Source of the DNA: Ignavibacteriales bacterium
Lineage (GTDB): Bacteria > Bacteroidota > Ignavibacteria > Ignavibacteriales > Melioribacteraceae
Direction of reading: 5' to 3'
Length of the DNA: 32,557 bases
Assembly: GCA_003599395.1 (NCBI GenBank)
Contig: QZJX01000011.1
Location: 1-32,557 of the forward strand
The position numbers and the translations under genes are program-made. This document shows, piece by piece, positions 1-32,557 of the stretch. The notes under the pieces are model-generated. The model was not told the origin of the DNA and made no database searches. It saw nothing but the letters and a program-made list of their open reading frames with translations. Each line of letters starts with the position of its first letter. Within the stretch, counting starts at the first letter, position 1.

Positions 1-354
1 TTAAAACCGTTTTATATGCATCTATTACCATGGGATGAAAATAAATTTATAGCAAAAGCTTATACCAAGAAACGACCAAAGTGGATTGTACCAGTTGCAA
101 TATTCGGATTAGCTCTCGTGGCTTTTACTTGGTATAAAGAACTGACTACACAAATTGAATATTCTTATATTATCAGCATTCTATTTTCATTAACGGCTAT
201 CAAAGCATTGTTCTTTATCATGGATTATGAAAAATTTCAAAAATGGGTATCCGGAATGCTTTCACAAAACCACGGTAAGAAAATTATAGTAATTGATATT
301 CTTGTTGGAATATTTGGTTTAGCGATAATTATTCTTTCAATTCTTGTCTATTAA
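1..354 (+). CDS. Hypothetical membrane protein, 5' end outside window
   Basis: The reading frame is open from the first base, with sense codons before the first ATG at base 16. The gene therefore probably starts upstream and only its C-terminal part of about 117 residues is visible. That part holds three hydrophobic segments, at roughly residues 27-42, 52-68 and 92-112 counted from the ATG, joined by short charged loops. The stop lies 13 nt before the ATG of the LytTR response regulator. In Bacteroidota such regulators are often paired with a membrane sensor kinase, but no kinase motif is visible here. I do not recognise the family. It could be an independent small membrane protein starting at base 16. 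Confidence 0.55.
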   Translation, partial: LKPFYMHLLPWDENKFIAKAYTKKRPKWIVPVAIFGLALVAFTWYKELTTQIEYSYIISILFSLTAIKALFFIMDYEKFQKWVSGMLSQNHGKKIIVIDILVGIFGLAIIILSILVY

Positions 355-367
355 TAAGTTTTATAAA

Positions 368-1123
368 ATGAAATCAATAATAATAGAAGACGAAAAACTT
401 GCAGCAGATCGGTTAGAAGAATTGATCAAAGAAATTGATGCGTCAATTGAAGTAACGGCGAAATTAACATCAATTGAAAACTCAGTTAAATGGTTAAAGA
501 ATAATAAAACGGATTTGATTTTCTTAGATATTCAATTAGAAGACGGATTGAGTTTTAAGATCTTTGAAAAGATTAATGTAGAAGTTCCTATAATTTTTAC
601 AACAGCATATGACCAATACGCAATCAAAGCGTTTAAGCTAAACAGTATTGATTATTTACTAAAGCCAATTCGTAAAGATGAACTTAGAGAAAGTATAAAT
701 AAATACAAGGAAGTAAAATCATCATACCTGATGGATTTTGAAGAAATCTTCTCAGCTTTCCTCAATAAAAAAGTAGATTACAAAAAAAGATTTTTAATTC
801 AGTATGGAAGTAAGATTAAGAAAATCGAAGTTGATGGAATTGCATATTTCTATGCAATGGAGAAAAATGTTTTCTTAACAACATTTACCGGTTCTTCTTA
901 CCCATTGAATTATTCTCTTGAAAATCTGGTTGAATTAATTAATCCTGAAAAATTTTTTAGAATAAATAGAAAGATGATCGTAAACTTTCATGCAATTAAG
1001 AATATGATTCCATTCTCCAGATCAAGAATTAAAATTGAATTGAATCCTCCTGAGCCAAAAGAAATTGAAGCACTTGTAAGTGTAGAGCGTGCAGCTTCGT
1101 TTAAAGAGTGGTTGGATAAATAA
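368..1123 (+). CDS. LytTR-family response regulator
   Basis: A 251-aa two-domain DNA-binding response regulator. An N-terminal receiver domain (about residues 1-120) begins with the acidic IIIEDE patch and has D54 in the FLDIQL motif as the expected phospho-acceptor; T83 and K103 (LLKPI) fit the conserved switch positions approximately. A C-terminal LytTR domain (about 150-250) contains the FYAMEKNVFL and FFRINRKMIVN segments typical of this family. It would act as a phosphorylation-dependent transcription factor, normally with a LytS-type membrane histidine kinase. No kinase lies downstream; the partial membrane gene just upstream could be associated. I chose the ATG at 368 over an in-frame TTG at 344 because the longer form adds residues before the receiver beta-1 strand and overlaps the previous gene. 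Confidence 0.9.
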   Translation: MKSIIIEDEKLAADRLEELIKEIDASIEVTAKLTSIENSVKWLKNNKTDLIFLDIQLEDGLSFKIFEKINVEVPIIFTTAYDQYAIKAFKLNSIDYLLKPIRKDELRESINKYKEVKSSYLMDFEEIFSAFLNKKVDYKKRFLIQYGSKIKKIEVDGIAYFYAMEKNVFLTTFTGSSYPLNYSLENLVELINPEKFFRINRKMIVNFHAIKNMIPFSRSRIKIELNPPEPKEIEALVSVERAASFKEWLDK

Positions 1124-1144
1124 TCTTCAAACCAAGTAAAAAAA

Positions 1145-1570
1145 TTAATCCGGTGGTTTAAAATATACTTTTACATTTGGTATTAATGTAAAAGTGATTA
1201 TTAGTAATCCGATCAAACCATAAATAAATTGAAGCGGTGGATTATGCTGATAACCTATTATAATTATTTCTACAATAATCCAAATAATCAATATTACACC
1301 AATAAATAAACTTCCTTGCCAAGCCCAAAATCTTTTTCTCCAAAGACCAAATAAAACAAAAAATGGAATCACGCCGAGAAAGCTAAATAGAATTATTCCC
1401 GGAATTAAATAATTATTGAAAGGTGAATCCGCTAGCCACTCAATCGGTATTTGAAGTGTTTCACCTGAAGGATCAATTATCAGTCCGATACCGCCGAAGA
1501 TTCCGCTGATTGATTGAAAGAACATGAGCAGAATTAATAATATTACGGTGAGAGGTTTTTTGAATTTCAT
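1145..1570 (-). CDS. Hypothetical four-helix membrane protein
   Basis: A 141-aa protein that is almost entirely hydrophobic. It has about four membrane segments: residues 7-28, 50-70, 82-104 and 112-130. The sequence between segments one and two contains a GGIGLIIDPSGE stretch. I do not recognise the family. The start at 1570 is supported by GGAG seven nt upstream; an in-frame TTG at 1582 would add four residues but lacks this spacing. The gene converges on the LytTR regulator with a 21-nt gap. Its 3' neighbour gives no functional clue. Confidence 0.6.
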   Translation of the reverse strand: MKFKKPLTVILLILLMFFQSISGIFGGIGLIIDPSGETLQIPIEWLADSPFNNYLIPGIILFSFLGVIPFFVLFGLWRKRFWAWQGSLFIGVILIIWIIVEIIIIGYQHNPPLQFIYGLIGLLIITFTLIPNVKVYFKPPD

Positions 1571-1709
1571 AATCAACTCCAATGTTTATCAACAAAATCA
1601 GTAAACGTTAACAATGTTATCGCTTTTAAATTAAGCAAACTTTGGGCATATTTAAAATAATTTGAAATGTGACCATCGGTCTAATTTATATGTAATTTTT
1701 AGTATCCGT

Positions 1710-1741
1710 TTGCAGGCGTGTGATTGATTTTCTTATCTTAA
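1710..1741 (+). promoter_or_regulatory. Candidate promoter of the TPR-like gene
   Basis: TTG at 1710-1712 is followed after 21 nt by TATCTTAA at 1734-1741. This is close to the Bacteroidota layout TTG-N19-21-TAnnTTTG. It lies 21 nt before the ATG at 1763, and AAGGAAAG sits between as a ribosome binding site. The -7 element departs from consensus in its last two bases, so the call is tentative. The rest of the 192-nt gap (1571-1762) shows nothing else I can name. Confidence 0.35.
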
Positions 1742-1762
1742 CCCCAACCATTAAGGAAAGAA

Positions 1763-3181
1763 ATGAAAAATTTGTTTTATTTATTTGTTATCAGCTCGTC
1801 AATAATTTTTGCTAAATCACCCATTGTAGTAAACGGACATGACCATCAAATAGTATATTGGGCATTTAATCATCAGTTTGATAAAGCGGAACAACTCACC
1901 ACAGAGAAAATTGCGGAGAATCCAAACATTCCCAAATATTATTTTCTGAAAATTGTAACAGAATCGCTCAGGCACTTAGCTGATTCCGATCAATTTAACT
2001 ATGAAAAAAGATATGAATACCGAAAAGAGAAAAATGAAGAATTGATTGAATATACGGAGGATATTGTTGAACAATTGGAAGACATTGAGATGAACATTGA
2101 AAACAAATACTACATGGCAAACATTTATGGTTACCTGGGAAGAATGTATGGTTTGAGCGGTTCTTATATGTCAGCTTTCAGCAATGCAAAAAAGGGTAAA
2201 GGAATGCTTGAAGAATTAGTCGTTGAGCATCCCGATTTATATGATGCATATTTGATGCTCGGTATGTTTGAGTATTATGCTGATCGGCTTGGCGGATTAA
2301 CAAAGTTTGTAGCCTCGATTCTTGGATTTTCCGGTGACCGTACACGCGGAATTAATTACATGAAACAAGCTCACTTGAATGGTGAACTGACAAGACCCTT
2401 TGCTGAGTTCATGCTCGGTGAAACTTACTCTACTCAGGAGGGTAATCCATTTGATGCTTATGGTTACTTTAACTTGCTTGTAAAAAAATATCCGAATAAT
2501 AAAGATTTTTACGATTGGCATATTCGAATACTTCTACAGTTGGATAATTTGAACGAAGCAAAAGAATTTATAGAAAAAGATCAAAATGGTTATGTAAGAG
2601 GTTATACAGAAAGTACATTTTATATTAAGAACGGCGAATACAAAAAAGCCATTTCACTTATTGATGAATTAATTCAAAAAAAAGATTTCAAATGGCGTTC
2701 GGCATTAGGCAATGCGATATATCTAAAAGCGGTCGCATCATTACTTATTGATAAACCTATTACAGGTATTGAAAAAGAATTAAGTGAAGATCAGCTGATT
2801 AGATACAACGAAATAAAAAATAATTTGAAAACCGCAAAACAAGTTTATGAATTAGCAACAATGATAGGGAGACTAGACCTCGGAATACAAATGGAGATAC
2901 CACAATTACCGGATTTACCTAAAGACGGATATCTGCGAGCAATGTATGAATTTTATAATGGTGTTTATTATTACAAATATCGAGACGGTACAAATGCAGT
3001 AAAGTTTTTCATGAAAGTAGCAAAGGACAGAAAATATTTTCGAAGCGAATCCGTTGAATATTTAATAAACATTTTCAAATCATATAAACCAACTAAACAG
3101 CAGCTTGATGAGCTCGAAAAAATTATCAGCAAGTTAGATGACGAAGATCTGGAATTTTCTTTTATGGATTTGAAGAAGTAA
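1763..3181 (+). CDS. Exported TPR-like repeat protein of unknown function
   Basis: A 472-aa protein with an N-terminal signal peptide (residues 1-17, Lys then a hydrophobic core ending at FAK). The remainder is a run of helical pairs with tetratricopeptide character, for example WAFNHQFDKAEQLTTEKI near the N-terminus and STFYIKNGEYKKAISLIDELI in the middle. It is probably a periplasmic or surface scaffold in protein-protein interactions. No catalytic motif is visible. The start has a good AAGGAAAG ribosome binding site. It stands alone, with 192 nt before it and 135 nt after it. Similar exported TPR proteins are common in Ignavibacteria and Bacteroidota genomes, usually without assigned function. 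Confidence 0.75.
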   Translation: MKNLFYLFVISSSIIFAKSPIVVNGHDHQIVYWAFNHQFDKAEQLTTEKIAENPNIPKYYFLKIVTESLRHLADSDQFNYEKRYEYRKEKNEELIEYTEDIVEQLEDIEMNIENKYYMANIYGYLGRMYGLSGSYMSAFSNAKKGKGMLEELVVEHPDLYDAYLMLGMFEYYADRLGGLTKFVASILGFSGDRTRGINYMKQAHLNGELTRPFAEFMLGETYSTQEGNPFDAYGYFNLLVKKYPNNKDFYDWHIRILLQLDNLNEAKEFIEKDQNGYVRGYTESTFYIKNGEYKKAISLIDELIQKKDFKWRSALGNAIYLKAVASLLIDKPITGIEKELSEDQLIRYNEIKNNLKTAKQVYELATMIGRLDLGIQMEIPQLPDLPKDGYLRAMYEFYNGVYYYKYRDGTNAVKFFMKVAKDRKYFRSESVEYLINIFKSYKPTKQQLDELEKIISKLDDEDLEFSFMDLKK

Positions 3182-3279
3182 TTGACCTGTGAAGTTAACT
3201 AAATCTCATCAGCTTTTAGATTACAGAGAATTTAACAACATAATCAAGAGCCCGTTTTTTTTCTTCACTGCTCAATGAT

Positions 3280-3287
3280 TATCTTTG
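3280..3287 (+). promoter_or_regulatory. Candidate -7 element of the aldehyde dehydrogenase gene
   Basis: TATCTTTG matches the Bacteroidota TAnnTTTG element and lies 29 nt before the ATG at 3317. No TTG is found at the expected upstream distance; only a T-run lies there. It is a partial match. Confidence 0.3.
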
Positions 3288-3316
3288 CATAAACCAATCA
3301 TTAATATCAGTTAAAT

Positions 3317-4738
3317 ATGCCCATCGAAGAAAATTTACAAAAGGAAATTAAAAGAGTATTCGATTTACAAAAATCGAACAGAATGCGATTAGCTAATTCA
3401 TCGGTAGAAGAACGGAAAGCTAAATTGAAAAAACTCTTAAATGAAATATTAGTTTCGCAAGATCAAATATGTGAAGCAGTTTACAAAGACTTTCGCAAAT
3501 CAAGAGAAGAGACAAGGCTTTCAGAAATTTATGCAACCACTTCTGAATTAAAGCACATCATCAAGCACTTAAAAAAATGGATGAAGCCAAAAAGAGTTTC
3601 AACCCCACTATCTTTATTTGGTTCATCCAGCAAAGTATTGTACGAATCGATCGGTCAATCTCTGATAATCTCACCATGGAATTATCCTTTTCAATTGGTT
3701 ATGGCTCCATTGGGATTAGCAATTGCTGCTGGAAATACTGTAATTGTGAGACCTTCAGAAAAAAGTACCAACACTTCAGCACTGTTAAAAAAAATGATAG
3801 ATAAACTATTTCCGGAAGACGAAGTAAAAACATTTCTCGGTGATGAAGAAGTTGCTAGAGAGTTGACATCCCTTCCGTTTAATCATATCTTCTTTACAGG
3901 AAGTCCTACGGTTGGCAAATTAGTTATGGAAGCGGCTGCAAAAAATTTGACAAAAGTTACTTTAGAATTAGGAGGGAAATCACCTGTAATATTAAATAAG
4001 GATGCTGACTTACGAACTTCGGCAACCAGAATTGCCTGGGGTAAATTTATGAATGGCGGGCAAACTTGTGTCGCTCCCGATTACTTATTAATTCATGAAG
4101 ACGTAAAGGAAAAGTTTGTCGGATATATGATTGAAGCAACAAAAAATTTATATGGCGATAAAAATACTCTAAGAGAAGAAAATAATTATTGCAGATTGAT
4201 AGATGTTAAACACTTTCAATCAATTCAACGATTAATAGATGATGCGGTTAATGATGGAGCGACAATTATTCATGGCGGTGAAATTGATGAGTCGGATAAA
4301 TTTATTAGTCCAACTTTAATTGAAAACGTTAAACTCGATTCTGCAATAATGCAGAATGAAATATTTGGTCCTGTACTACCTATAATTACATTCAAAGATT
4401 TTAATGAAATCCTGTACATTGTAAATCAAAATCCTAATCCACTTGCGTTTTATGTTTTCAGCAAGAATAAATCATTTATAAAAAATGTGCTTGAAAGTAT
4501 ACCAGCCGGAAGTTCTGCGGTCAATGATGTAGTTGTTCACTTTGCAAATTATAATTTACCTTTCGGTGGAATTAATTATTCCGGAATTGGAAAATCCCAC
4601 GGATATCATGGTTTCAAGGCTTTCTCGAATGAAAAAGGTGTTATGAAACAACCAAAATATTCAACAATGACATTACTCTATCCACCTTACAATAATTTTA
4701 AAAGTAAGCTGGTTAATCTTACGATCAAATATTTTTAA
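3317..4738 (+). CDS. NAD(P)-dependent aldehyde dehydrogenase, ALDH3-like
   Basis: A 473-aa enzyme of the aldehyde dehydrogenase superfamily that oxidises an aldehyde to a carboxylate with NAD(P)+. Visible signatures are SPWNYP with N122, the cofactor-loop FTGSPTVGK (193-201), ELGGKSP with the general base E217, and NGGQTC with catalytic C251. The later NEIFGPVLP motif is also present. The length, the short N-terminus and the hydrophobic C-terminal tail (LLYPPYNNFKSKL) resemble class 3 enzymes such as bacterial YwdH and eukaryotic fatty-aldehyde dehydrogenases. The substrate cannot be read from sequence; medium- or long-chain aldehydes are a reasonable guess. corA starts 15 nt after its stop, so the two may be co-transcribed. 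Confidence 0.92.
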   Translation: MPIEENLQKEIKRVFDLQKSNRMRLANSSVEERKAKLKKLLNEILVSQDQICEAVYKDFRKSREETRLSEIYATTSELKHIIKHLKKWMKPKRVSTPLSLFGSSSKVLYESIGQSLIISPWNYPFQLVMAPLGLAIAAGNTVIVRPSEKSTNTSALLKKMIDKLFPEDEVKTFLGDEEVARELTSLPFNHIFFTGSPTVGKLVMEAAAKNLTKVTLELGGKSPVILNKDADLRTSATRIAWGKFMNGGQTCVAPDYLLIHEDVKEKFVGYMIEATKNLYGDKNTLREENNYCRLIDVKHFQSIQRLIDDAVNDGATIIHGGEIDESDKFISPTLIENVKLDSAIMQNEIFGPVLPIITFKDFNEILYIVNQNPNPLAFYVFSKNKSFIKNVLESIPAGSSAVNDVVVHFANYNLPFGGINYSGIGKSHGYHGFKAFSNEKGVMKQPKYSTMTLLYPPYNNFKSKLVNLTIKYF

Positions 4739-4753
4739 TAATTTGAGGTCGAG

Positions 4754-5845
4754 ATGGCAAAAAATAAAAGTAATAAGCAGAATAAAAAAAAGCAGCAATT
4801 AAAAAATAAAATAGGCAAGCCGCCGGGGACTTTAATTCATGTCGGCGAAAGTAAAATAGAAAAAGCGATTGTTACGTTAACCGAATACAACGAACAAGAA
4901 TATAAAACAAAGAAAATAGAATCTGTTGAAGAACTCATACAGCTTGCTTCAACAAATGATGACAAAATCAAATGGATTGATGTTAACGGAATTAGCGATG
5001 TCGATTTTCTTACAAAGTTTGGAGAGATTTTTAAGATTCATTCAATGATATTGGAAGATGTGGTAAATAGTAATCAGCAACCAAAAGTTGAATATTATGA
5101 CAAGGACATGTTTTTCGTGCTCAAGAAAATTACTTGGGAAGAAAATCAAGATGTAGCATATGATCAAATCTCTATTTTAATTACCCCCCAAATATTATTT
5201 ACATTCAGAGATGATACAAAAGAAGATTATACATCAATTCAGGCCAGAATTGAAACCGGAGTTAATGTTTTTCGAAAGTCAAAATTAGATTACCTCTTCT
5301 ATGTTTTAATAGATTTTGAAGTTGATCGTTATTTCTTATTAATTGAAGAACTGAGCGAAAAAATTGAAGCCGAACAAGAAATATTGTTTGATGACCCCAC
5401 TCAAAACGACATCAAGAAAATCCAACTTCTTAAAAAAGACGCCCATAAAATTAAACATGCTATAAGACCGCTAAGGGAAGCTTTATTAAGTTTAGTTAGG
5501 CAAGAATCCGTGTTTATTGAACAACAAAACATGGTTTATTTTCGTGACGCGATGGATCACATTATACAAGTACATGAAGCGCTGGAAACACAGAGAGAAT
5601 CTATTACAACTTTGATAGATATTTATCTTTCCAGCGTAAGCAATAAAATGAACGAAGTAATGAAAATGCTTACACTTATTGCAACTATTTTTATTCCTTT
5701 GACGTTTATAGCCGGGGTATATGGAATGAACTTTGAAAATATGCCTGAACTACATTTTGAGTATGCTTATTTTATTGTATGGGGGATTATGATTGTTCTT
5801 GGAATTTCATTAATTGTTTATTTCAAAAAGAAAAAGTGGTTATAG
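4754..5845 (+). CDS. corA: CorA-type Mg2+/Co2+ channel
   Basis: A 363-aa divalent-cation channel of the inner membrane, acting as a pentamer that takes up Mg2+ (also Co2+ or Ni2+ in the family). A Lys/Asn/Gln-rich N-terminus (about residues 1-22) precedes the cytoplasmic alpha/beta domain and the long stalk helix. Two C-terminal membrane helices follow. The ion-selectivity signature GMN is at 324-326 in VYGMNFENMPEL, and the protein ends with the usual basic tail KKKKW. GAGG lies upstream of the ATG. The mechanosensitive-channel gene begins directly after its stop with no intervening base, which indicates one transcript. Together with the next two genes this looks like an ion and osmotic homeostasis group. 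Confidence 0.95.
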   Translation: MAKNKSNKQNKKKQQLKNKIGKPPGTLIHVGESKIEKAIVTLTEYNEQEYKTKKIESVEELIQLASTNDDKIKWIDVNGISDVDFLTKFGEIFKIHSMILEDVVNSNQQPKVEYYDKDMFFVLKKITWEENQDVAYDQISILITPQILFTFRDDTKEDYTSIQARIETGVNVFRKSKLDYLFYVLIDFEVDRYFLLIEELSEKIEAEQEILFDDPTQNDIKKIQLLKKDAHKIKHAIRPLREALLSLVRQESVFIEQQNMVYFRDAMDHIIQVHEALETQRESITTLIDIYLSSVSNKMNEVMKMLTLIATIFIPLTFIAGVYGMNFENMPELHFEYAYFIVWGIMIVLGISLIVYFKKKKWL

Positions 5846-6898
5846 ATGAAAGAAATATTAAACTATGAACTCTGGGGGAATACGGTTTCAGAATATTTAA
5901 TGGCATTATTAATTCTTATAGTTTCCGTAATAATCATTCAACTGATAAAAAAATATGTTTTTAAAAAAATAGAAAGCACCGGGACTGAAGGTGTACTAGG
6001 TACAAAGTTTATAATAAAGATTACATCTCGCTTCGCAATTCCTTTATTTTATCTAGCTGCTCTTTATCTCGCTTTTGATTTTATACAAATTCCGGAAAGC
6101 GCTACTAAAGTTATTAAAGTTATATACTTACTAATTATTGTTTGGATAATCATAAAATTTGCAAGAGCTGTAATTGAATTTATGATTAATAAGTATGCCG
6201 AAGAATCGGGAAAAGAAGATACCGTAAGAAAATTTCGTCCATTACTCGCTTTTTTAAACTTCACTTTCTACATAATCGGTATACTATTTATACTAGATAA
6301 TCTTGGATTTCACATATCTACGGTTATTGCCGGATTAGGCATTGGTGGTATTGCAATTGCCCTCGCTGCTCAAGCGATTCTAGGTGATCTTTTTAGTTAC
6401 TTTGTTATTTATTTTGATAGACCGTTTGAACTTGGAGACTTTATCAGGGTTGATGATAAAGCCGGTGTGATTGAAAGAATCGGTGTTAAATCTACTAAAA
6501 TTCGTTCATTAAGCGGCGAACTTCTTGTAATGTCTAATTCCAATTTAACAAACTCCAGAGTTCACAATTTTAAACAGATGTTTAGAAGAAGAATTGTTTT
6601 TACAATTGGAGTAACTTATCAAACCAAACCTGAGCAGCTTGAGGAGATTCCAAAAATAATTAAACAAATAATTGATGAAGCCGAAAATGCTACATTTGAT
6701 AGATCACACTTTTTTAGATACGGTGATTTTAGTTTAGATTTTGAAACTGTCTTCTTTGTTGAAACTAATGATTACATAAAGTACATGGACATTCAGCAGG
6801 AAATTAATTTAAAGATTTATAAAGAACTTGAAAAACGTGGAATTGAATTTGCTTATCCGACTCGAACACTTTATATGAAAAGTGAATCAAAATCATAA
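5846..6898 (+). CDS. MscS-family mechanosensitive ion channel
   Basis: A 350-aa small-conductance mechanosensitive channel protein, which would open under membrane tension to release solutes during hypo-osmotic shock. It has an N-terminal hydrophobic helix (about 15-34), further helices near 58-78 and 86-108, and a Gly/Ala-rich pore helix (GLGIGGIAIALAAQAILGD, about 164-182). The MscS beta domain follows, with FDRPFELGDFI and the SNSNLTNS segment, then the C-terminal alpha/beta domain. The ATG follows the corA stop codon directly, so translation is probably coupled to corA. The exchanger-family gene begins 18 nt downstream. The substrate range and the exact MscS subclass cannot be decided from sequence. 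Confidence 0.92.
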   Translation: MKEILNYELWGNTVSEYLMALLILIVSVIIIQLIKKYVFKKIESTGTEGVLGTKFIIKITSRFAIPLFYLAALYLAFDFIQIPESATKVIKVIYLLIIVWIIIKFARAVIEFMINKYAEESGKEDTVRKFRPLLAFLNFTFYIIGILFILDNLGFHISTVIAGLGIGGIAIALAAQAILGDLFSYFVIYFDRPFELGDFIRVDDKAGVIERIGVKSTKIRSLSGELLVMSNSNLTNSRVHNFKQMFRRRIVFTIGVTYQTKPEQLEEIPKIIKQIIDEAENATFDRSHFFRYGDFSLDFETVFFVETNDYIKYMDIQQEINLKIYKELEKRGIEFAYPTRTLYMKSESKS

Positions 6899-6916
6899 AT
6901 TGTAAAGGAAAATTAG

Positions 6917-7858
6917 TTGGTAGAAATTATTCTATATCTAGCAGGTGGATTATTAATTATGCTGCTCGGTGCCGAAGGGCTTGTACGTGGTGCATCTGCT
7001 TTGGCACTCAGAATCGGAATATCACCGCTAGTAGTCGGTTTAACAGTCGTAGCTTTCGGGACAAGCAGCCCTGAGCTAGTTGTGAGTATCGGATCTGCAA
7101 TTGAAGGGAATAGTGATATTGCAATCGGAAATGTAATCGGCTCGAACATAAGTAACATAGCATTAATACTTGGAATTACCGCTCTAATTAATCCTATAAA
7201 AGTAAATGTGCAGCTTATAAAAAGAGAAATTCCAATAATGATTGGAGTTACTATCGTCTTCTTATTATTCTTTTATGATCTTTCACTTTCACGATTTGAG
7301 GGCTTTCTTTTATTCATCGGTATAATAGTTTATACTGTTATAAGTTATAAACTTTCAAAGAAAGAGAAAAAGGAAACTGAATTAGAGTTTGAGAAAGAAA
7401 TTCCACGGGCAAAGGGAAATTTATTTAAATCTATTTTGATGGTGGTGTTTGGTCTAATCTTCTTAGCGCTCGGTTCAAAACTATTTGTCGATGGTGCGAT
7501 TGAAGTTGCACTTATGTTAAATATTTGTCAAGTTATAATCGGATTAACAATTGTAGCAGTTGGAACAAGTTTACCTGAGTTAATCACATCAGTAGTTGCT
7601 GCAATTAAAAAAGAGGGTGATATAGCAATCGGAAATATCGTCGGATCTAACATATTTAATTTACTTTCTATTCTCGGATTAACAGCAATTATTTATCCGA
7701 TAACCTCAGAATCAATTAGTCTGCTTGACTTGGGAATGTTCAGTCTTACAGCATTGATAATGTTACCTCTTTCACGTACTGGATTTATTCTGAATAGAAT
7801 TGAAGGAGCAATTCTTATCGGTATTTATGTAACTTATATATATTTCTTGATTCCTTAA
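6917..7858 (+). CDS. Na+/Ca2+ exchanger-family protein (CaxA/YrbG-like)
   Basis: A 313-aa membrane antiporter of the CaCA superfamily with the family's internal duplication. The alpha-1 repeat holds GTSSPE (48-53) and GNVIGSN (71-77); the alpha-2 repeat holds GTSLPE (216-221) and GNIVGSN (239-245). An acidic and basic cytoplasmic loop (about 145-168) separates the halves. About ten membrane helices are expected, and the role is exchange of Ca2+ for Na+ or H+ across the inner membrane. The start is a TTG with AAGGAA six nt upstream, and no nearby ATG fits. It follows the MscS gene by 18 nt in the same direction. Its last 4 nt overlap the convergent SMP-30 gene. Confidence 0.92.
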   Translation: MVEIILYLAGGLLIMLLGAEGLVRGASALALRIGISPLVVGLTVVAFGTSSPELVVSIGSAIEGNSDIAIGNVIGSNISNIALILGITALINPIKVNVQLIKREIPIMIGVTIVFLLFFYDLSLSRFEGFLLFIGIIVYTVISYKLSKKEKKETELEFEKEIPRAKGNLFKSILMVVFGLIFLALGSKLFVDGAIEVALMLNICQVIIGLTIVAVGTSLPELITSVVAAIKKEGDIAIGNIVGSNIFNLLSILGLTAIIYPITSESISLLDLGMFSLTALIMLPLSRTGFILNRIEGAILIGIYVTYIYFLIP

Positions 7859-8742
7859 TTAACACCACTGGTTTTCATCAGTATTTTATAAACCGATGTT
7901 CTGGCAGTAATGAACAATATATCTCTATCTTTTCCACCAAAACATACATTCGAAGGAAGTTCAGGTACCGATATATTGGCTATCTTTTTTCCTTCTCTAT
8001 TAAATACCGAAACAAAATCATTCGTTAAATATATGTTTCCAAGATTGTCTATTGTCATTCCATCAGAACCTTCTTCGGTAAAAAGCATTCTATTTTTTAG
8101 TGAACCATCCGTTTGTATTTCGTATCGATAAGTTTTGCTATCACCGATATCAGCGACATATAAGTATTCTCCATTCGGTGTTCCGATAATACCATTTGGC
8201 TTAACCAAATTTTCATCCGCGATGGTTAATGTTCCGTCCGGCGAATAATAATAGACGCGCTCTTGATCAATTTCGGGCTCGGTTCTTTCCCAGTATGGTC
8301 TTTGATAATATGGATCTGTAAAATATATTCCGCCGTTTGGCGCAATCCATAAATCATTTGGTCCGTTTAATTGTTTTCCCTCAAAGTTGTCAATTAAGAC
8401 GTCATATTTACCATCCGGTTTTATGGAAATTAATTTACCGTCAAGATCGGCGCAGGCAATAAGGTTTCCATCTTTGTCGAAATAAATTCCATTAGCTCTT
8501 TCGGGAGAATTGTGAAAGATTTTTATTTCGTCATTTTCATAATCCCACATATAAATTTTATCATTAGGTTGATCGGTGAAATAGACATTTCCATCTTTGT
8601 CAACCGCCGGACCTTCTGTAAAACTAAATCCGGATTGAATTAATTCCGGAGTGCCGATGTATATTGAAGATTCATCCTGCGCAGATAATATAAAGGAAGA
8701 TAAGAGAAAAATTATAAATGCTAGTTGAAGTTTTATTTTCAT
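7855..8742 (-). CDS. Exported SMP-30/gluconolactonase-like protein
   Basis: A 295-aa beta-propeller protein of the SMP-30/gluconolactonase/LRE family, which hydrolyses sugar or other lactones at a bound divalent metal. A signal peptide (residues 1-21, cleavage after SA before QDESS) places it in the periplasm or outside. Repeats of the form DxxGNxYFTD (for example VDKDGNVYFTD and IDNLGNIYLTN) are the propeller strands. FTEGP and LNGPNDLW carry the expected Glu and Asn metal ligands. GGAG precedes the ATG. It lies 41 nt downstream of the amidohydrolase gene in the same direction, so it may be the last gene of the amidoligase operon. A link to that pathway is inference only. Confidence 0.85.
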   Translation of the reverse strand: MKIKLQLAFIIFLLSSFILSAQDESSIYIGTPELIQSGFSFTEGPAVDKDGNVYFTDQPNDKIYMWDYENDEIKIFHNSPERANGIYFDKDGNLIACADLDGKLISIKPDGKYDVLIDNFEGKQLNGPNDLWIAPNGGIYFTDPYYQRPYWERTEPEIDQERVYYYSPDGTLTIADENLVKPNGIIGTPNGEYLYVADIGDSKTYRYEIQTDGSLKNRMLFTEEGSDGMTIDNLGNIYLTNDFVSVFNREGKKIANISVPELPSNVCFGGKDRDILFITARTSVYKILMKTSGVN

Positions 8743-8783
8743 TTTCGAACTCCATAATTGTTCATAAAAAATTTTTGATGATG

Positions 8784-9473
8784 CTAAGATATAGACTTGA
8801 AAGAATTAATTATAAGATCGAGCATAATTTCTTTATTAAAATCATTTTGTAGATGTTTCTGATTTATTTCAAGCTCAATTCCACAATAGCTTTGTGAACC
8901 GTACTTATTGCGCAGATAAGATGTGAAGCCGTCAGCAACTCCAAGATAAGGATAATTAAATCTAACTCTATACAAATTACTCAATCTGTTTATTTCTGCT
9001 TTCCAATTTTTACAAAAAACTTTTTCAAATGTTGATTTAGAGTCGTATAAAAGACCAATATCAGTCTTTCGAGTTACTCCATTTAATTCGCGCGTAAATG
9101 AATGAAATGAAATATGAATCACTTTATTATTTTGGTTAATTAAATCAACAATGCCGTTCTCAACTTTGTCACGATAAGGCTTATAGTAATTATTTATAAT
9201 TCTTTGTTTTGCTTCGTTATCTAATATTCTTGTGATTTCAGAAAAGAGATTTTGATGATGAAGGGAACGGTTCAACTCAATTAACAATCGTGATGTTTCC
9301 GAATAAAAACTTTCACCGTTAAAATGTTTTACAAATTCTTTGAAGATTTCTAAAATACCAATGTCGTAAGCGCGATGTGTTTTGAGGAGCGGGCGATGAG
9401 CTTTAAATAAATATTTATATTCATTCGGAATATTATTGCCGCCGTGTTCACATGTAAAAATATATTTTGTCAC
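8784..9473 (-). CDS. N-formylglutamate amidohydrolase-like protein
   Basis: A 229-aa protein of the N-formylglutamate amidohydrolase (FGase) family, zinc hydrolases related to carboxypeptidase-like folds. Visible signatures are TCEHGGNNIP at the N-terminus, LIELNRS near residue 68, HISFHSFTRE in the middle and GIELEINQKH near the end. The classical enzyme acts in histidine degradation, but no hut genes are present here. Its start is a GTG that overlaps the stop of the ligase gene before it in a 4-nt GTGA, which indicates translational coupling. In this operon it more plausibly hydrolyses an N-acyl-glutamyl or gamma-glutamyl amide produced by the two ligases. That role is inference. Confidence 0.85.
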   Translation of the reverse strand: MTKYIFTCEHGGNNIPNEYKYLFKAHRPLLKTHRAYDIGILEIFKEFVKHFNGESFYSETSRLLIELNRSLHHQNLFSEITRILDNEAKQRIINNYYKPYRDKVENGIVDLINQNNKVIHISFHSFTRELNGVTRKTDIGLLYDSKSTFEKVFCKNWKAEINRLSNLYRVRFNYPYLGVADGFTSYLRNKYGSQSYCGIELEINQKHLQNDFNKEIMLDLIINSFKSIS

Positions 9474-10708
9474 GGAACAAACATCTCGTTTGTAATTAAT
9501 GAATTGCGTAATTGTTTGTAAACATGAACGATGTTATCGTGTGAAAAATCATTTTTAATCGAGTTTAAAATTCGTGTAGCTAGCGACCCGTGATTAAGTA
9601 TAGTTTCAATCGGTCGAAATTGATTCTTGCTTAAAATAGAATCATCAAAAACTATGTTCGAAAAAATATGCTGCCATAATTCTTTTGCTGAACATTTATT
9701 TTTATTTATTCCAAATGCCCTAAGATATTTTCTGTTAGTTATAATTGAATTCTCGCCGGTTTTAATTGTTGATAATAATATTTCACTTAATTCATTTTCA
9801 TGAATAGATTTTTGTTCATTATAAGAGATATTATTTTCTCCTATCAACTCTTTCAAAACAAAAGAAAATAAACCGACCAAAGCTAAATCTGTTTTGGGGC
9901 ATTCCTGAATGTCAACAACTCTAATTTCGATTGTATTTCTATCAAATCTTGCAATAGCACCTCGAGAGTTCAGCCACTCATTTTGTAAAATTCCATTTTC
10001 ATCATAAGCAGCTATATCCTGATATATTCTATTGAAAATCTTTTCTTCATAATCTTCTCTAGTAAATACTTGTTCGGGAATTACTTTGCCTGTTATTGAA
10101 GGAATTCTAATCTGATTCTTTCTGTAAACTTCTAATCGTGCATCAAGAAATCCGGTATTCTTACTATCTAAAATTGGAGTACTGGCGGCAATGGCGGGAA
10201 TTATTGGAAGCAATAATCTTATTGCTGCGTGAAGCTTTCCAAATTCATTGTCGTCTGCAAACGGTAAATTAATATGTGTGCTTTGCAAGTTTGACCAGCC
10301 ATGTCCCCGACAATCAAATATTTTATTATAAGCTTCGTAAACTGTGTTATTATCATGCGGCCAAAGTTTTGTTTCGGTATCTGGATGATAGAATGGGTGA
10401 GCACCTGAAGGAAGTAAGACAGAATTATATTTTTCAAGAATTTTATTTATTCTTTTTACATTTTGTGAAAATTTATCACTTAGCTTATTAAGCAATTTTG
10501 CCGGACCGTTAGTTTTTAATTCTATTACATGCAGAACAATTTCGTTCGACCAGCCAATTTCTTCGTCTTCATAATCGGAAATATATTCACCGGTAACTTC
10601 TTTTATAACTTCATCTGTGATTGGATTTACCCTCAGTGTATCATTATCAACTATCATGTATTCAAGTTCAACGCCAAAACCCTGGAAAAGTCCGAGAGAT
10701 TCAATCAT
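9470..10708 (-). CDS. GCS2-family glutamate-cysteine ligase-like carboxylate-amine ligase
   Basis: A 412-aa enzyme of the GCS2 family (glutamine-synthetase fold), which uses ATP to join a carboxylate, classically the glutamate gamma-carboxyl, to an amine such as cysteine. The N-terminus has the metal-binding GFGVELEYMIVD (E14, E16). HPFYHPDTETKLWPHD, STHINLPF and NTIEIRVVDIQECPKTD further on match the core strands and the C-terminal Arg region of this family. The gene is joined to its upstream ligase gene by a 4-nt ATGA overlap and to the amidohydrolase gene by a GTGA overlap. The product could be a gamma-glutamyl compound. With no classical gshB nearby, the RimK-like partner could supply the second ligation. 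The true substrates are unknown. Confidence 0.87.
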   Translation of the reverse strand: MIESLGLFQGFGVELEYMIVDNDTLRVNPITDEVIKEVTGEYISDYEDEEIGWSNEIVLHVIELKTNGPAKLLNKLSDKFSQNVKRINKILEKYNSVLLPSGAHPFYHPDTETKLWPHDNNTVYEAYNKIFDCRGHGWSNLQSTHINLPFADDNEFGKLHAAIRLLLPIIPAIAASTPILDSKNTGFLDARLEVYRKNQIRIPSITGKVIPEQVFTREDYEEKIFNRIYQDIAAYDENGILQNEWLNSRGAIARFDRNTIEIRVVDIQECPKTDLALVGLFSFVLKELIGENNISYNEQKSIHENELSEILLSTIKTGENSIITNRKYLRAFGINKNKCSAKELWQHIFSNIVFDDSILSKNQFRPIETILNHGSLATRILNSIKNDFSHDNIVHVYKQLRNSLITNEMFVP

Positions 10709-12177
10709 AAATGAAGCTCCTTTACTTGACGAATATTTTCGAGTCTGTCTTTGAATGATTTCATAATTGTTAAATAAAGATGATCTTTCATAATTGCGTC
10801 TTCAACACCTGAATCAATACTTGGATTATCATTTACTTCAATTACAAAGACTTCATTGCCAATTTGTTTTATATCAACACCGTATAGTCCGTCTCCGATT
10901 TGATTTGCAGCTTTGAGAGCAGTTTTTAGTACCTTGTCAGGCACTTCGTAAATTGGAACAGTTTTATAATTACCGTATTGATCATCATCTTTCTTCTTCC
11001 AGTTATAGATTTGCCAATGATCTTTTGCCATAAAATATTTGCATGCGAATAAAGGTTGCTTATCTAAAATTCCGATTCTCCAATCAAAGTCAGAGTAAGT
11101 AAATTCTTGTGCGATAATTAAATCGGAAATATCAAGTAATCGATTGGCTTCTACTTTCAATTGTTCTTTGTTGTCAACTTTAACAACGCCCTGTGAAAAT
11201 GAACTGTCCGGCTGTTTCAATACTATAGGAAAGCCGAGAGCGTTTTCTAAAATCTCTCGATTATCTTTATGAACAATTATTGTTTTTGGTGCGGGCACTT
11301 TTGCCTTTGTTAAAATTTCAGCTAGGTAAACTTTATTCGTGCATTGTAAAATTGAATGCGGATCATCAATGACAACTAATCCTTCGGTAAATGCTCTTCT
11401 TGAAAATCTATATGTATGATGATTTACGGAGGTAGTTTCACGAATAAACAAGGCATCAAATTCCGGGATTCTACTGAAATCCTCTTTAGTGATTATCTCA
11501 CAACGGATTCCGACTTCATCACCGGCATCAATAAATTTATTTATTGCTTTTTTATCCGAAGGCGGTTCCTCATCGTTTGGATTTACTAAAATTGCCATGT
11601 CGTATTTAGCACGACTAATTTTTGCCGAATAAATTCTTTTCTTAGAAAAATATGTTTCGGCACATTCTTCTAAAAACGGTCTGTGTTTTTCCGGAACTTC
11701 ATTTACCGGAATAGGGGAGATGCTCTGTAGTATCCATTTTTTATTAAAAGAAAATGTTGCTCGAATTAGAGGCGCTTGGAATAAATTGTATAATTGTGAA
11801 GTTAACTTTTCATACTGATGAGCCATATTCTGTCCGAAGTAAATGCTCAATACAAACTCATCGGATTTAATTTTACCTAAACTTTTCTGAATTAGATCAT
11901 CTAAGTCGTCTGAAATAATTCTAACAATAGTTTGTGATTTAATATCTTGAATCGTAGATACGTTCGGAAATGCACGATGTCCTCTAGCTTCAGCAAGTAG
12001 TGAAACATAATAGCCTGTTGCTTGATATCGATAAGATCTGCATAAATTAAAAACACGTGCATTTTTTATCTCTGCAAATGCAGTTTCGGTTAAATACGAT
12101 TTTGCCGATACTACTTCCACATTATCTATGTTGAAATTCCAATCTTTCGGATTATTTACGATGACAAAACTTCGCAT
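10705..12177 (-). CDS. RLAN domain plus RimK-like ATP-grasp ligase
   Basis: A 490-aa amidoligase. The N-terminal half (about 1-190) fits the RLAN domain found in front of some RimK-like enzymes; FNLCRSYRYQATGYYVSLLAEARGH is characteristic, cited here as a recognised segment at about residues 43-67. The C-terminal half (about 285-480) is an ATP-grasp domain, with FPIVLKQPDSSFSQGVVKV as the ATP-binding loop region and E447/N449 in VIEVNDNPSID as Mg2+ ligands. RimK relatives add glutamate or other amino acids to peptide or protein C-termini. The gene starts 3 nt after the peptidase gene stop, with AAAGG upstream, and its end overlaps the GCS2 gene by 4 nt. The substrate, small molecule or protein, is not evident. 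Confidence 0.87.
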   Translation of the reverse strand: MRSFVIVNNPKDWNFNIDNVEVVSAKSYLTETAFAEIKNARVFNLCRSYRYQATGYYVSLLAEARGHRAFPNVSTIQDIKSQTIVRIISDDLDDLIQKSLGKIKSDEFVLSIYFGQNMAHQYEKLTSQLYNLFQAPLIRATFSFNKKWILQSISPIPVNEVPEKHRPFLEECAETYFSKKRIYSAKISRAKYDMAILVNPNDEEPPSDKKAINKFIDAGDEVGIRCEIITKEDFSRIPEFDALFIRETTSVNHHTYRFSRRAFTEGLVVIDDPHSILQCTNKVYLAEILTKAKVPAPKTIIVHKDNREILENALGFPIVLKQPDSSFSQGVVKVDNKEQLKVEANRLLDISDLIIAQEFTYSDFDWRIGILDKQPLFACKYFMAKDHWQIYNWKKKDDDQYGNYKTVPIYEVPDKVLKTALKAANQIGDGLYGVDIKQIGNEVFVIEVNDNPSIDSGVEDAIMKDHLYLTIMKSFKDRLENIRQVKELHL

Positions 12178-12180
12178 AAT

Positions 12181-12882
12181 TTATCTGCCTTTAGGATTTA
12201 TTATTAATAAGTTAGCGTCAAATGTTAGAATACCTAACATTATAGAATTTATCAACCGGCTGACCTTTACTGTGTAGTAATTGTTATGTGATACCGGGTT
12301 TTCTCTGTTTGGATCAGCAACAACAACCTTTCGGGTTTCCTCATCATAACCCGATAGAATTACGAAATGACCGGTTGGATAACCCCTAACATCATCATAA
12401 ACTGCTTTATTATTAACCCAACCTTCTCGCGCGCAATTGTATAAATAAGTTGCACTTAATCCGGTTAGGATAGGAAGTTTTTTTTCAAAAACTTTTTTAA
12501 ACAGAGATGGTGTTAAATTTGTAAACTCAAGGGTACCACCAAGATTAAGAAATTTAATGTAAGCGTCGCTTGCATTATGGAGTTTTTTACTTTTTTTATG
12601 TTTACGTTGCTCAGCAAGCTTTGCTGCTATATCAACTTTTTCATTGAACCAAGTTGGATCGAACATCGAAAGGTTATAAGTATAAATTTTTGCTTCATAA
12701 CCTCTTCTAAGTGCATGAAGTGCGAGCATTACTGCTAAGGTTCCGCCTTCTTCTAAATAGGAAATTTCCGAAATAACTTTTTGTAGTGAAATTTTATCAT
12801 TAAAGTAATGGTATACAGCATGAAGACTTGTCGGTCCGCAAGTTACATCATCGGGTTGAGGCATTATTTTGATAGGTATCAT
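12181..12882 (-). CDS. C39/papain-like cysteine peptidase family protein
   Basis: A 233-aa protein of the peptidase C39-like (papain fold) group. DDVTCGPTS carries the putative nucleophile C15, and Q9 sits six residues before it, as the oxyanion Gln does in papain. GHFVILSGYD supplies H172 and VVVADPN supplies D190. No signal peptide or membrane segment is present, so unlike bacteriocin transporter C39 domains it is cytoplasmic and standalone. It is the first gene of the amidoligase operon, with the RLAN/ATP-grasp gene 3 nt downstream. It may mature a precursor peptide, or transfer or hydrolyse a glutamyl bond. No ribosome binding site of note precedes the ATG, which is common in this phylum. 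Confidence 0.83.
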   Translation of the reverse strand: MIPIKIMPQPDDVTCGPTSLHAVYHYFNDKISLQKVISEISYLEEGGTLAVMLALHALRRGYEAKIYTYNLSMFDPTWFNEKVDIAAKLAEQRKHKKSKKLHNASDAYIKFLNLGGTLEFTNLTPSLFKKVFEKKLPILTGLSATYLYNCAREGWVNNKAVYDDVRGYPTGHFVILSGYDEETRKVVVADPNRENPVSHNNYYTVKVSRLINSIMLGILTFDANLLIINPKGR

Positions 12883-12954
12883 TTTATATTCAGAAACAGC
12901 GGAGAGATATTTAATTAAAATTTATTCAAAAAGAAAGAAGTTATTATCGGTAAA

Positions 12955-12962
12955 CAAAAATA
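12955..12962 (-). promoter_or_regulatory. Candidate -7 element of the amidoligase operon
   Basis: On the minus strand this reads TATTTTTG, matching TAnnTTTG. It would place the transcript start about 65 nt before the peptidase gene. No TTG is visible at the expected distance upstream, so support is partial. It lies back to back with the promoter of the divergent small gene. Confidence 0.3.
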
Positions 12963-12978
12963 TTGTTAAAAAATTCCT

Positions 12979-13009
12979 TTGCTAATTGAATTTCCCTCAT
13001 TTAATTTTG
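12979..13009 (+). promoter_or_regulatory. Bacteroidota-type promoter of the 72-aa gene
   Basis: TTG at 12979-12981, a 20-nt spacer, then TAATTTTG at 13002-13009. This is an exact match to TTG-N20-TAnnTTTG. The transcript would start near 13015, after an in-frame ATG at 13010, which favours translation from the ATG at 13034 with GAGGAA just upstream. Confidence 0.55.
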
Positions 13010-13033
13010 ATGTCGCATTTTTTTGAGGAATGC

Positions 13034-13252
13034 ATGGCCGAAGATGCTTTTGTTTACTATAAGTTCAAGAACCGTAAAACAGGCGAACTGATAGATGCGG
13101 TTTTAGCTTTTAAAAATGTTGAAGAACATGATCCAGCCTTAAAAAAATTCTTCGATATACATGAGTACAAAATTGTTGAAAAACGCCTGTCTCGTGTTGA
13201 AGAATTTGATAAGTGGCGTAAAGAAACTAAACCGTCACTTAAGAAGTACTGA
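13034..13252 (+). CDS. Small conserved-looking protein of unknown function (72 aa)
   Basis: A 72-aa charged, soluble protein. Its sequence suggests a compact fold: strand-like AFVYYKFKNRKTGELIDAVLAF, then a helix around HDPALKKFFDIH, then a basic and acidic helix ending KPSLKKY. I do not recognise the family. Starts at TTG 12986 or ATG 13010 are possible on frame alone. I chose ATG 13034 because a full-consensus promoter ends at 13009 and GAGGAA lies at 13025-13030. It is divergent from the amidoligase operon and precedes the Rrf2 gene by 72 nt, with a separate promoter in between. It could be a regulatory or accessory protein, but nothing in the sequence proves this. Confidence 0.6.
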   Translation: MAEDAFVYYKFKNRKTGELIDAVLAFKNVEEHDPALKKFFDIHEYKIVEKRLSRVEEFDKWRKETKPSLKKY

Positions 13253-13271
13253 TTTCCCAAAATAATTTTAC

Positions 13272-13302
13272 TTGCAATAGAGAAGAAATAGTAATATTTT
13301 TT
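13272..13302 (+). promoter_or_regulatory. Candidate promoter of the Rrf2 gene
   Basis: TTG at 13272-13274, a 20-nt spacer, then TATTTTTT at 13295-13302. Only the last base departs from TAnnTTTG. The predicted start of transcription, about 6-7 nt further on, falls inside the palindromic element at 13305-13324, as expected for autorepression. Confidence 0.45.
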
Positions 13303-13304
13303 AT

Positions 13305-13324
13305 CAGAATAAAAACTCTGATTT
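13305..13324 (+). promoter_or_regulatory. Putative Rrf2/NsrR-like operator, copy 1 (autoregulatory)
   Basis: CAGAATA-N5-TCTGATTT, ending directly before the ATG of the Rrf2 gene. With one flanking base pair it contains perfect arms ATCAGA (13303-13308) and TCTGAT (13317-13322) around an 8-nt spacer. Fifteen of the 20 positions are identical, in the same register, to the copies upstream of nirK (21012-21031) and the DUF6448 gene (21762-21781). A palindrome at its own promoter and in front of NO-related genes suggests the binding site of this regulator. Binding is not shown. Confidence 0.6.
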
Positions 13325-13756
13325 ATGACGGTAATTTTCTCTAAAACATGCGAATTAGGGCTTCAAGCTGTTCTCTTTTTATCAATAAAAAAAGAAAAAA
13401 GAATTTTTACAGCTTCTGAAGTTTCAAAAGAATTAAAAGTGCCAAAGGAATACGTTTCTAAGGTAATGCAGATTCTAACCGAAAGCGGAATCATCGGTTC
13501 TAAAAAAGGGAAGAACGGCGGATTTTATCTCGCTAAAAGTCCAAGCAATATAAAACTAATCGATATTGTGCAAGCGATTGATGGTTTGGAACTCTTTAGT
13601 AATTGTGTGCTGGGTTTTCCCGGCTGCTCTTCGGATCATCCTTGTCCGGTTCATGACAAATGGGGAAAACTACGTGACGATGCCTACAAAATGCTTTCCA
13701 CAGAAACTCTCGAACAACTTAAAGAAAAAACACTTCATAAATTGGTTAGTTTATAG
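13325..13756 (+). CDS. Rrf2-family transcriptional regulator with Fe-S-type Cys/His motif
   Basis: A 143-aa Rrf2-family winged-helix regulator of the IscR/NsrR type. The N-terminal winged helix (about 1-75) includes SKTCELGLQAVLFL, the recognition-helix region VPKEYVSKVMQIL and the wing KKGKNGGFYLAK. The cluster-binding loop has C94, C101, C107 and H110. The C-x5-C-x2-H part matches the IscR spacing, while the first gap is one residue longer. Such proteins bind [2Fe-2S] or [4Fe-4S] clusters and respond to NO, Fe-S status or redox. A palindrome abuts its start codon and recurs before nirK, so an NO-sensing NsrR-like role is the best guess. An IscR- or CymR-like role is also possible. No Shine-Dalgarno is visible, so its mRNA leader may be very short. 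Confidence 0.9.
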   Translation: MTVIFSKTCELGLQAVLFLSIKKEKRIFTASEVSKELKVPKEYVSKVMQILTESGIIGSKKGKNGGFYLAKSPSNIKLIDIVQAIDGLELFSNCVLGFPGCSSDHPCPVHDKWGKLRDDAYKMLSTETLEQLKEKTLHKLVSL

Positions 13757-13817
13757 TTCGGTAATTTTCTAACATTTCTCTTAACAATTCTTCATTAAAG
13801 AAGCTCCTCTTTTTCGA

Positions 13818-13848
13818 TTCAATGTAATCAAAATATTATGTAATTTTT
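13818..13848 (+). promoter_or_regulatory. Candidate promoter of the SLC13 permease gene
   Basis: TTC at 13818-13820, a 20-nt spacer, then TAATTTTT at 13841-13848. It is one base off in each box of the TTG-N20-TAnnTTTG pattern and lies 30 nt before the permease ATG. It suggests the permease can be transcribed separately from the Rrf2 gene. Confidence 0.3.
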
Positions 13849-13878
13849 TCTAACGATTAAGAACAACTAAAATAACCA

Positions 13879-15648
13879 ATGGATTATATTTTTGTTTTTA
13901 TTATTCTCGTTATGATACTAGTTTTATTTGTATGGGATAGAATTAGATATGATTTAGTATCGTTGTTTGGATTATTAACTCTAGTAATCCTCGGTATTAT
14001 TCCCGCCGATAAAGCATTTCTTGGATTTGGTCATCCCGCCGTAATTACTGTTGCCGTTATTTTGATAATTGGTAAAGCTTTAGAGAATTCAGGATTAATA
14101 GATGTGCTGGGTAAGTGGATAACTAAAGTCGGATCAAATATTTCAATACAAATAGTAACCCTATCATTACTAATTGCATTTTCCTCAGCTTTTATGAATA
14201 ATGTCGGAGCACTTGCAATACTAATGCCGGTAACAATTCAAATTGCAAAAAAAAATAATTACCCACCTTCGTATTTACTAATGCCATTAGCCTTTGCTTC
14301 CTTGCTGGGCGGTATGTTAACATTAATCGGAACTCCGCCGAATATTATTATAGCTAATTTCAGAGCCGAAGAAATCGGCGAAGCATATGGAATGTTTGAT
14401 TTCACATTTGTGGGCGCAGGTATTTTACTAATCGGAATATTATTTATTTCAACAATTGGTTGGAGATTGTTGCCTAAATATACGGCAAAAAAATCTCAGG
14501 AAGAATCATTTGTAATTGATGACTACATAACAGAAGTAAAAGTGGGTAAAAATTCCAAAGTGATCGGGTTAAACATTGAGGAACTTGGTAAACTCTCAAA
14601 AGCTGATATACAAATATTAGGTTTAATAAGAAACAATAAACGAATTCATGCTCCTAGTAATGATGAAGTACTACTAGGCGATGATGTAATTATTTTAGAA
14701 AGTGACACAGAAGAGTTAAAAGTGTTTATCGACGATACAGAACTTAAACTTATCGGGGATAAAAGTTTTCGTAAAGATGCAACGGGTTCAAAGGATATAA
14801 CAATTACAGAAGCAGTTGTTATGGCAGATTCACCATTAATCGGAAATACAACATCAAATCTGAGGATGAGAAGCAGATATGGTGTTAATTTATTGGCGGT
14901 CTCCCGTAAAGAAAAAAAGATTCACAATAGACTTGATCATGTAATTTTCCGTAAAGGCGATGTGTTAATGTTGCAAGGGAGAGCGCAGACTATAGATGAA
15001 TCCATTAAATCAATGGGTTGCTTGCCGTTAGCTCGGCGTAATTTAAGAATCGGCTTTGAGAAACGAATAGCAGTTACTCTTTCTGTATTTATTATCGCAA
15101 TTATGTTGGTAGTCTTTAATTTGCTTCAGGTTCATATTGCTTTTTCAATTGCGGCCATCGTTATAGTCTTAGCAGGAGTGCTTCCACTTAAAGAGATATA
15201 CAGCGGAATTGATTGGCCTGTCATAGTTTTGTTAGGGGCAATGATCCCCATCGGTGAAGCGGTTCAGACGACAGGCGGAACCGACCAAATAACAGCACAA
15301 ATTTTAAGTTTTGCTAAAGATCTTCCTATTTGGACTACATTAGGCTTGGTCCTGGTTGTTACGATGCTGCTGTCGGCAGTAATTAACAATGCTGCAACGG
15401 TAGTATTAATGTCTCCGATAGGTATTGGAATTGCAAACAGTTTGAATTTATCAATCGATCCATTTTTAATGGCAATTGCGGTTGGGGCATCTGCTTCATT
15501 TTTAACTCCAATCGGTCATCAATCCAATACTCTTATTATGGGTCCGGGCGGGTATAGATTCGGAGATTATTTCAGAATGGGATTACCGTTGAGCATTTTG
15601 ATAGTTATTATAGCAATCCCGTTAATATTATTTTTCTGGCCTGTATAA
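13879..15648 (+). CDS. SLC13/DASS-type permease with two RCK_C (TrkA-C) domains
   Basis: A 589-aa inner-membrane transporter. The N-terminal half (about 1-205) has roughly five to six helices, with AFMNNVGALAILMPV and LTLIGTPPNIII as the first SNT-type substrate/sodium motif. Two RCK_C domains (about 215-290 and 305-385) follow; VIGLNIEEL and SPLIGNTTSNLRMR begin them. The C-terminal half repeats the transporter unit with VINNAATVVLMSPIG and FLTPIGHQSNTLI. This architecture occurs in sulfate or dicarboxylate permeases of the SLC13 family. Sulfate, other oxyanions or C4-dicarboxylates are possible substrates, and sequence alone does not decide. It lies 122 nt after the Rrf2 gene and 27 nt before the DUF202 gene. 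Confidence 0.88.
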   Translation: MDYIFVFIILVMILVLFVWDRIRYDLVSLFGLLTLVILGIIPADKAFLGFGHPAVITVAVILIIGKALENSGLIDVLGKWITKVGSNISIQIVTLSLLIAFSSAFMNNVGALAILMPVTIQIAKKNNYPPSYLLMPLAFASLLGGMLTLIGTPPNIIIANFRAEEIGEAYGMFDFTFVGAGILLIGILFISTIGWRLLPKYTAKKSQEESFVIDDYITEVKVGKNSKVIGLNIEELGKLSKADIQILGLIRNNKRIHAPSNDEVLLGDDVIILESDTEELKVFIDDTELKLIGDKSFRKDATGSKDITITEAVVMADSPLIGNTTSNLRMRSRYGVNLLAVSRKEKKIHNRLDHVIFRKGDVLMLQGRAQTIDESIKSMGCLPLARRNLRIGFEKRIAVTLSVFIIAIMLVVFNLLQVHIAFSIAAIVIVLAGVLPLKEIYSGIDWPVIVLLGAMIPIGEAVQTTGGTDQITAQILSFAKDLPIWTTLGLVLVVTMLLSAVINNAATVVLMSPIGIGIANSLNLSIDPFLMAIAVGASASFLTPIGHQSNTLIMGPGGYRFGDYFRMGLPLSILIVIIAIPLILFFWPV

Positions 15649-15675
15649 TTTATAAATTTTTTCAAGGTGTTAATT

Positions 15676-16002
15676 ATGTTAAGACGATTAAACTTGTTCA
15701 AAGATATTTTCAGTAATAAAGAACGAATAATCCTAAGAGATTATTTAGCTCTGGAAAGAACTAAACTAGCAAATGAGAGAACTTTTATGGCATACCTTAG
15801 AACTTCTCTTTATATGATACTTGGAGGAATAGCCTTTCTGCAAATGGAAGATTTTAAAGAGATAATTTGGGTGAGTTATGTAACGCTTGGTTTAAGTGTA
15901 GTACTCTTATTCGTTGGGCTATACAGATATCTCCAAATTAGATACAGAATTAAGAATTATTTTGTAGCGGGTTATGAAAGCACCAATGAAGAGGTTAGAT
16001 AA
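15676..16002 (+). CDS. DUF202 (YidH-like) membrane protein
   Basis: A 108-aa protein of the DUF202 family. The hallmark segment RDYLALERTKLANERTFMAYLRT (about residues 22-44) precedes the first membrane helix, and a second helix lies near 70-90. The family's function is unknown. I chose the ATG at 15676, which has AAGG eight nt upstream, over an in-frame GTG at 15667. It follows the permease by 27 nt in the same direction and is probably co-transcribed. It converges on the methyltransferase gene with a 24-nt gap. Confidence 0.85.
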   Translation: MLRRLNLFKDIFSNKERIILRDYLALERTKLANERTFMAYLRTSLYMILGGIAFLQMEDFKEIIWVSYVTLGLSVVLLFVGLYRYLQIRYRIKNYFVAGYESTNEEVR

Positions 16003-16026
16003 AAAATTGTTGTAAAGCAAGTTGAG

Positions 16027-16767
16027 CTATTTGGAAATTACAATAATTAAGTTTGGGGATTTGTCATAATCAAATTTATCAAGGTTCACATTTCCGTAAT
16101 ATTTAGTTTTTGTAATTCCGATTTCTGTCAATAAATCATCAAGAAAATCTTTTGTGTAAGGGAAGATCTCGGTTGTAAATAGTTTCTTATCGGAAGAATT
16201 TTTCTTATCAAACGATAGTACATTAAAAAATACTTTTTCATTGCAGAAATCGTAAAATCTAATAAACTGTTTATTGTCTGATTCAGTGATGTTAACTATT
16301 CTTTCTTTTTGCTCTAGGACAGATGTGTAGTTCAATATTTGAATAACTGCTTTACCGGTTAGCTTCAACATTCTGAAAATTTTATTAATCGATTCCTCTA
16401 TCTCATCCCTAGAAATATTCGCAAAAGTATTTCCAAGAGATAAGATATAATCGAATGAATTGAAAAACGATTTATCGATTTCTACTACTTTTCTATTGTA
16501 GATCTCGACCTTAACATTGTGTTTCTTAAAATTTTCCTTAGCTTGCTCAAGCATTTGAGAGGAGGGTTCGAATGCTGTCACGTTAAATCCGGATTTAGCC
16601 AAAGCAATTGAATCAGCACCGCTGCCTGCACCAAGGTCGGCAACGGTTTTACCTGATTCTAATGAGAGGGTGCGAATGAAATCAATTTTATTTTTGATCT
16701 GTTTCTCGAGCGGAATCATTTCATCATATTGCTCGGCAATGTCGTTGTAGAAATTGGAGTTCGTCAT
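16027..16767 (-). CDS. Class I SAM-dependent methyltransferase
   Basis: A 246-aa methyltransferase with the Rossmann-type SAM fold. Motif I is VADLGAGSGADS (residues 42-53), followed by the acidic end of beta-2 (FEPS, 67-70) and FDYILSLGNTFANI as motif IV/post-motif region. The substrate is not evident; small molecules are likely, given the resemblance to UbiE/glycine-methyltransferase-like proteins. It is the last gene of the nitrite-reductase cluster. Its ATG overlaps the stop of the hemerythrin gene by one base, so co-translation is likely. Whether it works with the nitrosative-stress genes is unknown. Confidence 0.85.
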   Translation of the reverse strand: MTNSNFYNDIAEQYDEMIPLEKQIKNKIDFIRTLSLESGKTVADLGAGSGADSIALAKSGFNVTAFEPSSQMLEQAKENFKKHNVKVEIYNRKVVEIDKSFFNSFDYILSLGNTFANISRDEIEESINKIFRMLKLTGKAVIQILNYTSVLEQKERIVNITESDNKQFIRFYDFCNEKVFFNVLSFDKKNSSDKKLFTTEIFPYTKDFLDDLLTEIGITKTKYYGNVNLDKFDYDKSPNLIIVISK

Positions 16768-17213
16768 TATTTTACTGCGTCGATTTTTGAAACCAACTTG
16801 TCTAGTTCTTCTTCGCCAAATACTGTTTGAATCCGATCAAACAATTCACGCTCTTCTTTTCTGATATGCTGCTCGAGTATAAATCCAAGATCATTTAATA
16901 TTTCCTCTTTTTCATTGGAATTTTTTAACTGACCGATTTTGAATTCTATTTCTTCATGTTCGATTAAAAGCTCATCGATAAGTTCATCAATTTTTTCATC
17001 TTTGTTTCCGACAGCCGGGAAAAGAATATCTTCTTCGTTTTTGAAATGAAATTTTAATTCGTTCTCCCAGGCATTTATAACATAATTGGATTTGTCGTCA
17101 ATATCATTAGGTAAATTCTTATAAACCGGGGAATCCTTTTTTATTAACTGTGCTAATTTTAAACCGTGATGATGATCATGGGATAAACCGATTAATTTTT
17201 TGTGTCTTTTCAT
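16767..17213 (-). CDS. Hemerythrin HHE-domain protein
   Basis: A 148-aa four-helix hemerythrin-like protein that probably binds a di-iron centre. Candidate ligands are in LSHDHHHGLKLA near the N-terminus, FHFKNEEDILFP (about 54-65), EHEEIEF and EQHIRKEERELFD (about 113-125). Members sense or store O2, NO or iron. It starts inside the Ric/ScdA stop region (4-nt ATGA overlap), and its stop overlaps the methyltransferase ATG by one base, so it belongs to the same transcript. A role next to Ric in handling NO damage is a reasonable inference. Confidence 0.88.
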   Translation of the reverse strand: MKRHKKLIGLSHDHHHGLKLAQLIKKDSPVYKNLPNDIDDKSNYVINAWENELKFHFKNEEDILFPAVGNKDEKIDELIDELLIEHEEIEFKIGQLKNSNEKEEILNDLGFILEQHIRKEERELFDRIQTVFGEEELDKLVSKIDAVK

Positions 17214-17956
17214 AACGCTAATAGTTCTTTCTCTAATTCAATTGATTTTGGAAACAATATATTATTTTCTAAATGAACATGTATATGCAAATCTTTTTCA
17301 AAATCATGCAATTCTTGATAAGTTAATTGAAATGTGTTACATGCATCTGCAGGCGGAGTAAAATTGTTAGTCAATGTTCTTATTCTTTCCAATGCACTGC
17401 CGGCATTTGAGTGTTCAGCTTCCATTGATTCGATTGGATTTTTTACTGTCTTGAAACCACCGACTCTAGGTTTCTCATTAAACTTTTTGCAATCAACCAA
17501 GTAGCGTATTATATGAAAAAGTATCGTTTCTTCTTTATGCATGTGAGAATACATCTCTCCAGCAACATCCTCGAAAAGTGATTTTATTTCAATTAATTCA
17601 GGATATTTATTTCCGTGTTTAAATGCGACTTTTTCTAAATGAGGAATCATTTGAGGTATTGCATTTCTTACATACGAGTGATGATTATTGACAATATATT
17701 CTGTTAGAAATTTTAGATCCCAATTCTCATAGCGTTTCTCTTCTTGAACTCCAGATGATAAAACGGAATCCAATTCGGATAGTATTGTTTGAACACTTAC
17801 ATTTTTTTCGTCGCATGCTTCTTTAAGCGGACGATTTCCTTTACAACAAAAATCAATTCCGTGTTTTTCGAAAACATGAGCTGCTTTGATGTTAGATGTG
17901 AGAATATCTTTAACAATTATTTGGTTTGGATCTATTTGAAATGTGTCGGTAAACAT
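17210..17956 (-). CDS. ric: Iron-sulfur cluster repair di-iron protein Ric/ScdA/YtfE
   Basis: A 248-aa cytoplasmic di-iron protein that repairs Fe-S clusters damaged by NO or peroxide. The N-terminal ScdA_N (DUF542) domain holds HVFEKHGIDFCCKGNRPL with a vicinal Cys pair. The C-terminal hemerythrin-like domain supplies His/Glu ligands in NNHHSYVR, SHMHKEETILFH, EAEHSNAG and HVHLENNILFP. The length matches the family. AGGAG lies before the ATG, one base after the Sco stop codon. Its place behind nirK and Sco fits repair of damage by NO from nitrite reduction. The gene is called ric, scdA, ytfE or dnrN in different organisms. Confidence 0.94.
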   Translation of the reverse strand: MFTDTFQIDPNQIIVKDILTSNIKAAHVFEKHGIDFCCKGNRPLKEACDEKNVSVQTILSELDSVLSSGVQEEKRYENWDLKFLTEYIVNNHHSYVRNAIPQMIPHLEKVAFKHGNKYPELIEIKSLFEDVAGEMYSHMHKEETILFHIIRYLVDCKKFNEKPRVGGFKTVKNPIESMEAEHSNAGSALERIRTLTNNFTPPADACNTFQLTYQELHDFEKDLHIHVHLENNILFPKSIELEKELLAL

Positions 17957-17957
17957 T

Positions 17958-18632
17958 TTATACTCCTAGTTTAGTTTGATTCTTAATTACTTCTAATGTT
18001 TTTTGAATATCTTGATTAAGTCCTACTTGTTGATGAATTATTTCACCTTCTTTGTTAAGTATTGTTATAATATTAGAATGAGAAAATGAACCGTCATTTT
18101 CTTCTTTGTATCTAAATCCGGTTAACGCTGCTAAGTCATCAATATCACTTCGCTTACCGGTTAGTAATTGAAATCTAGCAAGATTTAAATTTTGGTTATC
18201 AGCAAATTCTTTTAGTCTTTCGGGTGTATCTCTATCGGGATCAATTGAAATTAGAGTGAACTGAACATTTCTTAATTCATCTTTCGTTAGTGCATCTTCA
18301 ATTCTTCTCATATCGTTTGCAAGAATCGGGCATGCATAAGTACAGTTTGCAAATATCATTGTGAAAATTTGCGTTTTACCTTTCAAGTCGCCAATGTGAA
18401 CATCATTGCCAAATTGATTTTTCCAATTTGAGTTTACTTGATAAACGGAGTTTTCAGAAAAGTTTGTCGATGCAGTTTCATCCATGTCTGTTGCACAACA
18501 TGATTCAGCCTTTGGTTTTTCCTTTTGAAGTTTTGCTTCAGCTAAATTTTCGGAAGTACCCGAGAATGCAATTAAAGTAACCGATACTGCGGCTGCTAAA
18601 AAGATTACTAGACTAATGACTAATTTTTTCAT
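17958..18632 (-). CDS. SCO1/SenC-family copper chaperone or thioredoxin-like protein
   Basis: A 224-aa thioredoxin-fold protein anchored by an N-terminal hydrophobic segment (about 4-23) and facing the periplasm. The Sco copper site is visible: C97 and C101 in FANCTYACP plus H185 in FSHSNIITIL. Sco proteins deliver Cu or reduce thiols, classically for the CuA centre of cytochrome oxidase. Here, directly behind nirK and the NirV-like gene, it more likely helps metallate copper nitrite reductase. An extra vicinal Cys pair (45-46, SCCATDMD) lies in the linker before the domain and could also bind copper. It begins 12 nt after the NirV-like gene. Confidence 0.9.
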   Translation of the reverse strand: MKKLVISLVIFLAAAVSVTLIAFSGTSENLAEAKLQKEKPKAESCCATDMDETASTNFSENSVYQVNSNWKNQFGNDVHIGDLKGKTQIFTMIFANCTYACPILANDMRRIEDALTKDELRNVQFTLISIDPDRDTPERLKEFADNQNLNLARFQLLTGKRSDIDDLAALTGFRYKEENDGSFSHSNIITILNKEGEIIHQQVGLNQDIQKTLEVIKNQTKLGV

Positions 18633-18644
18633 TTTATTCCTCTC

Positions 18645-19436
18645 TTATTTTAAATCCATTGCACATCTAAACCCTAGATTACGGGTTGTGTAATTTGCTT
18701 TTAAGCTGCTTCTGAATGCGAAACGCATAAAGGCAGGATAGTTTGTAAAATCTGTCGCACCAACCGATCCGTTTCCGCAGAACAAGTTTCTGTTAATACC
18801 ATTGCTTGCACGTGATTCACCGGTTACTAATGCATTGAAAAAATCTCTGGTCCATTCCCAAACCAATCCATGCATATCATGAACACCGTAATAGTTTTTA
18901 AAGACCGAGCCAACCGGTGGAAGAGATTCTGAATTTGGTTTTGAATACCAACTAATAATTCTTGATATGTATTTGTCATTCTTATAACCGTCGGCATGAT
19001 TTTCATCAGCCATTGCAGCTAACTCCCATTCGGCAACTGTTGGTAAACGTTTGTCATGAAATTCCGCATAAGCTTTTGCAGCAAACCAGCTTACGTTTAT
19101 CACTGGGGATTTGGGATTTACTTGCTGACCAAGTTTTTCGTCACTTTCCCAATGCATTAAATAATTTTGATCTGCAAAGAGCTTTGTAACATTTGATCTT
19201 TTCCATTTTGGATTTTTCTTAACAAATTCTAAAAACTGTTCATTTGTTACCGGGTATTTATCGATCAAGAATGATTCTACTTTTACACTTTGATCGGTTG
19301 TATCATCAACATAAAGCGGTGTATAGATTCCTGCCGGAATAATTGACATTTCTTGATTTTGGAATCCCGGTTTGTTTGCAACAAGCAGTTGAGCAAAAAA
19401 TATTATTGCGATCGATATTTTAATTAACTTTTTCAT
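18645..19436 (-). CDS. nirV: NirV-like formylglycine-generating-enzyme-family protein
   Basis: A 263-aa exported protein (signal peptide about residues 1-20, ending VANKPG) with an FGE-sulfatase (SUMF1) domain. Characteristic segments are FLIDKYPVTNEQFLEFV, PVINVSWFAAKAYAEFHDKRLPT (cited as a recognised region, about 105-127), EWELAAMADE and GLVWEWTRDFF, ending NLGFRCAMD. In several denitrifiers such a protein, NirV, lies beside nirK and is thought to help nitrite-reductase maturation or nitrosative tolerance. Two nt separate it from the nirK stop, which supports this name. It is unlikely to be a true formylglycine enzyme because no sulfatase gene is near. The nirV symbol rests mainly on context. 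Confidence 0.83.
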   Translation of the reverse strand: MKKLIKISIAIIFFAQLLVANKPGFQNQEMSIIPAGIYTPLYVDDTTDQSVKVESFLIDKYPVTNEQFLEFVKKNPKWKRSNVTKLFADQNYLMHWESDEKLGQQVNPKSPVINVSWFAAKAYAEFHDKRLPTVAEWELAAMADENHADGYKNDKYISRIISWYSKPNSESLPPVGSVFKNYYGVHDMHGLVWEWTRDFFNALVTGESRASNGINRNLFCGNGSVGATDFTNYPAFMRFAFRSSLKANYTTRNLGFRCAMDLK

Positions 19437-19438
19437 AT

Positions 19439-20989
19439 TTACTTTCTTGTTAAGGCATTGCTATTTTTATATTTCTTTACATCTTCAACTGTTACTGTTT
19501 CATTTGATTTATTGATTTCTTTATATACATAAGTAAGTACGGCTGCCATTTGTGTATCTGTTAATTGCTGCGGGGGCATAACGTTGTTATACTTTTTACC
19601 GTTTACAGTAATTTCACCGTTCATACCGTTTGCAACTGCGGCAATCATTCCGGCTTTACCGTTTTTCTTAATCCAGTCGGAATCTTTAATCGGTGGAAAT
19701 ACATTTGCCATTCCGGATCCGTCCATCATATGGCAAGCCGAGCATGTTGATTGATATAATTGTTTTCCCATTTTTGCGAGATCATCATTTGTGGAAGATG
19801 AATTTTCACTCTTCGATTCGTTATTAGCTGGTGGAGTTAAACTTGAATAATCTTGTTCAGATGCTTCGTTTGCAAATTGGGGAACATAATTTTCTTTAGT
19901 ATTATTATCTCTGTAAGTCCCCGTTGTAGGGTCGATTGAGCCGAAATCTTTTTTATTTCCGCTGTAAAGTTCGTCTGCAGTTTTGTGTGAAAAAATTATT
20001 TCATCCTCAGGACCGGTTACGGCAATTTTACCAATTGCTCCTTTATTGAATGCTCTGAAAATTGAATGGTCCACAAGAATGAATTCACCAGGAACATCAA
20101 CTTGAAACTCAACAATTGCGGAGCCGCCTGCCGGCACTAAGGTTGTCTGCACATTTTTTTGATTTCTTGTAGTGCCGCCTTCTTGATAAACAACGTCAAA
20201 TATTTCACCAATAACATGGAAGGATGAGACTAAATTTGGACCGCCATTTCCAACAAATAATCTTACTTTCTCACCAACTTTAGCTCTTAAAGCTTTATCA
20301 CCAACCATTGAGCCAACCGAACCGTTGAAAACAACATAGTCGGGATTCTCTTCTAATGCTTTTTCCATACTGAATGGTTGATAACCTTCTTCACCGTATT
20401 TGCCTTCGGTATAAAATTCACTTTGCATCACATAGTATTCTCTATCAACCGGAGGTAATCCCTCTTTTGGTTCTACTAGGATTAATCCATACATACCATT
20501 TGCAATATGTAAACCAACAGGAGCGGTTGCACAGTGATAAACATAAAGTCCGGGATTAAGAACTTTGAAATTGAATACTGAAGTATGTCCCGGAGTAGTG
20601 AAGGATGCCTCTGCGCCGCCACCAGGGCCGGTAACAGCGTGAAGATCAATATTATGTGGAAGTTTACTTGAAGGGTGGTTGTGTAAGTGAAATTCAACTT
20701 CATCACCTTCGCGAACTCTAATAAAACTTCCTGGTACTTCACCGCCGAATGTCCAAAATGTATATTCGACTCCATCGGAAAGTTTACCGACAAGTTCTAG
20801 AACTTCCAATTCAATTTTTACTTTTGCCGGATAATCACGAGTTATCGGCGGGGGAACATGTGGCGCTTGCGTTAATTTTGCAGTAATTACTTCTTGAACT
20901 TCTTGTGATTTGCTTTCATCACACGACGATAATATAAATGCTGCTATTGTCAGTATTAAAAAAGCAGTTATATATTTTATTTTTTTCAT
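19439..20989 (-). CDS. nirK: Copper nitrite reductase fused to a C-terminal cytochrome c
   Basis: A 516-aa exported lipoprotein-like enzyme (lipobox LSSC, C23) that reduces nitrite to NO in the periplasm. Two cupredoxin domains carry the type 1 copper ligands H112, C153, H161 and M166, and the type 2 ligands H117, H152 and H308. The catalytic residues D115 and H258 are present in [10 protein letters not shown] and SSFHVIGE. A linker rich in Ser/Asn precedes a fused cytochrome c domain (about 403-495) with heme motif CSACH (416-420) and M471 as probable axial ligand. The fusion supplies electrons directly. AAGGAGAGG precedes the ATG. A 20-bp operator-like element lies 22 nt upstream. Nitric oxide reductase genes are not in the window. 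Confidence 0.96.
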
Positions 20990-21011
20990 TGTTTCCTCTC
21001 CTTTATAAAAA

Positions 21012-21031
21012 CAGAATATTTTATCTGATTT
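21012..21031 (-). promoter_or_regulatory. Putative Rrf2/NsrR-like operator, copy 2 (nirK)
   Basis: CAGAATATTTTATCTGATTT on the plus strand, lying 22-42 nt before the nirK ATG. Arms AACAGA and TCTGAT flank an 8-nt spacer, with one mismatch from palindromy per arm pair. A 23-nt stretch (21009-21031) is identical to that upstream of the DUF6448 gene (21759-21781), and 15 of 20 positions match the element at the Rrf2 start. The promoter here is less clear than at the other two copies; a poor TTC-N21-TACAAAAA is all I see. nirK may also be reached by read-through from the DUF6448 gene, whose stop is only 15 nt away from this element. Confidence 0.6.
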
Positions 21032-21046
21032 TTTTGTAAAAAATTT

Positions 21047-21658
21047 TTAATGACTGTGTGAACTTCCCTTTGCCTCTTGACCATGACCGGCATGATCAGA
21101 AAGCTCAGAGGATTCATAAATTGCTTCAACAAAGTGCATAAACTTAACGTAGTTTTCTACATATTCACGTCCGGCTTCTACATTTTTTATATCAAAATTC
21201 TTTGCATCAATTACATTTTCAAAATAATGATGAAGACTATTGTGAAGTTTATCGCTTAACAATTTATACAATTCCGTTAGTGATTCATTTTCGATTGATA
21301 TATCAGCAGCCGGAATTGCGAGACCCAGATCCCTTCCTGCTTCTTTTAAGCCGCTGTAAGAAGCTCCTTCGCCCAAACGATGTAAACGAACGAAAGTTTC
21401 AAAAAAGTACATATCTGCCATTTCTTGAGCTTCTTGGCTCTGGGTTCTAACTTTAAGCGTTTTTTCAAATGCTGTTTTGACTTCATCTTCGTGTTCAGCT
21501 TGAATCCATATCAATGCATGGTCAAGGTTTTGTGTTTCAATAGCTTTTTTGGCAGCTAATACAACCGGTCCATCGACACCATCACAGTGTGCAGAAACCG
21601 GGTTTGTAATAAAGAACAAAAGCGATAATATTAATAAAGGAAAACTCTTTCGTCTCAT
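21047..21658 (-). CDS. DUF6448-like exported His-rich protein
   Basis: A 203-aa protein with a signal peptide (MRRKSFPLL then a hydrophobic core, cleavage near VSAHCDG). The mature part starts with HCDGVDGPVV and is helical, with many His, Glu and Asp residues, for example HLALIW-like HALIWIQAEHEDEV, HNSLHHYFENV and a His-rich tail HAGHGQEAKGSSHSH. This matches a DUF6448-type family seen next to nitrite or copper proteins; I name it from memory of similar sequences. Metal binding, perhaps copper, is likely but unproven. I chose the ATG at 21658, with GCGAGG upstream and an intact signal peptide, over the longer ATG at 21697. It precedes nirK by 57 nt and shares its operator. Confidence 0.75.
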   Translation of the reverse strand: MRRKSFPLLILSLLFFITNPVSAHCDGVDGPVVLAAKKAIETQNLDHALIWIQAEHEDEVKTAFEKTLKVRTQSQEAQEMADMYFFETFVRLHRLGEGASYSGLKEAGRDLGLAIPAADISIENESLTELYKLLSDKLHNSLHHYFENVIDAKNFDIKNVEAGREYVENYVKFMHFVEAIYESSELSDHAGHGQEAKGSSHSH

Positions 21659-21728
21659 TTGGTACCTCGCTTCATATTTCTGAATATTTAATGTCATAAA
21701 TGGAATCTCTTGTCTTATTTAATCTGCT

Positions 21729-21756
21729 AAAAAATGCTGCTTTTCCTGGGCAGCAT
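21729..21756 (-). terminator. Terminator-like hairpin in the leader of the DUF6448 gene (possible attenuator)
   Basis: On the minus strand ATGCTGC (21756-21750), a 9-nt loop CCAGGAAAA, and GCAGCAT (21740-21734) form a perfect 7-bp stem. A run of six T, counted from the last stem base, follows. This has the form of an intrinsic terminator but sits about 70 nt before the gene start and directly after the predicted promoter and operator. It could attenuate transcription or end a short RNA. Confidence 0.5.
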
Positions 21757-21761
21757 ATAAA

Positions 21762-21781
21762 CAGAATATTTTATCTGATTT
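21762..21781 (-). promoter_or_regulatory. Putative Rrf2/NsrR-like operator, copy 3 (DUF6448 gene)
   Basis: The 20 bases are identical to the nirK copy and share 15 positions with the copy at the Rrf2 gene. It lies directly downstream of the -7 box at 21781-21788, so the predicted transcription start falls within it. This is the classic position for a repressor site. Confidence 0.6.
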
Positions 21782-21811
21782 CAATATAAGGATAAAAAGA
21801 TATCGTGTCAA
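21781..21811 (-). promoter_or_regulatory. Promoter of the DUF6448 gene and probably nirK cluster
   Basis: On the minus strand TTGACA (21811-21806) is followed after 17 nt by TATATT (21788-21783), a standard sigma-70 layout. Read as the Bacteroidota pattern it is TTG-N20-TATATTGA. The spacing is identical to the clear TTG-N20-TAnnTTTG promoters at 12979 and 26404. The transcript would start near 21776, inside the operator. Confidence 0.55.
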
Positions 21812-21850
21812 CAATAAAATAAAAAAAATATCAGGGGAGAGATTATCGAC

Positions 21851-21888
21851 TAAAAAAAATGGAATTAATCACTAAAATTAATTCCATT
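21851..21888 (-). terminator. Intrinsic terminator of glyS
   Basis: A 12-bp perfect stem (AATGGAATTAAT 21858-21869 against ATTAATTCCATT 21877-21888) with a 7-nt loop. On the minus strand it is followed by a run of T from the A-tract at 21852-21859. It lies 38 nt after the glyS stop and separates it from the nitrite-reductase cluster. Confidence 0.7.
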
Positions 21889-21925
21889 CTTTTAAAAAAG
21901 TAACAAAGATAACTTGAGTTAAAGT

Positions 21926-23401
21926 TTACCGAAGCTTATTAAGAAGATAGTTTAACAATTCGTGTTTATGTACACGAACTTGTTCCATGGAATCTCTTTC
22001 GCGAACGGTAACAGTTTTATCTTCTAAAGTTTGTGTATCGACTGTAATGCAGAATGGAGTTCCGTTTTCATCTTGTCTACGGTATCTTCTTCCTACCGCA
22101 CCTTTATCATCAAAGAAAACTCTTAGGAAGGGACGAAGATCAGCTTCAATTTCTCTGGCAATTTCCGGCATCCCGTCTTTATTTACGAGGGGGAAGATCG
22201 CGGCTTTAATTGGTGCAAGTTTCGGATTGAATTTAAGAACGACTCTAGTTTCACCGTTTACTTCTTCTTCATTGTAAGCATCAACTAAAAATGCCATGAA
22301 CCCGCGGCTTACACCGCCGGAAGTTTCAATAATAAACGGAATGTATTTCTCTTTGGCTTCTTCGTCAAAATATTTTTGTGATTTTCCGGAGAATTCTTCG
22401 TGTCGGGATAAATCAAAATTTGTTCTGTTATGTATGCCTTCAATTTCTCCCCAGCCAAACGGGAATTCATATTCGATATCGGTTGCGGCTTTAGCATAGT
22501 GTGCTAATTTATCATGAGGATGATCATGAAATCTCAATTTACTTGAATTCATTCCCATCTGCTTGTACCATTCGATTCTTTTTTCCTTCCAGTATTCAAA
22601 ATATTTTTCATCTTCTTCGGGTTTTACAAAGTATTGCATTTCCATCTGTTCGAATTCACGAGTTCTAAACAAGAAATTTTTTGTGTTGATTTCATTACGG
22701 AATGCTTTACCGATTTGCGCAATACCAAATGGAAGTTTTTGTCGACTTGCACCTTGCACATTTAAAAAATTAACATAGATGCCCTGAGCGGTTTCGGGTC
22801 TAAGGTAAATTGCATTTTCTGTTTTTTCAACCGGACCGAGAAATGTTTTGAACATAAGATTAAAACTGCGTGGTTCTGTAAATTCTCCTTTGGTTCCGCA
22901 ATTGGGACAGTTTGTCATCGCAAGAAGTAGTTTATTTATATCACTGTCTTCAAGAAGTGATTCGAATTTTCCTGTTGCTGATTCATCAGAAGTATAAATT
23001 TCATTAAATGATTGAGCTATATCGTCGGAAACATTATCAGAAAACTCTTTGAGAATTTTTTCAATTTTCTTATCTGAAATTTGTTCGGCTAAAGTATCCA
23101 ATCTAAAGCGGGCTTTACATTGTTTGCAATCTATCATAGGATCGGTAAAGTTCTCAACGTGTCCTGAAGCTTCCCAAACTTTTGGATGCATAAGAATTGA
23201 AGCGTCGAGACCTTCAATATCTTCACGGTAAGTCATGGCTTTCCACCATTCTTCTTTGATATTTTTGAGAAGTTCAACACCAAGCGGACCGTAATCCCAG
23301 CATCCGTTCAAACCGCCGTAAATTTCACTTGATTGAAAAACAAAACCTTTTCGCTTTGCGAGAGAAACAACTTTTTCCAAAACACTTTGCTCTTTAGCCA
23401 T
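21926..23401 (-). CDS. glyS: Glycyl-tRNA synthetase, single-chain (alpha2) type
   Basis: A 491-aa class II synthetase that charges tRNA-Gly. FVFQSSEIYGGLNGCWDYGPLG at the N-terminus (about 16-37) is a hallmark of the homodimeric form. Two CxxC pairs (CKQC near residue 97 and CPNC near 170) probably bind zinc. Motif 2 lies in FRNEINTKNFLFRTREFEQMEMQ, and SGGVSRGFMAFL belongs to motif 3. The C-terminus has the anticodon-binding domain. The length agrees with the family. A TATATTTG promoter element lies 35 nt upstream and a terminator follows the stop, so it is probably transcribed alone. Confidence 0.96.
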   Translation of the reverse strand: MAKEQSVLEKVVSLAKRKGFVFQSSEIYGGLNGCWDYGPLGVELLKNIKEEWWKAMTYREDIEGLDASILMHPKVWEASGHVENFTDPMIDCKQCKARFRLDTLAEQISDKKIEKILKEFSDNVSDDIAQSFNEIYTSDESATGKFESLLEDSDINKLLLAMTNCPNCGTKGEFTEPRSFNLMFKTFLGPVEKTENAIYLRPETAQGIYVNFLNVQGASRQKLPFGIAQIGKAFRNEINTKNFLFRTREFEQMEMQYFVKPEEDEKYFEYWKEKRIEWYKQMGMNSSKLRFHDHPHDKLAHYAKAATDIEYEFPFGWGEIEGIHNRTNFDLSRHEEFSGKSQKYFDEEAKEKYIPFIIETSGGVSRGFMAFLVDAYNEEEVNGETRVVLKFNPKLAPIKAAIFPLVNKDGMPEIAREIEADLRPFLRVFFDDKGAVGRRYRRQDENGTPFCITVDTQTLEDKTVTVRERDSMEQVRVHKHELLNYLLNKLR

Positions 23402-23435
23402 CAGTAAATCTTCCTAATTCTATTAAAATGAAAGG

Positions 23436-23466
23436 CAAATATACAATTTTGATACGCAATACTGAA
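23436..23466 (-). promoter_or_regulatory. Candidate promoter of glyS
   Basis: On the minus strand TATATTTG (23443-23436) matches TAnnTTTG, with TTC 20 nt upstream in the place of TTG. It lies 34 nt before the glyS ATG. Confidence 0.45.
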
Positions 23467-23502
23467 ACACTGGGAAATAGTGGGAAAGTAAGATGAACAA
23501 TA

Positions 23503-23529
23503 AGAGGCTAACTTTTTAAGATAGCCTCT
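23503..23529 (-). terminator. Probable terminator hairpin of alaS
   Basis: AGAGGCTA (23503-23510) and TAGCCTCT (23522-23529) form a perfect 8-bp stem with an 11-nt loop that can pair three more bases. It begins 7 nt after the alaS stop codon. The tail on the minus strand, TTATTGTT, is only moderately T-rich. Confidence 0.5.
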
Positions 23530-23536
23530 CAAGGTT

Positions 23537-26119
23537 TTATAGCTCAGCAACAATAATATTTAACTTAAGAAGTGCTTCATCAATCTTATCAATATCTTTT
23601 CCTCCGGCTGTTGCCATGTGAGGTTTTCCACCGCCACCACCGCCGACAATTTTAGCAGCTTCACCAACTATTTTTCCAGCCATGATCTTCTTATCTTTAA
23701 TTAAATCATCGGTTACGACACAAACCATTTGTACTTTATCTTCAACTTGTGAAATTAAAAATCCAACGCCGGATTTCATTTTATTTCGTAATTCATCGCC
23801 CATCGATTTTAGTTCATCCATTCCGGTTACTTCTACCTTTCCTTTGAAGAGTTTTATACCGTTTATATCTTCTGGATTAGAAATGATATCGTCTATACCG
23901 CCAAGTTTTTCTTCAAGTTGAAGTTTTGCAATTTCTTTCTCAAGTTTCTTTTTTTCTTCAATCAATTCATTTATTCTGACTTCTGACTTCTGTATTCTGT
24001 CTTCTTGCTTTTTAATAAATTCTTCAACGCCGTGACCCGTAACCGCTTCAATCCTTCTTACACCACTAGCAATTGAAGATTCACTAACGATTTTAAATAA
24101 ACCAATTTGTGATGAATTTTTAACGTGAGTTCCTCCGCAGAATTCCATCGTGTAATCACCGAATTGAACAACGTTAACTTTATCTCCGTATTTATCACCA
24201 AAGAACATTAAGGCTCCCATTTTTTTTGCTTGTTCGAAGGGAGTGTCTTTGTGATGTGTCATCGGAATATTTTGAAGAAGTTTTTCGTTAACAATGTTCT
24301 CAATCCTTTCCAATTCTTCCAGGTTTACTTTTTCAAAATGAGTGAAGTCAAATCGTAATCGATCCGGACCAACATATGAACCGGATTGTTGAACATGATT
24401 ACCTAATACTTCACGAAGGGCTCGGTGTAAAAAGTGAGTCGCTGAGTGATTACGCATGATATCCCAACGGCGCGAAGAGTCAACCACTGCTTTAACTTTT
24501 TGTCCGGGTTTAAGTTCAACATTATTTTCTTTTTCTATTACATGAATAATTTTTCCCTCGAGTTTTGATAAACCAACAACGGGCAATTTTTTATCGTCTA
24601 TTTCCAAATATCCTTCGTCGTCTATTTGTCCGCCCGCTTCAACATAAAACGGTGATTTATCAAGAATAACAAGCGTATCACCATTTTGATTATTTATTCC
24701 AAGAATTTCTGCTTCCGAGATCAATTCGTCATAACCGGTAAATTGTGTGGGTTTGTTTTCGGTTAATTCGAATTGGTTTAAATCATTGATTTCAACTTTG
24801 TGTGTGCCCTGCTTATCTTTTGTTGATTTTCTTGCTCGATCTTTTTGTTGGTTCATTAATTCGTTAAATCGTTTTTCATCAACACTAAATCCTTTTTCAC
24901 GTGCCATTACCATTGTAAGATCAAGTGGGAAGCCGAATGTATCATAAAGTTTAAATGCATCATCACCGCTAATTAACTTTTCACTATTGACGTTTGTCTT
25001 TTTACTGATCTCATCAAAAAGTTCAATTCCTCTATCTAGAGTCTTGTTAAAACTTTCTTCTTCTGCCTTAATTATCTTTTTCACATTTGCTTTTTGATCT
25101 TTGAGTTCTGTGAAATAGTAACCCATGTTATTAACGACAGTATCAACAAGTTTATAAATAAATGGTTCTTTCAGATTTATATTTCTTCCGTAACGTGCAG
25201 CGCGTCTTAAAATTCTGCGAAGCACATAACCTCTTCCTTCGTTACCGGGAGTTGCGCCATCGGCGATCGCAAATGTTAATGTGCGGACATGGTCAGCGAT
25301 TACACGCATTGCGATTTGATCTTTTTCGTTTTTGTACTCTACTTTTGAAAGTTTTGCGATGGCATCAATTATTGGCGTAAAAACATCGGTATCATAATTT
25401 GAGGATTTCTTTTGAAGAACCGCGCAAACGCGTTCAAATCCCATTCCGGTATCAACATGCTTAGCGGGAAGATCATGAAGTTTTCCGTTTTCGTCACGAT
25501 TGTTTTGAATAAAAACGAGATTCCAAATTTCAATACATTTCGGATCACCGGCATTTACCCATTTGGGATTATCATAGTCATCACTAACATTTATATGAAT
25601 TTCGGAACATGGACCGCAAGGACCTGTATCTCCCATCTCCCAGAAATTATCTTTTTCATCAAACCGTAAAACATGATCTGGATTAATATCAGTTTTAGTC
25701 TTCCAAATTTTATCAGCTTCGTCATCGGTTCTGTAAACGGTTGCCCATAATCTTTCTTTTGGAAGTTTCCAAACATCGGTCAATAACTCCCAAGCCCAAA
25801 TGATTGCTTCTTCTTTGTAGTAATCGCCAAACGACCAATTTCCCAACATTTCAAAAAATGTATGATGATAAGTATCGTAACCTACCTCTTCTAAATCATT
25901 ATGTTTACCGCTTACTCGAATACACTTTTGAGTATCGGCCGCACGTTTATATTCTCGAGAACCGGTTCCAAGAAACACATCTTTAAATTGATTCATTCCG
26001 GCATTTGTAAATAATAAAGTCGGGTCGCCATGCGGAACTACGGGTGCGCTGTCAACAATTCTATGTTCTTTTTCTTTGAAGAAATCTAAAAATGATTGTC
26101 TAATTTCCTTCGAAGTCAT
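23537..26119 (-). CDS. alaS: Alanyl-tRNA synthetase
   Basis: An 860-aa class II synthetase that charges tRNA-Ala and edits mischarged Ser and Gly. The N-terminal catalytic domain starts with IRQSFLDFFKEKEHRIV and VPHGDPTLLFTNAGMNQFKDVFLG, the usual opening. The editing domain carries HSATHFLH and CGGTHV, the zinc-binding His/Cys set. A coiled-coil region (about 710-750) and a C-Ala domain ending with GGGGGGKPHMATAGGKD follow. The length fits the family. A TATATTTG element lies 30 nt upstream and a hairpin follows the stop. It is divergent from the sigma-factor gene across a 346-nt gap. Confidence 0.97.
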   Translation of the reverse strand: MTSKEIRQSFLDFFKEKEHRIVDSAPVVPHGDPTLLFTNAGMNQFKDVFLGTGSREYKRAADTQKCIRVSGKHNDLEEVGYDTYHHTFFEMLGNWSFGDYYKEEAIIWAWELLTDVWKLPKERLWATVYRTDDEADKIWKTKTDINPDHVLRFDEKDNFWEMGDTGPCGPCSEIHINVSDDYDNPKWVNAGDPKCIEIWNLVFIQNNRDENGKLHDLPAKHVDTGMGFERVCAVLQKKSSNYDTDVFTPIIDAIAKLSKVEYKNEKDQIAMRVIADHVRTLTFAIADGATPGNEGRGYVLRRILRRAARYGRNINLKEPFIYKLVDTVVNNMGYYFTELKDQKANVKKIIKAEEESFNKTLDRGIELFDEISKKTNVNSEKLISGDDAFKLYDTFGFPLDLTMVMAREKGFSVDEKRFNELMNQQKDRARKSTKDKQGTHKVEINDLNQFELTENKPTQFTGYDELISEAEILGINNQNGDTLVILDKSPFYVEAGGQIDDEGYLEIDDKKLPVVGLSKLEGKIIHVIEKENNVELKPGQKVKAVVDSSRRWDIMRNHSATHFLHRALREVLGNHVQQSGSYVGPDRLRFDFTHFEKVNLEELERIENIVNEKLLQNIPMTHHKDTPFEQAKKMGALMFFGDKYGDKVNVVQFGDYTMEFCGGTHVKNSSQIGLFKIVSESSIASGVRRIEAVTGHGVEEFIKKQEDRIQKSEVRINELIEEKKKLEKEIAKLQLEEKLGGIDDIISNPEDINGIKLFKGKVEVTGMDELKSMGDELRNKMKSGVGFLISQVEDKVQMVCVVTDDLIKDKKIMAGKIVGEAAKIVGGGGGGKPHMATAGGKDIDKIDEALLKLNIIVAEL

Positions 26120-26148
26120 TCAAGTAAATCCTGTTTTTATTGAGAGGT

Positions 26149-26156
26149 CAAATATA
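26149..26156 (-). promoter_or_regulatory. Candidate -7 element of alaS
   Basis: TATATTTG on the minus strand, the same 8-mer as at glyS. It lies 29 nt before the alaS ATG, with TTC 19 nt upstream as a weak -33 box. Confidence 0.42.
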
Positions 26157-26200
26157 AGAAAAAGGTTCATAAGACGAATATTTGTAAATACCTGCATTAT

Positions 26201-26210
26201 TCACATGTGA
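26201..26210. repeat. Perfect 10-bp palindrome in the alaS-sigma gap
   Basis: TCACATGTGA is a perfect palindrome, flanked by the direct repeat GTAAATAC at 26184-26191 and 26211-26218. It could be a protein-binding site upstream of alaS. No second copy was noticed in the window. Confidence 0.3.
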
Positions 26211-26243
26211 GTAAATACTTTTAGATATACAATAAATAAATAC

Positions 26244-26289
26244 GTTGAATAATTTTTTTTGTTCAACAAATTCATTTTTTTTATAATGT
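26244..26289 (+). promoter_or_regulatory. Inverted repeat and second promoter candidate before the sigma gene
   Basis: GTTGAA (26244-26249) and TTCAAC (26262-26267) form an inverted repeat. It covers a TTG (26259-26261) that is followed after 20 nt by TATAATGT (26282-26289). This spacing equals that of the better promoters here, although the -7 box is closer to TATAAT than to TAnnTTTG. A transcript from it would carry a leader of about 170 nt. Confidence 0.3.
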
Positions 26290-26326
26290 TTAACATCATG
26301 GAAAATAAAAAAAAACAACAAATTGG

Positions 26327-26359
26327 AATAATAGACCAGCTAACTCTATTATTGAGTTA
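26327..26359 (+). repeat. Two overlapping, mutually exclusive inverted repeats
   Basis: AATAATAGA (26327-26335) pairs perfectly with TCTATTATT (26345-26353). TAACTC (26341-26346) pairs perfectly with GAGTTA (26354-26359). The two stems share bases and cannot form together. The downstream hairpin is not followed by a T-run, so it is not a normal terminator. A 20-codon ORF (26298-26360) runs through both and ends at the second stem. Function unknown. Confidence 0.35.
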
Positions 26360-26403
26360 ATATACATCCTTTTAGACATTACTTTTAATAACTGATGTAA
26401 CTA

Positions 26404-26434
26404 TTGCTTTTTTAATGACTTAGTCTTACTTTTG
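26404..26434 (+). promoter_or_regulatory. Bacteroidota-type promoter of the ECF sigma gene
   Basis: TTG (26404-26406), a 20-nt spacer and TACTTTTG (26427-26434) match TTG-N20-TAnnTTTG exactly. The transcript would start near 26440, about 26 nt before the proposed TTG start codon. Confidence 0.55.
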
Positions 26435-26465
26435 AACTGTTCTCCAATCAATTAACGGCGCATCT

Positions 26466-27050
26466 TTGACTAAATACGCAGAGCTGACAGATTTAGAGTT
26501 AATGCAGAGAATTGCCAAGTATGATTCTCGCGCTTTAGAAGAATTATACGAACGTTATTGCGATTTGCTTTATACGCTGATAAAAAAAATTGCTCCCGAC
26601 GAACTTACCGCCGAAACCATTCTAGTTGAAATTTTTGCAATCATATGGAAGAACATTGAAAAATTCGATTTTGAAACCGGCAATGTTTACACATGGATTG
26701 TTTCTCTAGCTAGAAACCGTGCAGTGGAATCTTTAAGACGAAGCCGTGATTCATCTTCAACATTAGATTTTTACGATGACGAATTCGAAAGTCTTTATAT
26801 TATTCCTTACTTAGCTCGCGATATAGATACGCTCGACGCAAAAACAGCTTTTAAAGTAAAAGATAAAGTTGAAAAAGCTTTGGCTAGGTTAACCGACGCT
26901 CAAAAGTATGTTATTCATCTTGCTTATTATGATGGTTATACTTTGGATGAAATTGCGGATAAACTAAATATACCGGTAGAAACGGTTCGAACAAAAATTC
27001 TAACAGCCATGCACAGTTTGCGCGATAATTTATTACAGGGACAGACATAA
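26466..27050 (+). CDS. ECF-type RNA polymerase sigma factor (SigK-like)
   Basis: A 194-aa sigma-70-family factor with only regions 2 and 4. Region 2 (about 10-85) contains ALEELYERYCDLLYTLIKKI and FETGNVYTWIVSLARNRAVESLRR. Region 4 (about 130-188) contains LTDAQKYVIHLAYYDGYTLDEIADKL and the helix-turn-helix VETVRTKI. It directs RNA polymerase to stress or envelope genes and should be held by the anti-sigma protein encoded next, whose ATG overlaps its stop by one base. No ATG fits the N-terminus: an in-frame stop lies at 26433-26435, and TTG at 26466 is the first usable start codon. The first in-frame ATG, at 26502, would remove part of region 2. Confidence 0.9.
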   Translation: MTKYAELTDLELMQRIAKYDSRALEELYERYCDLLYTLIKKIAPDELTAETILVEIFAIIWKNIEKFDFETGNVYTWIVSLARNRAVESLRRSRDSSSTLDFYDDEFESLYIIPYLARDIDTLDAKTAFKVKDKVEKALARLTDAQKYVIHLAYYDGYTLDEIADKLNIPVETVRTKILTAMHSLRDNLLQGQT

Positions 27051-28135
27051 TGGCAGCTAACGCAATACATGAAATGATTAGTGCGTATGCCGCCGGGTGT
27101 ATGGATAAGAAGAATTTTAAAACCTTCCGAGAATATATGTACGAAGGCGGTGAGCTTCCGGTAGGTGAACTAGGTGAACTCCAAAATGTAATTTCATTAC
27201 TGCCGGTGATTTTAGAATTAGAAAAACCTAATCCCGCTATTAAAGACAAGGTTGCTAAAAAGTTAATAAGTCTTCAAGATGAGATAAAAGAAAAGATTCG
27301 TGTTACAAAACAAAGTACAAAGACAAGTGCAAAAACTGTTGTTAGAAGTTTAGAGCCTGAAGATGAAGATGAACTTAATTTATCAACCACCAATGATGAA
27401 ACTAGACAAACCAGCTTTGATGAAGTACCGCCTCCACAACCGTTATCACCGCCGACAAGAGGTACGGAATTTTATGAGAGTGCAAAAAGAGTTAATCCAC
27501 CTCCTCCTACATCAGTTTATGAATTACCACCAAGATCTCTTAAAGATATTGAAACCGATAATTCTTCCGGTAAAATTAAAGCATTATGGATTGCACTTGG
27601 TCTAAGTTTCTTAATTTTGCTTGGAACTATAATCATATTTCAATTTTCTTCAAAAGATTATGATTCACAATTTGCAGCTCTTGAAAGCAGAATAAACTCA
27701 CTTCAACAAGAAGTTCAATCAACAAGAGATCTTGTTAACAGATTTGACGAATTGATTGAATTTATGAATTATAAAGACATTCAAATTATTCAATTATCTC
27801 CCGTGGATAACAACACAAGCGGCTACGGTAAATTGATGCTTTCTTTTACTCATCGCGAAGGTTTACTTGAATTATCAGAAATGCCGACATTGGGCACAGA
27901 TCAAGCATTTCAAATTTGGTTAATCAGCGACGGAAGATCATACTCAGTCGGAAGTTATGTGCCAAGCCGGGCGCAGAAATATATCCCTATTAAAGACATT
28001 CCGTATTTACCGAAAAATCAAGTTGAACTTGTAAGAGTTACTATAGAACCTTTGACCGGATCGGAATTACCGCAAGGTCCTGCAGTATTATTCGGAAGTG
28101 TTAATGCTTCTGCCACTACTCCCGCTAGACGTTGA
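27050..28135 (+). CDS. RskA-like transmembrane anti-sigma factor
   Basis: A 361-aa single-pass membrane protein. A cytoplasmic N-terminal anti-sigma segment (HEMISAYAAGCMD, about 6-19, then helices to about 85) is followed by an acidic and Pro-rich linker (about 100-165). A membrane helix (178-198) and a coiled coil (about 203-240) follow, and the extracytoplasmic RskA_C domain (about 240-361) contains KLMLSFTHREGLLELSEMP and FQIWLISDGRSYSVGSYVP. It would bind the sigma factor until a signal outside triggers its release or proteolysis. The one-base overlap with the sigma gene indicates coupled translation. Its last 48 nt overlap the convergent membrane-protein gene. Confidence 0.87.
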   Translation: MAANAIHEMISAYAAGCMDKKNFKTFREYMYEGGELPVGELGELQNVISLLPVILELEKPNPAIKDKVAKKLISLQDEIKEKIRVTKQSTKTSAKTVVRSLEPEDEDELNLSTTNDETRQTSFDEVPPPQPLSPPTRGTEFYESAKRVNPPPPTSVYELPPRSLKDIETDNSSGKIKALWIALGLSFLILLGTIIIFQFSSKDYDSQFAALESRINSLQQEVQSTRDLVNRFDELIEFMNYKDIQIIQLSPVDNNTSGYGKLMLSFTHREGLLELSEMPTLGTDQAFQIWLISDGRSYSVGSYVPSRAQKYIPIKDIPYLPKNQVELVRVTIEPLTGSELPQGPAVLFGSVNASATTPARR

Positions 28136-28633
28136 GTTTTTTGGTTTGTAAAGAATTAAAACCAATCCAAACAAAATCATAAACAGAGGCCAGTAATCGA
28201 ATATGATAAGTGTAACTCGATGGGCGAATTGAACAATTCTGTTGTCAAACATTAGTATTGCTATCAATGAAAGTACCATAAAAAATAACGCAGAAACAAG
28301 AATCGGGAATTCAGATAGATTTTCTAAATACACTACAAATAAACCGGCACCTATTACAAATAATATACTCGGTAAAATTATATTGTAGTAATTCAGAATC
28401 TCATAATTTTCTATTACATACAATATTATTCCAATATTTAAAAACACAGTAGCAAAAAACAGTTTGCCTCTATTACCGGATTTAAATAAAGTGATTATTG
28501 TTATTAACCCATAAAACATAAATAGGAATGCAAAACCTTTTAAGAAAGATGTGTTTGTCAAACCGACAAAGTTCAAGAAGATAAAAATTCCCGCAAAAAA
28601 TAAAGTTGAACCAATTGCTAAATAATTATTCAT
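28088..28633 (-). CDS. Hypothetical multi-pass membrane protein downstream of PspC gene
   Basis: A 181-aa protein with about six hydrophobic helices (near 5-23, 30-50, 56-75, 82-102, 108-126 and 138-160) and a Ser/Gly-rich tail SSGSSGRS. It resembles the membrane part of LiaF/DUF5668-type proteins often found beside PspC genes, but no defining motif is present, so the family is uncertain. It starts 8 nt inside the PspC gene, so the two are translated together. Its 3' end overlaps the anti-sigma gene tail to tail by 48 nt. A role in envelope stress response is inferred from these neighbours. Confidence 0.7.
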   Translation of the reverse strand: MNNYLAIGSTLFFAGIFIFLNFVGLTNTSFLKGFAFLFMFYGLITIITLFKSGNRGKLFFATVFLNIGIILYVIENYEILNYYNIILPSILFVIGAGLFVVYLENLSEFPILVSALFFMVLSLIAILMFDNRIVQFAHRVTLIIFDYWPLFMILFGLVLILYKPKNSTSSGSSGRSINTSE

Positions 28634-29315
28634 TAGCTAATACCTCGGTTTCTTCTCTTGGGATAAAATAACCAATAAATAAATAGAACAATAAAACTAA
28701 TCCTAATGTAAAAAATGTTAGCAACATGCAAATTATTCTGATCAATGTTACATCAACGTTTAAATAATTTGCTAAACCTGAACAAATACCCAGTAATCTT
28801 CTCTGTTTAACTGATCTTAAAAATCTCCTTTCAATTTTTTCATTTTCATCTCTGGAACTTTGTTTACCCTTCAAAAGAATCAAGATTCCGAGTAATAGCA
28901 AAACAAAAGAAAGAAAAATATTACTTCTTAAATCAATAGATTCAATAAAACGAAATATACCTATGACCGGAAGCCAATAGTAAACACCAACCCCGATCAA
29001 CATAAAGCCAAATAATTTTGCTGAACTAATATCTTGAAAATTACTATTACCTTTTTGTGTTGGATGTTTGGGAATTAAAAATGCACAAATGATATAAGCA
29101 ATAATTCCCCAACCACCAAGAATGGCGGTTAAAATAAAAATGAATCTCACTAAAAGAGGATGGATGTTCATATACTCAGCGATACCACCGGAGATACCGA
29201 GAAGCACAAAGTTATATGGTGAGCGATAAAGTCTTTTTTGTGAAGGGATTAATTGTTGATCGGAATATTGATTATCATTTTCTTCGTTTTCTATTTTCTT
29301 TTCTTGTTCATTCAT
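28626..29315 (-). CDS. Membrane protein with two PspC domains
   Basis: A 229-aa membrane protein carrying two copies of the PspC domain. Copy 1 (about 29-90) has LYRSPYNFVLLGISGGIAEYMN and IIAYIICAFLIPK. Copy 2 (about 165-225) has FLRSVKQRRLLGICSGLANYLN and LFYLFIGYFIPREE. Two helices (about 100-148) lie between. PspC proteins act in the phage-shock or envelope-stress response, as sensors or regulators. The N-terminal 25 residues are charged and cytoplasmic. It is transcribed with the downstream membrane gene (8-nt overlap) and starts 18 nt after the cyclo-ligase gene. The duplicated PspC arrangement is seen in Bacteroidota. Confidence 0.9.
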   Translation of the reverse strand: MNEQEKKIENEENDNQYSDQQLIPSQKRLYRSPYNFVLLGISGGIAEYMNIHPLLVRFIFILTAILGGWGIIAYIICAFLIPKHPTQKGNSNFQDISSAKLFGFMLIGVGVYYWLPVIGIFRFIESIDLRSNIFLSFVLLLLGILILLKGKQSSRDENEKIERRFLRSVKQRRLLGICSGLANYLNVDVTLIRIICMLLTFFTLGLVLLFYLFIGYFIPREETEVLANE

Positions 29316-29333
29316 TAAAGAATAAGATGAGAA

Positions 29334-29930
29334 TTAAGAATCAAATTTTCTAGAACTTTCTCTAGTGTTGATTGTTCTGATTTCAGTTACAATTTTATCC
29401 ACACGAGCATCATGAAAATGAGATTCAATATAATCGAAAATTTGAAATTCATATGCGAGAACAATTTTTGGTGCAAATGTTTTCTTGAGAAGTTTATCAT
29501 AATAACCGCCTCCGTAACCAACACGTTGACCCGAAACCGAAATTGCAAGTGCAGGAACAATTACTAAATCGATATCACTCATGTCCTCGTCGATTCCGAC
29601 GTGAGGTTCAAGATAACCTTCGTTGTTCTTTACCAAATATTCCCAACCCATAAAATTAAACCGGTTGAATGTCTTGGTTCTCTTGTTGAGTTTAGGGATA
29701 ACAATAACTTTACCCCAGCCTTCCATGTAGTTGATTAATTTTTTTGTATCAACTTCGCCCGGTCTGCTGGCAATATAGCAATGAACTGTTTGAGCATGAA
29801 CGAATTCATCTAATGTAGAAAGACGCTGAATTATTCTTTCTGTTTTTTGTGAGATATCAACCGAAGTTAATTCAGTTCGTCTTTGTACTACAAGTTTCCT
29901 TGCTTCGGATTTTGGGATAAGTGTTTTCAC
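29334..29930 (-). CDS. 5-formyltetrahydrofolate cyclo-ligase
   Basis: An enzyme of about 198 aa that converts 5-formyl-THF to 5,10-methenyl-THF with ATP. It opens with SEARKLVVQRR, the basic substrate-binding helix of the family. Further on are YIASRPGEVDT, VIVPALAISVSGQRVGYGGGYYDKLL (glycine-rich ATP loop, cited as a region near the last third) and VDKIVTEI near the end. I prefer the GTG at 29930, which starts MKTLIPKSEARK and fits the family's N-terminus. An in-frame TTG at 29963 would add 11 residues (209 aa). Neither start has a good ribosome binding site. The PspC gene follows after 18 nt. Confidence 0.9.
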   Translation of the reverse strand: MKTLIPKSEARKLVVQRRTELTSVDISQKTERIIQRLSTLDEFVHAQTVHCYIASRPGEVDTKKLINYMEGWGKVIVIPKLNKRTKTFNRFNFMGWEYLVKNNEGYLEPHVGIDEDMSDIDLVIVPALAISVSGQRVGYGGGYYDKLLKKTFAPKIVLAYEFQIFDYIESHFHDARVDKIVTEIRTINTRESSRKFDS

Positions 29931-30102
29931 ATTTCCAAATAAGTTATTGTTAATTGCAATCAATATAAAAATTAAGTTTCTCTTTAGAAAGGGAAACTGA
30001 TTTGATTCTAAATGTTATTTTTGAGAAAGAAAATGGGTTTTCTGTTGTGTAATTTCAGAAAAGGAAATTTTATAATTATTCGAAACAATTCTGAGGTAAA
30101 AG

Positions 30103-30543
30103 ATGAAGGACAAATTTTTACAAGAAGCTTTGAATGAGGCAAAGAAAGGTTATGAAGAAGGCGGCATTCCGATCGGTTCGGTTTTGGTAATTGATGGAAA
30201 AATAGTCGGTAGGGGACACAATCAAAGAGTTCAAAAGGGAAGTGCAATCCTTCATGCAGAAATGGATTGTTTTGAAAACGCCGGAAGATTAAAAGCAAAA
30301 GATTATCAAAGAGCCGTTTTATATTCAACATTATCACCATGCGATATGTGCAGCGGCACAGCATTGTTATACAAAATTCCAAAGATTGTCGTTGGTGAGA
30401 ATAAAACTTTTAAAGGACCGGAAGACTATGTCCGTTCATGCGGTGTTGAAGTCGAAGTTGTAAACGATCCGGACTGCATTGCCTTAATGGAAAAGTTTAT
30501 TCAAGAAAATCCTGAATTATGGAATGAAGATATTGGTGAGTGA
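30103..30543 (+). CDS. Cytosine deaminase, yeast FCY1-like nucleoside deaminase
   Basis: A 146-aa zinc deaminase of the cytidine deaminase-like superfamily. The zinc and catalytic set is H51 and E53 in HAEMD and C80, C83 in SPCDMC. Similarity to yeast cytosine deaminase runs over the whole length: GYEEGGIPIGS, GRGHNQRVQKGSA, TLSPCDMCSGT, PKIVVGENKTF and the C-terminal WNEDIGE all have close counterparts in FCY1 as I remember it. This makes free cytosine to uracil the most likely reaction; other bases remain possible. It stands between two convergent or divergent neighbours and has TGAGG before its ATG. A TATTTTTG lies at 30016-30023 as a weak promoter hint. Confidence 0.87.
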   Translation: MKDKFLQEALNEAKKGYEEGGIPIGSVLVIDGKIVGRGHNQRVQKGSAILHAEMDCFENAGRLKAKDYQRAVLYSTLSPCDMCSGTALLYKIPKIVVGENKTFKGPEDYVRSCGVEVEVVNDPDCIALMEKFIQENPELWNEDIGE

Positions 30544-30579
30544 AATAAATTAGTATTGATGAATACTTTATCATAGTAA

Positions 30580-31704
30580 TCAAAGTTCTTTTTTATAACA
30601 TCGTCTTCTTTTATGCTGACGATGTTCGAAGAATCTCCATTGTGCTTGAACTTTGGAGTTGTCTTCAAGTTCTCTATTTGTTTCTACAATTCGAATATTA
30701 TTTTTAATGATCAGCTTGTTTATTTCATTCATTAAAATTGCGTTCACACCTTTATCCTGCATATCGGGACGAACAGCGGTTAAGTACAAATCCAACCCCG
30801 GATTGTTTTTCATCGCTTTAAGAATATGAATAAAGCCAAACGGAAATAATTTTCCCTTTGCTTTTTGAAATGCTTTTGAAAGAGACGGCATCGTAATTCC
30901 GAATGCAACCATTTCATTTTTTTCATTCAGAACTACAGGTAAGTATTCCGGTTTAATAAAACCGAAATATTGTTTTACATACATGTCGATTTGCTTGTCG
31001 GAAAGTTCAACAAAACCGTAAAGATCTTTGTATGAAGAATTAATCAAATAAAACATTTCTCTGGCATAAGGTAGAAGTTCTTTTGGCTTGTTCACACGAA
31101 GCACGCGGAGTTTGTTTCTTTTTAATGCAATATCGCTGATTCGGCTGATCTTTTCAGGTACGGGATCGGAAGTCATTTTAACTTGGTATTCAATCCAATC
31201 AATGTCCTTTGAGTAACCGTGCCTTTCAATTAGTTTGGGATAATATGGGTAATTATAAATTGCACCGAGTGTGCTTACTTCGTCGAAACCTTCAATTAGT
31301 GTTCCTTCGCCGTCCATATCCGTAAAGCCAAGCGGACCGTGGACTTCATGCATATCTTTTTCTTTAGCCCAATTTTCAATAGCGGTTAAAAGTGAAGAAC
31401 AAACTTCTTCATCGTCGATAAAATCAATCCACCCGAAACGCATAATTTTTTTATTGAATTTATCATTGAACTTGTGATTAATGATTCCTGCAATTCTTCC
31501 TACAAGTTCGTCGTTTTTGTACGCAAGCCAATATTTTGTTTCGCAAAAATCAAAGGCGGGATTTTTATCAAATCGTAGAGAAAAAAGCTCTTCCTTCTTA
31601 AGTGGCGGCACCCAATACTTATTGTTCTTATATAACTTGTATTGAAAATCTACAAAGCGTTTTAAATCTTTATCCGTTGTTACTTCTTTTAATGATATAC
31701 TCAT
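30580..31704 (-). CDS. GNAT-like conserved protein of unknown substrate
   Basis: A 374-aa soluble protein of a family common in Bacteroidota, usually annotated as hypothetical or N-acetyltransferase-like. The N-terminal part (about 1-150) has GNAT-type features, WLAYKNDELVGRIAGIIN and FGWIDFIDD. The middle holds HGPLGFTDMDGEGTLIEGFDE. The C-terminal part has VAFGITMPSLSKAFQKAKG and VRPDMQDKGVNAILMNEI, suggesting a second acetyltransferase fold as in FemX-like tandem GNAT proteins. It ends with a very basic tail (HRQHKRRRCYKK). GGAG lies before the ATG, and a TAATTTTG element lies 14-21 nt upstream of it. Substrate unknown. Confidence 0.75.
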   Translation of the reverse strand: MSISLKEVTTDKDLKRFVDFQYKLYKNNKYWVPPLKKEELFSLRFDKNPAFDFCETKYWLAYKNDELVGRIAGIINHKFNDKFNKKIMRFGWIDFIDDEEVCSSLLTAIENWAKEKDMHEVHGPLGFTDMDGEGTLIEGFDEVSTLGAIYNYPYYPKLIERHGYSKDIDWIEYQVKMTSDPVPEKISRISDIALKRNKLRVLRVNKPKELLPYAREMFYLINSSYKDLYGFVELSDKQIDMYVKQYFGFIKPEYLPVVLNEKNEMVAFGITMPSLSKAFQKAKGKLFPFGFIHILKAMKNNPGLDLYLTAVRPDMQDKGVNAILMNEINKLIIKNNIRIVETNRELEDNSKVQAQWRFFEHRQHKRRRCYKKEL

Positions 31705-31985
31705 ATTCTCCGGCAGCCAAAATTACGAAGTCGAAAGGATTAACTTTTCGAAGCGATGAATTTCGTAAAGAAGAAAGCTGTTTTCTTGTTTAAAATGTAT
31801 CTATCAAAAAAGTAAAAATATTTTAATGATACAAGTGATTAATTTTATATGCTTTCTCTATTTATCGATTTGATATCCAATTTAACGATGAAATTGGATT
31901 ATTAAGCTGTTGTTTCCATTAAACTTGATTGTATTGAGAAATAGAAATATTTTGATTGCCGACTATCAACTTTTATCAAACATTA

Positions 31986-32201
31986 ATGAACCAACCGGAT
32001 TTGATACTTACCTCATACATACCAATTATACTTGGCGTAGTTTTAATACTATTTAATAAACTTATTACAGAGAATTACGAAAAAATAACCGAACGAGACG
32101 GCTCAGCTTTCCCAAGATTTATAACTATAACGCGTTTAATTATCGGCGGAGTATTTTTTATTATTGTCGGTATTATAAAATTATTTGAAAGTGCAATTTA
32201 A
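31986..32201 (+). CDS. Small two-helix membrane protein of unknown function
   Basis: A 71-aa protein with two membrane helices (about 8-24 and 48-67) around a charged loop TENYEKITERDGSAFPRF. I do not recognise the family. The ATG at 31986 is the first in frame; a TTG at 31956 would add ten residues. No ribosome binding site is clear for either. It is isolated, with 281 nt before it (31705-31985, where I see no other gene) and 136 nt after it. It may be real given its helix-loop-helix composition, but support is limited. Confidence 0.5.
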   Translation: MNQPDLILTSYIPIILGVVLILFNKLITENYEKITERDGSAFPRFITITRLIIGGVFFIIVGIIKLFESAI

Positions 32202-32337
32202 TTATTTACAAGAAATTATTACTCGGCAAAGATTAGGTTATTTATAAAACACACTTTTTATCATCTCCACTCAAATTTTCGTATATTGAAAAAACACTCA
32301 CCAAAAATCATTTGTAAAATAAATATAAGAGGAAATC

Positions 32338-32557
32338 ATGCCTTACCACGAAGACCTCGACAAAATTGCTATTTCTGTTAAGTCACACAGGTTGTTAAAA
32401 AAACTTCTAAAAGAAAATCCCAAACTTGAAGAAATAATGTTCGCTGCAAAGAATGAAACCGAAGCATTAATCGGAATTAAGGAATGGGTAATAACTTATT
32501 TAAGGGATCATCCCAAAGCACTTGAGTATTATGAAAGAGGTCCGTCAAGCGGTTATT
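32338..32557 (+). CDS. Hypothetical protein, 3' end outside window
   Basis: An open frame of 73 codons runs from the ATG at 32338 to the end of the window. AGAGGAAATC directly upstream provides a ribosome binding site, and TATATTGA lies further up as a weak promoter hint. The visible part is soluble and mixed in charge, with a helix SVKSHRLLKKLLKENPKLEEI and later EWVITYLRDHPKALEYYERG. I do not recognise the family. Confidence 0.6.
   Translation, partial: MPYHEDLDKIAISVKSHRLLKKLLKENPKLEEIMFAAKNETEALIGIKEWVITYLRDHPKALEYYERGPSSGY

Follow-up and report, generated by a model that had tools for sequence, protein, structure and literature searches.

What would a bacterium make with two unrelated ATP-dependent amide ligases and two hydrolases encoded side by side? 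This question is raised by four genes in a 32,557-nt stretch of DNA (here called the window) that comes from a member of the Melioribacteraceae (Ignavibacteria). ORF calling on the window showed that the four minus-strand genes form a tight operon, read from position 12882 to 8784. Their products match C39_2, RLAN, RimK, GCS2 and FGase above the Pfam gathering cut-offs, in agreement with the layout, the gene identities and the combination of enzymes proposed in an initial annotation. The features are as follows:

12181..12882, minus strand: gene 1, C39-like papain-fold cysteine peptidase/transpeptidase, 233 aa (Pfam C39_2, E 3.7e-10)
10705..12177, minus strand: RLAN + RimK-type ATP-grasp amide ligase, 490 aa (PF14401, 1e-49; PF08443, 3.4e-9)
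11665..12105, minus strand: RLAN domain, residues 25-171 of the ligase (Pfam match)
10738..11610, minus strand: pre-ATP-grasp and ATP-grasp domains, about residues 190-480 of the ligase (VIA-align fold matches)
9470..10708, minus strand: GCS2-family carboxylate-amine ligase, divergent and YbdK-like, 412 aa, ATG start (Pfam GCS2, E 4.1e-24)
8784..9473, minus strand: FGase-family (N-formylglutamate amidohydrolase-like) metallohydrolase, 229 aa, GTG start (Pfam FGase, E 9e-22)

The C39 and RLAN genes are separated by 3 nt, and 4-nt overlaps join RLAN to GCS2 (10705-10708) and GCS2 to FGase (9470-9473), exactly the spacing that had been read before. The nearest named locus belongs to a MAG titled Melioribacter roseus, with 90% of the ligase sequence shared; the operon is likewise present in a complete genome of the same species.

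The ligase is predicted with good overall quality (AlphaFold2 model, pLDDT 89.4), and its ATP-grasp part (residues 190-480) matches the folds of ArgX (Z 28.6), LysX (28.4), RimK (26.9) and GshB (1gsa; 22.8) in VIA-align. K282, K321, D435, E447 and N451 are invariant among 111 relatives. Despite this fold the protein reaches only 59.9 bits against the 143.4-bit cut-off of the RimK subfamily (TIGR00768), and Ngg (TIGR03103, cut-off 569 bits) is not among the best 25 of its 30 NCBIfam matches. The RLAN domain, with conserved residues Y28, N44, Y49, Y56, Y57, S59 and R65, probably serves in acceptor binding; none of the matches listed in the fold search with the ligase model covered this part. That RLAN is a duplicated pre-ATP-grasp domain was considered, as the order of secondary-structure elements is suggestive, and was rejected on a non-significant hhalign comparison (probability 0.2%, E 0.29).

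The GCS2 protein lies well above the superfamily threshold (PF04107, 85.9 vs gathering 21 bits), and its profile retrieves YbdK (1r8g, E 0.0018). It stays at 54.3 bits against the 176.4 bits required for the YbdK type (TIGR02050), and the GshA equivalogs score still lower relative to their cut-offs. Eight residues, E14, E16, E56, E63, H145, R249, E261 and R263, are invariant in 92 relatives. The FGase protein likewise belongs to its superfamily (PF05013, 78.7 vs gathering 28.9 bits), and its profile retrieves Atu2144 (2odf, E 3e-33), with E9, H10, H33, D37, H120, H124 and R135 conserved in 70 relatives. Its score against HutG (TIGR02017) is 13.6 bits for a cut-off of 278.75, and it has no hut linkage; in the complete genome of the same species it is the sole PF05013 gene.

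The C39 protein (AlphaFold2 model, mean pLDDT 92.7) has the Q-x5-C, H and D set in a papain fold, which places it among the C39 peptidase-like proteins, and the residues picked out in the initial annotation (Q9, C15, H172 and D190) proved invariant in 60 full-length relatives. The model superimposes on the peptide-leader C39 protease of PCAT (Z 15.4, rmsd 2.3, 134 residues) and on the glutathione complex of Alr0975, a glutathione-cleaving phytochelatin-synthase homologue (Z 15.1, rmsd 2.7, 159 residues). Because both matches are equally good, the fold leaves undecided whether the protein is a peptidase or a transpeptidase. As a stand-alone protein of 233 aa with no linked ABC transporter or precursor peptide it does not correspond to the leader peptidase of a bacteriocin exporter, and a Pfam search reporting matches up to E 0.1 did not list the phytochelatin family for it. 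For all four proteins the curated NCBIfam enzyme models (HutG, GshA/YbdK, RimK) have cut-offs far above the scores obtained; since the catalytic residues are conserved, all four look like active enzymes, judged by their sequences.

Are the four genes inherited as one unit? Among 80 named loci picked by ligase similarity, the order C39-RLAN-GCS2-FGase recurs in Ignavibacteria, Cytophagia (Rufibacter, Pontibacter, Adhaeribacter), Marinilabiliales (Geofilum, Alkaliflexus) and Fibrobacter as well as in one Desulfobulbaceae, one Leptospiraceae and one Legionellales MAG, and the Flavobacteriia loci are without the C39 gene. A plasmid of an isolate Legionella carries the consecutive annotations RimK family protein, glutamate-cysteine ligase family protein and N-formylglutamate amidohydrolase. 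In an independent sample of 296 Bacteroidota genomes, which were not selected by the ligase, RLAN is found in 35. All 24 genomes with the GCS2 protein have it next to RLAN, and the same holds for all 22 with the C39 protein, every one of which is inside the GCS2-positive set; 16 of the 18 genomes with FGase homologues have them linked to RLAN-GCS2. Pairwise co-occurrence is accordingly strong (P 3e-31 to 5e-15, hypergeometric over the 296 genomes, uncorrected for shared ancestry), distances in the four protein trees are correlated (r 0.70-0.85, for which shared ancestry accounts in part), and the median RLAN-GCS2 spacing is -4 nt (n=117 loci). Far from being rarely adjacent elsewhere, which would have spoken against a functional unit, the genes keep their linkage across clades, and the earlier view that they act together is thus backed by co-occurrence, overlaps and correlated trees. 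FGase and C39 are accessory, as they are absent from eight and two of the 24 GCS2-type genomes, respectively. Among the hosts are cultivable bacteria of marine and soil habitats (Flavobacteriia, Rufibacter, Pontibacter), rumen Fibrobacter and Desulfobacterota.

No fifth partner accompanies the set. Clusters of flanking genes within ±8 kb at the named loci reflect clade-specific synteny only, so that the conserved fifth partner which the initial annotation had suggested looking for was not found, and small ORFs of 15-90 aa are not conserved beyond close relatives. Neighbourhood checks also bore out its statement that the operon has neither a precursor peptide nor a transporter or hut gene next to it; the HutH gene of the host lies on a separate contig.

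Several loci deviate individually. At three single loci another gene sits directly 3′ of GCS2, where FGase is expected: a methyltransferase (L118:10594-11271), an MFS transporter (L119:3583-4818) and a DctP-type solute-binding protein (L057:10824-12653), which may hint at product tailoring or transport. Two Bacteroidota genomes with no RLAN match have FGase homologues of 38% identity in a different context (L158:7476-8189 and L159:7089-7802). One Desulfobulbaceae MAG (G333) has two RLAN-GCS2-C39 loci, L152 and L169, for which two products or mixed binning are possible.

In the window, an 88-aa ORF (12986-13252, plus strand) is divergent from the operon and is conserved only in Melioribacteraceae (7 loci, beside the operon); it has no Pfam match and a weak YerC/TrpR-like match (E 0.05), and is possibly a local regulator. 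Next to it, an Rrf2-type regulator (13325-13756, plus strand) lies near a conserved minus-strand block (16027-20989) that is kept in locus L001 and encodes a methyltransferase, hemerythrin, a ScdA/RIC-like iron-sulfur repair protein, SCO1, an FGE-sulfatase-like protein and a multicopper oxidase with cytochrome c (nitrite-reductase-like).

The best clue to the mechanism is the replacement of GCS2 by a GNAT, which the initial annotation had missed. Eleven Bacteroidota RLAN ligases have no GCS2 partner; ten of these carry a GNAT domain fused to the N-terminus, and at the remaining locus the GNAT is part of a neighbouring GNAT-C39 (DUF3335) protein. At this locus (L133:5568-8189) RLAN, ATP-grasp and GNAT-C39 are three separate genes, and RLAN is therefore an independent module. 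A second sample of 247 genomes from the phylum of a Desulfobulbaceae MAG, with the centre genome counted, contains 11 genomes with RLAN, eight of them with GCS2, one with a fused and two with an adjacent GNAT. Taken together, the 46 RLAN genomes of both samples divide into 32 with GCS2 and 14 with a fused or adjacent GNAT; none has both and none has neither. In line with this, a profile of these GNATs matches nothing closer than 3.5 kb to a GCS2-type RLAN gene; matches next to RLAN do occur in Azospirillum, Tistrella and Aeromonas. The sole locus without an adjacent GCS2 or GNAT is that of Pseudomonas aeruginosa.

In a tree of 79 ligases, where L072 counts as a GNAT fusion and L136 and L138 as loci with a neighbouring GNAT ORF, ten GNAT-type sequences form a fully supported group within the GCS2-bearing part and the other GNAT-type sequences fall outside. 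Monophyly of the GNAT type is rejected (p-AU 0.00015, on a quick tree with long branches), and the association with GNAT has therefore been gained or lost more than once. The replacing GNATs score nearest RimI, one of them just over the RimI cut-off (86.7 vs 86.4 bits). The either-or pattern and its scattered placement in the tree suggest that GCS2 and GNAT are alternative N-capping modules for one C-terminal extension step carried out by the ATP-grasp ligase. What is exchanged is the partner, which does not imply the same chemistry, and the swap could mean different products.

Our preferred reading, to which we give a probability of roughly 0.4, is that the operon is a dedicated pathway for a small N-capped peptide that is built from both ends. 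We infer its substrates, step order and product, and the equivalence of the swapped modules, as follows. The GCS2 ligase would spend ATP on coupling the amine of an amino-acid-like substrate to a carboxylate, which is most probably the gamma-carboxyl group of Glu, and so give an N-capped intermediate. The RLAN/ATP-grasp ligase would then activate the free C-terminal carboxylate and add an amino acid, in the manner of GshB, RimK and LysX, while RLAN would help to keep the acceptor in place. Finally, maturation, recycling or limitation of the product would fall to the FGase-like zinc amidohydrolase and the C39-like thiol enzyme, which could cut or exchange the amide bonds. The GNAT-type systems would attach an acetyl cap instead, like that of acetyl-Gln-Gln amide (NAGGN).

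An N-capped peptide is proposed because GNAT, from acetyl-CoA, and GCS2, from a carboxylic acid at the cost of ATP, both acylate an amine beside a carboxylate-extending ligase, as do the enzymes of NAGGN and of glutathione (GshA for the gamma-glutamyl cap, then GshB). The model is favoured by the co-inheritance of the genes, the either-or partners, the folds of the ligase and of the C39 protein, and the lack of a precursor gene and of a conserved fifth partner within ±8 kb. It is weakened by the accessory nature of FGase and C39, by the closest folds, RimK, LysX and ArgX, which act on proteins, by the similarity of the GNATs to RimI, a protein N-acetyltransferase, and by the P. aeruginosa RLAN gene with neither partner adjacent. 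More tentatively still, the pathway could be a widespread one, present in many bacterial phyla, in which a single RLAN/ATP-grasp ligase works with interchangeable caps, either GCS2 with FGase for decapping or GNAT, to give two versions of one peptide. The either-or rule would predict an acid-capped, probably gamma-glutamyl peptide in GCS2-form bacteria and its acetylated counterpart in GNAT-form bacteria. The product could be a protein tag, or else a basic compound related to stress or osmosis; either would represent new biochemistry.

The P. aeruginosa RLAN ligase (L134:7908-9497) follows ggt, a glutamate ABC transporter, pagP and an SDR gene, with an asparaginase nearby; from this gene order we take it to be PA1345. 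A study of the Cpx envelope-stress response lists PA1345 as a "hypothetical ATP-binding protein" with a CpxR box at -69 (PMC12802237). This box would hint at a role in envelope stress, a hint that transfers only weakly to the window since the P. aeruginosa locus has neither GCS2 nor GNAT.

In the main rival reading a protein, rather than a small molecule, is the acceptor, in line with the protein C-terminus tag considered in the initial annotation. The RLAN ligase would then lengthen a ribosomally synthesised protein at its C-terminus, much as RimK extends ribosomal protein S6 and LysX and ArgX extend the carrier LysW; GCS2 would attach another residue or a branch, and the tag would be removed by C39 and FGase. 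The ArgX/LysX and RimK folds and the RimI-like GNATs that weaken the preferred reading count in favour of this one, C39 enzymes do cleave peptides, and RimK/RimB offers a precedent for a ligase with a trimming peptidase (PMC12239564). We consider it less likely than the preferred reading. Against it, in none of the clades is an acceptor protein or a small ORF linked to the genes, and the ligase falls far under the RimK subfamily cut-off. The characterised GCS2 enzymes use, to our knowledge, small molecules.

A glutathione-like thiol is a cysteine-specific case of the N-capped peptide model: GCS2 would form gamma-Glu-Cys or an analogue, the ATP-grasp ligase would add a third residue and C39 would cleave or polymerise the product. 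The order of GCS2, ATP-grasp and papain-fold genes parallels GshA, GshB and phytochelatin synthase, the folds agree with those of glutathione-bound Alr0975 and GshB (see the Z scores above), and GshB above cut-off is found nowhere else in the genomes. However, the host has BshC and is thus a likely bacillithiol maker, none of the genes linked across clades relates to thiols, disulfides or metals, the GCS2 protein is far under the GshA and EgtA-type cut-offs, and the C39 protein is not recognised as a phytochelatin synthase by Pfam. A thiol product is thus improbable; of the initial interpretation, a unit of ligases and hydrolases is supported and a thiol cofactor in particular is not, given the host's BshC, a GshB that nowhere exceeds its cut-off and the lack of any linked thiol-specific gene.

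Ordinary catabolism, with FGase as the host N-formylglutamate deformylase of histidine degradation and its neighbours as amino-acid enzymes by chance, is very improbable although HutH is present in the genomes and the window FGase is their only PF05013 gene, since HutH is on another contig and the histidine role of FGase itself is disfavoured by its HutG score and by the RLAN-GCS2 linkage of 16 of the 18 homologues; some hut pathways run without an FGase.

How does the operon compare with known systems? Gene neighbourhoods of RLAN/RimK-like peptide ligases were reportedly predicted by Iyer, Abhiman, Burroughs and Aravind in 2009, and the window operon shares with them both the fusion of RLAN to a RimK-like ATP-grasp domain and the adjoining further peptide ligases and hydrolases. 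It thus belongs to a predicted, uncharacterised kind of RLAN peptide-ligase operon. We know of no product or assay for such neighbourhoods, and a literature search for RLAN, PF14401, DUF3335 and the gene set returned no relevant study and no defined product, as had been stated initially. With the glutathione enzymes GshA and GshB and with Alr0975 the operon has in common, at the level of folds, a glutamate-type carboxylate-amine ligase, an ATP-grasp ligase and a papain-fold enzyme; it differs in that its proteins stay below the respective family cut-offs, RLAN and FGase are additional, and the host has a bacillithiol gene.

RimK/RimB and RloC/RloA operons encode a ligase together with an aspartic peptidase that undoes or trims its product (PMC12239564). 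The pairing of a RimK-fold ATP-grasp ligase with a peptidase is common to the window operon, which in contrast has C39 and FGase instead of aspartic peptidases and includes GCS2; moreover, the target of RimK is a ribosomal protein. For NAGGN, the GNAT/ATP-grasp protein Ngg (TIGR03103) acetylates Gln and joins a second Gln, and the set is completed by AsnO and an M42 peptidase (PMC8070244). The GNAT-RLAN-ATP-grasp form shares with it the acetyl cap, the ATP-grasp ligation and a hydrolase in the operon. NAGGN synthesis has no RLAN, the RLAN systems have no AsnO amidotransferase, and the window operon carries GCS2 rather than GNAT. Set beside these systems, the quantified either-or rule and the model of an N-capped peptide may be new.

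Follow-up and report, generated by a model that had tools for sequence, protein, structure and literature searches.

A conserved palindrome as the predicted operator of a putative Fe-S Rrf2 repressor of nitrogen-oxide genes in the Melioribacter/Ignavibacterium group

The DNA in this report, a window of 32,557 nt (the whole stretch that was analyzed), carries the same short motif before a gene for an Rrf2-family regulator and at two places in a nitrite reductase (nir) region. This raises the questions of whether the motif is an operator, which regulator would bind it, what that regulator would sense, and how far its regulon extends. The features under consideration are as follows.

13272 to 13300, forward strand: predicted rrf2 promoter, TTGCAA-N17-TATTTT
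13303 to 13322, forward strand: candidate operator 1, before rrf2, perfect ATCAGA-N8-TCTGAT (profile R1, 19.7 bits, profile match from 13300)
13325 to 13756, forward strand: rrf2, Rrf2-family regulator of 143 amino acids with candidate ligands E10, C94, C101, C107, and H110
16027 to 16767, reverse strand: class I methyltransferase (PF13649), end of the nir gene run
16767 to 17213, reverse strand: hemerythrin-domain protein (PF01814)
17210 to 17956, reverse strand: RIC/ScdA iron-sulfur repair di-iron protein (TIGR03652, 234 bits, above cut-off)
17958 to 18632, reverse strand: SCO1/SenC protein (PF02630)
18645 to 19436, reverse strand, as nirK: sulfatase-modifying-factor (FGE)-like protein (PF03781)
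19439 to 20989, reverse strand: nirK, copper nitrite reductase with a C-terminal cytochrome c domain (TIGR02376, 369 bits, above cut-off)
21010 to 21029, reverse strand: candidate operator 2, before nirK (profile R1, 17.7 bits)
21047 to 21697, reverse strand: DUF6448 protein (PF20046, 185 bits)
21734 to 21756, reverse strand: terminator-like hairpin ATGCTGC-N9-GCAGCAT with a T run, in the DUF6448 leader
21760 to 21779, reverse strand: candidate operator 3, before DUF6448 (profile R1, 18.1 bits), present too in L045/L369
21783 to 21811, reverse strand: predicted DUF6448 promoter, TTGACA-N17-TATATT

The motif CAGAATA-N5-TCTGATTT occurs with zero mismatches at 13305-13324, 21012-21031, and 21762-21781, and 15 of its 20 bases are common to all three copies. 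The last base of the rrf2 copy lies directly 5' of the rrf2 ATG (13325), and the nirK ATG is 22 nt downstream of the second copy. The two nir-region copies, 750 bp apart, have 23 bases in common, AAACAGAATATTTTATCTGATTT (21009-21031 and 21759-21781). The palindrome ATCAGA-N8-TCTGAT is perfect at the rrf2 copy, and each nir copy departs from it by one mismatch. In all these respects the preliminary description of the three copies was borne out, and the whole-genome search that it proposed found the motif to be rare and nonrandom: in the 2.45-Mb genome (81% complete), the extended form WWCAGAATA-N5-TCTGATTT has these three exact matches only, and at up to two mismatches there are 14 matches, compared to 6 for the reversed control. 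Within the window, loose matches to the motif (up to three mismatches) number 8 against a shuffle mean of 3.6, and loose matches to the palindrome number 23 against a shuffle mean of 23. Since these counts are at or slightly above chance, the strength of the motif rests on the exact copies and on conservation.

The position of the palindrome on its promoters suggests repression. At rrf2, 2 bp separate the -10 box from the operator, a spacing that relatives share. The DUF6448 promoter matches the consensus at 11 of 12 bases, stops 3 bp short of operator 3, is the top promoter-like match of positions 13200-21900, and is found too in a same-species genome and in G002. Among 358 oriented windows, 50 have an exact TTGACA 31 or 32 bp before ATCAGA, and no other distance occurs in more than 4. 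In promoters whose -35 box can be recognized, the operator thus falls after the -10 box and over the predicted transcription start, as would suit a repressor site. The true DUF6448 start is perhaps at 21658, giving a signal peptide that begins MRRKSFPLL. The hairpin in the leader of this gene, which a scan with a loop limit of 8 did not report, was dropped as a conserved attenuator, since G002 is without it.

Conservation was assessed in related genomes. Allowing up to two mismatches, the palindrome stands before the rrf2 orthologue in 42 of 78 loci, against about one expected from single-base shuffles; 16 of the 78 have it perfect, and in the other 36 the best site has three or more mismatches. 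Stygiobacter genomes are among the loci with no good rrf2 site, and there nrf or RIC sites are kept. Operator 1 is identical in a closed same-species genome. Across 116 relatives, the exact palindrome gave 131 sites in 75 genomes, compared to 6 for the reversed control. Sites with at most two mismatches precede nirK in 8 of 23 loci, the window's own included, and RIC in 11 of 40. The check in relatives that had been proposed therefore found the motif kept upstream of rrf2 and of some of the nirK genes. For DUF6448, a site at one mismatch or fewer was seen in 2 of 28 loci, those of the window's species and one near relative, and a general role of DUF6448 in the regulon was rejected on this count.

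Within the window's order, 14 of 28 genomes have the exact 22-bp form of the site; in the rest of the phylum, 15 of 268 do. Four sites outside the order were inspected: two in G291, before nrfHA and before nosZ, one in G226, inside a reading frame, and one in G121, near a frame start and unrelated. The bare 12-base palindrome is unspecific: among 56 exact copies in one set of fetched regions, 29 were flagged inside a reading frame, although a few of these frames, e.g., in L256 and L261, look spurious. By the rule used to classify sites, none of the 65 profile sites that score at least 25 in the fetched regions lies inside a gene. Two closely similar Neomarinimicrobiota loci (L123 and L124) have AATTCGGA-N8-TCCGATT, three mismatches from the palindrome, before an Rrf2 gene, and no further copy was found within their 17 to 19 kb. 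By the criterion of conservation, the palindrome is a predicted operator belonging to the Melioribacter/Ignavibacterium group, which are sediment bacteria.

How far the regulon extends was addressed with a profile built solely from relatives' rrf2 promoters and searched in 116 genomes. Of the best 77 distinct sites, 24 are rrf2 promoters, 43 stand before nitrogen-oxide (N-oxide) genes, 4 stand before only a second Rrf2 gene, and 6 are unexplained. The best non-rrf2 sites thus lead to N-oxide genes in 43 of 53 cases (NapH-like/NrfHA, ferredoxin, Hcp, NosZ, NarG, RIC, and DUF438-hemerythrin), 21 of the 43 preceding NapH-like and/or ferredoxin genes only and being counted through operon partners. 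By function these genes belong to the metabolism of nitrate, nitrite, nitric oxide/hydroxylamine, and nitrous oxide. In the window's own genome the four top sites belong to NapH-nrfHA//ferredoxin, rrf2, DUF6448, and nirK, the top one lying on another contig between nrfHA and the ferredoxin operon. Six of the seven top sites of the closed same-species genome precede nrfHA//ferredoxin, rrf2, DUF6448, nirK, narGH, and a second RIC gene. One strong site in that genome precedes four secreted Peptidase_S74 proteins. A profile match at E<0.01 was present in 68 of 96 genomes with an rrf2 orthologue and in 3 of 20 without one, a comparison that is partly circular, as rrf2-promoter sites are counted. 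No isc or suf gene was recognized among the classified sites.

The autoregulated regulon put forward in the preliminary description is thus supported by sequence as to its candidate operators at rrf2, nirK, and DUF6448, and the profile derived from rrf2 leads to N-oxide genes; the regulon appears larger than was proposed, and the DUF6448 target is narrow. The 7.7 kb between regulator and targets, to which that description drew attention, is correct but not special: 14 of the 20 genomes that have a NirK match of >470 bits, the own genome among them, hold the two genes no more than 8 kb apart on a single contig.

The regulator is a member of the Rrf2 superfamily by PF02082 (102.9 bits; cut-off, 30) and TIGR00738 (102.9 bits; cut-off, 73.3). 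The cysteines and histidine to which attention had been drawn as suiting an NO- or Fe-S-sensing protein (C94, C101, C107, and H110) are all present and, like E10, unchanged in all 63 aligned sequences, the window protein included. The cysteine-histidine pattern, C-x6-C-x5-C-x2-H, matches the Cys3-His set of IscR apart from a first spacing of x6 rather than x5. NsrR has three cluster cysteines and an acidic residue close to its N terminus (Asp8 in Streptomyces coelicolor), to which E10 would correspond in an alignment made by eye. The AlphaFold model (mean pLDDT, 90.7) matches the folds of CymR, RsrR, IscR, and NsrR; by sequence and fold the nearest solved structures are RsrR, CymR, and IscR rather than NsrR, with Streptomyces RsrR the top match by sequence and by Foldseek. 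The protein falls far below the NCBIfam cut-offs for both NsrR (NF008240, 47.4 bits versus 182) and IscR (TIGR02010, 52.8 bits versus 207.55).

Compared with known systems, the predicted regulon resembles that of NsrR in function. NsrR is also an Rrf2 protein, whose [4Fe-4S] cluster reacts with NO so that the DNA is released; its predicted targets include nirK, dnrN (RIC/YtfE), and hcp, with control of nos predicted in P. profundum (PMC1274295), and S. coelicolor NsrR regulates its own gene too (PMC4861436). An autoregulated NO/nitrite regulon of this kind is what the sites here predict, with the qualification that the operator is absent from rrf2 in 36 of 78 loci. Unlike NsrR, the regulator has H110 and the C-x6-C spacing, its sites precede narG, nosZ, and nrfHA operons as well, and the operator is even-centred, whereas the published NsrR consensus, gATGyAT-N5-ATrCATc, has 5 to 7 of 14 mismatches around the three sites. 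Of the boxes compared (NsrR, FNR, CRP-like, IscR type 2, and RirA), none fits well. Closest are the IscR type 2 box, with 3, 3, and 4 of 9 mismatches at the three sites, the short RirA box, with 2 of 6 at each, and, for the rrf2 site alone, the FNR box, with 2 of 10 through a shared ATCA run. The impression that the motif differs from NsrR and IscR boxes holds. In contrast to IscR, no Fe-S assembly gene was recognized among the sites. RsrR has class 1 sites built as 11-3-11 repeats, and its targets suggest a link to NAD(P)H metabolism (PMC5015018), unlike the even-centred palindrome and N-oxide targets seen here. DNR, NnrR, and HcpR, which govern these pathways in other bacteria (PMC1274295), belong to another protein family, CRP/FNR, and have different boxes. 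Closest in organism is the Rrf2 protein Mros1101, of the same clade and likewise tied to N-oxide genes, put forward for the Melioribacter roseus nos operon in a passage that gives no operator or wider regulon (PMC3534657). A literature search, mostly at the level of abstracts, found no published description of the palindrome operator.

That the rrf2 product itself acts at the palindrome has to be weighed against other explanations. The operator could belong to a different regulator, either an unrelated factor or a second Rrf2 paralogue such as the one beside nosZ in G022, with rrf2 merely a target. At least five relatives (G022, G025, G032, G034, and G041) do have a strong site in the promoter of a second, divergent Rrf2 gene, whose product could be the cognate protein there, a nearby Rrf2 gene was suggested as the nos operon regulator by Kadnikov et al. 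(2013), and some rrf2 orthologues are without the site. Nonetheless, 42 of 78 rrf2 loci have it, the four other Rrf2-like matches in the window's own genome all lack it, and 17 of 20 orthologue-free genomes have no profile match at E<0.01 (a partly circular count), so we consider this explanation unlikely. Chance similarity or local duplication might be suspected from the 23 bases common to the closely spaced nir copies and from the near-chance loose matches in the window, but it is contradicted by the profile search, with its coherent genome-wide targets, and by conservation, and its probability is negligible.

Other doubts concern the mode of action and the signal. An activator site would have a precedent in RsrR, suggested to be both activator and repressor (PMC5015018), but the placement of the operator after the -10 box and over the transcription start, in promoters with a recognizable -35 box, makes this very improbable. 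The regulator might instead sense Fe-S or redox status in an IscR/RsrR-like manner, with the N-oxide genes switched by cluster supply or oxygen, which would leave the operator and the regulon as described. Its ligand pattern resembles the IscR ligands (PMC5411485), and its nearest structures lie on that side; the named targets, however, are nitrogen-oxide genes together with RIC, Hcp, and hemerythrin genes, without any recognized isc or suf gene, and E10, aligned by eye, falls at the NsrR D8 position. Sensing of this kind is possible but rather doubtful.

We consider it quite probable that TTAATCAGA-N8-TCTGATTAA is the operator of the clade-specific Rrf2 repressor encoded at 13325-13756, loaded with an Fe-S cluster and relieved by NO or N-oxides. 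The Fe-S-loaded dimer, with C94, C101, and C107 plus H110 or E10 as ligands, would occupy the operator and block RNA polymerase at its own gene, at nirK-RIC-hemerythrin, and at DUF6448 in the window, and at NapH-like-nrfHA, ferredoxin/DUF438, and narGH in other parts of this species' genome. Once its cluster was damaged or nitrosylated by NO (or some other reactive N-oxide), the dimer would leave the operator, and the pathway genes and the damage-repair genes would be induced jointly.

Our best reading of the sequences is that the regulator would be an Fe-S Rrf2 repressor that resembles NsrR yet is distinct from it, and the master switch of N-oxide metabolism in the Melioribacter/Ignavibacterium group. 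To a broader proposal we give even odds: that the respiratory reduction of N-oxides (nitrate to nitrite, nitrite by either of its two branches, and nitrous oxide) and NO repair are all placed under this one repressor in lieu of a CRP/FNR-type denitrification regulator, that the choice between denitrification and ammonification would be read by one cluster, and that in some lineages a ligand-altered second Rrf2 paralogue took over the operator. The sites outline a predicted Rrf2 regulon that takes in reductase operons for nitrate, nitrite, and nitrous oxide and whose operator differs from NsrR and RsrR sites. The regulator, operator, and target list can be checked in existing metatranscriptomes, where a joint increase of the boxed genes with nitrite or NO is expected.

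The three copies of the CAGAATA-N5 pattern reported in the preliminary description lie where it placed them, and its details were correct: a single register, 15 of 20 bases in common, the distances to the start codons, 23 bases shared by the two nir copies, and perfect arms in the rrf2 copy. They correspond to copies of the palindrome ATCAGA-N8-TCTGAT, here called the operator:

13303-13322, operator before rrf2
13325-13756 (+ strand), rrf2, encoding an Rrf2-family regulator of 143 aa
21010-21029, operator before nirK
21760-21779, operator before the DUF6448 gene

A search of the window's whole genome (2.45 Mb) returned three exact matches, precisely these copies. With up to two mismatches there were 14 pattern matches, compared to 6 for a reversed control, and loose matching within the window was close to the chance level, so that conservation was needed to decide.

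We sampled 80 named loci encoding a relative of the Rrf2 protein, titled mostly as Melioribacter, Ignavibacteria, Bacteroidetes, and Chlorobiota metagenome-assembled genomes. The best operator match was sought within 250 bases before the gene in the 78 loci with enough upstream DNA. Conservation was evident: 16 of the 78 have a perfect site and 42 have one with at most two mismatches, where single-base shuffling of these upstream regions yields about 1; the remaining 36 lack a convincing site. The consensus of the sites reads TTAATCAGA-N8-TCTGATTAA, and its middle is rich in A/T. A count of the exact 20-bp palindrome over 116 relatives gave 131 occurrences, spread over 75 genomes, and 6 for its reversed control. 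The exact 22-bp form is present in 14 of the order's 28 genomes and, elsewhere in the phylum, in 15 of 268. The bare palindrome is unspecific, with 29 of 56 exact copies in the fetched regions flagged within a reading frame; when flanks and middle were scored, none of 65 sites of ≥25 lay inside a gene. A 25-point match at site 2167 of L410, from a distant genome of the phylum (G226), lies within a 1384-aa reading frame and is a chance hit of the kind expected outside the clade.

Targets were sought with R1, a 26-position profile trained on the relatives' rrf2-promoter sites only, none from the window, and run over the 116 genomes; many of the genomes are incomplete. The surroundings of the best 77 distinct sites listed (E up to 0.0036) were fetched, the next genes read, and classes set by hand. 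Twenty-four are rrf2 promoters, which are not independent because they resemble the training set. Of the 53 others, 43 precede nitrogen-oxide genes: 22 stand before NrfH, Hcp, a cytochrome c of the NosZ/NarG operon type, RIC, or DUF438-hemerythrin, and 21 before a NapH-like Fe-S protein and/or ferredoxin only, counted here because of their partners in the operons read (NapH-like, then NrfH and NrfA, in regions L338, L360, and L402; ferredoxin, then DUF438-hemerythrin, in L360 and L402). Another four have only a second Rrf2-family gene downstream, and the last six are without an explanation. Gene names rest on profile hits for example loci (above cut-off: NarG, 1494.8 bits; Sec-dependent NosZ, 972.1; NrfA, 637.2; NrfH, 164.8; a partial Hcp reached 364.4 against a cut-off of 367); elsewhere NosZ, NarG, and their cytochromes were assigned by eye or BLAST clustering. 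A near-perfect site in G080 (L272, site 2001) precedes the gene of a 129-aa protein that matched no Pfam family; behind it comes a TonB-type receptor taken to resemble copper receptors.

In the window's own genome, R1 ranked a site on another contig highest (C41:3641, 20.3 bits), followed by the rrf2 (19.7), DUF6448 (18.1), and nirK (17.7) sites and then by C41:3500 (15.5) and C41:11064 (15.1). C41:3641 lies between the divergent NapH-like-NrfH-NrfA and ferredoxin-DUF438-hemerythrin genes, the latter with a further small gene. The weaker C41:11064 (L360:11066) is upstream of a PAS histidine kinase and an NtrC-type response regulator, and layered control over nitrogen-oxide genes is possible. 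The genome's four other Rrf2-like matches are without such an operator. The target list was fuller in G227, a closed 3.74-Mb genome from this species: six of its seven best sites precede nrfHA//ferredoxin, rrf2, DUF6448, nirK, cytochrome c-narGH, and a second RIC. The other, a strong operator (L401:3287), precedes four tandem genes (3440-9595) for secreted Peptidase_S74 proteins of ~500 aa each and is unexplained; this endosialidase chaperone domain has no known nitrogen-oxide link.

A NirK match of >470 bits was obtained in 20 genomes, and in 14 of these rrf2 and nirK share a contig, at most 8 kb apart. Among the loci examined, the operator precedes 8 of 23 nirK genes (counting our own), 11 of 40 RIC genes, and 2 of 28 DUF6448 genes; some RIC genes, the window's among them, are internal to longer operons. 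DUF6448 genes adjoin nirK (window, 21047-21697; L369 in the near relative G002), nosZ (L335, G073), or RIC and rrf2 (L175 and L362, G093), a neighborhood that hints at a role in nitrogen-oxide or copper metabolism.

For promoter geometry, the surroundings of all sites scoring ≥21 were taken in both orientations, giving 358 oriented windows after duplicates were merged. In 50 of these, the distance from the first base of an exact TTGACA to the A of ATCAGA is 31 or 32 bp; each other distance occurs in at most 4. At this spacing the -10 box ends 2-3 bp before the operator, so transcription should start within it. The DUF6448 promoter (TTGACA-N17-TATATT) is the region's best promoter-like match, and that of rrf2 (TTGCAA-N17-TATTTT) has the same spacing; nirK has only a TTCACA, 33 bp before its site, and no clear -10 box was found there. 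From its position, the operator would have the geometry of a repressor blocking RNA polymerase. Between the DUF6448 promoter/operator and start codon lies a terminator-like hairpin, ATGCTGC-N9-GCAGCAT plus a T run (21734-21756, - strand), the same in G227 and absent in G002, possibly an attenuator or short RNA.

Some observations limit or run against a simple pairing of regulator and operator, the 36 loci without a convincing rrf2 site among them. The motif is present in 68 of 96 genomes with the orthologue, compared to 3 of 20 without, an association that is partly circular. Two Stygiobacter genomes (G036 and G063) keep nrf or RIC sites and are missing the rrf2 site. At least five relatives carry the operator at a divergent second Rrf2 gene, so the two Rrf2 proteins may share or exchange control. 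These paralogues (L338:6679-7074, L349, L341, L347, and L342) mostly have altered Cys/His motifs, and the one in L338 adjoins nosZ.

Domain and family models identify the window protein as Rrf2, far below all cut-offs of the NsrR, IscR, RirA, CymR, and SUF-regulator models. The C94, C101, C107, and H110 singled out earlier are indeed present and, with E10 and W113, invariant throughout an alignment of 63 sequences, in which the window protein is joined by those of 62 of the 80 loci, with identities of 44-92% to it. The C94-x6-C101-x5-C107-x2-H110 pattern resembles that of IscR, and E10 aligns by eye with the position of Asp8 in Streptomyces coelicolor NsrR, a cluster ligand (PMC5411485). By Foldseek, the AlphaFold model (mean pLDDT, 90.7) was closest to RsrR; the closest by VIA-align were CymR, RsrR, and IscR, and NsrR came lower. 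The targets favor NO or a related species as the candidate signal, and the fourth ligand may be H110 or E10.

In role, the regulon resembles that of NsrR. In the reconstruction by Rodionov and colleagues, an Rrf2 repressor governs nirK, dnrN/RIC, and hcp, and in one species nos (PMC1274295); here the predicted regulon also extends to narG, nosZ, and nrfHA. For Melioribacter roseus, Kadnikov and colleagues suggested a nearby Rrf2 as nos regulator (PMC3534657). The operator has no match to the NsrR site, as the preliminary description held, and no description of it was found in the literature searched. The predicted system of this clade is, by the tests made, NsrR-like in its working yet outside the NsrR equivalog.
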